A DNA stretch of 64,000 nt, from the NCBI RefSeq assembly GCF_003934165.1, contig NZ_RKST01000007.1, forward strand, positions 1-64,000, given 5' to 3'. A program made the position numbers and the translations under genes. Position 1 is the first letter of the stretch, and every line of letters begins with the position of its first letter. The stretch is from Borborobacter arsenicus (GTDB lineage Bacteria; Pseudomonadota; Alphaproteobacteria; Rhizobiales; Rhizobiaceae). The notes beneath the pieces are model-generated. The model made no database searches, had not been told where the DNA came from, and was given only the letters and a program-made list of their open reading frames with translations. This document shows positions 1 through 64,000 of the stretch, piece after piece.

Positions 1-199
1 ATTCATGGCGGGTGTGGCCTCCGGGAAACGGCGCGGATCGGCGTAAGCAACCAAATCCTACGTCATTTCAACGGCTTGCACCACATCCGCCAACCCCCAT
101 GAATTTTTCAGGCTAGCTGGACGAGTTCGGCACTTCGGGGCTTCGACGTATTCTATTATGTTGCTACGATGGCGGCGTCTGTGGCCCAAGGAGCGGCAT

Positions 200-1657
200 A
201 TGAACAAGGTTGAAGCCCCCCTCACCATCCGTCACGAGCCGATGCGCATCGCGGGCCACAGGGTCGATGCCGACGACGTGGTAGAGGTGCGGTATCCATA
301 TACGAACGCCGTCATCGGCACCGTGCCGGCTGGCAATGCCGAACATGCCAGACGCGCTTTCGAAATCGCGGGCAGCTACACCTCCAGGCTCACCCGTTAC
401 GAGCGGCAACAGATCCTGTTGCGCACTGCCGAGGCGCTGGTCGCACGTAAGGAAGAGATTTCCGACCTCATCACGCTTGAACTGGGCATCTGCAAGGCGG
501 ATTCCCTCTATGAGGTCGGTCGCGCCTATGATGTGTTTACGCTGACTGCACAGATGTGCATCCGGGACGACGGTGAGGTCTTCTCCTGCGACCTCACCCC
601 GCACGGCAAGGCGCGGAAAATCTTCACCTTGCGCGAGCCGCTCAAAGCGATCTCGGCCATCACGCCCTTCAATCACCCGCTTAACATGGTGGCGCACAAG
701 GTGGCGCCGGCGATTGCCACCAACAATTGTGTCGTGGTGAAGCCGACGGAACTGACGCCGATGACGGCGCTGGTCCTGGCTGACATTCTCTATGAGGCCG
801 GCCTGCCGCCGCAAATGCTGTCAGTGGTGACCGGGCTGCCGGCCGAGATTGGCGCGGAGATGATCGGCAACGAGAATATCGAACTGATTACCTTCACTGG
901 TGGCGTGCAGGTAGGCAAGCTGATTGCCCGCACCGCCGGCTACAAGCGTCAGGTGCTGGAGCTGGGCGGCAACGATCCGCTCATCGTCCTCAATGATCTC
1001 TCCGACGAAGACCTCGCCAAGGCTGCCGATCTCGCCGTCGCCGGCGCCACCAGGAATTCCGGCCAGCGCTGCACGGCGGTCAAGCGCATCCTCTGCCAGG
1101 AAAGTGTCGCAGATCGATTTGTCCCACTGGTCCTGGAGCGGGCCAGGAGGATCAAATTTGGCGATCCGATGGACAGTGGGACCGACCTCGGCACGGTAGT
1201 GCATGAGCAGGCCGCGGCGCTCTTCGAGAGGCGCGTCTACATGGCTGCCGAGCAGGGTGCGGTGGTGCTCTATGATCCCGGCCGCAAGGGCGCGCTCCTG
1301 CCGCCCATCGTGGTCGATCGCGTGTCGCATCATTCAGAATTGGTGATGGAAGAGACGTTCGGGCCGATCGTTCCGATCATCCGCGCGCCCGACGACGACG
1401 ACGACCTCATCGCACTCTCCAACGCTACCGCCTTCGGCCTGTCGTCGGGTGTATGCACCAACGACTTCCGTCGCATGCAAAAATACATTGCCGGGCTGAA
1501 GGTCGGCACCGTCAACATCTGGGAGGTGCCTGGCTACCGCATCGAGATGAGCCCCTTCGGAGGCATCAAAGACAGCGGCAATGGCTATAAGGAAGGTGTC
1601 ATCGAGGCCATGAAGTCCTTCACGAATATCAAGACTTTTTCTTTGCCTTGGGTGTGA
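200..1657 (+). CDS. phnY: Phosphonoacetaldehyde dehydrogenase
   Basis: NAD-dependent aldehyde dehydrogenase that oxidises phosphonoacetaldehyde to phosphonoacetate in 2-aminoethylphosphonate breakdown (PhnW-PhnY-PhnA route), in the cytoplasm. The protein is 485 residues. From the ATG at 200 the numbering gives Arg108 (EVGRAYDV), His159 (TPFNHPLN), Glu254 (LELGGND), Arg290 and Cys291 ([11 protein letters not shown]). These are the positions I recall for substrate-binding and catalytic residues of Sinorhizobium meliloti PhnY, including phosphonate-binding arginines unusual for general aldehyde dehydrogenases. The ATG at 200 follows an AAGGAGCGGC ribosome-binding site; an in-frame ATG at 158 lacks one. 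It stands alone here; phnW and phnA would have to lie upstream of the window or elsewhere. The residue match is seen; the substrate is inferred from it. Confidence 0.88.
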
Positions 1658-1725
1658 GCGGACTCCTCTTCAACCCAACAGACTGCCTGCTGCCGGATGA
1701 CGATTCATGCGAGAAGACATCTTGC

Positions 1726-2523
1726 CTAATCCTTGGCGGCAATCTGGCCGAATATGGAATGGAGGTCCTGAGACATTGTGGGCTCTGGGGTCAGATCAAG
1801 TGTGGATTCAATTTTTTCAAGATGATCCAGCATCAACGCCGATGCCTTCTGTGGATCCTTGCTATTAAGTGCGTTGATGATTTCCTCGTGGTCCTCGTAT
1901 GCGCAGCTGGATCCATGGCGGTGGCCATAGAGGCCAATGATCAAAGACGTTTGTGACACCAGCGTTTCAAGGATGCCAGACAGGGTTTTGCTACCTGCGA
2001 GGCGTGCAAGCAAAAGATGGAACTCACCGGAGAGGCGTATCGCCTCCCTGGAGTCGGCCCGCTTGCGGGCATCGGCTTCGGCGCGCACGTGTTTTCGAAG
2101 TTCGGCCAGTTCTGAGCGGCCGATCTGTTTTGCCAAGCCTTTCGCTATCGCCAGTTCGATCGCGCGTCTAGCCTCGAAAATATTACGTGCTTCCTGCTCC
2201 GAGGGACTGGCAACGATGGCACCGCGATTTGGTCGCAATTCGACGACGTAGCGATGCGATAGCGAAAGCAGGACCCGTCGTATCCGTGTCCTGCTCACGC
2301 CGAAAATATTTGCAAGAGCTTCTTCGCCCAACTTCGTGCCAGGGGCGATGCGCTGCTCAAGAATCGCCTTCAGGATCAGGTCGACAACGCTCTGTTCTTC
2401 TGTGGGAAGAAGGGCCGTCGATGAGGACTCGATGATCGCATTTTGATCAACGAGATTTTGAGCATGCATTGATTGGAGCCACCAAGCGATCGTTCTGTCG
2501 GCCTGATGGTTGGTGCAGGCCAC
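1726..2523 (-). CDS. GntR-family regulator (FCD subgroup)
   Basis: DNA-binding transcriptional regulator of 265 residues. An N-terminal winged helix-turn-helix (about residues 45-110; GEEALANIFGVSRTRIRRV is the recognition region) is followed by an all-helical FCD ligand domain (about 115-245) with the usual acidic and histidine metal-site pattern (FHLLLARLAG, HEEII). The start is taken as GTG at 2523 because AAGGGAGC lies at the right distance upstream; an internal ATG at 2469 is the alternative and would drop 18 residues. It is divergent from the racemase gene at 2696. The intervening DNA holds a TTGTGCACAATA element that recurs before the ABC transporter at 4749, so it probably controls both units. 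Its ligand is unknown; it is probably the racemase substrate or product. Confidence 0.9.
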   Translation of the reverse strand: MACTNHQADRTIAWWLQSMHAQNLVDQNAIIESSSTALLPTEEQSVVDLILKAILEQRIAPGTKLGEEALANIFGVSRTRIRRVLLSLSHRYVVELRPNRGAIVASPSEQEARNIFEARRAIELAIAKGLAKQIGRSELAELRKHVRAEADARKRADSREAIRLSGEFHLLLARLAGSKTLSGILETLVSQTSLIIGLYGHRHGSSCAYEDHEEIINALNSKDPQKASALMLDHLEKIESTLDLTPEPTMSQDLHSIFGQIAAKD

Positions 2524-2601
2524 CGCCAGCTCCCTTCACCGTCGCCGAGAGCTGGTCTTATTGCATCGGAACCGCGGGCACGTCAAGGGCATCTCTCCGT
2601 G

Positions 2602-2639
2602 ATATTGTACATGATCAAATAAATTTTTGTGCACAATAA
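2602..2639. promoter_or_regulatory. Probable GntR operator, copy 1
   Basis: TTGTGCACAA (2627-2636) is a perfect palindrome, extended to TTGTGCACAATA, between the divergent regulator and racemase genes. A weaker related half-site, ATATTGTACATGAT, begins at 2602. FCD-type GntR proteins commonly bind TTGTnnACAA-like palindromes. The same 12 bases recur at 4574-4585. Confidence 0.65.
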
Positions 2640-2695
2640 TTGACATTTTCTACGGAATGTCGGATGCAGTTTTCAGGTCTACATCGAGGGGTCAA

Positions 2696-3436
2696 ATGGA
2701 CATTGCGGTAATCAATCCGAATTCGAGCGCGGCAATGACCGCTCGTATCGCTCAATCCATTTCGCGCTACAAAGCTCCCGCGACTCATCTTAGGGTCCTG
2801 CGGGTTGAAACCGCACCCATCAGCATTCAGGGGCATTTCGACGAGGCTGCTTGTCTTCCGGGGCTTTTGGATGCCGTGACTCAACAAGAGCGGCTTGGGG
2901 TCGACGGGATTGTCGTTGCATGTTTTGACGATCCAGGCGTCGGCGCCTGTCGCGAGATCGCAACCGGTCCGGTAATCGGCATATGTGAAGCTGCTGTTGT
3001 TTTCGCAAAAACTGTGGCGGCGAATTTCTCGATCGTCACGACGCTTCCGCGCTCAGTTCCCATCGTCGAGGAATTGGTCGTGAAGTATGGTGCGGAACGG
3101 CAATGCCGGCAGGTGCGCGCCGCTGACATACCGGTCATTTCCCTGGAGGAAGACCCCGACCGAGCGCGAAAGGCCGTGCGGAGCGAGATAGAAAAGGCGA
3201 TAGCCCAAGATCGGTGCGAGGCTATCATCCTCGGCTGCGCGGGCATGTCGGATCTGGCGGAAGAGCTTACCCGAACTTGCGGGCGTCCGGTCATAGATGG
3301 CTGTGTTGCAGGGCTCAAAATGATCGAAGGGATTGTTGGCGCTGGTATCGTTACCAGCAAAGCGGGCGCCTTCGACTACCCGATAGGTCGAGAGCTTGTC
3401 GGTTCCGGGGCCGGAAGAGGTTGCGTGCCTGCCTGA
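2696..3436 (+). CDS. Asp/Glu/hydantoin racemase-family protein
   Basis: Cofactor-independent racemase-type enzyme of 246 residues, cytoplasmic. It has the family's two-cysteine layout: VACFDDPGV in the N-terminal half and LGCAGMSDL in the C-terminal half, where each cysteine would serve as acid/base on one face of the substrate. It begins with the typical MDIAVINPNSS, where the N-terminal Asn-Pro-Asn-Ser stretch binds carboxylate in hydantoin racemases. The ATG at 2696 follows CGAGGGG; in-frame upstream codons reach into the operator and are unlikely. The family includes hydantoin racemase, allantoin racemase and maleate isomerase, and I cannot decide between them. It is followed 53 bases later by a THI5-fold gene and then an amino-acid ABC importer, which suggests uptake and racemisation of an amino acid or cyclic amide. 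Confidence 0.82.
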   Translation: MDIAVINPNSSAAMTARIAQSISRYKAPATHLRVLRVETAPISIQGHFDEAACLPGLLDAVTQQERLGVDGIVVACFDDPGVGACREIATGPVIGICEAAVVFAKTVAANFSIVTTLPRSVPIVEELVVKYGAERQCRQVRAADIPVISLEEDPDRARKAVRSEIEKAIAQDRCEAIILGCAGMSDLAEELTRTCGRPVIDGCVAGLKMIEGIVGAGIVTSKAGAFDYPIGRELVGSGAGRGCVPA

Positions 3437-3489
3437 GGCTACTGAAAGCGACGGCAAACGAAGCAAGGCGAGAGGAGGAAGGGGAGAAA

Positions 3490-4374
3490 ATGGATCAGTT
3501 CCGAGTTTCGGCGACGGGGCATTCGCTCAACTATCTGCCGGAGTACTTGGCAAATTCAGAAGGCATATTTGCAAAGCACGGTCTCTCTGTTTCCGTTTCT
3601 GTTCCGCAGCCTTGGCCAAAAGTACTTGAGGATATAAATAGCGGACAAGCGCATGCAGCCCTGGGTGGAATATGGGTTCCATCTATGTATTTTAGGCGTG
3701 TCGAAAACTACATGGCATTCGCCCAGATTTCAGAAAGATGCCCTTTATCAATACTTGGCAGAAAGCCAGGTAACTTCACACTCAACAATCTGGAGGGTGC
3801 CACCGTTTTGGTGGCGGGCGGAACTGGGCCGAGCCCGTTCCTGTTTTTGTCTGGATTGATGGCGGAGGCCGGTGTGGACCGAAACCGGGTACGGATCGTT
3901 CATGACTTGACGACGCCGATGCTGGTGGAGTTGTTCATGGGCGGAATGGGCGACTATCTGGCGGTCGATCCGCTGACCGCCGGCCGTCTGGTGGAGGATC
4001 GTCGCGCCGTCCTTGTTGGCTGCCTCTCGGAGATTGGTGCGGCTGTCCCGTGGAGCGTCTATTACACCCTGCCGGATCGCCTCGCGCGAGAGGCGGAGTT
4101 CTTTGTGCGGTTCAGTATGGCCATTGACGAGTCGATGGCACTTCTGCGCTCTGCCCCAATTAATGAGGTGAGTTCTCTCCTCAGTCGCCTTTGGCCCAGC
4201 GCGTCTTCTTCAGTCTTGACCACTGTTGCAACGCGATTTCAGGCCAATGGGATGTGGGCGACCGGTTCCCGGATTCAGCCCGGGCCGTTCGACCGGTGGC
4301 AGGGCATGATAGCTGACCATGGGTTGGTGGAGCGGCCGCTTGCCATGGCGGAAATTGTCCACGGCGTAGTCTAG
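3490..4374 (+). CDS. NMT1/THI5-fold (periplasmic-binding-like) protein lacking a signal peptide
   Basis: This 294-residue protein has the type II periplasmic-binding fold of the NMT1/THI5/SsuA group. The opening SLNYLPEYLANSEGIFAKHG is the characteristic N-terminal signature, followed by a GGTGPSPFLFLSG phosphate/sulfonate-loop-like turn near residue 115. A strong ribosome-binding site (AGGAGGAAGGGGAG) fixes the start at 3490, and no hydrophobic leader or lipobox precedes the fold. It would therefore stay in the cytoplasm, unlike transporter binding proteins. Cytoplasmic members of this fold include the dihydroxyphthalate decarboxylase Pht5 and menaquinone enzymes MqnA/MqnD, so an enzymatic role is possible. 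It is probably co-transcribed with the racemase. Function not recognised. Confidence 0.7.
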   Translation: MDQFRVSATGHSLNYLPEYLANSEGIFAKHGLSVSVSVPQPWPKVLEDINSGQAHAALGGIWVPSMYFRRVENYMAFAQISERCPLSILGRKPGNFTLNNLEGATVLVAGGTGPSPFLFLSGLMAEAGVDRNRVRIVHDLTTPMLVELFMGGMGDYLAVDPLTAGRLVEDRRAVLVGCLSEIGAAVPWSVYYTLPDRLAREAEFFVRFSMAIDESMALLRSAPINEVSSLLSRLWPSASSSVLTTVATRFQANGMWATGSRIQPGPFDRWQGMIADHGLVERPLAMAEIVHGVV

Positions 4375-4748
4375 CTGGCCGCTCAGCGGCGGAAGTATAC
4401 CGACCAGGGGAAGTGTCTTGGTGCGCCCGCGTGGGTGTTGGCCATTCGAGGTGTTTCGAGCGTTTCCTTGGCGGGAGTTCAGATCCTGTCGATACCAGGT
4501 CGGTGGTTCGATCTGATGGGCATTTCGAGGTTGCCCCGAGACGTGGTCCGTCTGCATCGTCGCAGCTAAAATATTGTGCACAATATCTCTATAAAATGTC
4601 CATTTTAATTGATTGTTATGTTGCATATTAGGCGGGTTGCTGTAATCTTTTGAAGCCCGTCTCGTAGGAGGAAGTTCTGACAGGACAATGAAGATGGGTG
4701 CGCCGCCGCGGTCTGCGGTGCCACGGTAAACGAGGGAGGAGACGAATA
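4375..4748 (+). promoter_or_regulatory. Intergenic region with GntR operator copy 2 and promoter of the ABC operon
   Basis: This 374-base gap has no credible gene. Its main feature is ATATTGTGCACAATAT at 4571-4586, a perfect 16-base palindrome sharing TTGTGCACAATA with 2627-2638. AT-rich DNA follows (ATAAAATGTCCATTTTAATTG), so the promoter of the 4749-7525 transporter operon is probably here and under the same GntR regulator. The untranslated leader downstream is about 150 bases. A GGGAGGAG ribosome-binding site precedes the next gene. Confidence 0.65.
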
Positions 4749-5711
4749 ATGACGAAGTCCTTCAGGATGAACTCTGCGTTCAGGCAATGGGCTGGGTCGC
4801 TTGCTGTGGTGGCTTGTTGTCTTTCGCCTGTGCCGAATGCATTCGCGCAGTCGGAAAATGTTGTACGAATGAGTGTTGCGGCCGACATCGGCGCTCTTCC
4901 GGGTGTCGAACTGGATCAGGCACTGCGTGACAGTCTGCCCGCCAGCGTTCGCGACAGCGGCACGTTGCGAGTTGCTACGGCCGCCTTCACCCCACCGATC
5001 TCATTTTATGGCCCAAACAATACCGAGATCGTCGGCATCGCTGCGGATCTGGCGACTGCCTTCGGGGTAATGTTCGGGGTCGACGTTGAAATGATCGACC
5101 TTGCAATGGATTCGGCCACCATACCGGCAATCAAGTCCGGACGGTTCGATATGGCGATTGCCGGCACGAACGATACTGTGGAGCGGCAGCAGCAGATCGA
5201 CTTTCTGGACTACATGTATGATGGCAAGACCATCATGGTCCAGCAAGGCAACCCTTTGAAGATCGGCGAGATGAAGGATCTGTGCGGGAAAACCGTCGCT
5301 GTCGGGGTGGGCACCCTGCAGGAAAAAATTGCCATGTCCCTTTCGGGACGTTGCCAAGAGGCTATCAATATTCTCAGCATTCCCAAACAGCCCGACGTCA
5401 TTGTCGCTGTGCGCTCCGGCAGAGCGGATGCAACGATCAATGGTTACGCCACCAGCGTCTACACGACGGAAAATCAGATCCAGAATGGGCGCGGCCTTGA
5501 AGCCATCCAGGAGGTTCGCGAGGCGGTCGGATATGTTGGTATGGTGTTTAGCAAGCAGAACAGCGCAATGCGCGATGCCTCGCAACGTGCTCTGCAGAAG
5601 CTGATCGACTCGGGCGGTTATAAAGCCATCATGGAAAAATGGGGTTTGGCGCCTCTGGTTGTTGAGCAGGCGAAGATCAACGACGCAGGAAGCCTCCCGC
5701 TAGACTATTGA
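4749..5711 (+). CDS. Polar amino-acid ABC transporter, periplasmic binding protein
   Basis: Secreted solute-binding protein of 320 residues from the PAAT (family 3, HisJ/GlnH) group. A signal peptide spans about residues 1-34, ending at NAFAQ. The mature domain shows the usual GTLRVATAAFTPPISFYGPN start, GIAADLATAFGVMFGVDVEM, DMAIAGTNDT and KTVAVGVGTLQE motifs. The Asp of FDMAIAG and the Arg/Asp equivalents contact the amino-acid head group in the family. The start at 4749 has GGGAGGAGACGAATA upstream. It is the first gene of a binding protein-permease-ATPase operon with a GntR operator in front. The substrate is unknown; the linked racemase suggests an amino acid or hydantoin-like compound. 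Confidence 0.88.
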   Translation: MTKSFRMNSAFRQWAGSLAVVACCLSPVPNAFAQSENVVRMSVAADIGALPGVELDQALRDSLPASVRDSGTLRVATAAFTPPISFYGPNNTEIVGIAADLATAFGVMFGVDVEMIDLAMDSATIPAIKSGRFDMAIAGTNDTVERQQQIDFLDYMYDGKTIMVQQGNPLKIGEMKDLCGKTVAVGVGTLQEKIAMSLSGRCQEAINILSIPKQPDVIVAVRSGRADATINGYATSVYTTENQIQNGRGLEAIQEVREAVGYVGMVFSKQNSAMRDASQRALQKLIDSGGYKAIMEKWGLAPLVVEQAKINDAGSLPLDY

Positions 5712-5718
5712 GGTCAAG

Positions 5719-6651
5719 ATGTCGGTTCTCGAAATCACCACGCAGGCAGGGAGCCGAGATAGTCAAGATCTCCCAACGATCGTACCTCTTCGTCACTGGG
5801 GGCGCTATGTCAGCGGAGCCTTGTTGGCCTGCGCCCTCATTTTTCTCGGCATCATCGTAAGTCGCAGTCAGCAGATCGTATGGGCTGCGATCCCGGAATA
5901 TCTGTTCAATCCGGCCATCTTGAAAGGCATTGTCGTCACCCTGCAGCTTACGTTCGGAGCAATGCTGATCGGTATTGCTCTCGGCACGGTCCTGGCAACG
6001 ATGCGTATGAGCCATAATCCGGTTTTCGTCGTGATTTCCGGAATATATATATGGCTATTCAGGGGAACGCCCTTATTGGTGCAGATTTTCTTCTGGTTTA
6101 ATATTGCGTTGTTCATCCCGATGATCGAGGTCGGGCCGTATCTGATCTCTACGAACTCGCTGATTACCGCTTCGGTTGCGGGGTTGCTGGCGCTTTCGCT
6201 TCATGAAGCGGCCAATATGGCTGAGATCGTGCGCGGCGGATTGCTCTCGGTGGATAGCGGGCAGGGCGAGGCGTCCCAGGCTTTGGGACTGACCAGGGCA
6301 CAAGCCATGCGTCGCATAATACTGCCGCAGGCGATCCGCGTCATCATTCCGCCCACGGGTAACCAGGCGATAGGAATGCTGAAAGCCAGTGCCATGGTGT
6401 CGGTGATTGGAATGCAGGACCTGCTGACTCAAGCGCAGAATACGTCCGCCCGCAACTTCTTGGTGATCGAATTGCTGTGCGTCGCCGCGATCTGGTACCT
6501 GGTGCTGACCACTGTCGCCACCATTGGTCAGTACTATCTGGAATCGTATTTTCAGAAGGGTGTTGCGTCCAGCGGAGCAAAAAGCCTCAGCAGCCGCATA
6601 GCGGCAGGCTTGCGTTTGCCCATTGGCCGAGGAAGCGCCGATCGTCTTTGA
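5719..6651 (+). CDS. Polar amino-acid ABC transporter, permease
   Basis: Inner-membrane permease of 310 residues (HisMQ/GlnP family). A long cytoplasmic tail of about 28 residues precedes the first membrane segment (about 30-48). The family signature IWLFRGTPLLVQIFFWF and the EAA loop (EASQALGL followed by RRIILPQA), which docks the ATPase, are present. It starts 7 bases after the binding-protein stop, with GAGGTCAAG as the ribosome-binding site. Only one permease gene is present, so it should act as a homodimer. The C-terminal 30 residues (serine- and arginine-rich) are cytoplasmic and not conserved. Confidence 0.88.
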   Translation: MSVLEITTQAGSRDSQDLPTIVPLRHWGRYVSGALLACALIFLGIIVSRSQQIVWAAIPEYLFNPAILKGIVVTLQLTFGAMLIGIALGTVLATMRMSHNPVFVVISGIYIWLFRGTPLLVQIFFWFNIALFIPMIEVGPYLISTNSLITASVAGLLALSLHEAANMAEIVRGGLLSVDSGQGEASQALGLTRAQAMRRIILPQAIRVIIPPTGNQAIGMLKASAMVSVIGMQDLLTQAQNTSARNFLVIELLCVAAIWYLVLTTVATIGQYYLESYFQKGVASSGAKSLSSRIAAGLRLPIGRGSADRL

Positions 6652-6760
6652 TTGGTCGGGCAGCTTCGATGATTGACGTCGGTTTGCCTGCCAGTTGCTC
6701 AATTTTGAACAAGAGCCTGCCCTCAGGCAAATGGACGCTTAGCTCAATAAGGTTAGAGAC

Positions 6761-7525
6761 ATGATGCAACCCATTGTTCAGGCCGAGGGCGTGCGTAAGA
6801 GCTTCAGGCACGTGGAAGTGTTGCGAGGCGTGGATTTCGAAGTTCAGAATGGTGAAGTTTCATGCATTATCGGCCCTTCCGGCTCGGGCAAGAGCACATT
6901 CTTGCGGTGCATAAATCATTTGGAGCGCATCGATGGAGGACGCCTTCGGGTGGACGGCGATTATGTCGGCTACCAAGAGCGGGACGGCAAGCTCTATGAG
7001 TTGAACGAAAAGGCTCTCGCCTCGCGCCGCGCGGCAATCGGAATGGTGTTCCAGCGGTTCAATCTCTTTCCGCATCTGACCGCACTCCAGAATATCATCG
7101 AGGCGCCGGTTTTGCGGAAGCTCCGCACCAAGCCGGATGCAATCAAGCATGCGTTGGAACTATTGGATCAGGTTGGGCTGCTGAATAAGAAAGACGCTTA
7201 TCCTGCCCAACTCTCCGGCGGGCAGCAGCAGCGGGTAGCCATCGCACGTGCCTTGGCAATGGAGCCAAAGCTGATGCTTTTCGACGAGCCCACCTCGGCG
7301 CTCGATCCCGAATTGGTCGGTGAAGTGTTGTCGGTGATGAAGCGGTTGGCCAAGGAGGGGCGTACGATGGTGGTCGTCACTCACGAGATCGGGTTTGCAC
7401 AGGAGGTAGCCGATACGCTTGTGTTGATGGACCAGGGGCGGATCGTGGAAAAGGGATCGCCGCGCGAACTGATAAACAATCCTCAACATCCGCGAACCCA
7501 GGCATTCGTCCGCAGCGTCCGATAA
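6761..7525 (+). CDS. Polar amino-acid ABC transporter, ATPase
   Basis: Cytoplasmic ATPase subunit of 254 residues (GlnQ/HisP type). It shows Walker [10 protein letters not shown], the Q-loop in [13 protein letters not shown], signature LSGGQQQR, Walker [10 protein letters not shown] and the switch His in VVVTHEIG. The MRPIV-like start could be either of two consecutive ATG codons (6761 or 6764). It lies 109 bases after the permease; this gap holds no gene. It completes the importer that begins at 4749. There is no C-terminal TOBE domain, as usual for the amino-acid group. Confidence 0.9.
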
Positions 7526-7602
7526 CAGGTTATTGAGGGCGAAGGAGGAGCCACGGCCGTACCGCGCCGGATGGTGGCCAGGCGGAAGAAGCCCATCGGT
7601 CG

Positions 7603-8502
7603 TCAGCCGCGCACCGGCAAGTTCTTGGCAACTTCCACGAAATGGCGAACGGCCTTGGTCCTGTTGGTGCGCTTCCACACAAGGATGGTCGGGATGCGGA
7701 AATCATGGTGCATGATTGGCCGCACCTCGACATTTCGCCCCAGAAAGCCGATCAGGCTTTCCGGATAGACGGTCACGCCAAGCCCGGCCGCGACCAGGCC
7801 CAGAAGTGCCAGCGTGTTTGACGCCTCAAGCTTGATGTTGAGCGGCACGCCCTCGGCTGAAAACATCTCGTTCAGCCGCCAGCGATAGGCTTCCCATTCG
7901 ATCATGTCGCCCAAGATCAGGTCTTCTTCGGCAAGGTCGGCAGGGCGTACTTCGTGCAGCCGCGTCAGACGATGGTTCCTGGGCGTCACCGCATAGAGCG
8001 GATCGGCCGTCAGCAAAAGGCTGTGAAAGTCATTGTGCTCGAAGGGCCCGATCATATAGCCGACATCGATCTCGTCATGGGCCAGCGCAAGCTTCTGGCC
8101 TTGCGTTCTGATGTAGCGCAGGCTGACATCGACATGCGGATAAAGCCGCCGGTAGCGCGACACCGCAAAAGGCATCAATTCGGTGGCGGCAAAGGCCATA
8201 TAGGCGAGACGCAGGCTGCCCGTCTTGCCTTCCGCGATCGACCTGGCCGTCCTGGCCGAGCGCGCATAGTTTTGCAGCAGCCTTGCATTCTCCTCGTAAA
8301 ATGAGCGCCCGGCAGGCGTCAGCGATACCTCGCGCGTTGTCCGCTCGAACAGTGCAAACCCCAGTATATGCTCCAGTTTCTGGATGCGTCGGGTCAAAGC
8401 CGACTGGTCGATATTCAGCCGCTCGGCACTGCGCCGGAAGTTGAGTTCCTCGGCGACGATAATGAAGGAATGGGTGAGTTCGAGGCCCGCTTGAGCGTCC
8501 AT
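7603..8502 (-). CDS. LysR-family transcriptional regulator
   Basis: DNA-binding regulator of 299 residues. The N-terminal helix-turn-helix is at about residues 10-60 (FRRSAERLNIDQSALTRRI) and the effector-binding domain, of periplasmic-binding type, is at about 90-290. The sequence LTRRIQKLEHILGFALFER is typical of LysR proteins of aromatic and amide catabolism. It is divergent from the cysteine hydrolase at 8695, with a 192-base spacer, the standard arrangement for a LysR activator of the neighbouring operon. It is likely to activate the hydantoin-type gene group 8695-19028 in response to a pathway intermediate. I could not pick out a convincing operator by eye. Confidence 0.9.
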   Translation of the reverse strand: MDAQAGLELTHSFIIVAEELNFRRSAERLNIDQSALTRRIQKLEHILGFALFERTTREVSLTPAGRSFYEENARLLQNYARSARTARSIAEGKTGSLRLAYMAFAATELMPFAVSRYRRLYPHVDVSLRYIRTQGQKLALAHDEIDVGYMIGPFEHNDFHSLLLTADPLYAVTPRNHRLTRLHEVRPADLAEEDLILGDMIEWEAYRWRLNEMFSAEGVPLNIKLEASNTLALLGLVAAGLGVTVYPESLIGFLGRNVEVRPIMHHDFRIPTILVWKRTNRTKAVRHFVEVAKNLPVRG

Positions 8503-8694
8503 GTCCAGTTGTCCAGCCGAGATTTCTCACCTTAGCGATTGATGCATCCCACGCAAGAATAATTGGCGAAAGACCATTTCAACTCGTCCTCGTCGGTCGG
8601 CATCTTTTGGTCCGGATAGCCGGGGCGGCATCGCCTGACGGTCATCGGATCGCCAACAGAACGCCGGACTTCACGGCCGAGAAGAGGAATCGTC

Positions 8695-9417
8695 ATGAGC
8701 GACGTAGACAACAAGGAACTCGATCGCATGCTCCAGCAGGCGTTCGAAGCATCGACGAAAATCTATCAGGAGCGCGGCTTCCAGCGGCGCGTCGGCTTCG
8801 GCAAGCGGCCTGCCCTGGTCAGCGTCGATCTTGCCAACGCCTGGACCCGTCCGGGCAACCCGTTCACCTGTGACCAGGAGGCGATGGACAATGAAATTAT
8901 CCCGGGCATGCAGCGCCTGCTCAAGGCCTGTCGTGCCAACGGCCATCCGGTCATCCATGTGACCACCGCCTATGAAATCACCGATCGCGACTCATCCTTC
9001 ACCGATATGGGCCTGTGGCACTGCAAGATCCCGGTCGATGTCGTCGATCTCAAGAACAAGGAGCTGTGGGCAATCGATTCCCGCATTGCTCCGGTCGAAG
9101 GCGAATACACCCTGCTGAAGAAGCGGGCGAGCTCCTTCCACGGCACCGGCCTGGCAGGCATCCTGCGCGCCGCAGGCGTCGACACCATTCTGGTCACCGG
9201 TGTTACCGCCACGGCCTGCGTGCGCACCACCATCTGCGACGGTCTGGCCGACGGCTTCCGCACCATTGCCGTTCGCGAGTGCATCGGCGACCGCGTGCCG
9301 GGGGCCGTTGCCTGGAACCTCTACGATATCGACGCGAAGTTTGCCGACGTCCACAGCGTCGACGAATGCGTCGACTATCTCGACACGGTCAATTCCAGCC
9401 GCATCGCGGCCGAATGA
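8695..9417 (+). CDS. Isochorismatase-like cysteine hydrolase, probable N-carbamoylsarcosine amidase
   Basis: Cytoplasmic amidase-type enzyme of 240 residues. It has the family's catalytic triad: Asp45 in LVSVDLANAW, Lys142 in LLKKRASSFHGT, and Cys175 in GVTATACVRTT, with the cis-peptide pair Val-Thr before it. The extended N-terminus (about 35 residues before the first strand) and the WTRPGNPF insert resemble N-carbamoylsarcosine amidohydrolase more than nicotinamidase or plain isochorismatase. Linked HyuA and HyuB genes would make an N-carbamoyl amino acid from a hydantoin, and this enzyme would then release ammonia, CO2 and the amino acid (sarcosine if the start is N-methylhydantoin). The family call is firm; the substrate is inferred from neighbours. 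Confidence 0.82.
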   Translation: MSDVDNKELDRMLQQAFEASTKIYQERGFQRRVGFGKRPALVSVDLANAWTRPGNPFTCDQEAMDNEIIPGMQRLLKACRANGHPVIHVTTAYEITDRDSSFTDMGLWHCKIPVDVVDLKNKELWAIDSRIAPVEGEYTLLKKRASSFHGTGLAGILRAAGVDTILVTGVTATACVRTTICDGLADGFRTIAVRECIGDRVPGAVAWNLYDIDAKFADVHSVDECVDYLDTVNSSRIAAE

Positions 9418-9424
9418 AATCGGC

Positions 9425-9455
9425 GGCGCGCCCTGGAAGGGGCGCGCCATTTTTC
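9425..9455 (+). terminator. Perfect hairpin followed by a T-run (terminator or attenuator)
   Basis: GGCGCGCCC (9425-9433) pairs perfectly with GGGCGCGCC (9440-9448) around a 6-base loop and is followed by ATTTTTCG. This is a textbook intrinsic terminator shape between the cysteine hydrolase stop and the next ribosome-binding site (GGGGAGGAGAAAAAA). It may set the ratio between the hydrolase and the downstream transporter/hydantoinase genes. Confidence 0.6.
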
Positions 9456-9473
9456 GCTGGGGAGGAGAAAAAA

Positions 9474-10544
9474 ATGACAGGACATATTGATGAGATTGCC
9501 GCCGCACCTGCCTCGCGTCGCCAGGTGCTGGCGGGCCTGGGAGCCTTCGGTCTGGCCTTGGCGGCGCCGAAAGTGACACGCGCTGCCGGCGGCACGCTAG
9601 TCGTGTCCAACTGGGGTGGCGACTGGAACGATCGGACCGTCCGCTTCGTCGAGGAGCCACTTGTCGAAAGCCAGGGCATCAGGATTGTGCGCGACCTTGG
9701 CATGGAGCCTGAGCGCAAGGCCAAGATGCTGGCGGAGCGGCGGCTGCGGCGCGGCACGGTGGACGTGCTTCATCTCAACCAGGGCGATGCCTTCGAGATG
9801 CACCAGCATGACGTGCTGGCCGATCTCGATACGGCCCAGATTCCCAACATGGCGGATGTGCCCGATACGCTGAAGGGTGCGCCCTATTTCGTGCCGTGGC
9901 TCTATAGCGGCGTCGTTATCATTTACAACAAGGACAAGGTCTCAACCCCGCCGCAATCCTATGAAGAGCTGTGGGATGCCAAATGGGCCGGCAAGATCGG
10001 CTTCACCAACCAGCTCTATTTCAACTACATGATGATGTCGGGCCTGATCAAAGGCGGCAACATCACCAATGTCGAAGCTGGCCAGGAACGCCTGCTCGAG
10101 CTCAAGAAGCTCACCGAGCCGCGCATCTATGCCACGCACCAGCATCTGCAGGCCGCACTCTTGAGCGGCGAAGTGGACATTGCGGTCAACTACAAGGCGC
10201 GGGGCCTGCAATGGATCAAGGACGGTGCGCCGCTTGGAATCCAGTATCCGGCCGAGGGCGCAATTGCGGTGCTGTTCGGCACGTGCCTGCCCAAGCGGGC
10301 GCCGAGCCCGGAACTCGCCCATGTCTATTTCAACGCCATGCTGGACCGTCAGGCCATGGCGCATCTTGCGGAGGCAAGCTTCTATGCGCCGGCAAACAGC
10401 GCTTCGGCACTGTCGCCGGAACTGCGCGAGAAGATCGACTTTTCGCCTGAGGAGCAGAAGGCGCTGAACTTCCCCGACTACGCCTATGTGGCCAGCAACA
10501 CCGCCACATGGATGGAATGGTGGAACAAGAACGTCGCCGCATGA
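9474..10544 (+). CDS. PotD-type ABC transporter binding protein with Tat-like leader
   Basis: Periplasmic solute-binding protein of 356 residues, spermidine/putrescine (PotD/PotF) family. The leader carries SRRQVLAGLGAFGLALAAP, a twin-arginine motif followed by a hydrophobic run, so it is probably exported folded through Tat. The mature start GGTLVVSNWGGDWNDRTV and the WAGKIGF region are typical of the family. The start at 9474 has GGGGAGGAGAAAAAA in front. It is the first gene of a four-gene importer (9474-13411) embedded between the amidase and hydantoinase genes, so its ligand is probably the hydantoin or a related nitrogen compound rather than a polyamine. Confidence 0.85.
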   Translation: MTGHIDEIAAAPASRRQVLAGLGAFGLALAAPKVTRAAGGTLVVSNWGGDWNDRTVRFVEEPLVESQGIRIVRDLGMEPERKAKMLAERRLRRGTVDVLHLNQGDAFEMHQHDVLADLDTAQIPNMADVPDTLKGAPYFVPWLYSGVVIIYNKDKVSTPPQSYEELWDAKWAGKIGFTNQLYFNYMMMSGLIKGGNITNVEAGQERLLELKKLTEPRIYATHQHLQAALLSGEVDIAVNYKARGLQWIKDGAPLGIQYPAEGAIAVLFGTCLPKRAPSPELAHVYFNAMLDRQAMAHLAEASFYAPANSASALSPELREKIDFSPEEQKALNFPDYAYVASNTATWMEWWNKNVAA

Positions 10545-11464
10545 TCGCAAGAGGCCGGACGCCGATGACATCAACAGCCGCGACCCTTTCTGCTCCCCCG
10601 CCACCCGTGAACCGGATGCGCGTGTCGCCGGCCTTCGGTCTCGGCACCCCGGCCACCTTGTTCGTCCTGCTCGGTCTGATCGTGCCGTTGGCGCTGATGC
10701 TGCGCTACAGCTTCAACAAATACGATCCGGCCGAGCTGATGATCTCGGCGCTGACTCTGGAAAACTATGCCAAGTTCATTGGCGATGCCTTCTATCAGCA
10801 GGTGCTGGCGACGACGGTCGGCATCTCGGCGCTCTCGACCGCGCTGTGCCTGATCGCCGGGTTTCCGGTGGCGTACTACCTGGTTCGGATGGCGTCGCCG
10901 CGAATGCGCTCACTGCTGTTCATCCTCATAATACTGCCGCTGCTGATGGGCAATGCCGTTCGCACCGCGGCCTGGATGGTGATCCTGGGCGACCAGGGCT
11001 TGTTGTCGTCGGCCGTTACCATGCTCGGCCTGTCGCCGGCCAAGCTGATGTACACGCCCACGGCGGTCGTCATCGGGCTGGTATCGGTCCTGCTTCCCTT
11101 CATGATCGTTACGCTGCAGAGCGTGCTGGAAGGGATCGAGCGCAACCTTGAGGATGCGGCGGCAAGTCTTGGTGCGGGCCATCTGACGGTCCTTCGCCGC
11201 ATCGTGCTGCCGCTGTCCCTGCCGGGCATTCTGGCCGGAACCATGCTGTGCTTCATCCTGTCGATGAACGCCTATGCAACGCCGGTGCTGCTTGGCGGAC
11301 CGCAGTTCCACATGATGGCGCCCGAGGTCTATCAGCAGGTCACCAAGGCGATGAACTGGCCCTTTGGCTCGGCGCTGGCCTTCATTCTGATGGCGGTCAC
11401 GCTGGTGCTCACAGCGACCTCTAATACGCTTGTCCAGCGACGCTACCGCAAGTGGAGCGAATAG
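10541..11464 (+). CDS. PotB-type ABC permease
   Basis: Inner-membrane permease of 307 residues with about six membrane segments. The EAA loop reads EDAAASLGAGHLTVLRRIVL, and the substrate is expected to pass through its dimer with the next gene product. The ATG at 10541 overlaps the preceding stop codon (ATGA), suggesting coupled translation; a second ATG at 10565 has a clearer GAGG upstream and is the alternative. The first about 30 residues are polar and proline-rich, before a hydrophobic segment at LGTPATLFVLLGLIVPLAL. Confidence 0.87.
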   Translation: MIARGRTPMTSTAATLSAPPPPVNRMRVSPAFGLGTPATLFVLLGLIVPLALMLRYSFNKYDPAELMISALTLENYAKFIGDAFYQQVLATTVGISALSTALCLIAGFPVAYYLVRMASPRMRSLLFILIILPLLMGNAVRTAAWMVILGDQGLLSSAVTMLGLSPAKLMYTPTAVVIGLVSVLLPFMIVTLQSVLEGIERNLEDAAASLGAGHLTVLRRIVLPLSLPGILAGTMLCFILSMNAYATPVLLGGPQFHMMAPEVYQQVTKAMNWPFGSALAFILMAVTLVLTATSNTLVQRRYRKWSE

Positions 11465-11506
11465 AAGCTCTGGCCTAGTCGACTCATTCGACCACGGGAG
11501 AACGAA

Positions 11507-12313
11507 ATGTCGAATGCAGCACCAAACAGTATCTATGCAGGGGTCACCACGCTTGTCGTCGGTTTCATCGTGCTGCCACTTGTCGTGATCGCCTGGTCGA
11601 GCTTTTTCGCCAACCCGATCCTGACCTTTCCACCGACGGGGTACACGCTCGACTGGTATCGGCGGGCCTGGGACATGGATGTGTTCCGTGAGGGCTTCAT
11701 CGTCAGCCTCGAGACGGCGGCGATTGCCACCTGCTTCAGCCTGCTGCTCGGCGTGCCGGCAAGCCTGGCGCTGGTCCGCTATCCGTTCTTCGGTCGCGAT
11801 GCGATCCAGACACTACTTCTGTCGCCGATGATCGTGCCGGGCATTGTCGGCGGGTCGGCCCTGTTCATCGCCTTCATCGAGATGGAAGCGATCACCGACA
11901 TGCAGATTGCCGGAACGCTTGGCGGCCTGCTCATCGCTCATTCGCTGATTGCGCTGCCATGGACGGTGCGGCTGGTGACGGCATCGCTTGCCGGCACCAA
12001 CCGGTCGATCGAGGAGGCAGCCGCCAGCCTGGGTGCTTCGCCTTTCACCGTCTTTCGACGCATCACCTTGCCATCGATCCGCTCGGGCGTGATTGCGGCG
12101 GCGCTGTTTTCCTTTGTCATCTCCTTTATCGACCTCGAAAAATCGCTGTTTCTTGTCGGACCGGGGCGCACCACATTGCAGATCGCGCTCGTCAACTACC
12201 TGGAATGGAATCTCGACTCCACGGTCGCTGCCGTCGCCACCGTGCAGATCGTCATCATCGGAACGCTGCTGATCATAACAGACCGCTACGCCAAGCTCAG
12301 CCGGGTGTTCTGA
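11507..12313 (+). CDS. PotC-type ABC permease
   Basis: Second inner-membrane permease of 268 residues, about six membrane segments. The N-terminus YAGVTTLVVGFIVLPLVVIA is the first segment and ILTFPPTGYTLDWYRRAW is the periplasmic loop typical of PotC proteins. The EAA loop is EEAAASLGASPFTVFRRITL. It starts 42 bases after the previous gene with GGGAGAACGAA as the ribosome-binding site, and forms the heterodimer with the 10541 product. Confidence 0.87.
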   Translation: MSNAAPNSIYAGVTTLVVGFIVLPLVVIAWSSFFANPILTFPPTGYTLDWYRRAWDMDVFREGFIVSLETAAIATCFSLLLGVPASLALVRYPFFGRDAIQTLLLSPMIVPGIVGGSALFIAFIEMEAITDMQIAGTLGGLLIAHSLIALPWTVRLVTASLAGTNRSIEEAAASLGASPFTVFRRITLPSIRSGVIAAALFSFVISFIDLEKSLFLVGPGRTTLQIALVNYLEWNLDSTVAAVATVQIVIIGTLLIITDRYAKLSRVF

Positions 12314-12346
12314 TGGTCGGCCGAATGCAGGAAATGGGAGGACAAA

Positions 12347-13411
12347 ATGTCTGACGTGGTGCTCCAGTCTATCGTGAAGCGATATGGCGCGACCCTGGCC
12401 GTCGATAATGTCTCGATGACCATCCGGCCCGGCGAGCTGGTCGCACTGCTCGGCCCCTCCGGCTGCGGCAAGACCACGACCTTGCGGATGGTCGGCGGCT
12501 TTGTCGGCGTCAGCGAGGGCCGTATCCGGGTCGGCGGGCGCGACATCACCCACCTGCCGCCGCACAAGCGCAATATGGGCTTCGGCTTCCAGAACTACGC
12601 CCTGTTCCCGCATATGAGCGTGGCGGCCAATGTCGCCTTCGGTCTGGAAATGCGTAGGCTGGGCAAGGCCGAAATCCAGCAGAAGGTCAACGCCGCGCTC
12701 GACCGTGTTCGCCTTCGCTCCTATGCCGAACGTCTTCCCAAGCAACTCTCGGGCGGCCAGCAGCAGCGGGTCGCATTGGCTCGGGCACTGGTGATCGAGC
12801 CCGACGTGCTGCTGCTCGACGAGCCCTTGTCCAATCTTGACGCCAATCTGCGCCAGGAGATGAAGGACGAGATCCGCTCCCTGCAACGCAATCTCGGCAT
12901 TACCACCATTTTCGTCACGCATGACCAGGACGAGGCGCTCAGCGTTTCCGACCGGATCGTCGTCATGCGCCAGGGCCGCGTCGAGCAGGACGGCACCCCA
13001 TCCGAAGTCTTCGACACGCCGCGGTCGCGCTTCGTCGCCGAATTCATGGGGGTGAGCAATCTCCTGCCGGGCAGGCTTGAGGGGAGGGACCGGTTCCGCC
13101 TGCACAGCGGCGAGGCCGTTTCCGTCGCCGCCAATGACAACCAGGGCGACCAGATGGTCCTGGCGCTGCGGCCGGAGCGCATCGAAATCCGCGAAGCGCC
13201 TGCGTCTGGTGGGACGGAGACGCTCGAGGCTCGCATCGAGCAAGCCGTCTATCGCGGCCTGATCATCGACTATCACATCAAGACGAAATCCGGGCTCGCA
13301 TTGACGGCGCGCCGCCCGGCCCCTGCGGCGGGAGGTTCGCAGGCACTCGACGCAGGCCAGATGGTCTCATTGTCCTGGCAGCCGGGCGCTGCCGTCCTGG
13401 TGGCCGAATAG
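12347..13411 (+). CDS. PotA-type ABC transporter ATPase
   Basis: ATPase subunit of 354 residues. It contains Walker A GPSGCGKTT, Q-loop GFGFQNYALFPHMS, signature [15 protein letters not shown], Walker B LLLDEPLSNLD and switch His in FVTHDQDEA, followed from about residue 240 by the TOBE regulatory domain of the PotA/CUT1 group. GGGAGGACAAA precedes the ATG. It energises the 9474-12313 importer. The next gene, hyuA, starts 52 bases later, so importer and hydantoinase are probably one transcript. Confidence 0.9.
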   Translation: MSDVVLQSIVKRYGATLAVDNVSMTIRPGELVALLGPSGCGKTTTLRMVGGFVGVSEGRIRVGGRDITHLPPHKRNMGFGFQNYALFPHMSVAANVAFGLEMRRLGKAEIQQKVNAALDRVRLRSYAERLPKQLSGGQQQRVALARALVIEPDVLLLDEPLSNLDANLRQEMKDEIRSLQRNLGITTIFVTHDQDEALSVSDRIVVMRQGRVEQDGTPSEVFDTPRSRFVAEFMGVSNLLPGRLEGRDRFRLHSGEAVSVAANDNQGDQMVLALRPERIEIREAPASGGTETLEARIEQAVYRGLIIDYHIKTKSGLALTARRPAPAAGGSQALDAGQMVSLSWQPGAAVLVAE

Positions 13412-13463
13412 CTGCTGAACCGAAATCGGCGCCGGCGCGCGCCACGAACCGAGGAGGAAGCAA

Positions 13464-15545
13464 ATGGCACGCATTGGCGTGGATGTCGGCGGAACCAACA
13501 CTGACCTGGTGCTCGAATGCGCCAAGGGCGTGTTCTACCACAAGGTTCCGACCACCCTGAAGAACCAGTCGATCGGTGTCGTGGATGGTGTCAAAAGCAT
13601 CTGCAGCATCGCAGGCATCCGGACATCCGATGTGGATGTCATCGTGCATGGCACGACGACTGCCACCAATATCACCATCGAGCACAATGGCTCCGAAACC
13701 GGCATGCTGACGACGCGGGGCTTTCGCGACATCCTGCATATCGGCCGCCATAAGCGGCCCTATAATTTCTCGCTGCATTTCACCGTTCCGTGGCAGGACC
13801 AGCCGCTGGTCAAGCGCCGCAACCGCATCGCCATCTCCGAGCGCATCCTGCCGCCCAAAGGGGAGGTGGAAACTGCTCTTGATGAAGAGGAAGTGCGCGA
13901 GGCGATCAGGCTGTTCAAGAAGCGCGGCATCAACTCCATCGTCGTCGGCTTCATGTTCGCTTTCCTCAATGATGCGCATGAGCGGCGCGCCAAGGAGATC
14001 ATCCTTGAGGAGATGCCGGACGCCTATGTCACGCTCTCCAGTGAAGTCGCCAATGTCATGCGCGAATATGAGCGTTTCTCCACCGCGGCGATGAATTGCT
14101 ATGTCGGGCCGAAGACGGCCTTCTATCTGCGCGATCTGGAATCCAAGCTTCGTGAAGCCGGCGTGTCGTCCAAACTGCGCATCATGCAGTCGAATGGCGG
14201 CGTCTCGACCATCGAATCCTGCGCGGCGCGGCCGATCCGCATCCTGATGTCGGGCCCCGCCGGCGGTGTTATCGGCGGCGCTTCGGAAGGCGTCATGGCC
14301 GGTGTGAAGAACGTCATCACCGTCGATATCGGCGGCACCTCGGCCGACATCAGCACCATTCCCGACGGCCGCGTGAAGATCATGAACCCGCGCGACACCT
14401 ATGTGTCGGGCCATCCGGTGCTGACCCCGATGATCGACCTCGTCACCATCGGTGCCGGCGGCGGCTCGGTCGCCTATATCGATGAGGCGGGCGCCTTCAA
14501 TGTGGGGCCGCGCTCGGCCGGCTCGGAGCCGGGTCCGGCCTGCTATGGACGCGGCGGTACCGAACCGACCGTGACGGATGCGCAGATCGTGCTCGGCCGC
14601 CTCGATCCCGATCTCGTGTTGGGCGGTGACCTCAAGCTTGACCCCGAACTGTCGCGGAAGGCTATTGAAGAGAAGATCGCCCGGCCGCTCGGCATGTCGG
14701 TCAAGGACGCGGCACTCGGCATCCTCAAGATCATCAACAACAACATGGCGCTGGCAATCCGGTCGAACTCTGTGGCGCGCGGCATCGATCCGCGCCAGTT
14801 CTCGATCCTGCCTTTCGGCGGCGCCGGCCCGCTTCACGGCGTGGCGCTGGCCGAGGCGATTTCGGCCAGGGACGTGATCGTTCCCGTCGCGCCCGGCATC
14901 ACCGCTGCCGTCGGCCTGTTGAAGACCGACCTGCAATATGAGCACACCGAGGCCGTGATCGTGGAACTCAACGCGTCCGACGACGACGATCTCGCACATA
15001 TCAACAGTGCGGCTGCAACCTTGCGCGAACGTGTCATCGCCGAACTCGACGATGACGGTATTGCGCGCGACCAGCAGATGATCGAAATCGTTGCCGAGTG
15101 CCGCTATCACGGACAGGGCTTCGAGCTTCGCGCCACCATGCCGGACGGGCCGGTGACGCATGCCAACAAGGCCACGATCGTCACAAGCTTCCACGACCAG
15201 CATCAGCTCGACTACGGCTACAGCTATCGCGACCAGGAAGTGGAACTCATCACCCTGCGAGCCATCGGGCGCGCGGCGGTGGAGCGCCTGAACATTCCCA
15301 AGGTGTCGCCAACGGACGGCTCGGGGATCAATCGTGCGCTGATGTTTGTCAGGGCAACGACCTTCGATGACGGGCGCACCCTCGAAACACCGCGCTACGA
15401 CCGCACCAAGCTCTATGCCGGCGACAAGGTCAACGGGCCGGCGATCCTCGTCCAGCACGATTCAACGACGCTGGTGCCGCCTGGCTACGTTGCCGAAACG
15501 CTCGAATATGGCAACACGCGCGTTCATCGCGCCGGCATCGCCTGA
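13464..15545 (+). CDS. hyuA: Hydantoinase/oxoprolinase family subunit A
   Basis: Large ATP-dependent cyclic-amidase subunit of 693 residues, usual length for the family. It opens with MARIGVDVGGTNTDLVLE, the first phosphate-binding motif of the ASKHA fold, and has the second one at TVDIGGTSADIS. The C-terminal HyuA core includes GAGGGSVAYID and SEPGPACYGRGG. The subunit uses ATP to activate the ring carbonyl of a hydantoin, N-methylhydantoin or 5-oxoproline, with HyuB as partner. It lies between the PotDBCA-type importer and hyuB, with GAGGAGGAAG as the ribosome-binding site. Neighbouring N-carbamoylsarcosine-amidase-like and NCS1 permease genes favour a hydantoin substrate over oxoproline or acetone (acetone carboxylase shares this family, but its gamma subunit is absent). 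Confidence 0.88.
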   Translation: MARIGVDVGGTNTDLVLECAKGVFYHKVPTTLKNQSIGVVDGVKSICSIAGIRTSDVDVIVHGTTTATNITIEHNGSETGMLTTRGFRDILHIGRHKRPYNFSLHFTVPWQDQPLVKRRNRIAISERILPPKGEVETALDEEEVREAIRLFKKRGINSIVVGFMFAFLNDAHERRAKEIILEEMPDAYVTLSSEVANVMREYERFSTAAMNCYVGPKTAFYLRDLESKLREAGVSSKLRIMQSNGGVSTIESCAARPIRILMSGPAGGVIGGASEGVMAGVKNVITVDIGGTSADISTIPDGRVKIMNPRDTYVSGHPVLTPMIDLVTIGAGGGSVAYIDEAGAFNVGPRSAGSEPGPACYGRGGTEPTVTDAQIVLGRLDPDLVLGGDLKLDPELSRKAIEEKIARPLGMSVKDAALGILKIINNNMALAIRSNSVARGIDPRQFSILPFGGAGPLHGVALAEAISARDVIVPVAPGITAAVGLLKTDLQYEHTEAVIVELNASDDDDLAHINSAAATLRERVIAELDDDGIARDQQMIEIVAECRYHGQGFELRATMPDGPVTHANKATIVTSFHDQHQLDYGYSYRDQEVELITLRAIGRAAVERLNIPKVSPTDGSGINRALMFVRATTFDDGRTLETPRYDRTKLYAGDKVNGPAILVQHDSTTLVPPGYVAETLEYGNTRVHRAGIA

Positions 15546-15563
15546 CCCGAGGGAGGAACCCAA

Positions 15564-17363
15564 ATGAACAGCATGACAAAGGCCGTGGCGGTCAAGGCAG
15601 TTCCCGCCGAAATCGATCCCATCACGCTTCAGGTGATCCGTGGCTCGTTCGAAACCATTGCAGAAGAGATGGCGCATGTTCTCTACCGCATGTCCTTCTC
15701 CTCGATCATTCGCGAATCGGAGGATCTCGGTGCCGGCCTGTTCGACGTTGACTTCAATACGTTGTGCGAGTCCGAATCCACGCCAATGCATATCGGCTCG
15801 ATCCCAGGCTATCTGCGCGGCATACAGCAAACGCTGGAGGATGGTGAGTGGTATGAAGGCGACGTCGTCGTGCATAACCACCCCTATCACGGGTCAAGCC
15901 ACACGCCGGACCTTGCCATCGTGGTGCCCGTCTTCTTCCAGGGCCGGCTGGTCGGCTTTGCCGGCAACACCGCCCACCATGTCGATATCGGCGCGGCGAC
16001 GCCGGGCCTCATTATCGATGTGCCGGACGTCTTTGCCGAAGGCATGCTGTTTGCCGGCACCAAGCTTTACCGCAAGGGTGAGCCCAATAATGCGATGTGG
16101 AACTTCATCCGCAACAACAGCCGTGCCGCTCAACAACTGGTGAGCGATATCGAGGCCCAGGTCGCATCGGCAAGACTTGGCGCCAGGCGCTTCGTCGAAC
16201 TGATCGAGAAATTCGGGGAGGAGACCGTTTTCCAGGCCGCCAACCAGCTGATGGACTATGCCGAGCGCATGATGCGCCAGCGCATCGCTGAAATTCCTGA
16301 CGGTGAATACACCTCCGAGGGCTGGCTCGACGATGACGGCCGCAATCGCGACCAGCGCCTGAGGGTCAAGGTCACCATTCGCGTCAAGGGCGACGAACTC
16401 GACGTTGACCTGACCGGTTCCGCCGACCAGACGCCGACGGCCTATAATGTGCCGTTTGAAGGCTCCACCAAGGTCGCTGCTTATGCCGCGTTCCGCAAGC
16501 TGTTGCTCGACGCCTATACGTCTGATGTCCGGGTGCCGTCCAATGAGGGCTCGTTCCGGCCAATCAACGTGATTGCGCCGCTGGGTTCGATCTTCAACCC
16601 AAAGCCGCCGGCCTCCGCCGAAGCGCGCTTCACCCAGTGCAACCGCATGATTGACCTGATCATCCGGGCGCTGGCGCCAGTAATGCCCGACACCGTCATT
16701 GCCGGCAGTTCGGCTTCGATCTCGTTTGCGGCCTATTCCGGCGTGCGGCCGAGCGGCGACTACTGGGTGTTCCTGGAAGTCAATGAAGGCGCCTATGGCG
16801 GCCGGCCTCGCTCCGATGGACCCGACAGCATCGACAACCTGATGGCCAATACGCGCAACAATCCTCTCGAGGATCTGGCCATGCATATTCCCATGATCTG
16901 CGACCGCTACGAATTGCGCGACGACATGCCTCCCGGTGCCGGCGAGTTCCGCGGCGGCCTTGGCGTGGTCAAGGCGCAGCGGGTGCTTTCGAACGGCTTC
17001 ATCACCCATGAATCCGAACGCCATAAGGACGCACCCTGGGGCATCTTCGGCGGCACCGACGGGGCAGTCGGCAAGTGCCTGATCTACAACAAGGCGGCGC
17101 CGGCGAAGGCACGCGAAATGCACTCGAAGTTTTCCGGGCTTGCCGTCCAGGCCGATGACGTCATGGCCTATTATAGCCCCAATGGCGGCGGCTACGGTTC
17201 GCCACTGAACCGTCCCGCCCAGAAAGTGCTGGAGGACGTCCTGGATGGCTTCTACTCGGCCGCGCATGCCCGCGAGGTCTATGGCGTCGCCGTCAATATC
17301 GAGGACGAGACCGTCGATATCCAGGAAACCTCGCGGCTAAGGGCCCTCAAGGCCAAAGCATAG
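15564..17363 (+). CDS. hyuB: Hydantoinase/oxoprolinase family subunit B
   Basis: Partner subunit of 599 residues, starting 18 bases after hyuA with GGGAGGAACCC upstream. Typical HyuB blocks are visible: IDPITLQVIRGSFETIAEEM near the N-terminus, SSIIRESEDLGAGLFD, VVHNHPYHGSSHTPDL with the histidines that sit at the hydrolytic site, and GGRPRSDGPDSIDN further on. The HyuA/HyuB complex opens the ring in an ATP-dependent way to the N-carbamoyl acid, which the 8695 enzyme could then cleave. It is the last enzyme gene before the permease at 17529. Confidence 0.88.
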   Translation: MNSMTKAVAVKAVPAEIDPITLQVIRGSFETIAEEMAHVLYRMSFSSIIRESEDLGAGLFDVDFNTLCESESTPMHIGSIPGYLRGIQQTLEDGEWYEGDVVVHNHPYHGSSHTPDLAIVVPVFFQGRLVGFAGNTAHHVDIGAATPGLIIDVPDVFAEGMLFAGTKLYRKGEPNNAMWNFIRNNSRAAQQLVSDIEAQVASARLGARRFVELIEKFGEETVFQAANQLMDYAERMMRQRIAEIPDGEYTSEGWLDDDGRNRDQRLRVKVTIRVKGDELDVDLTGSADQTPTAYNVPFEGSTKVAAYAAFRKLLLDAYTSDVRVPSNEGSFRPINVIAPLGSIFNPKPPASAEARFTQCNRMIDLIIRALAPVMPDTVIAGSSASISFAAYSGVRPSGDYWVFLEVNEGAYGGRPRSDGPDSIDNLMANTRNNPLEDLAMHIPMICDRYELRDDMPPGAGEFRGGLGVVKAQRVLSNGFITHESERHKDAPWGIFGGTDGAVGKCLIYNKAAPAKAREMHSKFSGLAVQADDVMAYYSPNGGGYGSPLNRPAQKVLEDVLDGFYSAAHAREVYGVAVNIEDETVDIQETSRLRALKAKA

Positions 17364-17374
17364 GCACGCCGTCT

Positions 17375-17395
17375 GAAAACCGGAAAGCGGTTTTC
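17375..17395 (+). repeat. Intergenic hairpin resembling a rhizobial palindromic repeat
   Basis: GAAAACCG (17375-17382) pairs perfectly with CGGTTTTC (17388-17395) around a 5-base loop, followed by CGGGGC and, 23 bases on, by AGAGCGGGATGA. The combination of an AAACCG hairpin and an AGCGGGATGA tail resembles dispersed intergenic elements seen in Mesorhizobium-type genomes. That resemblance is from memory; no second copy is in this window. Confidence 0.4.
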
Positions 17396-17528
17396 GGGGC
17401 TTCAACACGGAGAAAGAGCGGGATGACCGTTTAGGAGGAGCCATCCTGCTCCAGGCCCGGGCTTCCGGGCAGGCAACTCAACAATATCGGCAATATGGGA
17501 ACTTCTACAATCACAAGTGGAGGAGAAG

Positions 17529-19028
17529 GTGACTATTGCATCTCAAACGCTGTCGACCGAAGCTGAGCGCAGCGCGCTCATCGAGGAGTCGATCCTTCCG
17601 ACCAACCTTTCGCAACGCCCGATCAGCATGCTCGGCTATGCCTGGATCTGGGTCGGCATTGCCGTCATCATCGCGACTTATTCCCTCGGCGCCACCGGCG
17701 TCGAAGGGGGCATCTCACTGGCCCTTGTGATCTTCACGATCTTTCTGGCCAATGTCGGTATCGGCCTTTTCATGCTTTTGACGGCTGATATCGGCACCGA
17801 GCATGGGCTGCCCTTCGCCGTTTATCTGCGCGCGCCATTCGGCATCCACGGCACCCATCTTCCGGCAGTCTCGCGCGGCCTGGTCGCCTCGATGTGGTTC
17901 GGCATCCAGACCTATCTCGGTGCGCTGGCGCTCAACGGTATAGGCTCGCATTTCCTCGGCTTTGACAATTGGTTCGCCTGGTACGTGGTGTTCGGGGTGA
18001 TCCAAGTGGTGAACACCGCCTATGGCATTAAGGCCATCGAAAAGCTGGCGGCCCTTGCCGCGCCCTGCATCATCGCGATCTCAGTGTGGATGTACTTCAC
18101 CCTCGAAGGTATCGCTCAGACCAAGGGCCTCAACATCTGGAATTTCCACGCAACGGGACAGATGTCGCTGCTTGTCCTGTTCATCGCCAATCTCGGCTTC
18201 TGGTCGACAATGGCGATCGACATTCCCAACCTTACCCGCTTCGTGAAGACCGAGGCTGGCTCAAAGACATTCCTTAAGCGTAACAAGAGCATTTTCGCCG
18301 CCCAGCTTCTCGCCCTGCCGGTCACCCAGGCAATGATTGCGGGCATCGGCGGCGTGTCCTACATCGCCACCGGCAATTGGAACCCGATCGAAGTCATCCA
18401 GACCGAAAGCCAGGGCTTTGCGCTGGTCATGCTGTTGGTACTCGTGGTCCTGGCGCAGTGGTCGACCAACACGGCGGCCAACCTGATCCCCTCGGCGCTG
18501 ACGCTGGTCAATCTGTCGCCACGCTATGTCAACTACAAGACCGGCGTGGCGCTGGCCGGCATCATCGGAACGCTCTGCTTCCCGTGGGAAATCCTCGACA
18601 ATCTGTTCGTCTTCCTCGGCTATTACGGCGCCTTCCTGTCGGCGATTGGCGGCATCATGACAGCCGACTACTACCTGATCCGGCGGCGCCGGGTGAATGT
18701 GCCGGACCTCTATAGCATGACCGGCCAGTTCCGCTATTCGGGCGGCATCAACTGGGCGGGCATGATTGCCTGGCTCGTCGCCGGCGGCATAGCCGCCTAC
18801 TACTCGGACTATGCCTTCCTTATCGGCTTTCCGCTCGGCCTCGTGCTCTATTATGTGCTGATGAAAACGATGGTCTTGCCGAGCAACCCACAAGAAGAGA
18901 TCGAAAGCGGCTATTGCGACCGATTTCTTGCCACGTCCGTTGGCAAAAGCTGGGTCTATTCCGGCGATGGCAGCTTCCAGCGTCTGAGTGTGTCCGAACT
19001 TTCCAGCGCAGAGCGTGAGGACCTGTAG
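17529..19028 (+). CDS. NCS1-family nucleobase/hydantoin/allantoin permease
   Basis: Inner-membrane secondary transporter of 499 residues with about 12 membrane segments, cation symport type. Family blocks include YAWIWVGIAVIIATYSLGA for the first segment, LPFAVYLRAPFGIHG, and the ADYYLIRRRRVNVPDLY region after segment 10. Members carry cytosine, allantoin, uracil or benzyl-hydantoin (Mhp1). The start is set at GTG 17529, which has GGAGGAGAAG directly upstream; a GTG at 17517 would overlap that site. It lies downstream of hyuAB, so hydantoin or N-methylhydantoin uptake is the most economical reading, giving this locus two importers. Confidence 0.87.
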   Translation: MTIASQTLSTEAERSALIEESILPTNLSQRPISMLGYAWIWVGIAVIIATYSLGATGVEGGISLALVIFTIFLANVGIGLFMLLTADIGTEHGLPFAVYLRAPFGIHGTHLPAVSRGLVASMWFGIQTYLGALALNGIGSHFLGFDNWFAWYVVFGVIQVVNTAYGIKAIEKLAALAAPCIIAISVWMYFTLEGIAQTKGLNIWNFHATGQMSLLVLFIANLGFWSTMAIDIPNLTRFVKTEAGSKTFLKRNKSIFAAQLLALPVTQAMIAGIGGVSYIATGNWNPIEVIQTESQGFALVMLLVLVVLAQWSTNTAANLIPSALTLVNLSPRYVNYKTGVALAGIIGTLCFPWEILDNLFVFLGYYGAFLSAIGGIMTADYYLIRRRRVNVPDLYSMTGQFRYSGGINWAGMIAWLVAGGIAAYYSDYAFLIGFPLGLVLYYVLMKTMVLPSNPQEEIESGYCDRFLATSVGKSWVYSGDGSFQRLSVSELSSAEREDL

Positions 19029-19126
19029 GCCGCAAATCCGCAAGATGCGTGGTTGCCGAATCGCTCAGCGTATCCGGCAACCTGATGCCGGTGCTCGATC
19101 AAATTGGGCTCGCCTCAAGCTCCATG

Positions 19127-20479
19127 TCACGAGGCGCGCTTGAAATAGCTCGCCATTTCCTCGGCCGGCACCATGCTGCCGCCAGTAAGCCACAGGAGAT
19201 GGGTTGCGGCCGCAAGCTTCTGCCCATCCAGCCCCATGCGAGTGAGATAGGCTTCATTCGTCAGCACCCGCCCCGGCCCTTGCCCGCCGGCGATAGCCGA
19301 AGGCTCAAGCTCGACGCCCTCGCTGTCGCGCAGGATCGAAAGCAGGTCCAGCAGCTCCTGGTCCTGGACCGTGACATAGCCATCGACCAGCCTTTGCACG
19401 GCGCGCCCGATGAAGCTGGAGGCGCGGCCGACGGCAAGGCCATCGGCGATCGTCCGGTTGGGGATGCCGAAATCCTGGACACTGATCTCATCATGCCGGC
19501 CGGTATAGACGCCAAGCAGCATACAGGGTGACTGGGTCGGCTCGACGAAGACGCAATGCACATGGTCGCCGAACAAAAGCTTCAGCCCGAAGGCGACCCC
19601 GCCCGGGCCGCCGCCGACGCCGCAAGGCAGATAGACGAAGAGCGGGTGGTCTTCGTCCACGACGATCCCCTGCTTTGCCAGTTGGGGCTTGAGGCGTAGC
19701 GCCGCGACGGCGTAGCCGAGGAAGAGATCTCTTGAATGTTCGTCATCGACGAAGTGGCAGGTCGGATCGGCTTCTGCGTCCTTGCGCCCTTGAGCGACCG
19801 CGGCGCTGTAGTCGCCCGCATGCTCCACGACCTCGACGCCGCATTCGCGCAGCTTTTCCTTTTTCCAGCGCCGCGCATCGGCCGACATATGCACCGTGGT
19901 GCGGAAGCCGATGCGGGCGCTCATGATGCCGATCGACAGGCCGAGATTGCCGGTCGAACCGACCATGACGCTGTAGCCTGAGAAGAATTTTCGCGCGTCG
20001 TCACTGTCGAGTTGGCTGTAATCGTCGCCTTCGCGGATCAACCCCTCGGCAAGCGCAAGCGTTTCGGCACGCTTCAGCACCTCATAGATGCCGCCACGTG
20101 CCTTGATTGAGCCGGAGATCGGAAGATGGCTGTCTTTTTTGAGGAACAGCCGTCCGCGCGGCATAAAGCCGTGGTGCTGTCCCAGCGCCCCGAAGAAGGA
20201 AGGTGTCTCGACGGTTTCGGACTCGATTATTCCGCCGGCTGCTGCCAGTTCGGGGAAATAGCGGACGAGCAGGGGCGCGAAACGCTGCAGCCTATGGCTG
20301 GCATCCTCGATATCCGCCATGCCGAGGCCGACATCGCAGAGCGCCTCGTCGGCCGGGGCAATGCCCGGATTGAACCAGGCGGTTTCCTTGAGCGCGATCA
20401 GGTCTTCAAGAAGCGGGAATTCGGCCACCCAGCCTTCGATCGGCTTTCCCAGCACGGAGTGCGAAGATGCAGCAATCAT
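19127..20479 (-). CDS. dsdA: D-serine ammonia-lyase (D-serine dehydratase)
   Basis: PLP-dependent cytoplasmic enzyme of 450 residues converting D-serine to pyruvate and ammonia. The Schiff-base lysine is Lys126 in [10 protein letters not shown], the phosphate-binding glycine loop is [11 protein letters not shown], and [10 protein letters not shown] is the family's C-terminal cofactor-binding stretch. The start at 20479 follows GGGAGGCCGCC. It sits 66 bases downstream of a serine hydroxymethyltransferase paralogue on the same strand and beyond the Aap amino-acid importer, so the group appears devoted to D-serine or related hydroxymethyl amino acids. Clear family match over the full length. Confidence 0.93.
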
Positions 20480-20499
20480 TGGCGGCCTCCCAATTGAAG

Positions 20500-20519
20500 G
20501 GGGCCGCCGCAGCGGCCCC
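20500..20519 (-). terminator. Strong hairpin between hydroxymethyltransferase and dsdA genes
   Basis: GGGGCCGC (20500-20507) pairs perfectly with GCGGCCCC (20512-20519) around a 4-base loop, in the 66-base gap. There is no T-run on the transcribed side, so it more likely stabilises the upstream message or attenuates than terminates outright. Confidence 0.45.
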
Positions 20520-20545
20520 GAGCATGTTCATTACACCAGAAAGTG

Positions 20546-21805
20546 TCAGTAGATCGGGTATTTCCGGCACAAATCCAGCACCTCGCCACGAACCGCCGTG
20601 ATCGTCGCTTCGTCGCTATGGTTGCGGATGACCCGCTCGATCCAGCGCGCGATGGTCTGGAATTCGGCCGTGCCGAAGCCGCGAGCCGTGCCGGCATTGC
20701 TCGACAGGCGCAGGCCCGAGGGCGCTTCCGGCGGCCGTGTATCGAAGGGGATCTGGTTCTTGTTGACCGCCAGCCCGGCATGTTCGAGCGCCTTGGCGAC
20801 GATTTCGCCGGTGACGTTGTGGGCAGCCAGATCGACCAGCATCAGGCCGGTGTCGGTGCCGCCGCCGACGATGCGCACATCGGCTTCGCTCAAGCCCTTG
20901 GCAAGCGCCTGGGCATTGTCGAGAACGGCCTGGTTATAGACCTTGAACTCCGGCTTCAGCGCTTCGCCGAGCGACGCGGCCTTGCCAGCCACGATGTGCA
21001 GCATCACCGACCCCTGTACGCCGGGGAAGATGCCGAAATTGATCTTCTTGCTGAGCGCCTCGTCGTTCCACAGCGCCAGTCCGCCACGTGCGCCGCGCAG
21101 CGACTTGTAGGTCGTCGTGGTGACGACATGGGCGTGCGGGAAGGGGTGGGGATGCAGGCCGGTTGCGACTAGGCCGGCGAAATGGGCCATGTCGACCATC
21201 AGATAGGCACCCACCTCGTCGGCGATCTTGCGCAAGGTTTCAAAGTTGATGGTGCGGGCATAGGCCGAACCGCCGGCAATAATCATCTTCGGCTGGTTCT
21301 TGAGCGCGAGATCGCGGATCTCGTCATAGTCGAGCAACTCGGTCTCACGGTTCACGCCGTAATTGACGATTCTGTAGTCGCGGCCGGTCAGCGTTGCCGG
21401 GTGGCCGTGGCTTATATGGCCGCCAGCAGCGGTATTCATCGACAGGATGGTGTCGCCCACCTTCAACAAGCCGAGGAACACGCCGGCATTGGCGTTGGAG
21501 CCGGAATGCGGCTGCGCATTGGCGAAACGGCAGCCGAACAGTTCGCAGGCGCGCTTGACGGCGAGCGACTCGATCGCGTCAGCGAATTCGGCACCGCCAT
21601 AATACCGCGCATAGGGCAGGCCCTCGACGGTCTTGTTGGTCATCACCGAACCCTGCGCCTCCAGCACCAGGCGGGAGACGATGTTTTCCGAGGCGATCAG
21701 CTCGATGCCGTCCTGCTGTCTTTTCAGTTCACCCTTGATCGCGCTCTCAAGTTCGGGATCGCTCTCGAGGCCGGCTGTGAAATAGCCCTCATTGAGGTAG
21801 GACAT
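20546..21805 (-). CDS. Serine hydroxymethyltransferase paralogue with altered active-site motifs
   Basis: PLP enzyme of 419 residues, full length for SHMT; the family transfers a hydroxymethyl group between serine and tetrahydrofolate. Conserved features: Glu61 in VEGLPYARYYGG, the YYGG pair, and the cofactor lysine Lys234. Two positions depart from housekeeping GlyA. The His before the PLP lysine (TTTTHK) is Tyr233 (TTTTYKSLRG), and the Tyr of NKYAEGYPG is Thr59 (NKTVEGLPY). The start at 21805 follows AGAGGAAC. It shares a strand and probably a transcript with dsdA. A specialised enzyme, for example for 2-methylserine (which yields D-alanine) or D-serine, fits as well as a plain GlyA. The family is certain; the substrate is open. 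Confidence 0.8.
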   Translation of the reverse strand: MSYLNEGYFTAGLESDPELESAIKGELKRQQDGIELIASENIVSRLVLEAQGSVMTNKTVEGLPYARYYGGAEFADAIESLAVKRACELFGCRFANAQPHSGSNANAGVFLGLLKVGDTILSMNTAAGGHISHGHPATLTGRDYRIVNYGVNRETELLDYDEIRDLALKNQPKMIIAGGSAYARTINFETLRKIADEVGAYLMVDMAHFAGLVATGLHPHPFPHAHVVTTTTYKSLRGARGGLALWNDEALSKKINFGIFPGVQGSVMLHIVAGKAASLGEALKPEFKVYNQAVLDNAQALAKGLSEADVRIVGGGTDTGLMLVDLAAHNVTGEIVAKALEHAGLAVNKNQIPFDTRPPEAPSGLRLSSNAGTARGFGTAEFQTIARWIERVIRNHSDEATITAVRGEVLDLCRKYPIY

Positions 21806-22158
21806 CTTGAAGTTCCTCTGGTTCAAATGGCGACAGAAAGCCCGCATTTTGTTCGCGGGAATGCGTTTATTCGAGCGACCCGGACGCGCCGAAACCGAAA
21901 ATGCCGTGCCGGCGCGGTCCGAAACCGGTAGCGTTGACCGGGACGTTAAGTAGCAGGATTAATTATGTCTACTTAATTGTTCTTCACAGACACATTAGGA
22001 TAAATGGCCTATTGATTTCTCGCGCACGGGCGCATGGCCGTGTCATTTCCCTGTTCGGATAACTCTTACCCGGACGCCGAAGGCTCGTGATTTCAAGGAT
22101 GTGGCAGAAAATAAGCCGCCGCGGTATCGGGACGGCTCCCGCGCCGATACTGCGCGTA
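21806..22158 (-). promoter_or_regulatory. Upstream region of the hydroxymethyltransferase: operator and structured leader
   Basis: This 353-base gap has no gene. TTAAGTAG (21946-21953) and CTACTTAA (21969-21976) form a perfect inverted repeat with a 15-base spacer containing GATTAAT; ACTTAATT and GATTAAT both recur upstream of aapJ. Downstream toward the gene lie three hairpins: CCGGT/ACCGG (21925-21941), CGCGCCG/CGGCGCG (21885-21916) and CCCGC/GCGGG (21841-21859). This suggests a LysR-type operator followed by a folded leader of about 130 bases. I could not match the leader to a known riboswitch. Confidence 0.5.
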
Positions 22159-22917
22159 TCAGTGCTTCAGCACGCGTGACAGGAACGTCCTGGTCCGCTC
22201 GTTCTGCGGCGCATCGAATATCTGTGCCGGCTTGGCGACCTCCAATATGGCACCCTGGTCGATATAGACCACGCGGTCGGCGACCTCACGGGCAAAGCCC
22301 ATTTCATGGGTAACGATCATCATCGTCATGCCTTCGGCGGCAAGTTCGCGCATGACGTCCAGCACCTCGCCGACCATTTCCGGGTCGAGCGCCGATGTCG
22401 GCTCGTCGAACAGCATGATATGCGGCTCCATCGCCAATGCGCGGGCGATCGCCACGCGCTGCTGCTGGCCGCCGGAGAGCTGTGCCGGATATTTGGCCGC
22501 ATGTGCCTTCAGGCCGACGCGATCGAGCAGCCGCAGCGCATTGGCCTCGGCCTCCGCCTTCGACTTGCGGCGCACCCGCATGGGCGCCAGCGAGATGTTT
22601 TCCAGAACAGTCTTGTGTGGGAAGAGGTTGAATTGCTGGAAGACCATGCCGACACCCTTGCGGATGGCGGCAAGCTCCTTTTCACCACCGATCTTGCGGT
22701 CTTCTTCGCGCGGCATCTGGTAGCCGTCCACCGTGATCTCGCCCTGCTGGTAAACTTCCAGCCCGTTCACGCAGCGGATGAGGGTCGACTTGCCCGATCC
22801 GCTGGGGCCGATGACCACCATGACCTCGCCCTTTTCGACCGACAGGTCGACGTCCTTGAGAACCTGCAGGCTGCCATAGAACTTGTTCACGCCGGTCATC
22901 TCGACGATCGTGCTCAT
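22159..22917 (-). CDS. aapP: General L-amino-acid ABC transporter ATPase
   Basis: ATPase of 252 residues for the AapJQMP importer. Walker [11 protein letters not shown]-loop [12 protein letters not shown], signature LSGGQQQR, Walker [10 protein letters not shown] and switch His in IVTHEMGF are all present. The start at 22917 ([15 protein letters not shown]) follows CGGAGCAATGAA. It is the last gene of the operon, 31 bases after aapM. Rhizobial Aap transports a broad range of L-amino acids; close relatives (BztABCD) handle Glu, Gln, Asp and Asn. Confidence 0.9.
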
Positions 22918-22948
22918 TTCATTGCTCCGTCGAAAGTGTGGACCATAC

Positions 22949-24079
22949 TCACCGGGCGCCCTTTGCCAGATGCAGTTCGAGCTTGCGCGCTGCAAAGGTG
23001 ATCAGCGATCCGATCAGGAAGTATGTCACGAAGAGGAAGATGTAGATTTCATAGGTGCGGTCGCTGTACTGCGGATTGGCCAGCACCATCTGGCCGGCAC
23101 GCAGGAAATCCGTCAGGCCGATGATGAACACCAGCGGCGCAGCATTGAAGACGTCGAGCACATTACCCACCAGCGGCGGCACTACGACGCGCAGGGATTG
23201 CGGCAGCACGATATAACGGTTGACGTCAAGCTCGCTCATGCCGAGCGAGCGGGCGGCTTCCACCTGGCCCTTCGGCACCGCCTGCAAGCCGCTGCGGACA
23301 TATTCGGCGACATAGGCGGAGAAGAAGATGGTGAAGCCGGCCATGCCGCGCAGAACGTCCGGGACCGAATATTGCGGGGCCAGCACCGGCAGCACGATCC
23401 ATACGCAATACACCACCAGGATCAGCGGAACCGAGCGCATGGTCTCGATATAGGCAGTGCAGAACATGCGCACGCTTGCCAGCTGGCTGCGGCGGCCGAA
23501 GGCCAGCAATATGCCGAGCGGCAGCGACAGCACGGCTGTCACCATCGTGATCAGCACGCTGAGCATGAGGCCGCCCCACAGGCCGATGCCGGGAGGCGAG
23601 AGCAGCGCAAAGACCGCAATCAGCCCCAGCGTCCAGGCCGGCACCAGGAAGCGCCGCAAATTCTCCCAGCGAGAGGTTGCAAACCAGCCTGCCAGGGCAA
23701 GTGCGGCGGCCGCGACGATCAGCAACGCCGATGTCGGCTCGCTATAGACCGCGACCAGCGCGATTGCGGCGACCACCAGGCAATAGCCCAGTGCCAGCAC
23801 GCGATGGAGAAAGAACACGCAGCCCAGCGTAGCCCCGAACAGCAGGCCGAAGATGAGCAGTGTTCCCCACGCCCGCCAGATCTGATCGGCAGGGTATATG
23901 CCGACCAGAAGCACGCGGATGCTTTCGGGAATGATGCCCCATTGCGCGCCCTGGAACACCCAGGACCCGCCGGAATACAAGGCCCACGCGCAAAGCGGGA
24001 TGACGACCAGGGAAAGGACCGCATCGAGCGGCTTGGCGAACAGGTTGCGGTGGGACCAGCGTATGGTCGAGGCGATCAT
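22949..24079 (-). CDS. aapM: General L-amino-acid ABC transporter permease M
   Basis: Inner-membrane permease of 376 residues. The ATG at 24079 overlaps the aapQ stop codon in an ATGA arrangement, which fixes the start; the open frame continues upstream only as read-through of aapQ in another frame. A long N-terminal region with extra membrane segments (from about residue 20 to 150) precedes the transport core, as in AapM. The core carries [14 protein letters not shown] and the EAA loop [20 protein letters not shown]. It pairs with AapQ. Confidence 0.88.
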
Positions 24080-25284
24080 CGGCTTGTCCCCATTGCCAGA
24101 CGCGAATTGGCGAAGTTCACCACGGCGCTGATGATCCAGCTCAGCAGCAGATAGGCGACCATGACGATGACGATGCCTTCGAGTGTGCGTCCTGTCTGGT
24201 TGGCGATGGTGCCGTAAATGTTGAACAGTTCCGGAAAGCCGATGGCGATGCCGAGGGCGGTGTTCTTCGACAGGTTGATATACTGATTGCCAAGCGAGGG
24301 CAGCACCACACGGAACACCTGCGGCAGGATGATATCGCTCAGCGTATCGCGCCGGTTGAGCCCGAGCGCGGCCGCGGCCTCCCACTGGCCCCTGTTCACC
24401 GCTTCGATCGCGCCACGCACGATCTCGGCGATATAGGAGGCGCTGTTGACCACGATGGCCAGAAGCAGGGCAGCCATTTCCGGGCTGATGGCAATGCCAC
24501 CCGAAGCCCTGAACCTGTTGGCGACCGGATAGTCGAGCACGAAGGGGAAACCGAGGCCGATGGCGAGCGCAAGGGCAGCGAACGCAGCCACGAGCGCAAG
24601 AATCCGCAGCTTCGCACTCACGAAAAGGGCGGTAAATACGAGTGCGATACCGACACTTGCCGCGACCGCCGAAGGTATCGTGGCGCCTTCCGCGAGAACC
24701 GGCCAGGGCAGATAGGTGCCCTGTTGGCTGATGATGAAGCCGCCATAGAGCTTGGCGGCCGCGGCCAGCGGCGGGAATTGCAGGACGACGGCGAAGTACC
24801 AGAAGACGAGCTGGATCAGGAGCGGCGTGTTGCGCACGAACTCGATCACGCCAAAGGAAATCTGGCGGACAAGCCAGTTCGTGGACAGGCGGCCGACACC
24901 GAGCATGACGCCCAGGATCGTGCTGAATATGATGCCGAGAACCGCAACCTTGATCGTATTGAACAGGCCGGTGATCAGGGCCTGCGCGTTGGAATCAGCT
25001 GCCGTGAAGTCGGTAAGGTTCGGCAGCGAGCCGCTCCAGCTGAATGTCTTGCCTTCGCTGATGTCGAAGCCGGCGGCCTGCCAGAGATAGTCGAAGCTGA
25101 AACTGATGCCATGCCGGGCAAGGCCGTTGCGCACCGCAAGCGCGAAGGCGATCAAGATGCCAACCATCGCGACGATGATGGCGATCTGCAGGAGATCGTG
25201 CTTGATCCGTTTCTTGCGCCGGCTCCAGGCCGACGCCTTCAGGTCGAACCGTGGCTGGGGTCCGGTCTGTTGCTGAACTGTCAT
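24076..25284 (-). CDS. aapQ: General L-amino-acid ABC transporter permease Q
   Basis: Inner-membrane permease of 402 residues. The N-terminal part has a membrane segment at about 30-50 (LLQIAIIVAMVGILIAFALA) and the FSFDYLWQAAGFDISEG periplasmic loop typical of AapQ/BztB. The core shows FVRNTPLLIQLVFWYF and the EAA loop EAAAALGLNRRDTLSDIILP. It starts 113 bases after aapJ; the gap carries a strong hairpin. It forms the membrane heterodimer with AapM. Confidence 0.9.
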   Translation of the reverse strand: MTVQQQTGPQPRFDLKASAWSRRKKRIKHDLLQIAIIVAMVGILIAFALAVRNGLARHGISFSFDYLWQAAGFDISEGKTFSWSGSLPNLTDFTAADSNAQALITGLFNTIKVAVLGIIFSTILGVMLGVGRLSTNWLVRQISFGVIEFVRNTPLLIQLVFWYFAVVLQFPPLAAAAKLYGGFIISQQGTYLPWPVLAEGATIPSAVAASVGIALVFTALFVSAKLRILALVAAFAALALAIGLGFPFVLDYPVANRFRASGGIAISPEMAALLLAIVVNSASYIAEIVRGAIEAVNRGQWEAAAALGLNRRDTLSDIILPQVFRVVLPSLGNQYINLSKNTALGIAIGFPELFNIYGTIANQTGRTLEGIVIVMVAYLLLSWIISAVVNFANSRLAMGTSR

Positions 25285-25348
25285 CGTGTGTTCCGCAGAA
25301 AACGGCTGGTCGACATTTTATGCCTCATTCGACCGCCGATAAAGGAAA

Positions 25349-25371
25349 GTCCGGCGGCATAGCCGCCGGAC
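25349..25371 (-). terminator. Hairpin between aapJ and aapQ
   Basis: GTCCGGCGGC (25349-25358) pairs perfectly over 10 bases with GCCGCCGGAC (25362-25371) around a 3-base loop, just after the aapJ stop. On the transcribed strand it is followed by TTTCCTTTAT. It is likely to protect the aapJ message or to cause partial termination, so that the binding protein exceeds the permeases. Confidence 0.6.
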
Positions 25372-25396
25372 AGTGGCATGCGGTCAAAGCATGCAA

Positions 25397-26428
25397 TTAG
25401 TTCCAAAGCGGCGAGTAGATGGCACCGCCTTCGGTCCACAGGGCGTTCGGGGTGCCCTTGCGCTCCAGATACATGGTGGTGTCCGGTCCGAGATTGCGCT
25501 CATAGATCTCGCCGTAATTGCCGACGGCGCGAACCGCCTGCTGGATGAAGTCGTCGGGCAGGCCGAAGTCCTTGCCGAAGCCGCCATTGACGCCGAGCAG
25601 CTTCTGGAAGAACGGATCGTCGCTCTTCATCAGCTCATCGAGCTTTGCCATGGTGACACCGGATTCCTCAGCCTGGAACAGACCGTAGGTGATCCAGCGC
25701 AGGGCATTGCGCCATTTGGAATCATTGGCCACCACGAAGCCGGCGAAGGGCGACTTGTCGAGCGTATCAGGCAGGATGACGTAGTCGGATGGGTTGGGCG
25801 AATTGCCGGCCCAGGCGGCAAGCGCCGACTTGTCCGTGCTCATGGCGTCGCAGCGGCCCGAGCCGAGTGCCGCGAACAGCTTTTCCAGGTTTTCATAGGT
25901 GAGGACCTTGGAGGTGGTCCAGCCCTTGGCCTTGAAGGCGCTCGCCAGAACCGTTTCGGTCACCGACCCTTGCGTGGTGCAGAAAGTGGCGCCGTCCAGT
26001 TCGTCCAGCGACTTTACGCCGATCTCGGACTTAACCATGATGCCGGTGCCGTCATAGAAATTGATCGGCAGGAAATCGACGGAAATGGCGGATTCGCGTG
26101 CCGGCTTGAGTGTGGTGTGGGCGAAGACGACGTCCACCTGGTTGGTGAGCACGGCATCGAAGCGGCTCTTGTCGGTGACGGTGACGAACTTCACCTTGGT
26201 TGCGTCGCCAAGCACCGCAGCGGCGACGGCCTTGCAGAAATCGACGTCGAGACCTTCCAACTGGCCGGTCTTGGTGTTGAGATAGCCGAAGCCCGGCGCG
26301 GTGTTGTCGGTGCCGCAATGCAGCACCCCGCGTTCCTTGACGGTGTCCAGGACGGAGGCGGAGGCCGGGTTCATGGACAGGCCGATGGTCGCGAAGACGC
26401 CGGCTGCCAAAAGTTTGCCCAATGACAT
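25397..26428 (-). CDS. aapJ: General L-amino-acid ABC transporter binding protein
   Basis: Periplasmic binding protein of 343 residues, the usual AapJ length. A signal peptide covers about residues 1-24 (MSLGKLLAAGVFATIGLSM, cleavage near ASAS). The mature part begins VLDTVKERGVLHCGTDNTAP; GFGYLNTKTGQLEGLDVDFC and DVVFAHTTLKPARES are family hallmarks. The start at 26428 follows AAGGGGAATGAA. First gene of the aapJQMP operon, divergent from a LysR regulator. In this setting it probably supplies serine or related amino acids to the enzymes at 19127-21805, though the family is broad-specificity. Confidence 0.92.
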   Translation of the reverse strand: MSLGKLLAAGVFATIGLSMNPASASVLDTVKERGVLHCGTDNTAPGFGYLNTKTGQLEGLDVDFCKAVAAAVLGDATKVKFVTVTDKSRFDAVLTNQVDVVFAHTTLKPARESAISVDFLPINFYDGTGIMVKSEIGVKSLDELDGATFCTTQGSVTETVLASAFKAKGWTTSKVLTYENLEKLFAALGSGRCDAMSTDKSALAAWAGNSPNPSDYVILPDTLDKSPFAGFVVANDSKWRNALRWITYGLFQAEESGVTMAKLDELMKSDDPFFQKLLGVNGGFGKDFGLPDDFIQQAVRAVGNYGEIYERNLGPDTTMYLERKGTPNALWTEGGAIYSPLWN

Positions 26429-26697
26429 TTCATTCCCCTTACTTTGATACCAATACTGTAATGCCCGACTTGAAATGGAGTCGGCCGGATTTGCAGGCAT
26501 GGCGGTTTGCCGTTCCGCCGGGAAGTCTCAGGCGCGGTCCTAAACCACGAACACGAGGGGCCGCGCAAGCCCGCCGATCATGACCGGTCCCTTCAGCCAA
26601 TCAGACGCTAGGGGGTGTTTTTCATAAGGTCCACTTAATTTTCCTTGATTAATATGTAAGTAAATATAAACAGTGGCTGACCAACCGGAACCGATCG
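26429..26697. promoter_or_regulatory. Divergent aapJ-lysR control region with candidate operator
   Basis: The 269-base spacer between aapJ and the LysR gene becomes AT-rich near the regulator. ACTTA (26633-26637) and TAAGT (26657-26661) form a widely spaced inverted repeat, and ACTTAATT (26633-26640) and GATTAAT (26647-26653) are both found at 14-base spacing, as also (in the opposite order) upstream of the hydroxymethyltransferase gene at 21957-21978. This fits a LysR-type binding region serving both operons. Confidence 0.55.
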
Positions 26698-27621
26698 ATG
26701 GATATTTCCCGGCTAAGGGCGCTTCGCGAATTGGCCAAGCGCAAGACCATGGCGGCAGTCGCCGATGCGTTGTTCGTGTCGGCCTCTGCCGTGTCGCAGC
26801 AGATTTCACAGCTCGAAGACGAGGCAGGCGTGCCGTTGATAAGCCGGCGCGGGCGGGGAGTACGCCTTACCGAGGCCGGGGAACGGCTCGTGGCGCATGC
26901 CGAGAGAATCATCGGCATTTTGGAGGAAGCCAAGACCGACCTTGCCGAGTTGAAGAAGATTGTCGCGGGCGAAGTCAGGCTGGCTGCATTTCCGTCCATT
27001 GCCTCGACGCTTGCACCTGCGGCGATGCAGGAGGTGGAGACAGCCCACCCGCGGTTGAGGGTCGTTCTCAATGTGATGGAACCCATGGAGGGCCTGGCAG
27101 CCTTGCGGGCCTGGCAAACGGATGTCGCGATTGTCGACGACCTGACGGTCGATCCCTCCAGTGCCGATCGCAATGTCGAAAAAACCTATCTGTGCGACGA
27201 CCGGCTTTATGCGATCCTCCCGGCCGGCCATTCTCTGGCGGGGCGCGACAGCGTCCACCTCAACGAGTTAGCGGATGCCAAATGGGCGCTCGACGTGGCG
27301 TCCAACAAATATTCCGAAGTCATCATGGCGGCTTGCCACCATGCCGGCTTCGAGCCTGTCGTGAACGCTTATTGCAATGGGTTCGAGGTGGTGGTCGCGC
27401 TGATCGAGGCAGGCTGCTCGGTGTCCGTCATGCCGGGGCTGAGGCTGAAGAGCTATCGCGGCGAGGTGGTGTCGGTGCCGGTGGTGCCTGAGATCCGCCG
27501 GCAGATATTCGCAGCCGTTAGAGCAGGCGAGACACGAAATCCCAGCATTGCCGCCGTGCTTCACGCCCTCGGCACTGCCGTTGAGCTGCAGGTGCCCGCG
27601 CACACAATGTCCAGCTTGTAG
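26698..27621 (+). CDS. LysR-family transcriptional regulator
   Basis: Regulator of 307 residues. The helix-turn-helix lies at about residues 1-60 (AAVADALFVSASAVSQQISQ) and the effector domain from about 90 to 290 (GEVRLAAFPSIASTLAPAAM begins it). The VSASAVSQQI recognition helix belongs to the ArgP/AmpR-like group that often responds to amino acids. It is divergent from aapJQMP and probably controls aapJ and the hydroxymethyltransferase-dsdA unit, because both upstream regions share motifs. Confidence 0.9.
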   Translation: MDISRLRALRELAKRKTMAAVADALFVSASAVSQQISQLEDEAGVPLISRRGRGVRLTEAGERLVAHAERIIGILEEAKTDLAELKKIVAGEVRLAAFPSIASTLAPAAMQEVETAHPRLRVVLNVMEPMEGLAALRAWQTDVAIVDDLTVDPSSADRNVEKTYLCDDRLYAILPAGHSLAGRDSVHLNELADAKWALDVASNKYSEVIMAACHHAGFEPVVNAYCNGFEVVVALIEAGCSVSVMPGLRLKSYRGEVVSVPVVPEIRRQIFAAVRAGETRNPSIAAVLHALGTAVELQVPAHTMSSL

Positions 27622-27934
27622 TTCCGATGGGCGGCTATGGCCCGCATGGAGAGACCGCCATGGCCTCCAGGTCATAAGCCGCGTTCAAGCCCGAAGCTCT
27701 GACGCAAGAAATCAACAGTCTTTGGAAAACGCCGGGATGCGCGTCCAGCGCTCATGACACCGCATTGGATATGGCTATGATTGGATCGGATTTGCCAATC
27801 CAAAAGACCGAACAAAAATGCTTTTCAATTTTGTGCCCCCGCCTCAAGCTGACCTGAAATCCAACAGTGCCGGTGACAGTCGGTGCCTGTAGACGGCTCT
27901 TGATCAGGAAACCGTGCTGTAGCGGGGAGTTTGC
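27622..27934. other. Intergenic region without recognised features
   Basis: This 313-base gap separates the LysR gene from the dehydrogenase at 27935. I see no gene, clear hairpin with T-run, or operator repeat. The promoter of the 27935 operon is presumably here; GGGGAG just before 27935 is its ribosome-binding site. Confidence 0.4.
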
Positions 27935-28870
27935 ATGACGCTTGACGCATTGGTTTTTTACAGCCCAGTGGATGACCCTCAAGCGTGGCGAAAGGCGCTC
28001 GCCTCCGAACTTCCCGACATTGATTTTCGTGTTGATCCTGATGTTGGCGACCCGGACGAAATCAGCTTTGCCCTGACCTGGTTGCCGCCGAAGGGCTTTT
28101 TCCATCGCTTCCGCAATCTGAAGCTGGTGACCAATCTTGGCGCGGGCGCTGACGCACTGCTGAACCGGGACGATCTGGTGCCTGTTCCCATCACCCGCCT
28201 GTCTGATCCGGGGATGGTCTCGTTGATGACGAGTTATGTCGTCTATGCGGTCACCCGCTATGCCCGTGACATGCATATTTTTGAGCGCGCCACGCGCCGA
28301 GGCGAGTGGCACTATGTCCACCCGCGATCCCTGTCCGAGATCAAGGTCGGCATTCTGGGGCTTGGTGAACTCGGCGCCCATGCTGCCCAAACGCTCTCAG
28401 GCATGGGTTATGATGTTTATGGCTGGTCGCGGACCCTGAAGAATATAGCGGGCGTCGCTTGCTTCGCCGGGCGCGAGGCGCTCGACCAGGTACTCGGGCA
28501 GTGCGAAATCGTCGTTTCGCTGCTGCCGGCGACCGGCGATACGCGCGCCTTGCTCGGCGCTCGCGAATTGGCGCTCATGCCGCGCGGGGCAAAATTTATC
28601 AATGCCTCGCGCAGCGCGGTCGTGGATGAAGATGCACTTATAGAAGCGCTTCGCTCAGGTGCGATCGGCGAGGCGACACTGGATGTCTTCAACGTCGAGC
28701 CGCTGCCACGCAATCACCCGTTCTGGACATTGGACAATGTCCTAATAACCCCGCATCTGGCAAGCATTACGATCCCGGCGCTTGCCGTTCGTAACGTCGC
28801 CGAGAGTATCAGGCGCGTGCGGCGCGGCGAGGAGCCGCTCCATAGGGTCGATCCACGAAGAGGATATTGA
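27935..28870 (+). CDS. D-2-hydroxyacid dehydrogenase, GhrA-like (glyoxylate/hydroxypyruvate reductase)
   Basis: NAD(P)H-dependent 2-oxoacid reductase of 311 residues, cytoplasmic. The cofactor loop is VGILGLGELGAHAAQ (about residue 137-151), followed by SLLPATGDTRALLG and GAKFINASRSAVVDEDAL. The catalytic Arg lies in INASRSAVVDE, the Glu in LDVFNVEPLP and the His in ITPHLAS. Length and layout match E. coli GhrA rather than the longer SerA type. It precedes a PotDBCA-type importer and HutD gene on the same strand and may reduce a glyoxylate-type breakdown product. The substrate is not determined by sequence. Confidence 0.85.
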   Translation: MTLDALVFYSPVDDPQAWRKALASELPDIDFRVDPDVGDPDEISFALTWLPPKGFFHRFRNLKLVTNLGAGADALLNRDDLVPVPITRLSDPGMVSLMTSYVVYAVTRYARDMHIFERATRRGEWHYVHPRSLSEIKVGILGLGELGAHAAQTLSGMGYDVYGWSRTLKNIAGVACFAGREALDQVLGQCEIVVSLLPATGDTRALLGARELALMPRGAKFINASRSAVVDEDALIEALRSGAIGEATLDVFNVEPLPRNHPFWTLDNVLITPHLASITIPALAVRNVAESIRRVRRGEEPLHRVDPRRGY

Positions 28871-28957
28871 AGACTGCAGGCGGCGGCCCCGACAGAACAA
28901 GAGGGGCATTCGCTTGACGTAACGTAAGCGAACATTGAAAAAATGGAGGAGAATTCA

Positions 28958-29983
28958 ATGAAGAGATTTCTGGTCAGCCTGAGTCTGTTGGCGACGGCCT
29001 TTGCCGCAACGCCCTCAAGTGCCCAGGAGAAGCTGATTGTCAGCACTTGGGGCGGCAATTGGAAGGACGGGGCAGGCATTATCGCCAAGGAATTCACCAA
29101 GCGGACCGGCATGGAAGTGGAATTCATCACCGGTGGCACGCTCGACCGCCTGGCTAAGGCCAAGGTCGCCAAGGACAATCCGGAATCGGACGTCACCTAC
29201 ACCACCTCGCATGTCGGCTATCTCTACCAGTCCGATGGGCTGTTCGAAAAACTCGACATGAGCAAGATCCCGAATGCCGCCGACCTCTATGCGGCCGGAG
29301 ATCGTGGTGGATATGAGATGGGCGTTTACTCCTATGTCTATACGCCGGCCTTTCGCACGGATCTGATGCCGGAAGGCTTCAAGGTCGATTCCTGGAAAGT
29401 GCTCTGGGACAAGAGCATGGAGGGCAAGCTGGGTCTGCCCGATTTCGACCCCAGCCATATCGTGATCGCGTCGTCGATCATGGAGGGCAAGACGCCGTCC
29501 GACTGGGAGAGCATCACGGACAAGCTCGAAGCCTTGAAGCCGAGTATCAAGGCATTCTACCAGTCCGATGCAACAAGCCAGGACCTGATCCGCACGGGCG
29601 AGACGCCGGTGCAGGTGCTGCTTTCGATCAACGGATATCACCTGATCGAGCAGGGTGTGCCGGTCGAGATCGACATCCCCAGTGAAGGTGCCGTGGTCGG
29701 CATCGGCGCGCTCGGCATCAATGCCGGCACCAAGAAGCTGGATGCTGCCCACGAATTCATCAATGTCGCGCTCGACCCGGCCATTCAGGAGCAACTCTGC
29801 GAGTTCCACAAATGCTCGCCGATGAACCAGAAGGCAAAGGTTTCCCCCGAACTCGCCAAGCTGCCGGGCATCTTCACCACGCCGGAGCAGTGGGAAAAGC
29901 AGGCGATCGTTCTCGACGACGAGACCTACGCCAAGCTACTTCCACTGTGGAAGATCTGGTTCACCGAAAACATGATGCAGTAA
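28958..29983 (+). CDS. PotD-type ABC transporter binding protein
   Basis: Periplasmic binding protein of 341 residues. A Sec signal peptide covers about residues 1-22 (MKRFLVSLSLLATAFAATPS, cleavage near SSAQ). The mature start EKLIVSTWGGNWKDGAG is typical of the PotD/AfuA group. The start is set at 28958 behind TGGAGGAGAATTCA; an ATG at 28943 overlaps that site. First gene of the importer 28958-32841. The ligand is unknown; the downstream monooxygenase group suggests a small aromatic or amine compound. Confidence 0.87.
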   Translation: MKRFLVSLSLLATAFAATPSSAQEKLIVSTWGGNWKDGAGIIAKEFTKRTGMEVEFITGGTLDRLAKAKVAKDNPESDVTYTTSHVGYLYQSDGLFEKLDMSKIPNAADLYAAGDRGGYEMGVYSYVYTPAFRTDLMPEGFKVDSWKVLWDKSMEGKLGLPDFDPSHIVIASSIMEGKTPSDWESITDKLEALKPSIKAFYQSDATSQDLIRTGETPVQVLLSINGYHLIEQGVPVEIDIPSEGAVVGIGALGINAGTKKLDAAHEFINVALDPAIQEQLCEFHKCSPMNQKAKVSPELAKLPGIFTTPEQWEKQAIVLDDETYAKLLPLWKIWFTENMMQ

Positions 29984-30004
29984 TCAACAACCGTAAAACA
30001 GGGT

Positions 30005-30026
30005 GGGCGGCGTCATAGCGCCGCCC
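30005..30026 (+). terminator. Hairpin between binding-protein and permease genes
   Basis: GGGCGGCG (30005-30012) pairs perfectly with CGCCGCCC (30019-30026) around a 6-base loop, ending one base before the permease ATG at 30028. It would shield the binding-protein message and also limit translation of the permease, which has no visible ribosome-binding site. Confidence 0.6.
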
Positions 30027-30027
30027 G

Positions 30028-30891
30028 ATGACGATGACGCAACAGCGCCCGTTCTTCATTCCTTTCCTGGTGCCGGCGGTCCTCGTGGCGGTGATCTTTG
30101 CCGCGGCGATGTTCAATGTCTTCCAGTACAGCTTCCTCGAATTCGTTCCAGGCTCGGTCGAAGTCGGAGGTTTTACCCTCGACAATTTTGCCCGCATCAA
30201 CCGACCCATTTACTATTGGGTGCTGCTCGACACTTTCCTGCTGAGCTTTGCCACAGCCTTTTTTGCCTTGGTGCTGAGCTATCCGATCGCCTTTGCTGTG
30301 GTGCGCGCGGAAAGGAACTGGGTACGCTCTGTGCTTGTGGTGCTGGCGATTACGCCGCTCTTCACCGGCGAGATCGTGCGCACCTATTCCTGGATGCTCG
30401 TGCTTGGCACCGACGGTGTCATCAATACAACTTTGAAGGCACTCGGTCTCATCGAGGGTTCCATACCGATCATGTACACGCGCCCGGGCGTCGTCATTGC
30501 GCTCGTGCAGTTTGCCATGCCGGTAATGATCATCCTGCTTGCCACCGCCATCAGCCAGGTCAAGCGCGATTGCGAAAAGGCGGCGGCCAATCTTGGTGCC
30601 ACGCCCAATACGGTGTTCTGGCGAGTGACCATTCCCCTGACGATGCCCGGCATTCTTTCCAGCTTCGTCGTCGTGTTCGCCTGGACGATGAGCGCCTTTT
30701 CCACGCCGCAACTGATCGGTGGGGGCAAGGTTCTGATGATCTCGAACGTCGTCTATCTGCAGGGGTTCTCCTCGTTCAATCTGCCCTTTGCCGCAGTGCT
30801 CAGTCTTATTGCACTGGGAGCGGCTCTTGGTAGCCTGGGCCTGATGAAGCTTGCGACCGCGCGTTTTGAACGCAAACTGGCAACAGTATGA
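30028..30891 (+). CDS. PotB-type ABC permease
   Basis: Inner-membrane permease of 287 residues with about six membrane segments (first at FIPFLVPAVLVAVIFAAAMF). The EAA loop is EKAAANLGATPNTVFWRVTI. Two in-frame ATG codons (30028 and 30034) sit directly behind the hairpin. It forms the membrane dimer with the next gene product, whose start overlaps its stop. Confidence 0.87.
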   Translation: MTMTQQRPFFIPFLVPAVLVAVIFAAAMFNVFQYSFLEFVPGSVEVGGFTLDNFARINRPIYYWVLLDTFLLSFATAFFALVLSYPIAFAVVRAERNWVRSVLVVLAITPLFTGEIVRTYSWMLVLGTDGVINTTLKALGLIEGSIPIMYTRPGVVIALVQFAMPVMIILLATAISQVKRDCEKAAANLGATPNTVFWRVTIPLTMPGILSSFVVVFAWTMSAFSTPQLIGGGKVLMISNVVYLQGFSSFNLPFAAVLSLIALGAALGSLGLMKLATARFERKLATV

Positions 30892-31697
30892 GCAGGAGCA
30901 CCAACATGCGAAGCGTCCTGTTTTGGTCTGCCGTCGTCCTTATCCTTGTCTATATGACCCTGCCGGCCGTGGTCGTGGTGGCAACGTCGGTGAACCCGAC
31001 TGAACTCATGGCCTTCCCGCCGACCGGCTTTTCCCTGCGCTGGTACGAAAAGGCGCTGACCTATCCCGATTTCCAGGAGGCGTTCAAATCCAGCCTGGTC
31101 GTCATGGCCTTGTCTTCGACACTGGCGACACTGCTCGGGTCGAGCTTTGCCTTCCTGATCTTTCACTACAAGTTCCGCGGCCGCGGCCTGCTTGAGGCAG
31201 CGCTCTGGTCGCCGCTGATCATCCCGCACTTCACCACCGGCTTCGGCTTTCTTCTATTGGGCAGCCATTTGAGCCTGACGCAAGGCTATGCCGTGATCGT
31301 CATGGCTCACCTTCTGCTGGTGACGCCGTTCGTGACGCGGGCAGTGTTTGTGTCGCTGAGCAATGTGGACACGAATTATGCCCGTGCTGCTGCCAATCTT
31401 GGCGCGACGCCGAGCGAGGTGTTGTTCAAGATCACGATCCCGCTGGTGCTGCCCGGCATGATCGGAGGCTGGCTCATCGCTGCGATCCTCTCGCTGACCG
31501 AGTTCACAGCATCGCTTTATGTCACCGCAAGCCGCACCCAGACCCTGCCTGTCGCCATGTACAACTACATTCGCGAATATGCGGACCCGACCATCTCGGC
31601 GATCTCGGCACTGCTTATCCTGTCCACCACGATCATCATGATCGTTGCCAATCATTTCCTCGGTCTTCGTCGTATTCTCGGAATCGACAACGGCTGA
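30888..31697 (+). CDS. PotC-type ABC permease
   Basis: Second permease, 269 residues, about six membrane segments; the PPTGFSLRWYEKAL loop after segment 1 and the EAA loop ARAAANLGATPSEVLFKITI mark the PotC type. The ATG at 30888 overlaps the previous stop (ATGA); the ATG at 30906 has AGGAGCACCAAC upstream and would give 263 residues. Either start leaves the first membrane segment intact. Confidence 0.87.
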   Translation: MSRSTNMRSVLFWSAVVLILVYMTLPAVVVVATSVNPTELMAFPPTGFSLRWYEKALTYPDFQEAFKSSLVVMALSSTLATLLGSSFAFLIFHYKFRGRGLLEAALWSPLIIPHFTTGFGFLLLGSHLSLTQGYAVIVMAHLLLVTPFVTRAVFVSLSNVDTNYARAAANLGATPSEVLFKITIPLVLPGMIGGWLIAAILSLTEFTASLYVTASRTQTLPVAMYNYIREYADPTISAISALLILSTTIIMIVANHFLGLRRILGIDNG

Positions 31698-31719
31698 TGC
31701 ACCAAGAGGTTTTCTACTC

Positions 31720-32841
31720 ATGATCCATCAGAAAATGACCGCGCTCCAGCCTGACGATTGTGCTGTCGAGATCAACCATGTCAGCCGCGTGTTCGGCTCG
31801 GTCCAGGCCGTCAACGATGTGTCGCTTTCCATCCGGACAGGTGAATTCATCACCCTGCTGGGGCCGAGTGGCTGCGGCAAGACGACCTTGCTCAACATGG
31901 TTGCCGGCTTCATCAATCCGAGTTCGGGTGCGATCCGCATCGGCGGTAAGGATGTCACCAATGTGCCGGTGCATCTGCGCGACACTGGCATGGTTTTTCA
32001 AAGCTATGCGCTGTTTCCGCACATGAACGTCTTCGACAATGTCGCCTTTGGCCTGCGCCAGCGGAAATTTACGAAAGCCGATATTTCGAGCAAGGTCATG
32101 CAGGCGATCGAGATGATGAGTCTCTCCGGCATGGAGCACCGCCGCATCTCGCAGCTCTCGGGCGGTCAGCAGCAGCGCGTCGCTCTGGCGCGCGCCATCG
32201 TGATCAAGCCCAAGGTGCTGCTGCTCGATGAACCCTTGTCGGCTCTCGACAAGAGCCTGCGCGCCCAGATGCAGGTCGAACTCATTGAGCTGCATCGAAA
32301 CACCGGCCTGACGACGATTTTCGTCACCCATGATCAAGGTGAGGCCTTGAGCCTGTCGGATCGCATCGTGGTGATGAACCGTGGGCAGATCCAGCAGGTG
32401 GCAGAGCCGATCGATCTCTATCGCAATCCGGCGAATGGATTCGTCGCTTCGTTCATTGGCGAAATCAACGCCTTGCCGCCGGCCACATGCACCGTTGCGA
32501 GTGATGAAATTTCGCTTGATATAGGCAATATTCGGTTGATTGCTCCACGTCGCCCGGAGTGGCAATTCGCTTCAGGTCAGTCCGCAAAGGCATTCGTCAG
32601 GCCCGAACACATCCGCATCGCCACACCTGCGGATGGCGGGCGCAATGTCGTGACCGGCGAAGTTCTGACCCACATCTATCAAGGCTCGCACACGATCACC
32701 CGGCTGAATGTCGATGGTCTCGGTCCGATAGAGATGCGGCTTCCGGGCGGTGATGTTGTCGGGCGTGTTCCAGTCGGCCTGAAGGCTGACATCGCAATCA
32801 ATCTTGCCGAAGTCGTTCTTCTTTCCAACACCGCGAACTGA
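31720..32841 (+). CDS. PotA-type ABC transporter ATPase
   Basis: ATPase of 373 residues. Walker A GPSGCGKTT, Q-loop GMVFQSYALFPHMN, signature [15 protein letters not shown], Walker B LLLDEPLSALD and switch His in FVTHDQGEA are present, with a C-terminal TOBE region from about 260. The start at 31720 follows CAAGAGGTTTTC; ATG 31735 is an alternative. It completes the importer beginning at 28958. Confidence 0.9.
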   Translation: MIHQKMTALQPDDCAVEINHVSRVFGSVQAVNDVSLSIRTGEFITLLGPSGCGKTTLLNMVAGFINPSSGAIRIGGKDVTNVPVHLRDTGMVFQSYALFPHMNVFDNVAFGLRQRKFTKADISSKVMQAIEMMSLSGMEHRRISQLSGGQQQRVALARAIVIKPKVLLLDEPLSALDKSLRAQMQVELIELHRNTGLTTIFVTHDQGEALSLSDRIVVMNRGQIQQVAEPIDLYRNPANGFVASFIGEINALPPATCTVASDEISLDIGNIRLIAPRRPEWQFASGQSAKAFVRPEHIRIATPADGGRNVVTGEVLTHIYQGSHTITRLNVDGLGPIEMRLPGGDVVGRVPVGLKADIAINLAEVVLLSNTAN

Positions 32842-32864
32842 CCGCCATACCCGCCCCGCGCCTT

Positions 32865-32884
32865 CGCCGGCATATCTGCCGGCG
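32865..32884 (+). terminator. Hairpin after the importer operon
   Basis: CGCCGGCA (32865-32872) pairs perfectly with TGCCGGCG (32877-32884) around a 4-base loop, 24 bases after the ATPase stop and before the HutD gene. There is no T-run, so termination would be partial at best. Confidence 0.4.
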
Positions 32885-32929
32885 ACATCGGGGAAGCGGG
32901 GCGGCAGCCTGCCGGAGATTTGCATAGTG

Positions 32930-33499
32930 ATGCTCCTTACTTCGGAAGACTATCGAAAGACGCCCTGGAAAAACGGTGGCGGCATTACCGAGGACGTATT
33001 GCTGCTGCCACAAGGCAGCTCGCATGAGGATTTCGATATCCGCATCAGCCGTGCGCCGATCGTCGACGAGTCTCGCTTTTCCGTTTTTCCGGGCATCGAC
33101 CGCACGATCACCCGGCTTGGCGAAAATCCGCTGACGCTTTGCTTTTCCGATGGACAGGAAACCGAGCTTCCCTATCTGTGGCCTCTCAGCTTCGACAGTG
33201 CGCTGGCGCCCAGCTCCCGTCTGCCTGCCGGCGCATCCCGGGTCATGAATGTGATGACGCGGCGCGGCCGCTGGCAGGCTCATGTTTGCGTGCTCCGCGG
33301 ACCCGCCCGGGAAAAGCGAGACGTACCGCCGGGCGGAATGATTGTCGCGCACGCAGCAAAAAGCGGCTGCCGGGTGTCTGGCATTCAGGTCGGCGAGGGG
33401 CAGACATTGATCGTGGACGATATGCTGGATGTGTTGATTGCAACAGATGCAGGCAGCGCCTGCCTGGTCGCAGCGATCTCCCCGGAAAGCGCCAGATAG
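32930..33499 (+). CDS. HutD/Ves-family cupin protein
   Basis: Cytoplasmic protein of 189 residues. The hallmark TPWKNGGGITED is at residues 12-23, with DIRISRAPIVDESRFSVFPG following; both are characteristic of the HutD/Ves double-cupin family. HutD proteins occur in histidine-utilisation operons and have been proposed to limit flux or bind a small amide such as formylglutamate, but no enzyme activity is established. Here no hut enzyme genes are near, so the link is with the 27935-32841 importer group. The start is at 32930; a GTG immediately upstream at 32927 is possible. No strong ribosome-binding site. Confidence 0.8.
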   Translation: MLLTSEDYRKTPWKNGGGITEDVLLLPQGSSHEDFDIRISRAPIVDESRFSVFPGIDRTITRLGENPLTLCFSDGQETELPYLWPLSFDSALAPSSRLPAGASRVMNVMTRRGRWQAHVCVLRGPAREKRDVPPGGMIVAHAAKSGCRVSGIQVGEGQTLIVDDMLDVLIATDAGSACLVAAISPESAR

Positions 33500-33581
33500 C
33501 GGACAGCCGACAGGCTTCGAAATTTCCGATCCAAATCGTCTTTGTTTTTTGTGATGCAGGAGCGCACGCTAGTTTTCGGCC

Positions 33582-34517
33582 ATGAACATGATGGTCGCCA
33601 TTCAAGAAGCGTTTTCTCTATCACTGGACCCCAGCAGGTCCATGGACCTGCTGGCGCGCGCCATGAATGACATCGGAAAATCTTGTCATCGTGTCGCCGC
33701 CGGTCACGAACTCCAGCTTCTGACCGACTCTGCGGTGGTCCCTAAGCGGCTGAAGGGAAGCGTCATGCTTCTCGGCAATTTCGACGGGTTCCATTGTGGG
33801 CACCAGGCGCTGTTGGCAGCCGCGCGGGCCGAGGCCTCGGCATGCGGTGCACCGCTTGGTGTCATGTCGGTCGAGCCGCATCCCAAACAGCTTTTCGCAC
33901 CGCATTCCGAACCGTTTCGGCTGTCCTCGCCCACCACGAAAAGAGAAACCTTCAGCCGCCTTGGCCTCGATTTCCTCTATAGTCCCCGCTTCAATCGCGC
34001 CTTTGCCGGCCAGGAGCCCGAACAGTTCATCGACGATATCCTGGTCGGTGGACTGGCTGTCTCGAGAATTGTCGTCGGGCGCGGTTTCAGGTTCGGCAAG
34101 CAGCGGCGCGGCGATGTGGACCTGCTGTGCCGGTTTGGCGAGCAAAGCGGTTTTGCCGTGACCGCTGTCGATGAGCTTGGCCAGGACGGCGCCAAGTATT
34201 CATCTACGCTGGTGCGCAATCACCTGGCGGCCGGAGAGATCGATGCTGCCAATGCCCTGCTTGGCGGTCCGTGGAGCGTGGAACTCGGCGCCTTGCCTGG
34301 ATCGCTGCGATTGCCTGGTGAAGGGTCGGTTAGCTGGCCGGTATCGGTGCTGAAGCCTGCTTGCGGTGAGTACCGGGTGATGGCGCGGCAGGCTGAAACC
34401 GAGATGAGTTCTTTGGGCACTCTTGCGATTTCGCCGACGACAACAAGCCTTACGTTGCAATCTTCCGGGAATCTCGCATCGGCCCCACTCATTGTCGACT
34501 TCCTCGGCAGGGCATGA
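33582..34517 (+). CDS. RibF-like FAD synthetase (FMN adenylyltransferase) without riboflavin kinase domain
   Basis: Nucleotidyltransferase of 311 residues. The adenylyltransferase signature MLLGNFDGFHCGHQALL is at about residues 62-78, FIDDILVGGLAVSRIVVGRG and FRFGKQRRGD follow, and the domain ends with YSSTLVRNHLAAGEIDAANA, as in RibF proteins. The C-terminal riboflavin-kinase domain, whose GxxLGFPTAN-type loop should come next, is not recognisable; only about 90 diverged residues remain. It would convert FMN and ATP to FAD but not phosphorylate riboflavin. It precedes an FADH2-dependent monooxygenase system, so dedicated FAD supply is a reasonable inference. The start codon is uncertain: no clear ribosome-binding site before ATG 33582. 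Confidence 0.72.
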   Translation: MNMMVAIQEAFSLSLDPSRSMDLLARAMNDIGKSCHRVAAGHELQLLTDSAVVPKRLKGSVMLLGNFDGFHCGHQALLAAARAEASACGAPLGVMSVEPHPKQLFAPHSEPFRLSSPTTKRETFSRLGLDFLYSPRFNRAFAGQEPEQFIDDILVGGLAVSRIVVGRGFRFGKQRRGDVDLLCRFGEQSGFAVTAVDELGQDGAKYSSTLVRNHLAAGEIDAANALLGGPWSVELGALPGSLRLPGEGSVSWPVSVLKPACGEYRVMARQAETEMSSLGTLAISPTTTSLTLQSSGNLASAPLIVDFLGRA

Positions 34518-34665
34518 AATTCCAGTGTCCTTCAAGGATCGTAAAACTCGATCCAAAGACACGAGCAATATTATTTTACAGTTGCAGTCCGGTGGCCGGA
34601 TATTTCGACGCAAATGCATTGTGTCGGCCTGGTTGTCATGGCCGGCACGCCAGCCGGAGGAAGCC

Positions 34666-35088
34666 ATGACGACCAGGCCCGTATTGAAACTCACGCATGC
34701 CGGAGCGTTGAAGGCGCTCGCGAGTGCGGTCGAAAAGGCTGAGTCACTTGGTGTTCCCCAGAACATCACGATTGTCGATGACGGCGGCAATCTGCTGGCT
34801 TTTGTAAGAATGGACGGCGCGAAGCTGCTGTCGCGCGAAACGTCCATGTCGAAGGCCATTACGGCTGCCTCGCACCGCCAGCCGACCTCTAGGCTCGATC
34901 CGAACTATGAAATCAAGCTCGCTATCGCCGGCGGCGGCCGGCTGACCAATCTGGAAGGCGGGCTGCCGATCGTCATCGAGGGGCAGTGTGTCGGTGCCGT
35001 CGGCGTCGGGTCGGGTACGGGCGCGCAGGATGTCGAAGTGGCGCGCGCGGCTCTCGCCGGCGTCGGTGCCGAAGACCAGAAGCCCTGA
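34666..35088 (+). CDS. GlcG/HbpS-family protein (DUF336)
   Basis: Small protein of 140 residues. Typical blocks: LTHAGALKALASAVEKAESL, ITIVDDGGNLLAFVRMDGA, and GGLPIVIEGQCVGAVGVGSG. HbpS binds haem and GlcG accompanies glycolate oxidase; many homologues occur as accessory genes in aromatic and amine catabolic operons, without a settled activity. The start at 34666 follows CGGAGGAAGCC. There is no signal peptide, so it is cytoplasmic. It belongs to the same-strand group 33582-39694. Confidence 0.82.
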   Translation: MTTRPVLKLTHAGALKALASAVEKAESLGVPQNITIVDDGGNLLAFVRMDGAKLLSRETSMSKAITAASHRQPTSRLDPNYEIKLAIAGGGRLTNLEGGLPIVIEGQCVGAVGVGSGTGAQDVEVARAALAGVGAEDQKP

Positions 35089-35206
35089 CGGAAAATCACC
35101 TGCGGACGCGGTGCTCCGCATGGTTCGATCATCGCTCTTAATCGAGACCCGCCGCCGACCTTTGGCCGTTGCCTGGGACTCTCTTCAAACAATTGCGGGT
35201 ACTGTC

Positions 35207-35830
35207 TTGAAGCTTTTTTACGCACCCACGTCTCCCTATGTCCGCAAGGTAATGGCGGTGGCGCATGAAACCGATCTTGTAGATGAGATCGAATTGCTGT
35301 TCAGCGGCACCACCCCTCTGGCTGGTGACAAGGAACTGAGATCTTTCAATCCGTTAGGTAAGATTCCTGCACTGGTTACGGATGAGGCGGGCTGTCTGTT
35401 CGACAGCAGGGTAATTTGTGAATATCTAGCGGCAAAAGGCGGAAACAAAAAACTTTTCCCGCCTGACGGGCCATCGCGGTGGGAGGTGCTTGCGCAGCAG
35501 GCTCTGGGTGATGGCCTTCTTGATGCGGCACTGCTGGCCCGATACGAGATCATGATGCGGCCGGAAAACCAGCGCAGCGGCGAATGGCGTGCCGCCCAGC
35601 TGCAAAAGGTCACGACGGCGCTCGACCGCATTGAGGCCCTGCTGCCGACGGTCGGAGACACGGTTACGATCGGTACGATCACCTTCGGCTGTGCGCTTGG
35701 CTATCTCGATTTCCGCTTTCCCGAACTGGAATGGCACAAGAATCGTCCCGTCGCCGAGCGCTGGTTCGGCGAATTTGATGAACGTCCCGCAATGGCGGCG
35801 ACCCGGCCTCGAGAACATGTGCCGGCGTGA
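35207..35830 (+). CDS. Glutathione S-transferase family protein
   Basis: Protein of about 207 residues with a thioredoxin-like N-terminal domain (LKLFYAPTSPYVRKVMAVAH, LRSFNPLGKIPALVTDEAGC, FDSRVICEYLA with the Glu-Ser-type glutathione contact as Asp-Ser) and an all-helical C-terminal domain. I place the start at TTG 35207 because the fold begins there and no ATG or GTG is available nearby; the ribosome-binding site is weak. In a monooxygenase operon it may conjugate or isomerise a reactive ring-opened product, as maleylpyruvate isomerases and detoxifying GSTs do. The activity is unknown. Confidence 0.78.
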   Translation: MKLFYAPTSPYVRKVMAVAHETDLVDEIELLFSGTTPLAGDKELRSFNPLGKIPALVTDEAGCLFDSRVICEYLAAKGGNKKLFPPDGPSRWEVLAQQALGDGLLDAALLARYEIMMRPENQRSGEWRAAQLQKVTTALDRIEALLPTVGDTVTIGTITFGCALGYLDFRFPELEWHKNRPVAERWFGEFDERPAMAATRPREHVPA

Positions 35831-35859
35831 GCAACGACAGACAACGCGTGTGAGCAGGG

Positions 35860-36309
35860 ATGGTGGACAAATTGCATATCGAAGTTCTGAATGGGCCGAA
35901 CACCAATCTCTATGGGCTCGATCCGAACGGCCCCTACGGAAAGCTTACCCTTGCCGACATAGAAGAGCGTTGCCGGGCCAAGGCGGAGACGCTGGGTGCG
36001 ACAGTCCGCTTTCGCCAGTCCAGTGCGGAAGGCGAACTGATCGACTGGATTCATCAGGCGCGCGGCAAGGCCGACGGCATCGTCATCAATGGTGGCAGCC
36101 TTTCCTACACCTCCATCGGGCTGATGGACGCCTTGGCGAGCTTTGGCGGCCCGAGTTTTCAGGTTCACGTCAGCAACGTCTTCAAGCGCGAAGCAATCCG
36201 CCATCACTCGCCAATCTCGCAGGCCGTGGCCGGCTGCCTGATCGGATTGGGCGCGAGGGGTTACGAATTTGCCGTCGAGGCCGTCATTCGGACCTTGCGC
36301 GAAGATTGA
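35860..36309 (+). CDS. Type II dehydroquinase-like protein lacking the catalytic arginine
   Basis: AroQ-fold protein of 149 residues, normal length for the dodecameric type II 3-dehydroquinate dehydratase. Conserved: NGPN at 11-14, Tyr26 (PYGKLTL), Asn77 (VINGGS), His103 (QVHVSNVF) and Arg114 (EAIRHHSPIS). Not conserved: the Arg that normally precedes the active-site lid tyrosine (RREPxxYG) is Asp21 in GLDPNGPYG, and NPGAYTHTS is NGGSLSYTS. In characterised enzymes that Arg is essential, so a housekeeping shikimate role is unlikely. It lies 29 bases after the GST gene in the unexplained monooxygenase group and probably acts on a different cyclic hydroxy acid. Confidence 0.78.
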   Translation: MVDKLHIEVLNGPNTNLYGLDPNGPYGKLTLADIEERCRAKAETLGATVRFRQSSAEGELIDWIHQARGKADGIVINGGSLSYTSIGLMDALASFGGPSFQVHVSNVFKREAIRHHSPISQAVAGCLIGLGARGYEFAVEAVIRTLRED

Positions 36310-36404
36310 AATCGGCTGGATCGGAAATCCTGATCTTAGAAATCTCTAAGATTTATTATACAAAAGAAGCTTTTTGCCGCACTAATTCAGACAGCGAGTA
36401 GTCA

Positions 36405-36992
36405 ATGAGCAAGTCGCGAGGTCCGAAGATGTCGACCCTTGAAGCAACCTCCCAAGTATTGCCCCCTTTCACGGCTGTTACAACTGCGATTCCGACGGTT
36501 GATCGGGCAGCATTCGTCTCGGCCATGAGCGGAGCCGTCACCAGTGTCAATGTCGTTACTACAGACGGTACTGGCGGTATGTTCGGCGTTACGGTCAGTG
36601 CGATGGCTTCAGTGTCGGCAGATCCGCCGATGCTTCTGGTCTGCGTCAACCAGCGCAGCCCCGCTTGCGCAGCGATCAGGGAGAACGGCGTATTTTGCGT
36701 CAATCTCCTGGCAGCCAACCAGCATGACATTTCCGATGTTTTTGCCGGGCATCCGCGCGAGGGTGAGGCGTTTGATTTCGGTTGCGCGGAATGGCAGGCG
36801 ACCACTACCGGCGCGGTTCGCCTGCCGGGCGCTGCCAGCACCTTCGATTGCGTCCTCCATAGCAGCCAGGATGCTGGAACGCATACGATCTTCGTCGGCC
36901 GGGTGGTGGATGTGACCGCCACCGAGAGTGCCCCGCTGGCTCATTGCCGCCGCACTTATTGTCATCCGGCCGCGCTGCCGATGACCAATTGA
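36405..36992 (+). CDS. Flavin reductase, HpaC-like (small component of two-component monooxygenase)
   Basis: NAD(P)H:flavin oxidoreductase of 195 residues. The split-barrel flavin-binding pattern is clear: GVTVSAMASVSADPPMLLVC, with the Ser-rich turn contacting FMN/FAD, then VNLLAANQHDISDVFAGHPR and the terminal GTHTIFVGRVVDV in place of GDHxxFxG. It makes free reduced flavin for the oxygenase encoded next. The ATG at 36405 is used; ATG 36429 (MSTLEATS) has a better ribosome-binding site (GCGAGGTCC) and may be the true start. About 45 bases separate it from the oxygenase gene. Confidence 0.87.
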   Translation: MSKSRGPKMSTLEATSQVLPPFTAVTTAIPTVDRAAFVSAMSGAVTSVNVVTTDGTGGMFGVTVSAMASVSADPPMLLVCVNQRSPACAAIRENGVFCVNLLAANQHDISDVFAGHPREGEAFDFGCAEWQATTTGAVRLPGAASTFDCVLHSSQDAGTHTIFVGRVVDVTATESAPLAHCRRTYCHPAALPMTN

Positions 36993-37037
36993 GCGAGTTT
37001 TCCAGAACTATGAAGTTATCTAACGGAAGGCATTTCA

Positions 37038-38510
37038 ATGATTAGAACCGGTAACCAATATCGGGATTCGATCCGGGATGGCCGGCGGGTTTGGATTAAT
37101 GGCGAGCGTGTCAAGGACGTCACGGCTCACCCGATGTTCAAGCCCATCGTCGATATCCGGGCTCGCATTTATGACATGGCGCATGACGCGCAATACAGCT
37201 CGATCATGAGCTATGAAGAGGGCGGCGAGCGTTTCGCCGTCGGGCTCAAGCTGCCGCATACGCAGCAGGATTGGCACGACAAGCGCCTCGCCACCGACAC
37301 TGTGCTCGATGAGGTCAAGGGCATTGTCACCCGCGTCGGCGACGAGACCGTCGGTGAAATGTGGTCGCTGTTCGACGGCCGCGACATGTTGAACGAAGTC
37401 GATCCGCGCTTTGCCGAAAATATCGAGCGGCATATCAACACAGTGCTGCGCAACGATCCGTTCCACGTGTCGGCCAATACCGATCCGAAGGGCGATCGCT
37501 CCAAGCGTCCGCAGGACCAGGACCCAGACATGCTTTTGCATGTGGTCAAGGAAACGGATGCAGGCATCATCGTTCGCGGCGCGAAATATGAGACGGCTGC
37601 GGCCTATGCCAACCAGGCCTTCACCAAGCCGACGATCGCAAACTGGGGCGACGAGAAGCTGTCGGACTATGCGGTTGGTTTCGTCTGCGACTTCTCTTCG
37701 CCGAACCTTCGCTTCATCGCCCGCACCGGCTTTGCAGGGCGCGCCCCGGCGGAGGATTACCCGTTGTCGAACCGCGTCGACGAAGTGGATACGCTGGTTA
37801 TCTATGACAATGTGCTGATCCCTTGGGAGAACGTGCTGTTCTACCAGTACACCAAGGCCGCGCAGTTCATCCGCTCGACGCTGCACCGCTATTCCGCATT
37901 TGCCTTCGTTCAGCGCAACCTGAAGCTTGCCGATCTGATGATCGGTGCAGCACTTTGGAACGTGCGCCAGACGGGTCTGGAAAAGCAGCCTGCGGTTCAG
38001 GAAAAGCTTGCGCAGCTCGCCTGCTACCGCGAGGGCATCAATGCCCATCTGACGGCTGCGATCGCCAATGCCGAGCCCAGCCCGGCGGGCCTTCTGATGC
38101 CGAACCAGTCGCTGCTGATGACCGGTCGCGTGCTTGCCTGCTCGCAGTTGCACAACATGATGCACCTGGCGCGCGAACTGTGTGGCGGCCAGATCTGTAT
38201 CACGCCGGACGTCGCCAGCTTCCGTGATCCGGAGGCGGGCCCGTGGCTGAACAAATACTACACGCTGAATGACAATTGGCAGGCCGAGGACCGGCGCAAG
38301 CTTCTGGCCTTCGCGCGCGACCTACTGAACTCCGACTATGCGGGGCATCGCGTCACTTTCCAGCTCTTCGCGCAGGCCCCGCCCTTTGCGCATCTGGCGG
38401 CGGTCTACAACAACTTTGACTGGAGCGAGCCGCTTCGCTTCACCAAGGAATCTGCCGGACTGTCCGATCGCATCTATGGCACGCAAAAGGCGCCGGCCGT
38501 AGCGAAGTGA
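37038..38510 (+). CDS. HpaB-family FADH2-dependent monooxygenase
   Basis: Oxygenase component of 490 residues, class D flavin monooxygenase with the acyl-CoA-dehydrogenase-like fold. It resembles 4-hydroxyphenylacetate 3-hydroxylase and pyrrole-2-carboxylate oxygenase: the N-terminal TGNQYRDSIRDGRRVWINGE is the family opening, HVVKETDAGIIVRGAKYETA and NRVDEVDTLVIYDNVLIPWE form the flavin and substrate region, and LCGGQICITPDVASF is the C-terminal block. It uses reduced flavin from the 36405 product and O2 to hydroxylate an aromatic or heteroaromatic ring. GGAAGGCATTTCA precedes the start. The substrate cannot be read from sequence; the neighbours are not those of 4-hydroxyphenylacetate (homoprotocatechuate) operons. 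Confidence 0.88.
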   Translation: MIRTGNQYRDSIRDGRRVWINGERVKDVTAHPMFKPIVDIRARIYDMAHDAQYSSIMSYEEGGERFAVGLKLPHTQQDWHDKRLATDTVLDEVKGIVTRVGDETVGEMWSLFDGRDMLNEVDPRFAENIERHINTVLRNDPFHVSANTDPKGDRSKRPQDQDPDMLLHVVKETDAGIIVRGAKYETAAAYANQAFTKPTIANWGDEKLSDYAVGFVCDFSSPNLRFIARTGFAGRAPAEDYPLSNRVDEVDTLVIYDNVLIPWENVLFYQYTKAAQFIRSTLHRYSAFAFVQRNLKLADLMIGAALWNVRQTGLEKQPAVQEKLAQLACYREGINAHLTAAIANAEPSPAGLLMPNQSLLMTGRVLACSQLHNMMHLARELCGGQICITPDVASFRDPEAGPWLNKYYTLNDNWQAEDRRKLLAFARDLLNSDYAGHRVTFQLFAQAPPFAHLAAVYNNFDWSEPLRFTKESAGLSDRIYGTQKAPAVAK

Positions 38511-38580
38511 CCCCCCTTGCCTGTGCGTGCTGTTCCCTGTCGGCCGCACAGGCGATTTTTCTCAGTGAAAGAACCAGTTC

Positions 38581-39000
38581 ATGATCCACAAGCGTCTTCG
38601 CCCGTTCAACACCCGTGAGACCTACCCAGAGCAGAAGCTCGATAATGACCTGTCCCAAGGCGTGGTGGCCCGCGGCACGATGGTCTTCCTGCGAGGGCAG
38701 GTTTCCCAGGACCTCGAAACCCGTGAGTGCCTGCATGTGGGCGATGCCGGTGCGCAGACGGCCAAGACCATGGCAAACATCAAGATGCTGCTGGAAGAAG
38801 CTGGCAGCGAGATGGCTCATATCTGCCGCATCGTCGTTTATGTCACCGACATCCGCTACCGCGAGGCCGTCTACCAGGAGATGGGCAAGTGGCTCAAGGG
38901 TGTGTTTCCCTGCTCCACCGGCCTGGTGGTTCCGGCCCTCGCGCGGCCGGAATGGGTCGTGGAGATCGAGGTGACGGCCGTCATCCCCGACGCAGCTTGA
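38581..39000 (+). CDS. RidA/YjgF-family protein lacking the active-site arginine
   Basis: Small protein of 139 residues of the Rid superfamily, which in RidA hydrolyses reactive imine/enamine intermediates. The typical blocks GTMVFLRGQVSQD, TAKTMANIKMLLEEAGSEMA and WVVEIEVTAVIP are present. The Arg of the PARS motif is replaced (FPCSTGLVVPAL), so it belongs to a Rid subgroup without deaminase chemistry, often found in catabolic operons. RutC, a Rid protein beside a flavin monooxygenase in uracil breakdown, is a comparable pairing. It starts 71 bases after the oxygenase and is followed by DUF1028. Confidence 0.85.
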   Translation: MIHKRLRPFNTRETYPEQKLDNDLSQGVVARGTMVFLRGQVSQDLETRECLHVGDAGAQTAKTMANIKMLLEEAGSEMAHICRIVVYVTDIRYREAVYQEMGKWLKGVFPCSTGLVVPALARPEWVVEIEVTAVIPDAA

Positions 39001-39016
39001 TTGGAGGCTTGGCGAC

Positions 39017-39694
39017 GTGACCTTCTCGATTTCCGCACGCTGCGCAAGGACTGGCATGTTCGGAATTGCCGTCTCGTCCTCCAGCCCGTGCGTTGCCGCG
39101 CGCTGTGCCCATGCAAGGGCAGGCGCCGGCGTGGTGGCCACACAGAACATAACCGATCCGACACTCGGACCGCGCGGGCTTGACCTGATGGCTTCCGGAT
39201 TGAGCGCAAGCGAGGCGCTTGAGCGCATCAAATCAGAAGCCAAGCATATAGAGTATCGACAGCTGGCGTTGGTTGACAGCAATGGCAATGGTGCGGCTTT
39301 CTCCGGTGCCAATACGCTTGGCACCCACCGTACAGTCATTCAGCCCAATGTCGTGGCGGCAGGCAATCTGCTGTCCAGTCCGGTGGTGCCGGAAAAAATG
39401 GCGGAAGCCTTCCTGGCCAGTCCGGAAAAGTCGCTCGGCGCCCGCCTGATCCATGCGATGCAGGCGGCGTTGAAGGCCGGCGGCGAGGAGGGCCCCGTTC
39501 ATTCGGTGGGAATGCTCCTCGTGCGTGATGTTGCCTGGCCGGTCGCTGACCTGCGGGTTGATTGGCACGACACCGATCCCATCGGCGAACTCGCCAAGCT
39601 TTGGGAGCTTTGGGAACCCCAGCTTGAGGCCTATGTCTCGCGCGGGATCAATCCCTCGGTCGCTCCCTCCTACGGTGTTCCCGGCGATATGTAG
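39017..39694 (+). CDS. DUF1028 (Ntn-hydrolase-like) protein
   Basis: Protein of 225 residues. The start TFSISARCARTGMFGIAVSS, then AGAGVVATQNITDPTLGPRG, and VDSNGNGAAFSGANT are the DUF1028 signature; the family is predicted to have an Ntn-hydrolase fold with a nucleophile exposed near the N-terminus, and its reaction is not established. GTG at 39017 is the start, behind TTGGAGGC. DUF1028 and Rid genes are often neighbours, which suggests a shared nitrogen-containing intermediate. Last gene of the 33582-39694 group. Confidence 0.83.
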   Translation: MTFSISARCARTGMFGIAVSSSSPCVAARCAHARAGAGVVATQNITDPTLGPRGLDLMASGLSASEALERIKSEAKHIEYRQLALVDSNGNGAAFSGANTLGTHRTVIQPNVVAAGNLLSSPVVPEKMAEAFLASPEKSLGARLIHAMQAALKAGGEEGPVHSVGMLLVRDVAWPVADLRVDWHDTDPIGELAKLWELWEPQLEAYVSRGINPSVAPSYGVPGDM

Positions 39695-39842
39695 GGCCAG
39701 GACATCCTTGACATGATTTGGATCCGTCGCCATCGTCAGCGACGGTTCCCTGCGTAATCGTTCGAAATTGCGAGGAACTGCTGGCTTGGACCTTAACTTA
39801 GCTCAGGGTTTCGTGGACGATACCAATCTACGTACATTTTCG

Positions 39843-40769
39843 ATGCGATTCACGCTTCGGCAACTCGCCTACTTCGTGGCGGCGGGCGAGGTCGGCGGTG
39901 TCACTCTTGCGTCGGAGCGCATCAATGTTTCTCAGCCTTCGATCTCGGCCGCGATTTCGCAGCTTGAGGCCGAGTTCGGGCTGCAATTGTTCGTGCGCCA
40001 CCACGCGCAAGGTCTTTCGCTAACCCCTGCCGGGCAGCGCGTCATGCAGGCGGCCAAGGCGCTGTTGCGTCAGGCGGAAGAGCTTCACAGCGTCGCCCAG
40101 GAGGTGGCGCAGTCGGTCTCCGGGCCGTTGCATGTGGGTTCCTTCCGCACGCTTTCGCCCATGCTCATTCCTGACCTGTGCAAAACCTTCATGGTCAAGA
40201 ACCCCGCCGTGAGGCTGCAGGTCTGCGAGGAGGATGAGGCCACATTGCTGGCCAAGCTGCGCCGTGCGGAGATCGATCTGGCGCTGACCTATGCCATCCA
40301 TCTGACCGAGGACATCGCCTTCGAGCCATTGGCCGAACTGCCGACTTTCGTTCTGCTGGCGGCCGACAACCCGCTTGCGCAAAAGGAATCGATTGCGCTC
40401 TCGGACCTCGTCGACATGCCTTTCATCCAGCTCGACATGCCGCTGAGCAAGGAATATTTCATCTCGCTCTTCATGATGCAGGGGCTCACGCCGAATATCG
40501 CGGCAAAATCCGAATATCCGGAAACCGTGCGCAGCTTCGTGGCCTCGGGTTTCGGCTATTCCCTGTCTACGGCAAGGCCGTTGAACAAGTCGGCGCTCAC
40601 GGGCAGACCCCTGGCTTATGTGCGTTTGCAGGGGGATCATCCGCCGATGATTCTTGGCATCGCAACACTTGAAGGACTGCGGATGACGCGCGCGGCGGAG
40701 AGTTTTCAACAACATTGCCGGGAACTGATCTCCACCCGCAACCTCCCCGGAATGGCCCCCTGGAACTGA
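39843..40769 (+). CDS. LysR-family transcriptional regulator
   Basis: Regulator of 308 residues, helix-turn-helix at about residues 4-62 (LRQLAYFVAAGEVGGVTLAS, NVSQPSISAAISQLE) and effector domain from about 90. The domain resembles CbbR/CysB-like group members linked to aromatic catabolism. It follows the DUF1028 gene on the same strand, not divergent, so it may be part of the operon or read separately. The start at 39843 (MRFTLRQL) is chosen because the fold begins there; upstream codons add an unstructured leader. Probably controls the monooxygenase group and/or aspA. Confidence 0.87.
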   Translation: MRFTLRQLAYFVAAGEVGGVTLASERINVSQPSISAAISQLEAEFGLQLFVRHHAQGLSLTPAGQRVMQAAKALLRQAEELHSVAQEVAQSVSGPLHVGSFRTLSPMLIPDLCKTFMVKNPAVRLQVCEEDEATLLAKLRRAEIDLALTYAIHLTEDIAFEPLAELPTFVLLAADNPLAQKESIALSDLVDMPFIQLDMPLSKEYFISLFMMQGLTPNIAAKSEYPETVRSFVASGFGYSLSTARPLNKSALTGRPLAYVRLQGDHPPMILGIATLEGLRMTRAAESFQQHCRELISTRNLPGMAPWN

Positions 40770-40900
40770 CCTGCCGCGGCAGGTTCGGTTCCAATGTTCT
40801 CAAACTTTACTTTTTTCGATTGGCATCGCCTCGAAAGCTTTCCTAGACATCTGTCCCGGGAATCGGAGTGCTGCGTGGGGTGCTCCTGAAAGGAGTGACT

Positions 40901-42298
40901 ATGGACATGCAGTTCAGGCGAGAACACGACAGTTTGGGGAGCGTCGACGTGCCCGTCGGTGCCTTGTGGGGGGCGCAGACGGAGCGGGCACGGGGCAACT
41001 TCCGTATCACCGGCATCACCCTCAGCCGCTTTCCGCATCTCATCACCGCCCTGGCGATGACCAAGAAGGCGGCTGCGCGGGCCAATTTGCAATTGGGCGT
41101 GCTGTCCAGCGAAAAATTCGAGGCGATCTGTGCTGCCTGTGATGAGATCATTGCCGGCCGGCATCGCGAGGCGTTTCCTCTCGATGCCATCCAGGGGGGC
41201 GCCGGAACCTCCGTCAACATGAACGCCAATGAGGTCATCGCCAATCTGGCCAATGAGCGCCTGGGCGGCATTCGCGGCGCAAATGCGCCGGTGCACCCCA
41301 ATGATGACGTCAATCGCTCGCAATCCACCAATGACGTCTATCCGACTGCGGTGCGCCTGTCTCTCATTCTGGCGCATGCCGATCTCGGGGCGGCCATAGT
41401 CGCCTTGGCGGATTCCTTTGACGAGCGCGCGAAAGCCTTTGCCGAGACGGTCAAACTTGGCCGTACCCAGCTTCAGGATGCGGTGCCGATGACGCTCGGG
41501 CAGGAGTTCGCTGCCTTTGCCGCCGTATTGCGGGAAGATGTCACTCGGCTGCAAGAGATGCTGCCGCTGCTTGGCGAGGTCAATCTCGGCGGCACTGCGA
41601 TTGGCACCGGTCTGAACGCGCCGAGGGGGTATGCCGAGGTGGCGATTGCCGAATTATCGGCAATCAGCGGCCACAAGCTTACTCGTGCTGCCAACCTGAT
41701 CGAGGCGAGCTGGGACATGGGGGCTTTTGTCCTGTTCTCGGGAATGCTGAAGCGGCTGGCAACGAAGCTCTCCAAGATCTCGAACGATCTGCGCTTGCTT
41801 TCCAGCGGGCCACGTGGCGGGTTGGGTGAGATCCGGTTGCCGGCGGCGCAGCCCGGCTCGTCGATCATGCCCGGAAAGGTCAATCCCGTCATCCCGGAGG
41901 TGGTCAATCAGGTTTGCTTCCAGGTCATCGGGAATGATCTCGCCATCACTTTCGCGGCGGAAGCAGGCCAGCTTCAGCTGAATGCGATGGAGCCGCTTAT
42001 CGCCTTCAACCTGCATTTCTCGATCCAGATGCTGCACGCCGCCATACGGGTTCTCGACGAGGGTTGCGTGCAGGGCGTCGAGGCCGATGCAGCGCGCAGC
42101 CGCGAACATCTGGAGGCAAGTGTGGGCACCGTTACCGCGCTGGTCCCGTTGATCGGCTATGGCCCCAGCGCCGAGCTGGCCAAGGATGCGCTTCGGCTGG
42201 ATCGCAAGATCGCCGATCTTGCCGTGGAGCGAGGACTGGTCACGAGCGAGCAGGCTGCCGAGATGCTCGATCCGATGCTTCTGGCTTTTCCCACCTGA
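40901..42298 (+). CDS. aspA: Aspartate ammonia-lyase (aspartase)
   Basis: Enzyme of 465 residues from the aspartase/fumarase superfamily, converting L-aspartate to fumarate and ammonia. The signature loop reads GSSIMPGKVNPVIPEVVNQV; the PVIPEVVNQV continuation is the aspartase form (fumarase has PTQCEA). GGAGTSVNMNANEVIANLA and HPNDDVNRSQSTND are the other conserved blocks. The ATG at 40901 follows GAAAGGAGTGACT. It lies between the LysR gene and a quinone oxidoreductase; aspartate or a substituted aspartate may be an end product of the adjacent pathway. A close relative acting on another amino acid cannot be excluded. Confidence 0.88.
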   Translation: MDMQFRREHDSLGSVDVPVGALWGAQTERARGNFRITGITLSRFPHLITALAMTKKAAARANLQLGVLSSEKFEAICAACDEIIAGRHREAFPLDAIQGGAGTSVNMNANEVIANLANERLGGIRGANAPVHPNDDVNRSQSTNDVYPTAVRLSLILAHADLGAAIVALADSFDERAKAFAETVKLGRTQLQDAVPMTLGQEFAAFAAVLREDVTRLQEMLPLLGEVNLGGTAIGTGLNAPRGYAEVAIAELSAISGHKLTRAANLIEASWDMGAFVLFSGMLKRLATKLSKISNDLRLLSSGPRGGLGEIRLPAAQPGSSIMPGKVNPVIPEVVNQVCFQVIGNDLAITFAAEAGQLQLNAMEPLIAFNLHFSIQMLHAAIRVLDEGCVQGVEADAARSREHLEASVGTVTALVPLIGYGPSAELAKDALRLDRKIADLAVERGLVTSEQAAEMLDPMLLAFPT

Positions 42299-42373
42299 CG
42301 TGACGGCGTCAGCGAGTTGCTTCGACTTATCCGATCCTGAAAGCCGCCAATCGCGATTTTACTGATACCGAAC

Positions 42374-42397
42374 CTCGTCCCAAACTGCCGGGACGAG
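42374..42397 (+). terminator. Hairpin after aspA
   Basis: CTCGTCCC (42374-42381) pairs perfectly with GGGACGAG (42390-42397) around an 8-base loop, 75 bases after the aspA stop. There is no T-run, so terminator function is uncertain. Confidence 0.45.
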
Positions 42398-42438
42398 TAT
42401 TCGAGCCAGCCTATGGCCCCGACAGTCGGAGCGTATCA

Positions 42439-43437
42439 ATGACTTTGCCCGAGACGATGAAGGCGGTGGTGGCATCGCAACCCGGCGGCCCTGAAGTGCT
42501 GCGGCTGGTGGAACGGCCGGTGCCGCAACCCGGGGCAGGGGAGGTGTTGGTTCGCGTCGCCGCCGCGGGGGTCAATCGGCCTGACATCATGCAAAGGCGC
42601 GGTGCCATCGCTGTGCCGGCCGGCGTCACCGACATTCTGGGCCTGGAAATAGCCGGCGAAATCGTAGCCGTCGGTCCGGGCGTCGATGGCGTGGCCGTCG
42701 GGCGGCAGGTCGCGGCGCTGGTATCGGGCGGCGGCTATGGCGAATATTGCCTTGCTCAGGCCGGCCATTGTCTGGCGATTCCTGCCGGAATGGACCATGT
42801 CGCCGCTGCAGCACTTCCCGAAGCGGCGTTTACCGTCTGGCATAATCTCTTCGAACGTGGACGTCTCGCACCCGGCGAAAGGGTCCTGATCCATGGCGGT
42901 GCCAGCGGCATCGGCTCATTGGCGATACAGCTTGCGCGCGCTATCGGAGCCACTGTCGTTGCAACCGCGGGAGGGGTTGAGAAAGTCGCTTTCCTGCGTG
43001 AACTCGGCGCCGATATCGCCATCGACTACCGCAGCCAGGACTTCGTCGAGGTCTGTCGCGGCGCCTTGGGCGAAGCTGGCGTCGACGTGGTCCTGGATAT
43101 TGTCGGTGGAAGCTATATTGCGCGTAATTTCGCCGTCATGGCGCCTGGTGGCCGGCATGTCAGCATCGCTTTCATGGAAGGTGCGGTCGTTCCGATCGAT
43201 CTGACGGCGGTAATGGTGAAGGGGCTCACGCTGACGTCCTCCACCATGCGGCCCAAACCCGTTGAGGAAAAGACCCGGTTGGCGCGCGCGGTGGAGCGCC
43301 ATGTCTGGCCGCTGGTCAGCAAAGGGCGGGTCAGGCCGCCTGTTTTCCGAACCTATATGCTGGAGGAAGCCACGCAGGCGCACTGCCTGATGGAAGAAAA
43401 TGGCAATATGGGGAAAATAATCCTAAATATATATTGA
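42439..43437 (+). CDS. Zinc-independent quinone oxidoreductase (PIG3-type MDR)
   Basis: NADPH-dependent medium-chain reductase of 332 residues. The opening MKAVVASQPGGPEVLRLVER, GVNRPDIMQRRGAIAVPAG and the cofactor-binding LIHGGASGIGSLAIQLARA match the quinone oxidoreductase PIG3/TP53I3 group. Zinc ligands are absent. Likely substrates are quinones or enones, which could arise from the neighbouring monooxygenase. It ends right at the border of an AT-rich segment; its last codons (ATAATCCTAAATATATAT) are already AT-rich, so the extreme C-terminus may be altered. Confidence 0.85.
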   Translation: MTLPETMKAVVASQPGGPEVLRLVERPVPQPGAGEVLVRVAAAGVNRPDIMQRRGAIAVPAGVTDILGLEIAGEIVAVGPGVDGVAVGRQVAALVSGGGYGEYCLAQAGHCLAIPAGMDHVAAAALPEAAFTVWHNLFERGRLAPGERVLIHGGASGIGSLAIQLARAIGATVVATAGGVEKVAFLRELGADIAIDYRSQDFVEVCRGALGEAGVDVVLDIVGGSYIARNFAVMAPGGRHVSIAFMEGAVVPIDLTAVMVKGLTLTSSTMRPKPVEEKTRLARAVERHVWPLVSKGRVRPPVFRTYMLEEATQAHCLMEENGNMGKIILNIY

Positions 43438-43497
43438 TAGTCTATCCAGTTTAGTGTGGAGAAATACAAATTATACTTAAATACGGGGCTTATCCAG

Positions 43498-43743
43498 ATG
43501 GATCTCTACGATGTGCTTTTGGTCACGAGAGATGCCAGCCCGGAGGAAATTGAGGTTGCATACAGCAGGAGGATGGCGCAACTTGATAGGAAGGGGATGG
43601 TCGGATTTATTTTAAGGAAACTGAATTTTTCTGAAAACGTAATTTATGCATATAATATACTGTCCAATTCTTGTACTCGGAAGGACTACGATCGATCTCC
43701 TTGGAAGTATAGGGATATGTGTGATCGGTATTTTGGATTCTGA
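43498..43743 (+). CDS. Small J-domain-like protein lacking the HPD motif
   Basis: Protein of 81 residues. LYDVLLVTRDASPEEIEVAY matches helices I-II of a DnaJ J-domain, and ENVIYAYNILSNSCTRKDYD matches helices III-IV. The loop that normally carries His-Pro-Asp between helices II and III reads RMAQLDRKGMVG, so it should not stimulate an Hsp70 ATPase in the usual way. The ATG at 43498 has CGGGG upstream; a GTG at 43456 would add 14 residues. Codon use (AGG, ATA, TTA) is unlike the neighbours, consistent with horizontal transfer. Role unknown. Confidence 0.6.
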   Translation: MDLYDVLLVTRDASPEEIEVAYSRRMAQLDRKGMVGFILRKLNFSENVIYAYNILSNSCTRKDYDRSPWKYRDMCDRYFGF

Positions 43744-44053
43744 TCGCTCTTCTATATCGGATGCCATGATCTCAGCTGTGGTTGTGCCCAAAATATACTT
43801 CTAGAGCGGGGCAGTGGGATCCGTCACCGGATCCGTCACCTGTAAATCTGGCAGGACTTAGTCATTGATCTGCAATCCCCGCGTGCGCAGTCCTTACCGC
43901 TCACGCATATGTTGTTAAGGTACGTTTTGTTGGAATTGAAATTTCTGACCTTCTGTATCGGAAATATGTCTTTGCGTCATTGTCTTTCGTATACGTAGTA
44001 TTCATAATAAGATATCTGAACTTTATAAGTATAGATATATTTCCTATATTAAT

Positions 44054-44073
44054 AAACGGCTCGAACGCCGTTT
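44054..44073 (+). terminator. Hairpin at the end of the AT-rich segment
   Basis: AAACGGC (44054-44060) pairs perfectly with GCCGTTT (44067-44073) around a 6-base loop. It abuts the first possible ATG of the enolase-superfamily gene. It could be a terminator for the AT-rich segment, or mark a junction. Confidence 0.45.
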
Positions 44074-45150
44074 ATGGGCGTAGGTGCGTCTGAGAGAAGG
44101 GAATTCGTCAACAAGCCGATCGAGGACGATTATCGGATCATTTGCGAGATCGAGACGGATGACGGGCATGTCGGCTTCGGCATGGCGTCGCGGTTTCTCT
44201 GGCATGGCGTGGCCGGCATCGTCGCGCATCATATCGCGCCTGCCATCAAGAATATGGACCCGCGGGATCTGGAACTGATCCACGCCCGCCTTCAGCCGAT
44301 CCTGTCCGAACGTGGACAGATGACAGGCATCAATCTGTCAGCCTTGTCCTGCGTCGATCTTGCGCTGTGGGACCTGATCGGCAAGCAGAGCGGACGTACG
44401 GTTGCGCAGATGCTGGGCGGACACAAGGACTATGCCGACGCCTATGTGACCTATGGTTTCCTTGCCTATGAGGCGGACGAGCTGATCGAGATGGCCCGGC
44501 GCCTGATCGCGAAGGGACATACGCGTCTCAAGATGCTTGTCGGCGGCAAGGCCGGCATTGTCGAGGACGCCAGGCGCGTGCGCAAGGTGCGCGAAGCAAT
44601 TGGCGAGGACATTCTTCTGGCGGTCGATGCCAATGAAAGCCTCAGCGCCGAGAATGCGATGCGGCTGTGCCCGATGATTCAGGAATACAATATCGCCTGG
44701 TTCGAAGATCCCATTCGCCGTGTCGATGCGCGCGACCTCGGGATGATGCGCAAGCGCACGACCATCCCGTTCTCGGCTGGCCAGATGGATGGTCATGTAC
44801 TGCGTTTCCGCGAGTGGGTGGAGCATGACGCGATCGACATTTTCATGCCCAACAGCATGTACAATGGCGGCATGACCGAGACCCGCCGGGTCGCAAGTCT
44901 TGCCCAGGCTTACAACAAGCCTTTGTCTGATGCCGGTGGCGGCGGCATCTACTGCCTGCATCACGTTGCGGGCTTCCGCAACGGTACGCTTGCCGAAATC
45001 CATCTCGGATCAGAGCAGGTCGAAGAGCAGATGTTCACCGATGCCCCCAAGGCAAAGGACGGCAAGGTTGCGATCCCGAATGCGCCTGGTTTCGGCGTGA
45101 CGCTCGATCGTGATCGACTGAAGGAGACGTTGGTTCAGAAATATTCGTAG
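44074..45150 (+). CDS. Mandelate racemase/enolase-superfamily protein, apparently 5'-shortened
   Basis: Protein of 358 residues; superfamily members usually have 370-410. The capping domain starts abruptly (IICEIETDDGHVGFGMASRF), without the usual leading strand, and the barrel carries Lys153 (TRLKMLVGG), Asp185 (LLAVDANES) and Glu211 (IAWFEDPI). The third metal ligand, normally Glu in AGE, is Gln237 (FSAGQMDG). An in-frame stop at 44053 blocks extension, there is no ribosome-binding site before ATG 44074, and the start coincides with the edge of the AT-rich segment. It lies 28 bases before a TRAP operon, so it probably acts (or acted) on a sugar acid or hydroxy acid. It may be a truncated, non-functional gene. 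Confidence 0.7.
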   Translation: MGVGASERREFVNKPIEDDYRIICEIETDDGHVGFGMASRFLWHGVAGIVAHHIAPAIKNMDPRDLELIHARLQPILSERGQMTGINLSALSCVDLALWDLIGKQSGRTVAQMLGGHKDYADAYVTYGFLAYEADELIEMARRLIAKGHTRLKMLVGGKAGIVEDARRVRKVREAIGEDILLAVDANESLSAENAMRLCPMIQEYNIAWFEDPIRRVDARDLGMMRKRTTIPFSAGQMDGHVLRFREWVEHDAIDIFMPNSMYNGGMTETRRVASLAQAYNKPLSDAGGGGIYCLHHVAGFRNGTLAEIHLGSEQVEEQMFTDAPKAKDGKVAIPNAPGFGVTLDRDRLKETLVQKYS

Positions 45151-45178
45151 TCAGCAAAACATCGGGAGGAGAATAACA

Positions 45179-46177
45179 ATGCTGAATTCTATGAAAAGGC
45201 TTGCTGCAGGCAGTCTGCTCTTGCTGGGGGCAACGGCGCTTGCACTGCCGGCAATGACCGAGGAATTGTCGCTGAGAATGTCCAGCCCTTCGCCGGCGAC
45301 CACCATGGATACGCTACTTATGCAGACCATGGCTGACAAGCTGAAGGACAAATTGGGGGACGACTTTAAGAGCGATTTCCATCACAGCGCTGCGCTTGGC
45401 GACGAAAATGTGCACATGCAGCAGATCCGCACCGGCCAGATCGACATAACGCCACTTGGCTCGGATGCTGTGCAGCTCAATCCGGCCTGGGCGGTGTTCG
45501 AACTGCCGTTCCTGTTCGGGGACCGCGCAGATGTGGCGCGCCTGCTCGATGGCGAGATCGGCGAAAAGCTCCGCCAGTCTATGCGTGAAAAGGCAGGCCT
45601 GGAGGTTCTTGCCTTCGGTGAAATCGGTTTCCGGCAGATCACCAATAATGTGCGCCCGATTAGCAAGCCGCAGGACTTGAGCGGCGTGAAGATAAGGGTG
45701 CCCGGCAGCCAGGCACGCATGCTGACCTTCAAGACCTTTGGTGCCAATCCGGTCACTTTGAACTATGGCGAGATTTATCTTGCGCTTCAGAGCGGTACGA
45801 TCGACGGGCAGGAAAACCCGCTGAACGATATCGTCTCCAACTCGATGCACGAGGTGCAATCTTATCTGTCGCTCTCCAATCACGTCTACACGCCTGTTAC
45901 CCTGGTGATGAATGGCGCCCGGTTCGACGGACTGAGCGACGACCAGAAGGCCGTGGTGAAGGAAGCCGCGCAGGCTGCTGCGGCTGATATGCGCAAGCTC
46001 GGCGAGCAGAAGGACCAGGAACTGCTCGACAAGCTGAAGGCTGAAGGCAAGATCGCGATCAATGAAATAGATCGTGCGGCTTTCCAGGCAGAATCGGCGA
46101 CGATCTATGCATCCGTCGAAGAGATCGCCGGCGCCGACCTGACCAAGGCCGTGCTTGAAGCAGCTGCCGCCGACTGA
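45179..46177 (+). CDS. dctP: TRAP transporter periplasmic binding protein
   Basis: Periplasmic binding protein of 332 residues, DctP family. A signal peptide covers about residues 1-26 (KRLAAGSLLLLGATALALPA). The Arg that pairs with the ligand carboxylate is in the IRVPGSQARML block; LNYGEIYLALQSGTIDGQEN is the family signature. GGGAGGAGAATAAC precedes the start. It is the first gene of a P-Q-M set, behind the enolase-superfamily gene, suggesting an organic or sugar acid as ligand. The symbol marks the family only. Confidence 0.9.
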   Translation: MLNSMKRLAAGSLLLLGATALALPAMTEELSLRMSSPSPATTMDTLLMQTMADKLKDKLGDDFKSDFHHSAALGDENVHMQQIRTGQIDITPLGSDAVQLNPAWAVFELPFLFGDRADVARLLDGEIGEKLRQSMREKAGLEVLAFGEIGFRQITNNVRPISKPQDLSGVKIRVPGSQARMLTFKTFGANPVTLNYGEIYLALQSGTIDGQENPLNDIVSNSMHEVQSYLSLSNHVYTPVTLVMNGARFDGLSDDQKAVVKEAAQAAAADMRKLGEQKDQELLDKLKAEGKIAINEIDRAAFQAESATIYASVEEIAGADLTKAVLEAAAAD

Positions 46178-46182
46178 CGATT

Positions 46183-46216
46183 CGACCGGAGCGCGCGGTC
46201 CTGCGTGCTCCGGTCG
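46183..46216 (+). terminator. Hairpin between dctP and dctQ
   Basis: CGACCGGAGC (46183-46192) pairs perfectly with GCTCCGGTCG (46207-46216), with an inner CGC/GCG stem, six bases after the dctP stop. It probably protects the dctP message or limits read-through into the membrane genes. Confidence 0.6.
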
Positions 46217-46282
46217 TCCCCACGCGGCCACACTCTTGGAGGGGAGGGGCCAGGCACTGCAAATGAAATCGGGAGGATTTCC

Positions 46283-46888
46283 ATGACCGTTCGCGACAGC
46301 GGATTAGATGACGGCCTTGCGCAGGCGATCACCAAGGCGTCGATCGAGGCAGAACTTTCAAATACGGTGGACGAGACCGGCATAGACAAATGGATAAACG
46401 GCGTCGTGGAAGTTTTCGGCGTCCTTGTGCTCGCCGCCATCACGCTTCTGGTTTTCGCCAATGCATTCCTGCGCTACACCTTCAACTCGGGCATCATCTG
46501 GGCAGATGAGGTCGTCATCGCCCTGGTGCCGTGGCTGGCGATGCTGGGCATGTTTCTCTCCGTACGCAGGCGGGAAATCATTCGGATCGGCTTCCTGATC
46601 GACCGCCTGACGCCGCGCTCGCGGCGTTTGCTGCTGATTGTGACCGAACTCGCCTCCACGGTGGCCTTCGGCTACCTGACGATCGTGTCCTTCAGTTACC
46701 TCTCCCTCTTCGGTTCAGATCGATCCGTCTATCTGTCATTGTCGAAGGGCTGGTTCACCTCCGCCATGTGCATCGGTGCCGGACTTGTCTGCCTCGCGTT
46801 CCTGGTCGAGGCCATAACGCATTTCCGTCGCGCCGACGATCATGATCAGCTCGATGCGCAGCATCCCGTAAATGTTGGAGGAATCTGA
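46283..46888 (+). CDS. dctQ: TRAP transporter small membrane subunit
   Basis: Inner-membrane protein of 201 residues with four predicted membrane segments (first at VVEVFGVLVLAAITLLVFAN). FNSGIIWADEVVIALVPWLA and the VRRREIIRIGFLIDRL loop are typical DctQ. The N-terminal 40 residues are acidic and cytoplasmic. ATG 46283 follows GGGAGGATTTCC. It acts with DctM, whose start overlaps its stop codon. Confidence 0.88.
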   Translation: MTVRDSGLDDGLAQAITKASIEAELSNTVDETGIDKWINGVVEVFGVLVLAAITLLVFANAFLRYTFNSGIIWADEVVIALVPWLAMLGMFLSVRRREIIRIGFLIDRLTPRSRRLLLIVTELASTVAFGYLTIVSFSYLSLFGSDRSVYLSLSKGWFTSAMCIGAGLVCLAFLVEAITHFRRADDHDQLDAQHPVNVGGI

Positions 46889-48168
46889 TGATCGGCGCCT
46901 CTATCGGTATTGTCTCGCTCGTCGGCTTTCTGGTCGCCGGCGTACCCATGATCGCCGCGCTGATGATCGCGGTGGCCATCAGTCTTTTTCTTGGCAGCCA
47001 GTGGGGACTGGTACTGCCACAGAACATGGTGGCAGGAATGAGCAGCTACACGCTGATCTCCTTCCCGCTCTTCGTGCTTGGCGGCATCTACATGAATGCC
47101 GGCGGCATCTCCGGCAAGCTGTTCAATTTCGCCCGCTCGCTGGTCGGCTGGATGAAGGGCGGTCTGGCCCAGGTCAACGTGCTCACCAGCATGTTCTTCG
47201 GCGGTATGGTGGGGTCATCCACCGCCGACCTTGCCGGCAGTGCTTCCATCATCATCCCGGAGATGAAGAAAGAGGGATACACCGGGCCGTTTGCGGCGGC
47301 GGTAAGTGCGTCTGCAGCCGGCGTCGGGCCGTTGATCCCGCCCAGTTCGCCTGCGATCCTCTATGCTGCCGTTACGGGCACGTCGCTTGGGGCGCTGTTC
47401 ATTGCCGGACTGATCCCGGGCATACTGCTCGGCCTCGTCTTCATGGCCGTGGTGACATATCTTGCCCGCAAGAACGGATACCCTACCTTCGGAAAATTCT
47501 CTCTTGTCGAGATTTTTCGGACGGCCAAGTCTGCCGGCCTTGCGTTCGGCATGCCGGCCATCATTGTCGGCGGTTTGATTTTCGGTATCTTCACGCCATC
47601 TGAGGCGGGCGCTTTCGGGGCGGTCTATGCCGCGTTCCTGGCGCTTTTCGTCTATCGCACGCTCGATCTGATCGGATTATATCGTGCGACCGTTGCGGCA
47701 GTACAGCTTTCCGGCGAATTGCTGCTTATCGTCAGCCTCTCGGCGGCCCTGGGCTCGGTGCTGTCGGCCGCCCATGTGCCTGCTACCCTGGCGTCCTTCA
47801 TCGATGTGCTTGCCATTGGCGACAGCGCATTCCTGCGTCTTTGTGCACTGATGGTGATTGCCGTCATCGCCGGCATGTTCCTCGACCCGCTGATCCCCGT
47901 CCTGGTTCCTGTTCTGCTGCCGACGCTGATCGCCTTCGACATCGATCTCCTGCATTTTGGAACTCTGATGGTCATGGCGGTGGTGATCGGGCAGGTGACG
48001 CCTCCGGTTGCAATGTCACTCATCATTGCGGGGCGTATCGCCAGGTGCGACCAGCTCCAGGTATTTCGGGCCAACATGCCGTTCTTCATCGTGACACTGC
48101 TCTTTACGGCAGTGTTGATGGCGGTTCCGGGACTGGCGACCTGGCTGCCTCGGCTTCTGGCTCAGTAG
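46888..48168 (+). CDS. dctM: TRAP transporter large membrane subunit
   Basis: Inner-membrane transporter of 426 residues, about 12 membrane segments; the ion-coupled transport channel. GVGPLIPPSSPAILYAAVTG and QVTPPVAMSLIIAGRIA are the two hairpin-loop motifs of the family. The ATG overlaps the dctQ stop by one base. It completes the sodium-driven importer begun at 45179. Confidence 0.9.
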   Translation: MIGASIGIVSLVGFLVAGVPMIAALMIAVAISLFLGSQWGLVLPQNMVAGMSSYTLISFPLFVLGGIYMNAGGISGKLFNFARSLVGWMKGGLAQVNVLTSMFFGGMVGSSTADLAGSASIIIPEMKKEGYTGPFAAAVSASAAGVGPLIPPSSPAILYAAVTGTSLGALFIAGLIPGILLGLVFMAVVTYLARKNGYPTFGKFSLVEIFRTAKSAGLAFGMPAIIVGGLIFGIFTPSEAGAFGAVYAAFLALFVYRTLDLIGLYRATVAAVQLSGELLLIVSLSAALGSVLSAAHVPATLASFIDVLAIGDSAFLRLCALMVIAVIAGMFLDPLIPVLVPVLLPTLIAFDIDLLHFGTLMVMAVVIGQVTPPVAMSLIIAGRIARCDQLQVFRANMPFFIVTLLFTAVLMAVPGLATWLPRLLAQ

Positions 48169-48204
48169 GAAACGATTGCCGTATTTGAGGCATATCAAGC
48201 AAGT

Positions 48205-48234
48205 TGGCCGGCCGGGAATTGACCCGGTCGGCCA
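48205..48234 (+). terminator. Long hairpin after the TRAP operon
   Basis: TGGCCGGCCGGG (48205-48216) pairs with CCCGGTCGGCCA (48223-48234) over 12 bases with one G-T wobble, 6-base loop, 37 bases after the dctM stop. There is no T-run, but it is the strongest structure before the next gene. Confidence 0.5.
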
Positions 48235-48312
48235 GCGCCGTGGAAGGGGGCCGGTGAGGTTGTGTTCCCGGCTCTTTGGCAACCGCACCAAGGCCAGGCA
48301 ATGAGGAATGGC

Positions 48313-49482
48313 ATGATGGATAGCGTTCGTATCCTTGAACGGCTGATCGCGTTTCCGACGGTGAGCCGAGACTCGAATCTTGGGCTCATCGACTACGTGG
48401 CCGAAATGCTGGACGCGAACGGTGTCGCCTGCCAGATCCTCCACAGTGAAGGCGGCCACAAGGCCAATCTCTTTGCCACCATCGGCCCGTCCAACATGCC
48501 GGGCATCATGCTCTCCGGCCACACCGACGTCGTGCCGGTCGATGGCCAGGACTGGACGGTGCCGCCCTTCGAGATGACGGAACGGGACGGACGGCTTTAC
48601 GGCCGCGGGGCGGCCGATATGAAGGGTTTCGTCGCTTGCGCACTCGCCGCCTGTCTGAAGGCGTCGAAGATGCAGCTTGCCACGCCACTTCATCTTGCAC
48701 TTTCCTACGATGAGGAAATCGGCTGCATCGGCGTGCGCAGCCTTGTCGAGATGCTGCAGGGCGCACCGCAGCGGCCATTATTGTGCATCGTGGGCGAGCC
48801 CACCGGCATGCAGGTTGCCACCGGCCATAAGGGCAAGATCGCGGCCCGCGCCATCTGCCGCGGTCGTGAGGGCCATTCGGCGCTGGCACCCCTGGCACTC
48901 AACGCGATCCATCTCGGCTGTGATTTCGTGGCGGCCCTGCGCCGGGAGCAGGACAGGCTGGCGCGCGAAGGGGCGAGAGACGGCGATTACGACATCCCCT
49001 ATACGACCGTCCATGTCGGCAAGATGAATGCCGGCGTCGCCCTCAACATCGTACCCAATCTGTGCCAGATCGATTTCGAGATCCGCAACGTGGCGGCTGA
49101 CAGCCCCGAGGAGATTCTAAAGGGCCTTAAATCAGAAGCATTGCGCATTGCCGCCGAGGCAAAGTCGACTGCGCCCGAGGCGGCGATCGACATCGAGATT
49201 TTCAACGCCTATCCCGGCCTCGACACGCCAGCGGCCTCCCAGGCGGTACGCTTCGTCAAATCGCTGACCGGGGCCAATGGCACGATCAAGGTCGCTTTCG
49301 GCACCGAAGGCGGGCTGTTCAGCCGCGACGTGGGCACGCCAACAGTGGTGTGCGGGCCGGGCTCGATGGCGCAGGGCCATAAACCGGACGAATTTGTCAG
49401 TATCGAGCAGATGCGGCGTTGTGATGACATGCTGGAACAGCTTCTGAGACGCCTCGCACAAGACCAGCCGCTGATGGCGTGA
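48313..49482 (+). CDS. M20-family deacylase, acetylornithine deacetylase-like (ArgE)
   Basis: Zinc-dependent cytoplasmic deacylase of 389 residues. The metal-site motifs are SGHTDVVPVDG (His and Asp), SYDEEIGCIG (catalytic Glu pair), GEPTGM (Asp/Glu ligand position) and AQGHKPDEF at the C-terminus with the last His. The dimerisation domain lies at about residues 175-285. It is most like acetylornithine deacetylase, but ArgE-like proteins outside arginine operons often take other N-acyl amino acids. ATG 48313 or 48316 follows GAGGAAT. Linked to the TRAP operon by strand and position only. Confidence 0.85.
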   Translation: MMDSVRILERLIAFPTVSRDSNLGLIDYVAEMLDANGVACQILHSEGGHKANLFATIGPSNMPGIMLSGHTDVVPVDGQDWTVPPFEMTERDGRLYGRGAADMKGFVACALAACLKASKMQLATPLHLALSYDEEIGCIGVRSLVEMLQGAPQRPLLCIVGEPTGMQVATGHKGKIAARAICRGREGHSALAPLALNAIHLGCDFVAALRREQDRLAREGARDGDYDIPYTTVHVGKMNAGVALNIVPNLCQIDFEIRNVAADSPEEILKGLKSEALRIAAEAKSTAPEAAIDIEIFNAYPGLDTPAASQAVRFVKSLTGANGTIKVAFGTEGGLFSRDVGTPTVVCGPGSMAQGHKPDEFVSIEQMRRCDDMLEQLLRRLAQDQPLMA

Positions 49483-49589
49483 CGGCCCATGCGTCATTGC
49501 CTCGCGGTGGCTGAGACCCTAGCGCATCACAAGGTGCTGAGCTCTTTTCTCGAAAATGTGGATCAGGAGGGTCTTGAGCACGGCTCTGT

Positions 49590-49610
49590 CATCCTAATAT
49601 ATTAATCTGT
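49590..49610. promoter_or_regulatory. Probable hexuronate-regulon operator, copy 1
   Basis: TAATATATTA, a perfect palindrome (49595-49604), within CTAATATATTAATCTG, about 50 bases before the altronate-dehydratase start. The same element occurs at 52024-52033, and a one-change version at 55072-55081. Probably bound by the GntR protein encoded at 51240-51992. Confidence 0.65.
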
Positions 49611-49655
49611 CCAAGGCTGATATTTTTGCCTGACTTCATTACGAAGGCTCAAACA

Positions 49656-51185
49656 ATGTTGAACCCATCCAAGATAAAGGTCCTGGGCCTCAACGACGAT
49701 GACAACGTGCTGGTGGCGGCAGCCCGCCTCGAAAAGGGTGCGGACCTTGGCGGCGGGCTTATTGCGCGGCAAGCCATACCATTCGGACACAAGGTGGCTT
49801 CGAGGGCCATTGCCCCGGAGGAGCCGATCCGCAAATTCGGCCAGATCATCGGCTTTGCCAGCCAGCCGATCGAGGCTGGTGACTGGGTGCACGAGCACAA
49901 CGTTTTCCTGCATGATTTCCAGCGCGATTATCAGATCGGAGTGGATTTTCGCCCGGAAAATATCCTTCCGGCAGAGGAACAGGCCACATTCCGGGGCTAT
50001 CGCCGCGAGAATGGCCGTGTCGGCACCCGAAATTATATCGGCATCCTCACCAGCGTGAACTGTTCGGCATCGGTTGCCCGCTTCATTGCCGAGGCGGCTA
50101 CGCGGTCGGGCGTGCTGGATGCCTATCCGAATGTCGACGGCGTCGTCTCCTTCACCCATGGAACCGGCTGCGGCATGGCTTCGTCGGGCGAAGGCTATGA
50201 TGTGCTCCAGCGGACGCAATGGGGCTATGCCGGCAACCCCAATCTCGGGGCGGTGCTGCTGGTCGGGCTCGGCTGCGAGGTCTTCCAGATCGGTCGCATG
50301 AAGTCCGTCTACGGCATTGAGGAGCGCGAGACTTTCCGCACCATGACCATCCAGGACAGCGGCGGCACCCGCCGGACAATCGAGCAGGGCCTGGAGCGGA
50401 TCAGGGAAATGCTGCCGCTGGTCAATTCAGCAAGTCGCGAGGACGTGCCGGCCAGCGAACTTATGCTGGCCCTGCAATGCGGCGGCTCCGATGGCTATTC
50501 GGGCATCACCGCCAACCCGGCGCTGGGGGCAGCCGCCGACATTCTGGTGCGCAATGGCGGCACCGCGATCCTTTCGGAGACGCCCGAAATCTATGGCGCC
50601 GAACACCTTTTGACGCGCCGGGCGCGCAGCCGCGAGGTCGGTGAAAGGCTGATTGAGCGCATCAGATGGTGGGAGGACTACACTGCCCGCAATGGCGGCG
50701 AGATGAATAACAACCCTTCGCCCGGCAACAAGCTGGGCGGGCTGACGACCATACTTGAAAAGTCGCTCGGGGCGGCTGCCAAGGGCGGGACCACCCCGCT
50801 CAACGCCGTCTATGAATATGCCGAACCGGTGACCGAAAAGGGCTTCGTCTTCATGGATACGCCCGGCTACGATCCGGTTTCGGCCACCGGCCAGGTGGCC
50901 GGCGGCGCCAATGTGCTGTGCTTCACCACCGGACGCGGTTCGGCCTATGGCTGCAAGCCGACGCCATCCATCAAGCTGGCGACGAATACCGCAATGTATG
51001 AACGAATGTCGGAAGACATGGACATCAATTGCGGCGATATCCTCGATGGCGTCACGATCGCGCAAAAGGGGCGGGAGATCTTCGAGGAGATCCTTGCCGT
51101 TGCCTCCGGCAAGCGCACCAAGTCCGAGGAACTCGGCTATGGCGACAATGAGTTCGTTCCCTGGCAGATCGGCGCCGTGATGTAG
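49656..51185 (+). CDS. uxaA: UxaA-family altronate/galactarate dehydratase
   Basis: Iron-dependent sugar-acid dehydratase of 509 residues. An N-terminal SAF domain (about 1-90) is fused to the catalytic UxaA domain, the full-length altronate dehydratase arrangement. Visible motifs include GYRRENGRVGTRNYIGILTS, THGTGCGMASSGEGYD, QCGGSDGYSGITANPALG and NNNPSPGNKLGGLTT. It makes 2-keto-3-deoxygluconate from altronate; galactarate dehydratase GarD is the main alternative. ATG 49656 follows GAAGG; a TTG at 49626 would add 10 residues. It is convergent with the GntR gene at 51240 and has the operator upstream. Confidence 0.83.
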   Translation: MLNPSKIKVLGLNDDDNVLVAAARLEKGADLGGGLIARQAIPFGHKVASRAIAPEEPIRKFGQIIGFASQPIEAGDWVHEHNVFLHDFQRDYQIGVDFRPENILPAEEQATFRGYRRENGRVGTRNYIGILTSVNCSASVARFIAEAATRSGVLDAYPNVDGVVSFTHGTGCGMASSGEGYDVLQRTQWGYAGNPNLGAVLLVGLGCEVFQIGRMKSVYGIEERETFRTMTIQDSGGTRRTIEQGLERIREMLPLVNSASREDVPASELMLALQCGGSDGYSGITANPALGAAADILVRNGGTAILSETPEIYGAEHLLTRRARSREVGERLIERIRWWEDYTARNGGEMNNNPSPGNKLGGLTTILEKSLGAAAKGGTTPLNAVYEYAEPVTEKGFVFMDTPGYDPVSATGQVAGGANVLCFTTGRGSAYGCKPTPSIKLATNTAMYERMSEDMDINCGDILDGVTIAQKGREIFEEILAVASGKRTKSEELGYGDNEFVPWQIGAVM

Positions 51186-51239
51186 CCGGCCCGGCCTGCT
51201 GCATCGCATAGGGCGCGATGCCCCTGCCAGACCGGAAGT

Positions 51240-51992
51240 TCAGATGAAACAATCCGGATAGGTGTCGCGCAGCTCCTCCACATCCGGAATGACCGCGCTG
51301 AGATGGATTTTCATCGCATCGCACGCCGCCGCCACCTCATGCGCGGCAATTGCGTCACGGATGATGACATGCTCGCCGATGACATGTTCCATCCGGCCGA
51401 GGGCGGGCAGGGTCATGCGCCGCGCGCGGTCGATCTGCACCTTGACCGGCTTGAGATAATTCCAGATGCCCGGATAACCGGCGATTTCGGCGATCGCCTC
51501 ATGAAATGCCTCGTCTGCCTCGTGGAAGGCGTTCGTGTCCTGCCGCCCGGCAAGGAAGCGCTGGCGCGCCAGAATGTCGTCGAGCAGCGCTACATCCTCG
51601 GCCGTGGCGCAGCGTGCCGCCCTTTCCACCGTCGCGCCTTCCAGTGCCTGCCGGATCACCACCGCCTCGGGAATGAGCGAGGTCGGGATTGGCGCCACAA
51701 ATGTCCCAGATTGCGGATAGATGTTGACGAGTCCGTCCTCGACCAGTCTGATCAGCGCCTCGCGAACCGGCGTGCGGCTGACGCCGAATTTTTCGGTAAG
51801 CGCCTTCTCGTTCAGCGCATTGCCGGGCTTGAGCTGCATGGAAACGATCGCCGTATGGAGTTCGCGATAGACGGCGGTGGCCGCGGTGGTGCGCACGATG
51901 CCGGCCGGGCGAGGCTTGGATGCCCGTGTAGGCTCCGGACTGGTAACCGGACCGGAGCTTGAAGCCTCCCTGGAATTTGCTGAACTCACCAC
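51240..51992 (-). CDS. GntR-family regulator (FCD subgroup), probable hexuronate regulator
   Basis: Regulator of 250 residues. A low-complexity N-terminal tail of about 35 residues is followed by the winged helix-turn-helix (NEKALTEKFGVSRTPVREAL at about 60-80) and an FCD domain (DEAFHEAIAEIAGYPGIWN carries the metal-site Asp and His). The gene has clustered TTG, GTG, GTG start candidates at 51995, 51992 and 51989 behind GGTGGAGAA; I use 51992. It is divergent from uxaC, and TAATATATTA lies in the spacer, so autoregulation and control of the uronate genes are likely, as for UxuR/ExuR. Confidence 0.88.
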   Translation of the reverse strand: MVSSANSREASSSGPVTSPEPTRASKPRPAGIVRTTAATAVYRELHTAIVSMQLKPGNALNEKALTEKFGVSRTPVREALIRLVEDGLVNIYPQSGTFVAPIPTSLIPEAVVIRQALEGATVERAARCATAEDVALLDDILARQRFLAGRQDTNAFHEADEAFHEAIAEIAGYPGIWNYLKPVKVQIDRARRMTLPALGRMEHVIGEHVIIRDAIAAHEVAAACDAMKIHLSAVIPDVEELRDTYPDCFI

Positions 51993-52019
51993 CAATTCTC
52001 CACCGCAAGGCCAGTTGAC

Positions 52020-52035
52020 ATATTAATATATTATT
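52020..52035. promoter_or_regulatory. Probable hexuronate-regulon operator, copy 2
   Basis: ATATTAATATATTATT in the GntR-uxaC spacer contains TAATATATTA (52024-52033), identical to the copy before uxaA. It could control both divergent genes. Confidence 0.65.
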
Positions 52036-52144
52036 CCGTAGTGTTCGCCAAGGTCGGAACGCCGGCTCGTCACAGCTACGAGCGCCGAAAACTTCGGCAA
52101 TTCCCGCGGCCGTCGCTCCCTCACGGCGATTGCAAGGACCAGAA

Positions 52145-53545
52145 ATGCCGCTCCATCCCGACAGACTGTTGCCGCCCGACCCCACCGCCCGGGCGATCGC
52201 GCGGCGTTTGTATCAGAGCGTGCGGGCACTGCCGATCATCTCGCCGCATGGCCACACCGACCCGAACTGGTATGCCGACAACGCGCCATTTCCAGACCCG
52301 GCAACTCTGTTCGTCAAGCCTGATCACTATATTTTCCGTATGCTCTATTCACAGGGCGTGAAGCTAGAAGCGCTGGGGGTACCGCGGCTGGATGGTGCGC
52401 CGGTGGAAACCGGCGGACGCAAGATCTGGCACCTCTTCGCCGACAATTATCACCTGTTTCGGGGCACCCCGTCACGGCTGTGGTTCGAGCATTCACTGCA
52501 GGAGGTATTCGGTGTCGAGGAGCGGTTGAATCCGGACAATGCCGATCGTCTCTATGACCGGATTGCCGAGCTTCTCGGTCAAGCGGACATGCTGCCACGC
52601 GCTCTTTACGAGCGCTTCAATATCGAGGTGATTTCCACCACGGATGCCGCCACCGACGCCCTTGCCGCACATGACCGGATCAAGGCATCCGGCTGGAAGG
52701 GCCGCGTCGTTCCAGCCTACCGGCCGGACGCGGTCGTCGATGCCTCGCGCAAGGATTTCCGCGGCGAAGTCGAGCGCTTTCTGGCGCTTGCCGGCGCCCC
52801 AGCCACCTATGAAGGCTATCTCGACGCACACCGGTCGCGGCGTGCATATTTCAAGCAGCGCGGTGCCACCTCGACTGATCATGGCCATCCGAACGCCCGC
52901 ACCGCGGATCTGCCGCGAGGGGAGGCGGAAGCGTTGTTCGAGCGCGTGCTGAAGTCCGAGGTTTCGGCCGAAGACGCCGATCTCTTCCGCGCCCAGATGC
53001 TGACCGAAATGGCGCGCATGAGCGTTGATGATGGGCTGGTCATGCAGATCCATCCGGGCTCTTACCGCAACCACAATCCGCAGCTTTTTGCCGGCTTCGG
53101 CCTCGACAAGGGAGCGGATATTCCGACCCGCACCGACTATGTGCACGATCTCAAGCCGTTGCTGGATGCTTTCGGCAACGATCCGCGCCTGACGCTGATC
53201 CTGTTCACGCTGGACGAGACGACCTATGGGCGCGAACTGGCTCCGCTTGCCGGCCACTATCCGGCGCTGCGGCTGGGGCCGCCCTGGTGGTTCTTCGACA
53301 GCCCGGAAGGCATGCGCCGCTTCCGCGAGCTGACCACCGAGACCGCCGGCTTCTACAATACCGTCGGTTTCAACGATGATACGCGTGCCTTCTGCTCCAT
53401 TCCGGCGCGACACGACATGGCAAGAAGGGCCGACTGCGCCTATCTGGCTGAACTGGTGGCCGACCATCGGCTGGACGAGGACGAGGCGCATGAACTGGCC
53501 CACGACCTCGCCTATCGATTGGCCAAGCAGGCATACCGGCTGTGA
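52145..53545 (+). CDS. uxaC: Uronate isomerase (glucuronate/galacturonate isomerase)
   Basis: Amidohydrolase-superfamily isomerase of 466 residues, the standard UxaC length, interconverting D-glucuronate and fructuronate or D-galacturonate and tagaturonate. ISPHGHTDPNWYADN carries the metal-binding His-x-His. The Trp-rich C-terminal part (LRLGPPWWFFDSPEGMRRFR) and IPARHDMARRADCAYLA are typical. ATG 52145 follows AAGGACCAGAA. The next gene starts inside its stop codon, so the two are translationally coupled. Confidence 0.93.
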   Translation: MPLHPDRLLPPDPTARAIARRLYQSVRALPIISPHGHTDPNWYADNAPFPDPATLFVKPDHYIFRMLYSQGVKLEALGVPRLDGAPVETGGRKIWHLFADNYHLFRGTPSRLWFEHSLQEVFGVEERLNPDNADRLYDRIAELLGQADMLPRALYERFNIEVISTTDAATDALAAHDRIKASGWKGRVVPAYRPDAVVDASRKDFRGEVERFLALAGAPATYEGYLDAHRSRRAYFKQRGATSTDHGHPNARTADLPRGEAEALFERVLKSEVSAEDADLFRAQMLTEMARMSVDDGLVMQIHPGSYRNHNPQLFAGFGLDKGADIPTRTDYVHDLKPLLDAFGNDPRLTLILFTLDETTYGRELAPLAGHYPALRLGPPWWFFDSPEGMRRFRELTTETAGFYNTVGFNDDTRAFCSIPARHDMARRADCAYLAELVADHRLDEDEAHELAHDLAYRLAKQAYRL

Positions 53546-55029
53546 CGCTGGCACGGTATCTGTCCGACAGGACACTCGGCGAGTTGCCCGCCACCGTCAT
53601 CCGCCCCGCCTATGATCGCGCCGCCCTCGCGCCGGGGATCGTCCATCTCGGCATCGGTGCCTTCCATCGCGCGCATCAGGCGGTCTACACGGACACGGTT
53701 TTGGCAAGCGGCGATCTGCGTTGGGGCATTATCGGCGCTTCCCTGCGCAGCGCCGACACGCGCGATGCGCTGGCGCCGCAAGACGGCCTCTATACCGTTG
53801 CAGCCCGCGATGGCGCAGGGCAACTGCGCGTGATCGGCAGCAGCGGCGGCCTGCTGGTGGCGCCGGAAAATCCCGAAGCCCTGCTGGCCGCGATGGCGCG
53901 TCCGGAAGTGAAGCTCGTTTCGCTCACCGTGACCGAAAAGGGCTATTGCCATGCGCCGGCCAGCGGCACGCTGGATGAGACGCATCCGGACATAAGCCAT
54001 GACTTGGCAGAGCCGGGCCTGCCGCGCAGTGCAATCGGCTTCATCGTCGAGTCTATCGCCCGCCGCCGTGCTGCGGGCCATGCGCCCTTCACGCTGCTTT
54101 CCTGCGACAATCTTCCGGCCAATGGGCGCACCTTGAAAAGCGTGGTGACCCGTTTTGCCGAATTGCGCGATCCCGATTTCGGCCGCTACGTGGCCGACGA
54201 GATCGCCTGCCCCTCCACCATGGTCGACCGCATCGTGCCGGCCACCACCGATGCCGACCGAGCGGCGATTGCCGAAAGCCTCGGTATGGAAGATGCCTGG
54301 CCGGTGGTGACCGAACCCTTCTCGCAATGGGTGATCGAGGATAATTTTCCCGCCGGACGACCGGAATGGGAACAAGCCGGCGCGACCTTCGTGAAGGATG
54401 TCGGCGCTTATGAATTGATGAAGCTGCGGCTGCTCAATGGCAGCCATTCGACGCTGGCCTATCTTGGCTATCTTGCCGGCCATGAAACCGTCGCCGCAAC
54501 AATTGCCGCGCCGGGTTTTGCCGAGTTGATTAGGGATCTCATGGATGAGGAGGTTTCGCCGACCCTCCCGCATCTGCCCGGCCTCGACCTTGCCGCTTAC
54601 AGGGCCGATCTGCTTGCCCGGTTTCGCAATCCGGCATTGCGCCACCGCACATGGCAGATTGCCATGGACGGCTCACAGAAACTGCCTCAGCGCCTTCTGA
54701 ACACGATACGCGATCGTCAACGGGCAGGCGCGCCTTTCCCGCGACTGGCGCTCGGGGTCGCCGCCTGGATGCGCTATGCCACCGGCATCGACGAAAAGGG
54801 GGCGTCGATCGATGTTCGCGACCCGCTCGCTGGGACCATCAAGAGCCGGGTGCAAGGGATCACCTCAGCTTCTGAACTGACCGCTGCCTTTCTCGGGCTG
54901 GAGCAGGTTTTCGGCACGGACCTTCCCGCGATCCCGCAATTCCGTGCAGCTGTTGAGGCTGCTTTGACAAGTCTTTTGCGTGATGGGGCAGGCACCACAG
55001 TGCAGCATCTTCGCACCTCGCAGGTATAG
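53542..55029 (+). CDS. Mannonate/altronate oxidoreductase (UxuB/UxaB-type, mannitol dehydrogenase family)
   Basis: NADH-dependent polyol dehydrogenase of 495 residues. The Rossmann start GIVHLGIGAFHRAHQ is at about residues 33-47, and the catalytic KLRLLNGSHSTLAYLG (Lys, Asn and His) at about 293-308. It reduces fructuronate to mannonate or tagaturonate to altronate. The GTG at 53542 overlaps the uxaC stop. Sequence resembles UxuB, but the only dehydratase in the window is of the altronate type, so the true substrate is uncertain. Confidence 0.85.
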   Translation: MTLARYLSDRTLGELPATVIRPAYDRAALAPGIVHLGIGAFHRAHQAVYTDTVLASGDLRWGIIGASLRSADTRDALAPQDGLYTVAARDGAGQLRVIGSSGGLLVAPENPEALLAAMARPEVKLVSLTVTEKGYCHAPASGTLDETHPDISHDLAEPGLPRSAIGFIVESIARRRAAGHAPFTLLSCDNLPANGRTLKSVVTRFAELRDPDFGRYVADEIACPSTMVDRIVPATTDADRAAIAESLGMEDAWPVVTEPFSQWVIEDNFPAGRPEWEQAGATFVKDVGAYELMKLRLLNGSHSTLAYLGYLAGHETVAATIAAPGFAELIRDLMDEEVSPTLPHLPGLDLAAYRADLLARFRNPALRHRTWQIAMDGSQKLPQRLLNTIRDRQRAGAPFPRLALGVAAWMRYATGIDEKGASIDVRDPLAGTIKSRVQGITSASELTAAFLGLEQVFGTDLPAIPQFRAAVEAALTSLLRDGAGTTVQHLRTSQV

Positions 55030-55067
55030 AGCGGGCGGGTAGAAAGCGGTTGTGTTTGAGAACTGGT

Positions 55068-55083
55068 AGATTAATATATCAAA
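55068..55083. promoter_or_regulatory. Probable hexuronate-regulon operator, copy 3
   Basis: AGATTAATATATCAAA, about 60 bases before the binding-protein gene, contains ATTAATATAT (55070-55079), also present in copy 2 and, inverted, in copy 1. Its palindrome TTAATATATCAA differs from the others at one position. It would place the importer under the same regulator. Confidence 0.6.
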
Positions 55084-55142
55084 ATTGAGCCCGGGCAGGA
55101 TGTCACATCAGTGATAAGAAGGGATTTCAGGGAGGACGGCAA

Positions 55143-56318
55143 ATGATCAGCATTACTCGCAGACAAGCATTAGGCGGGCTGGCCGGCATGGCGGTATTGC
55201 CGGCCTCGGGCGGCTTCGCGCAGGCGGCGCTACCGACTTCGCCGGTCGCTATCAATGTCGTAGACGTCGCCGGTAATTTGGCGCTCACACAAAAAGCGAT
55301 CGAGAACTATCGGCAGGCCAAGCCCGAGCTGGTGTCGAGCATCACCTTCACCAAGGCACCGGCGCCCGAATTGCCCGGCAAGATCAAGGCGCAGCAGGCC
55401 GCCGGCCGCCTCGATATCGACCTGGTGCTGACTGGTACCGATGCACTCTCCGCCGGCCTCGAACAGGACCTGTGGGTCAAGCTGCTTCCGGACGATACCG
55501 GCAGCCTGCCGAAGCTCGAAGAAATCTATCTGGAGCCGGCAGCACGCATGCTGACACTCGGCAAGGATCACGGCGTTGTCGTGACCTATTATCCATCTGG
55601 CCCGCTGCTGGAATACATGCCCGAAAAGGTCAAGACGGTTCCGGCCACGGCGGAAGAACTGCTTGGCTGGGCCAAGGAGAATCCAAACCGCTTCCTCTAT
55701 GCGCGCCCGGCAAATTCCGGTCCCGGCCGTACCTTCCTCATGGGCCTGCCTTATTTGCTCGGCGACGCCGACCCGAAGGATCCGGTCAAGGGCTGGGACA
55801 AGACTTGGGCCTATCTGAAGGAATTGCACAAATATATCGAATACTACCCGACCGGAACCGGCGCGCTGATGAAGGAGCTCGGCGAGGGCACGCGTGACCT
55901 CACCGTGACCACGACCGGCTGGGATATCAATCCGCGCGTGCTCGGCGTTGTGCCTAAGGAAGCCAAGGTGGCGGCGCTGAAGGGATTCCACTGGGTTGCC
56001 GACGCCCATTACATGTGCGTGCCGAAAGGCGTTTCCGACGAGAAACTGGCCGTTCTGAAGGACCTCATGGCCTTCCTGCTCACCCCCGAACAGCAGGCCT
56101 TCACATATGACGAGGGCTATTTCTATCCGGGCCCGGCGGTGAAGGGCGTGACGCTCGACATGGCGCCGCAGGCGAGCAAGGACGCGATCGCCGAATTCGG
56201 GCGCGAGGAATATGCCGACCTGATCGCCAATAATCCGATCGAGCTTCCGCTTGAGCCGGCAGCGATGGTTACGGCCTTCCGCATCTGGGACGAGCAGGTC
56301 GCGGCGGTGGCGAAATAG
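55143..56318 (+). CDS. ABC transporter binding protein of the hexuronate locus
   Basis: Periplasmic binding protein of 391 residues, family 1 type. The leader ITRRQALGGLAGMAVLPASG has paired arginines before a hydrophobic run, suggesting Tat export. GGGAGGACGGCAA precedes the start. It leads an importer (55143-59280) whose promoter carries the hexuronate operator, so a uronate, oligouronide or aldonate ligand is likely. The family does not reveal the ligand directly. Confidence 0.82.
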   Translation: MISITRRQALGGLAGMAVLPASGGFAQAALPTSPVAINVVDVAGNLALTQKAIENYRQAKPELVSSITFTKAPAPELPGKIKAQQAAGRLDIDLVLTGTDALSAGLEQDLWVKLLPDDTGSLPKLEEIYLEPAARMLTLGKDHGVVVTYYPSGPLLEYMPEKVKTVPATAEELLGWAKENPNRFLYARPANSGPGRTFLMGLPYLLGDADPKDPVKGWDKTWAYLKELHKYIEYYPTGTGALMKELGEGTRDLTVTTTGWDINPRVLGVVPKEAKVAALKGFHWVADAHYMCVPKGVSDEKLAVLKDLMAFLLTPEQQAFTYDEGYFYPGPAVKGVTLDMAPQASKDAIAEFGREEYADLIANNPIELPLEPAAMVTAFRIWDEQVAAVAK

Positions 56319-56332
56319 GATCGTCTGTCGGT

Positions 56333-56370
56333 CATGCGCGGCAATGACGCCTGTTTTGGTGCCGCGCATG
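56333..56370 (+). terminator. Hairpin between binding-protein and ATPase genes
   Basis: CATGCGCGGCA (56333-56343) pairs perfectly over 11 bases with TGCCGCGCATG (56360-56370) around a 16-base loop, 15 bases after the binding-protein stop. It is the same arrangement as after aapJ, the 28958 gene and dctP. Confidence 0.6.
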
Positions 56371-56460
56371 TCCGGAGCTGAAATCCGGCCATGCCGGGTA
56401 TTCACTTCACGTCGGGATTCGGGTTGCCGCCCGGCTGCCGCACAATAACGGGATTCATGG

Positions 56461-57528
56461 ATGCTGCTGGCATCGTCCAAATTCGATGAGCTCCGCCTTG
56501 ACCATGTGACGCGTTCATTCGGGTCGGTGAACGCCCTTCAGGACATTTGCCTGACCATTGGAAAAGGCGAGTTCATTGCCCTTCTCGGTCCGTCGGGCTG
56601 CGGGAAATCGACGGCCCTCAACTGTATCGCCGGGCTGCTTGCCGCAACCGGCGGCAGCATCTGGCTCGATGACAAGCGCATCGACCAGTTGAAGCCGGAG
56701 GATCGGGGCTTCGGTATGGTGTTCCAGTCCTACGCGCTGTTTCCCCATATGAGCGTTCGCGCCAATATCGGCTTCGGCCTGAAGATGCGCGGCACCGCCA
56801 GGGCCGAGATCGCCAAGCGGGTCGATGAGGCGCTGGCGCTGGTACGTCTCGAAGCGCATGGCCACAAGTTGCCCGGCCAGTTGTCCGGCGGCCAGCAGCA
56901 GCGTGTCGCCATTGCGCGCGCCATCGTCATCGAGCCGCCGCTGGTGCTGATGGACGAGCCGCTGTCCAATCTCGATGCCAAGCTGCGCCTGGAAATGCGC
57001 GCCGAGATCAGGCGCATCCATAATCAGCTCGGCGCCACCACCATTTACGTCACCCATGATCAGGACGAGGCGCTTTCGCTCGCCGACCGCATCGTGGTGC
57101 TGCGCGACGGCAGGATCAGGCAGGTGGGCGCGCCGCGCGATCTCTACGAGAGCCCCGACCATCTCGACGTTGCCGAATTCATGGGCTATCGCAACCGCCT
57201 TACCGGCAAGGTGACCGCTCGCGACGGCGACCGCGTGACGGTCGAGGTCAGTAGCGTCAGGCTAGCCGGCACTATGCGCGGTGACATCTCTGTCGGCGCG
57301 CAGGCGGTCATTGCCGCACGCCCGGATGACGTCACCGCTATCGACGGCAGCGACAACGCGCTCAAGGCGATCGTCGAAACCATCGAGTATCGCGGTCGGG
57401 AGTTTGTTGGCACCGCGCGCACCGAGGGAGGTCTCGAGCTGATTTTCCATGCGCCGCAGGCCGCAGCGATAGGGAGCACCATTTCGCTGGCGGTCGACCC
57501 GGCCCACGCCTTGGCTTACGCGGCGTGA
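56461..57528 (+). CDS. ABC transporter ATPase of the hexuronate locus
   Basis: ATPase of 355 residues. Walker A GPSGCGKST, Q-loop GMVFQSYALFPHMS, signature [15 protein letters not shown], Walker B LVLMDEPLSNLD and switch His in YVTHDQDEA; TOBE domain in the last about 100 residues. The ATG at 56461 has little ribosome-binding sequence. The following permease starts within its stop codon. Confidence 0.9.
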   Translation: MLLASSKFDELRLDHVTRSFGSVNALQDICLTIGKGEFIALLGPSGCGKSTALNCIAGLLAATGGSIWLDDKRIDQLKPEDRGFGMVFQSYALFPHMSVRANIGFGLKMRGTARAEIAKRVDEALALVRLEAHGHKLPGQLSGGQQQRVAIARAIVIEPPLVLMDEPLSNLDAKLRLEMRAEIRRIHNQLGATTIYVTHDQDEALSLADRIVVLRDGRIRQVGAPRDLYESPDHLDVAEFMGYRNRLTGKVTARDGDRVTVEVSSVRLAGTMRGDISVGAQAVIAARPDDVTAIDGSDNALKAIVETIEYRGREFVGTARTEGGLELIFHAPQAAAIGSTISLAVDPAHALAYAA

Positions 57529-58433
57529 GTACGCGGATGCAGAGGGCAGACCATACGCCGGCCCTTTCGCTGCGCCAGCGCCTGGCGCTACGGGGTATAG
57601 ATGGCGTTACGTTGCTGGTGCTGCCGGCTGTCCTGTTCGTGCTCGCCATCTTCGTCTATCCCTTCGCCTATGGCCTGCTTTTGTCCTTCGAGCCGAAGCA
57701 AGGCGGTATATTCGCCAACTACACCCGCTTCTTCTCCGACCCGTTCCTCTATGACACCATCGCCACGACGCTTTGGCTTGCCGTTCCGGTCACCATCATC
57801 AGCCTGGCCTTCGCGCTTCCCGTGGCGTTCCGTGTCCGGCTGATGACCCGCCAGCGGTTGCTGACAACGATCCTCGTCCTGCCGGTCACGCTAGGCACGG
57901 TTCTGGTGGCCGAAGGCCTGCTGAATTTCCTCGGGCCGCAGGGCTGGTTCAGCCGCACGCTGATGCTGTTCGGGATCATCGACAGCCCGGTCAAGCTCAC
58001 CAATAATTACTGGGGCGTGTTTGCCTCGCTGATCATCACCGGCTTTCCGTTCACCTTCCTGTTGACGCTGTCTTACGTCACCGGCATCGATCCGGCATTG
58101 GAGCAGGCTGCCGCGACACATGGCGCGCGCGCCTGGCAACGTTTCCGCCATGTCTTCCTGCCGCTTCTGGTGCCGGGCCTGGCAATCGCCTTTTGCCTGT
58201 CCTTCGTGCAGGCCTTCGCCGTCTTCCCTTCCGCCATCCTACTGGGTGCGCCGGCGGGGCCGACGCGCGTCATCTCGATTGCGGCGTATCAGGCAGCCTT
58301 CGAGCAATATGACTATTCGATGGCCTCGGCGATCGCCATGATCATGGCGGCGGTGCAACTGGTCATCGTCGTCGCCGTGCTGATGTTGCGAAACCTGTTC
58401 TATCGCGGCACGACCGCAGGCGGGAAGGGCTGA
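57525..58433 (+). CDS. ABC permease 1 of the hexuronate locus
   Basis: Inner-membrane permease of 302 residues (PotB/CysT-like), about six membrane segments, the first at GVTLLVLPAVLFVLAIFVY. The EAA loop region reads EQAAATHGARAWQRFRHVFL. GTG start overlapping the ATPase stop. Forms the channel with the next gene product. Confidence 0.86.
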   Translation: MSTRMQRADHTPALSLRQRLALRGIDGVTLLVLPAVLFVLAIFVYPFAYGLLLSFEPKQGGIFANYTRFFSDPFLYDTIATTLWLAVPVTIISLAFALPVAFRVRLMTRQRLLTTILVLPVTLGTVLVAEGLLNFLGPQGWFSRTLMLFGIIDSPVKLTNNYWGVFASLIITGFPFTFLLTLSYVTGIDPALEQAAATHGARAWQRFRHVFLPLLVPGLAIAFCLSFVQAFAVFPSAILLGAPAGPTRVISIAAYQAAFEQYDYSMASAIAMIMAAVQLVIVVAVLMLRNLFYRGTTAGGKG

Positions 58434-58434
58434 G

Positions 58435-59280
58435 ATGATCCGCGATACCACAATCGGCGCCAAGCTCTGGATAACCGCGATCTGGGTGGTGGTCGCCTTT
58501 TTCGTCATCAACCTGATGGCGATGATCGCAACCGTCATCTTGTCGTCCTTCGCCACGCGCTGGCTCGGAACCTGGCTGCCGGCCGGCTTCACCACGCGCT
58601 GGTATTTCACCGCCTGGGCAGAATTCCAGCTTTACGACATATTGATCGTTACCTTCCAGATCGCCTTCACCGTGGTGGCGCTTTCAGGTTTGCTTGGCGT
58701 TACGGCGGCTTACGCGCTCGCACGGCGCGACTTCCCCGGCAAGAAACTGGTGATGCTCCTGTTTCTGTTGCCTCTCCTGGTGCCGCCGATCACCTTCGGC
58801 ATCCCGTTGGCAACCGTGCTCTACCAGGCCGGCCTTGGCGGCACTTTCTGGGGCGTGGTGCTGGCCAATCTGGTGCCGACGGTTCCCTTCGTCATCCTGG
58901 TGATGATCCCCTTCATCGAGCAGATCGACCCCAAGATCGAAGCGGCGGCGCGCGTCTTCGGCGCCAACACCTTCCAGCTTTTCCTGCATGTGCTGCTGCC
59001 GATGCTGATACCGGGCATCCTTGCGGCGCTGCTTCTGGTGCTGGTGCGCACCGTCGGCATGTTCGAGCTGACCTTCCTGACGGCCGGCCCGACCAGCCAA
59101 ACGCTGGTGGTGGCGCTCTATTACTCGGTCTTCGCCTCGGGCGTGCGTGCCGTGCAGTCGATCGACGCCATGGCAGTGATCTATATGATTACCACGCTGG
59201 TCTGGCTCTTGATTGCGCTGCGCTTCGTCAATCCGACCCAGATCGTCGCCCGCGCCAAGCAGCAGCCGGCATCGGCATAA
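58435..59280 (+). CDS. ABC permease 2 of the hexuronate locus
   Basis: Inner-membrane permease of 281 residues (PotC/CysW-like), six membrane segments; first at ITAIWVVVAFFVINLMAMIA. The EAA loop reads EAAARVFGANTFQLFLHVLL. It begins one base after the previous stop codon. Last gene of the importer. Confidence 0.86.
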   Translation: MIRDTTIGAKLWITAIWVVVAFFVINLMAMIATVILSSFATRWLGTWLPAGFTTRWYFTAWAEFQLYDILIVTFQIAFTVVALSGLLGVTAAYALARRDFPGKKLVMLLFLLPLLVPPITFGIPLATVLYQAGLGGTFWGVVLANLVPTVPFVILVMIPFIEQIDPKIEAAARVFGANTFQLFLHVLLPMLIPGILAALLLVLVRTVGMFELTFLTAGPTSQTLVVALYYSVFASGVRAVQSIDAMAVIYMITTLVWLLIALRFVNPTQIVARAKQQPASA

Positions 59281-59332
59281 GCGGTAAGGCCCCATTGAGC
59301 CTGCGGCACCAAGAGATGGATGGTCGTGAACC

Positions 59333-60412
59333 CTACCTGACTTCAAAGGTGGGCTTGAACCAGGCTGGGGCAAGGCTCTGGTCGAGGTCGAGCGACAGCA
59401 CATTGTTCTTGTCGACGATCTCGACATGCGGGCCGACATGCCTGTGCTCAAGTGTGCCCTCGATGGCCCGGATTGCCTGGTCGATGGCGATCCGGCCCTG
59501 AAGCGGCGGCGAATCCGTTGGGGCAGCGAGCACCTTGGCCCGGTTTATTTCCCGAAAGGTGCCGTGGGTGAAATAGTCGGCCAGTATCTTGATCTGGCCT
59601 TGCCTGTTCTGGGCGCGCAGCACGCTGACAGCTGCATCGGCGGTCGGCGCGCTGCCGACGATATAATCGATGTCCGGCTGCGCTTCCAGCAGTTCCTCGA
59701 TCAGCAGAAGCTGGATCTCAAGCCCGGTGTCGCCCCATTTGACCGCGGTTATCTTCGCCGAGCTATCCTTGATGGCTTTCTGGAAGCCTGCTTCGACGAA
59801 CTGTACCCAGCCCGCTCCTTTCGGGCCCGGGAACCAGGCGACTTTGACCGGCTTGGACCCTGCCGGATGGAGGCCTGCCAGATAGGCGCCGATCGACCGG
59901 CCCATCTCTTCCCATGATACGCCGGTCTTTGCCGTGATGCCGGCATCATCGATGTCATTGACGGCCGCAATTACCGGAATATGCCGGGCGATCTCCTTGA
60001 TGGTTGGAGTGAGACCGTCATAGGAGACGGTGCCGACGATGAGGGCATCGGCATCGCCACTGCATGCCTTTATCTGCTCGATCTGGCGTTCAAGATTGGG
60101 ATAGCCGCCGGCCTCCACCACGGACAGTCCGACGCCTGCGGCCTTTGCCTGTTCGACCATCCCATAATTGACGCTGACCCAATAGGAATCCTTCAAATGC
60201 GGATATGACGCGCAAATCTTCCAGGGCTTCGCCGCCTTGGTCACCGGCTGGTAGTCGATTGTCATGGGTGGGCGCGAATAGTCGAAGGGCGGCTCCCACG
60301 TACCCAGTTGCCATGCTGCCGGCCTCTCATTGGCGCTGCCGGCCGCAACGGCCAGCCCCAGCGTTGCCGTGCAAAGCACGCAAAGGTGCATGAAGCTCAT
60401 GATCGTTTTCAT
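59333..60412 (-). CDS. torT: Periplasmic TMAO-binding sensor protein
   Basis: Periplasmic binding protein of 359 residues of the ribose-binding fold. A signal peptide covers about 1-27. The mature part shows [20 protein letters not shown] and [15 protein letters not shown]-like blocks that match TorT, which binds trimethylamine N-oxide and passes the signal to TorS. The start is at 60412; the frame is open far upstream, but only as antisense to torS. It is divergent from torS with a 54-base spacer. TorT-like proteins paired with TorS are the basis of the call; the ligand in this organism is not proven. Confidence 0.82.
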
Positions 60413-60466
60413 GAACGGAACGCTAGACGGCTTACGCCGGCAGTGCAAACCGTGGTTATATGCGGC

Positions 60467-63391
60467 ATGCTTAGTAGGTTCGGCATCGGTGGGAGGCTGT
60501 TTCTCGCCTTCCTGTGCATCACTGGCCTGTCGCTGACTTCTGGCATCGCCAGTTGGCTGATCTTGCGCCATATCGCTGCCGCCCAGGCGGTCGTCAACAC
60601 CCAGGCCTTGCCTGCCGTCGCAGCGACCCAGCGCACTGCCGAGCTGAGCGCCAAGCTCGTCGCCACCGCGCCGGTGCTGGCCGCCGTCCAATCGAGCGCC
60701 GAACTGTCGAGCGAGCAGACCAAGCTGTCGCGGCTTGCTCAGGCGATGGTGGCCTCGCTGGATGAGGCGCGCAAACTGGCGATCGACACCGCACTTGTCG
60801 AGGAGTTCGCAGGCGCGGTCGAGAAGATGCTCGCCAATCTGAAAAGCAACTACGAACTCGTGCGCCAACGGTTGGAGCAGGAGGCCGCCTATCGCGACCG
60901 TGCCGAGAAAGTGGCCGATGCGGCGCAGTCGATTCTGCTTTTGTCGGAGACGCTGATTTCCAATGCCTCGGCCGGCGCTTCGGCTGTCACCGCCAACCTC
61001 TATGGCCTGATCGACGACCCTGCGCGGCGCGAGGACGCCTATAGCGCCATCGACCGGCTGATCGAGCACGATATTTTCCTGATGGAGCGAATGTACGAAC
61101 TGCGCCATCGCAGCGCCCAGATCAGCCTTCTGGTAAACCGCCTGACCCGCGCTCAATCGCTGCCCGAAATCCGCGAGATCAGCAGCATCTTCCAGGATCA
61201 TATGAAGGTGATCCGCCGGCGCATACTGGGCATCGATGATCCGGTGCGCCGCGCGCAGGCGCTTGAGTTCTTCAGCACGATGGAAGCGGCCGCCGGCGAT
61301 GTGCCCGTCGCCGGCTCGTTGTTCGGACGCCGCCAGCGCATTGTCGACCTGATCGGCAGGCTCGACACCATGGCGGAGGCCAATCGCGATCTTTCGGTTA
61401 AGCAGAATGCGGTCGCCAGAAGCATCCTTGATCGCTCCGACGAATTCGCGCGCAGCACGGCCGAGCGGGCCGACCACGCCGTGCAGATCGGCGTCATCGT
61501 GCTCATCCTGACGCTGGTTGGCGCGGTGATGGTGTCGGGCGGGATCGTGTGGCTTTACGTCGAGAGGAACCTGGTGCGGCGGCTCGGGGGCCTCTCGCGG
61601 GCGATGCAGCGGCTGACCGCCGGCGACCTCAGTGTGGAGGTCGCGGAAGAGGGCGATGACGAGTTGCGCACCATGGCGGTGACTGTAAACCGCTTCCGTG
61701 AAGAATCACGGCGCCGGCTGGACCTTGAACAGGAGCGTGAGCGTATAACGGTCGAACTCCGGCGCCACCGCGAGGAGTTGCGGCAACTGGTCGAGGAACA
61801 GACCGAGCAGATCAGGCTTGCCAACACCCGTCTTCGCCAGGAGGCGATGGACCACGTCCAGGCAAGGCAGCGCGCCGAACAGGCGAGCAATGCCAAGTCC
61901 GCCTTTCTGGCGACGATGAGCCATGAAATCCGCACGCCGATGACCGGGATGCTCGGCATGATGCGCCTGCTTGCTGACACCAGATTGAGCACGAAACAGC
62001 GCCAACACCTTTCGATTGCGGCCAATTCAGGCGAGGCTCTGCTGGGTATCCTCAACGCGATCCTCGACTATTCGAAGATCGAATCCGGCAATGTCATGCT
62101 GGAAGAGGTCGATTTCGACATGGCGGCGCTGGTGGAAGGCGTCGTTGCCTTCATGCGGCCGATGGCAACCGAAAAGGGGCTCGATCTCGGCATGAAGATC
62201 GACCCGACCCTCGCGCCGGCATTTTCAGCGGACGCAACCAAGATAAGGCAGGTGCTGTTCAACCTGGTGAGCAACGCGATCAAGTTCACCGAACGCGGCG
62301 AGATATGCGTGGAGGTGTCGGTGCAGGGAGGCGGCAAGGGCAGGCAGCGTGTGAGCCTCAGCGTTTCCGATACCGGGATCGGCATTTCACCGGAGCATCA
62401 TGAGCAGATATTCCAGGCTTTCACGCAGACTGACGCTTCGATCACGCGTCGTTTCGGCGGCACAGGGCTCGGCCTTACCATCAGCCGCGAACTGGCGCGC
62501 CTCATGGGCGCCGATCTCAAGGTCGTTTCCGTGCCCGGCGCCGGAAGCACGTTCAGCTTCGAGCTGACGCTGAAAACGGTGCGCCGGCGAAAGCCGGTGG
62601 AGGCACGCCGCTCTTATGCCCGTCTGCCTGTTTCGCCCCGCAACGTCCTCCTGGTTGAGGACGACGCCGCAACGCGGCTGGTGGCGGATACCGTCCTGTC
62701 TCAGGCCGGCCACAGGGTGAAGGCGGTGAGTAGCGGCTTTGCGGCACTCGAGGCGCTTGGGGAGTTCAAGCCGGACATTCTGGTAATCGACATCAGCCTG
62801 CCGGGCATTGACGGGCTCGAAACCATGAGGCGGGTAAGAAACGCACTCGGGACGCCGGGCCTGCCGGTCATTGCGATGTCGGCGCATGTCTTCACCTCGG
62901 AGGTGGAGCGCTACCTCAACTCCGGTGTGGATGCATTCGTGGCAAAGCCCATCATCGACGACCACCTGCTCGAAGCGGTCGATGCGCTTTCCCGCCGCGT
63001 GTCCGACGATCGCTCCATCTTGCCCGCATTCGACGAGGCTGCCTGCAAGGCCGACATCGAAGCTCTTGGACCGCAGATGGTCGAGCGTCTTCGGGGGATT
63101 GCGCTGGACAGCCTGCCGCAGCGTTTCGAGGCAATGCACCAGGCGGTGGGGGAAAATGACCGCAAGGCTCTAAGGGATCTTGCGCACGCAACGAAAAGCT
63201 CTGCCGGATCGCTCGGTTTTCCAAGGCTGCTTGCCGCCGCAGCCTCGCTCGAAGCAGCAGCGGCGATGGCTGTGGGCCCGGAGCTGGAGCGTTTGATTGG
63301 CGAATGCGACGCGGCCTTTACCGCCGGCCTTTTCCAATTGGAGACCATGCTGTCGGCCGATCGAAACACTGAGAGGGCAGCGGCGGAATAG
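60467..63391 (+). CDS. torS: Hybrid sensor histidine kinase TorS
   Basis: Tripartite membrane sensor kinase of 974 residues. First membrane segment about 10-34, a helical periplasmic sensor (about 35-338), second segment about 340-363, HAMP and coiled coil to about 475, then the kinase with phospho-His486 in [10 protein letters not shown]-box [11 protein letters not shown] and GTGLGL. A receiver domain starts at about 725 with phospho-Asp775 (VIDISLPG), and a C-terminal HPt domain carries His907 ([10 protein letters not shown]). This three-site relay is the TorS layout. ATG 60467 lacks a strong ribosome-binding site. It should phosphorylate the TorR encoded convergently at 63416. Confidence 0.88.
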
Positions 63392-63415
63392 CGCTGTCTG
63401 CCTATCGCGATCTGG

Positions 63416-64000
63416 TCACCATTGTGGGTGGCGCTGGGCTGGTGGCGTCGCTTCGGGCGTGAAAAAATAGCCTTCCCCATGTGCAGTGACGATGATGCGC
63501 GGTGCACGCGGATTGTCCTTGAGCTTCTGTCTCAGCCGCCTGACCAGAACATCCACTGTCCGGTCGCTGGCGTCCCACTCGCGCCGCGATATCTCATGCA
63601 GCAGGCGTTCACGCGACAGGACTTGCCCCGGATTGGCCGTCAGCACAGCAAGCAGCTTGAATTCCGCCCCTGTCAGTTCGATGAAGGTTCCATCGGCGGC
63701 TTGAAGCGTGCGACGGGTGGTGTCCAGGGTCCAGCCGTAGAAGCTGCGCGTCGGCATGTCCGTGTTATGCTGCCGGCCCTTGCCGACCCGCCGCAGCAGG
63801 CCTTTGACCCGGGCCAAAAGTTCCCGGTGTTCGAACGGCTTGGTCACATAGTCGTCGGCGCCGATCTCCAGCCCCACGATACGGTCGACCGTATCGGATC
63901 GCCCGGTCACGAGAATGATGCCGGCATCCGACCGCTCGCGCTGTTCTCGCGTGAGCTTGAGCCCGTCTTCGCCCGGCAGGTTTATGTCGATCATCAGAAG
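63416..64000 (-). CDS. torR: Response regulator TorR (OmpR family), N-terminus beyond the window
   Basis: The visible part has about 194 residues. The receiver domain is cut by the window edge but retains the phosphorylated Asp in MIDINLPGEDG, the Thr switch (VTGRSD) and the Lys in YVTKPF; the winged-helix DNA-binding domain follows (FYGWTLDTTRRTLQA to GEGYFF). It is convergent with torS, whose stop lies 24 bases away. It would bind tor promoters in response to TMAO, but no tor reductase gene is visible. Family is certain; the TorR name follows from torTS linkage. Confidence 0.83.
   Translation of the reverse strand, partial: LLMIDINLPGEDGLKLTREQRERSDAGIILVTGRSDTVDRIVGLEIGADDYVTKPFEHRELLARVKGLLRRVGKGRQHNTDMPTRSFYGWTLDTTRRTLQAADGTFIELTGAEFKLLAVLTANPGQVLSRERLLHEISRREWDASDRTVDVLVRRLRQKLKDNPRAPRIIVTAHGEGYFFTPEATPPAQRHPQW

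Follow-up and report, generated by a model that had tools for sequence, protein, structure and literature searches.

A gene cluster of Borborobacter arsenicus that probably degrades imidazole-4-acetate with an HpaB-type monooxygenase in the place of HinF

Genes at the locus

The window, i.e., the whole stretch of 64,000 nucleotides of Borborobacter arsenicus DNA that was analyzed, contains eight genes on the same strand (33582 to 39694) that an earlier note had read as a catabolic cluster built on an FADH2-dependent monooxygenase. All eight matched their assigned families above the Pfam gathering cut-offs, namely, FAD_syn, HbpS-like, GST_N/GST_C_2, DHquinase_II, Flavin_Reduct, HpaB_N plus HpaB, Ribonuc_L-PSP (Rid), and DUF1028 (Table 1). 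Two of the names given in that note stood in part. The protein called a RibF-type FAD synthetase has the FAD_syn domain (residues 55 to 209), but no riboflavin kinase family was reported for it by Pfam. The protein called an HpaC flavin reductase is a flavin reductase by its domain, but it scored higher against RutF (126 bits, cut-off 255) than against HpaC (102 bits, cut-off 206), and lies below both cut-offs. The RutF top score, together with a Rid protein beside a flavin monooxygenase, is reminiscent of the Rut pathway of uracil breakdown; however, the window proteins fall far under the cut-offs of that system (for RutC, 36 of 169 bits), and the oxygenase is not RutA-like.

Profile matches also identified the neighbors, i.e., the LysR regulator, the GhrA-like reductase, solute-binding protein and ABC ATPase upstream, and the aspartase and PIG3-type quinone reductase downstream, while the two importer permeases (30028 to 31697) were read from open reading frames and the annotated Aminobacter homologue cluster only. 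The suggestion that these flanking genes may belong to the cluster was borne out. Two further genes, encoding a HutD-family protein (from about 32930) and an M20 deacylase, had been overlooked.

Table 1. Features of the cluster, with positions in the window and the main evidence for each
Feature	Position	Strand	Evidence
GhrA-like 2-hydroxyacid dehydrogenase, accessory module	27935..28870	+	PRK15469 218 bits, under cut-off 403
PotABCD-type ABC importer (solute-binding protein, two permeases, ATPase), accessory module	28943..32841	+	NCBIfam: solute-binding protein, ATPase
HutD-family protein (start inferred from translation)	32930..33499	+	PF05962 112.6 bits
FAD synthetase domain protein, proposed FAD supply	33582..34517	+	FAD_syn 150 bits
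HbpS/GlcG-like protein (start inferred)	34666..35088	+	PF03928 117 bits
Glutathione S-transferase (GST), accessory module (start inferred)	35204..35830	+	GST_N_3 57 bits
AroQ-like protein, altered active-site loop, accessory module	35860..36309	+	DHquinase_II 149 bits
Flavin reductase (RutF/HpaC-like), proposed FADH2 supplier	36405..36992	+	Flavin_Reduct 133 bits
HpaB-family oxygenase, proposed imidazole-4-acetate monooxygenase in HinF's place	37038..38510	+	HpaB_N 271 bits, HpaB 195 bits
Rid protein, HinL counterpart	38581..39000	+	Ribonuc_L-PSP 65 bits
DUF1028 protein, HinH counterpart	39017..39694	+	DUF1028 222 bits
LysR regulator, HinK-like	39843..40769	+	Nearest solved chains 3fzv/6m5f, 193 bits
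Aspartate ammonia-lyase, HinI counterpart	40868..42298	+	NF008909 663 bits, cut-off 510
PIG3-type quinone reductase, accessory module	42439..43437	+	TIGR02824 437 bits
M20 deacylase, HinG counterpart	48262..49482	+	52% to Aminobacter cluster M20; 80% to L206 M20

Correspondence to the hin pathway

Imidazole-4-acetate (ImAA) arises in the breakdown of histamine. The hin genes of Pseudomonas putida U specify a histamine/ImAA pathway, in which, according to extracts of two papers, hinFLHG encode an FAD-monooxygenase, an enamine deaminase and two amidases, HinI is an aspartase, and HinK responds to ImAA (PMC6467879, PMC8231116). The core of the cluster corresponds to this known pathway by gene family and order, with Rid, DUF1028, M20 and aspartase matching HinL, HinH, HinG and HinI, and the LysR probably HinK; the earlier note's statement that it knew no such pathway was not upheld. 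The order oxygenase-Rid-DUF1028 is also shared. However, the window differs from the P. putida U genes, as far as those extracts describe them, in having HpaB and a flavin reductase (plus the FAD synthetase and HutD proteins) instead of a single-component FAD monooxygenase, in having an extra accessory module and an M20 gene set apart, and in the lack of close HinC or HinD types in its genome.

Rid and DUF1028 follow the oxygenase in the window, and the same series was found in 12 of 16 Pseudomonas regions, where an FMO-like gene precedes Rid-DUF1028-M20 at the position held in the window by HpaB and the flavin reductase. We refer to this single-component FMO-like flavoprotein as HinF, an assignment made by gene order and product names and not by HinF sequence. 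The window DUF1028 protein is at least 50% identical to the copies lying between Rid and M20 in several Pseudomonas regions; a search of the open-access literature on DUF1028 returned nothing. The M20 deacylase was the sole match in its own genome (E ≤ 1e-20) to the M20 protein of an Aminobacter cluster, and it is 80% identical to the M20 protein of L206, a HinF-type cluster in another genome of the genus. Against the hin reading, it is not adjacent to the HinH gene, lying 5 to 6 kb past the quinone reductase, beyond a TRAP/enolase gene set. For the LysR regulator, the best solved chains were followed by the next at 91 bits, and a LysR beside a Pseudomonas HinF-type operon scored 600 bits against the same two chains, which are probably HinK.

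No close histamine dehydrogenase (HADH; best 30%) or HinC-type aminotransferase (best 43%) was present in the window genome, nor was a HinD-type ALDH found at E ≤ 1e-120, and histamine itself may therefore not be the source. A homarine or betaine substrate was also considered and set aside; nothing fitting was found in the literature, and the neighbors pointed to histamine.

We consider it likely (probability about 0.72) that the cluster follows the hin route from ImAA to fumarate, a two-component monooxygenase of the HpaB type replacing the single-component HinF. This reading is based on gene content, on the correspondence to hin by family and order, on the exchange of oxygenases in otherwise identical operons, and on active-site substitutions. 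The substrate and the individual reactions are predicted as follows. The flavin reductase would supply FADH2, with which HpaB would hydroxylate ImAA on its imidazole ring; the product would then be ring-opened and deacylated by Rid (HinL), DUF1028 (HinH) and M20 (HinG), yielding aspartate, which the aspartase (HinI) would convert to fumarate, with the HinK-like LysR sensing ImAA. The earlier proposal of an FADH2-dependent oxygenase with its own reductase, FAD synthetase and Rid protein was supported, and its target is probably an N-heteroaromatic ring.

HpaB and HinF at the same operon position

Among 80 HpaB loci in other genomes, Rid was encoded nearby in 79 and DUF1028 in 72, which argues for an association beyond chance. 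Histamine dehydrogenase was found near HpaB in 12/80 loci, histamine dehydrogenase or a class III aminotransferase in 22/80, and aspartase in 6/80; one representative HpaB-locus dehydrogenase scored 1052 bits against the solved histamine dehydrogenase 6de6. GST (2/80), AroQ-like (3/80) and HbpS (2/80, both Aminobacter) were rare and were dropped as core members on these counts. The outcomes that the earlier note had set against its own reading were mixed: the neighborhood is conserved, and HpaB shows no tight grouping with a characterized enzyme (best solved relative 192 bits), but its partner genes correspond to a characterized operon. HpaB was placed by a greedy ORF caller in 68/94 loci and by a codon-weighted caller in 90/93, and the locus counts rest on tblastn; locus L221, for which the ORF caller called no genes, was retained in the counts via tblastn.

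A flavin reductase was encoded nearby in 52 of 73 HpaB-only loci, compared to none of 25 HinF-only loci, with corresponding values of 15/73 and 0/25 for FAD synthetase and 14/73 and 0/25 for the HutD-family gene. The order HpaB-Rid-DUF1028-M20 occurs in two Pseudomonas loci (L036/L037). In loci L208 (HpaB) and L211 (HinF), the gene order Rid-DUF1028-ALDH-LysR-M20-HADH is the same, and the two operons differ in the oxygenase only. HpaB and HinF loci were interleaved in the HinH tree and in the HinL tree, and nine HpaB/HinF changes were needed in each. Across 199 genomes of the family, all 23 with a close HinH had an oxygenase (HinF in 15, both in 5, HpaB in 3). Searched at E ≤ 1e-60, the window genome yielded no HinF (best 8 of 24 candidates scored), and HpaB is present instead. 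A point against the preferred reading is locus L146: within the 11 kb read there, Rid-DUF1028-M20-LysR-ALDH stand without either oxygenase, and no third oxygenase type was seen among the genes called, judged by their first residues. That HpaB is HinF itself was rejected, since HpaB was found in 2/298 Pseudomonas-genus genomes (E ≤ 1e-100) compared to 104/149 for DUF1028 (E ≤ 1e-20).

Both oxygenases occur together in eight loci and in five of the eight HpaB genomes of the family, which would be odd if they catalyzed the same step. It could therefore be hypothesized that HpaB acts on another, related imidazole, e.g., imidazoleacetate in an N-methylated form or an intermediate further down the pathway, and shares only the lower enzymes of hin; near 9/80 HpaB loci there is a GbcA-like Rieske oxygenase that may be a demethylase. 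However, L208 and L211, both with histamine dehydrogenase and ALDH, have operons that are alike except for carrying HpaB and HinF, respectively, and in genome G106 HinF was not matched at E ≤ 1e-60. We regard this alternative as unlikely.

Database annotation would make HpaB an ordinary phenol ortho-hydroxylase of the 4-hydroxyphenylacetate type. The window pair shares the fold family and the two-component design with 4-hydroxyphenylacetate 3-monooxygenase (HpaB/HpaC), both HpaB domains are present, and the nearest solved relative is the Thermus thermophilus 4-hydroxyphenylacetate 3-hydroxylase (192 bits). Nevertheless, HpaB reached 239 bits of the 480 required for the HpaB-1 equivalog, i.e., half, and 152 of 885 for HpaB-2. 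Key residues of the T. thermophilus enzyme are Arg100, Tyr104 and His142 (PMC10816480). While the Arg was kept, Tyr104 was replaced by Glu (Glu103) and His142 by Ser (Ser145) in 93/93 HpaB sequences. Rid, DUF1028 and M20 are the partners conserved around it, with no phenol-pathway genes among them, and a phenol substrate is very improbable.

With ImAA breakdown as the preferred reading, what differs from the known pathway is the oxygenase, the usual ring-oxidizing enzyme most likely having given way to an unrelated one annotated in databases as phenol degrading. No HpaB-type imidazoleacetate monooxygenase was found in the open-access literature, which is weak evidence, as subscription papers were outside this scope; the words "imidazole" and "histamine" had no occurrences in the extracts of three reviews (PMC6165268, PMC10696468, PMC10816480). 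If correct, the reading would assign a role to a family that is widespread (335 related stretches in one scan) and currently annotated as 4-hydroxyphenylacetate hydroxylase. It would also add bacteria without HinF to those that can break down imidazoleacetate, and place two unrelated flavoenzymes in one slot of otherwise identical operons.

The accessory module

A second module, found with either oxygenase, consists of the AroQ-like protein, the GST, the quinone reductase, the GhrA-like reductase and the importer; it may serve as an alternative upper pathway supplying ImAA or a close analogue. Clusters on Rhizobium bangladeshense p4 (L226/L227), Cupriavidus sp. P-10 pMTS1 (L236) and a Variovorax paradoxus SPNA7 plasmid (L237) likewise hold GhrA, PotABCD-type importer parts, AroQ-like protein, quinone reductase, GST, Rid, DUF1028 and M20 (GST and PIG3-type quinone reductase in L227, L236 and L237; GhrA-like reductase in L226, L236 and L237). 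However, these plasmid clusters have the HinF type (63 to 65%) and not HpaB with reductase and FAD synthetase. The earlier view of a separate pathway for another substrate, with borrowed HinL, HinH and HinG, could draw on this unusual module and on the lack of close HADH, HinC-type and HinD-type genes, but is the least probable of all, given the HinK-like LysR, the HinG and HinI counterparts, and the same module beside HinF on the three plasmids.

Tentatively, we further suggest that an FADH2-dependent imidazoleacetate monooxygenase of the HpaB type and the single-component HinF may have swapped places several times in Proteobacteria, and that the accessory module joined to the window HpaB, its AroQ-like enzyme retooled, may be an upper module not described before, making imidazoleacetate or an analogue from a non-histamine substrate.

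An arginine in the active-site loop is part of the catalytic loop of type II 3-dehydroquinate dehydratase. This residue (in "REP..YG" of relatives) was absent from 8/8 module-linked AroQ-like proteins and present in L228 to L231 and in 1d0i, which would flag a family with an altered active site as linked to imidazole breakdown. The window genome also carries a second DHquinase_II copy, which scored 207 bits compared to 149 bits for the window copy.

Gene content around the HpaB oxygenase

All eight genes that the earlier note had read into the cluster were borne out by Pfam matches, and Pfam or NCBIfam upheld the neighbours it had named: the reductase and parts of the importer upstream, and the LysR regulator, aspartase and quinone reductase downstream. 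The window, contig 5 of a 5.4-Mb genome that is 98.5% complete, also holds HutD and M20 deacylase genes. A sugar-acid-like set lies between the quinone reductase and M20 genes and past the latter; it may have been inserted between the aspartase and HinG (the M20 counterpart in the hin imidazole-4-acetate pathway).

The gene-order search for invariant members that the earlier note had suggested was run by tblastn on the best 80 of 335 related stretches, from a scan with one genome per species in which the nearest HpaB relatives were from Aminobacter (93%) and Mesorhizobium (90%). These loci, at 75 to 93% identity to the query, are non-independent and biased toward close relatives, and they span at most 9 kb per side, 30 of the 80 being under 19 kb, so that far-off members are undercounted. 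The commonest partners among these best 80 loci were Rid (79) and DUF1028 (72), counterparts of HinL and HinH. Less common were LysR (60, rising to 61 when the query was of HinK type), flavin reductase (57), M20 (41), FAD synthetase (15), HutD (13), histamine dehydrogenase (12), class III aminotransferase (10), Rieske oxygenase (9), aldehyde dehydrogenase (ALDH, 6), aspartase (6), the HinF-type oxygenase (3), the AroQ-like protein (3), and GST, HbpS, quinone reductase and GhrA (2 each). The Rieske oxygenase, GbcA-like in L081 (L numbers denote fetched loci, G numbers genomes) and eight more HpaB loci, is possibly an N-demethylase for methylated imidazoles. A Bacillus badius plasmid (L095) carries flavin reductase, HpaB (55%), FAD synthetase, Rid and DUF1028, then permeases, a class II histone deacetylase-like protein, class III aminotransferase and ALDH; the HpaB type is thus present in Bacillota too.

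Locations of the features discussed
Feature	Location	Remark
Eight-gene cluster	window 33582-39694	
HutD gene	window, about 32930-33499	Pfam
M20 deacylase gene	window 48262-49482	
Sugar-acid-like set	window 44074-51995	enolase-superfamily dehydratase, TRAP transporter (DctP, DctM), galactarate/altronate dehydratase, GntR regulator
AroQ-like gene	window 35860-36309	
AroQ-like gene	L226:8001-8459	
AroQ-like gene	L236:15001-15444	
AroQ-like gene	L237:15001-15435	
GbcA-like Rieske oxygenase gene	L081:3337-4491	
Bacillus badius plasmid genes	L095:11402-21683	
Aminobacter MSH1 upstream genes	L091:393-4613	

Correspondence with the hin pathway

The available passages of PMC6467879 and PMC8231116 give the operon of Pseudomonas putida U as hinFLHG, with HinF an FAD-monooxygenase (EC 1.14.13.5), HinL an enamine deaminase, HinH an amidase and HinG an amidase (EC 3.5.1.8; PA5390, hinG, is entered as a probable peptidic bond hydrolase). 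They further describe HinI as aspartase, HinC as aminotransferase, HinD as aldehyde dehydrogenase and HinK as a LysR protein responding to imidazole-4-acetate. As far as those passages go, the functions follow the same order as HpaB-Rid-DUF1028-M20 in two Pseudomonas HpaB loci, L036 and L037, and the cluster would take its functional assignments from family, gene order and context. The best matches of the window LysR were the 6m5f and 3fzv chains (193 bits; next 91), to which the LysR adjoining the HinF-type operon L138 scored 598 (3fzv) and 600 bits (6m5f). Both chains are presumably P. aeruginosa HinK. A 700-residue flavoprotein occurs in 12 HpaB loci; one representative (1052 bits to 6de6, 953 to 3k30) is, judged by its sequence, a histamine dehydrogenase, and the remaining members of the set are at least 63% identical to it.

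HpaB itself is probably not HinF. DUF1028 proteins were found in 104 of 149 Pseudomonas-genus genomes (E≤1e-20; including three with matches of 37 to 40% identity only and some non-hin operons, such as L136 and L141), and window-type HpaB in 2 of 298 (E≤1e-100). Twelve of 16 fetched Pseudomonas regions had a single-component FMO-like flavoprotein of about 436 residues in series with Rid, DUF1028 and M20; it has Pyr_redox_3 and FMO-like Pfam matches (top solved-structure match 74 bits) and was taken as HinF by gene order and product names. L146 had neither oxygenase type in 11 kb, though Rid-DUF1028-M20 was present; a HinK-like LysR, an ALDH and an aminotransferase also lie there. Neither Rid nor either oxygenase was found in the fetched regions L136 and L141, where DUF1028 and M20 adjoin an ABC transporter; HinH and HinG may be put to a third use there. 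L148 had DUF1028 at 39% in a different gene context.

Exchange of the oxygenase

We tentatively read these data, at a probability of roughly 0.42, as repeated exchange of HpaB and HinF together with an accessory module serving as upper route to imidazole-4-acetate or an analogue, a joint reading made slightly less likely by L146, by the chlorophenol-type HpaB family members and by the strict ALDH cut-off described below. Among 199 genomes of the window's family, its own included, 23 had a close HinH (identity ≥51%; G133, with a 42% match, was excluded). With at most the eight best HinF candidates scored per genome, 15 of these 23 had the HinF type only, five had both oxygenases (G011, G097, G163, G171, G184), three had HpaB alone (G106, G114 and the window genome) and none lacked both. 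HinF-like matches at 36 to 41% were treated as paralogues; of 38 genomes that gave a match, 17 gave this kind alone. G165 had the HinF type and no HinH. Operons show the same exchange: the order HpaB-Rid-DUF1028-ALDH-LysR-M20-histamine dehydrogenase in L208 (G106) recurs with HinF in place of HpaB in L211 (G155), M20 being on the opposite strand in both. L206, from a genus-mate of the window (G108), has the HinF type, and its M20 shares 80% identity with the window's. The L036 ALDH is 87% identical to that of L037, itself 73 to 77% identical to those of HinF-type L135, L138, L140 and L142, and the L036 LysR is 85% identical to that of L138.

Loci of the HpaB and HinF types were interleaved in a HinH tree of 107 rows built by a quick search, with nine changes when rows with both were excluded. 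The HpaB group required 12 changes and the HinF group 10, of which starred branches forced at least seven and six, respectively. L036 and L037 fell inside the Pseudomonas HinF clade. A HinL tree of 117 rows, with few columns, also gave nine changes, with corresponding figures of 13 and 6 for HpaB and 10 and 5 for HinF. Labels reflect the fetched locus rather than the whole genome; L217 is labelled HpaB, yet HinF lies about 27 kb off in the same genome (G097). Both oxygenases occur together in some loci, so the two may differ in substrate.

Flavin reductase lay no more than 6 kb from HinH in 52 of 73 HpaB-only against 0 of 25 HinF-only loci (Fisher p 5e-11); the same distance took in FAD synthetase in 15 against 0 (p 0.01) and HutD in 14 against 0 (p 0.02), all three p values being optimistic because the loci are related, and 8 of 81 HpaB-only loci being left out as having no DUF1028 match. 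These counts indicate that all three accompany the two-component oxygenase. Arg100, Tyr104 and His142 of Thermus thermophilus HpaB are named as key residues in the available part of a review (PMC10816480). In all 93 aligned proteins (window plus 92 loci) the first is kept as Arg99 and the others are replaced by Glu103 and Ser145, which would fit imidazole better than phenol. Chlorophenol-type members likewise differ at the latter two positions in alignments, so the substitution tells against 4-hydroxyphenylacetate activity more than for imidazole.

The accessory module and the AroQ-like protein

Plasmid p4 of Rhizobium bangladeshense (L226/L227) carries AroQ-like, GhrA, PotABCD-type importer, quinone reductase and GST genes with Rid, DUF1028, M20 and a HinF type (64%), and tblastn found the same set in unannotated plasmid records of Cupriavidus sp. 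P-10 (L236; HinF type 63%) and Variovorax paradoxus (L237; 65%). No hin-type histamine dehydrogenase, class III aminotransferase or ALDH was matched in these loci or in L091 (Aminobacter MSH1), at whose end an annotated ALDH sits, incomplete there. The window genome had no close hin-type histamine dehydrogenase or class III aminotransferase, and no ALDH at a strict E≤1e-120. Given this lack of close hin-type matches, we suggest that the module may serve as an alternative upper route. The Mesorhizobium locus L013 had AroQ-like, HutD and FAD synthetase genes but gave no match to GST, HbpS or the quinone reductase.

The window copy of the AroQ-like protein need not be biosynthetic, as a second dehydroquinase in the genome scores higher in Pfam (207 bits, against 148 for the window copy). 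Eight module-linked proteins (window, L011, L012, L013, L091, L226, L236, L237) share NLYGLD where four other type II dehydroquinases (L228 to L231) and 1d0i have an Arg-bearing loop. They also have Tyr at a site that is His in 1d0i, L228 and L231 and Phe in L229 and L230. The window protein has lost another His (SNHEG), which L237 retains. This dehydroquinase-like subgroup without the loop Arg is tied to imidazoleacetate clusters of alpha- and betaproteobacteria. Upstream, the Aminobacter MSH1 cluster has genes for an asparaginase, another aspartase and a member of the arginase/agmatinase family, which may provide extra formimino- or aspartate-handling steps.
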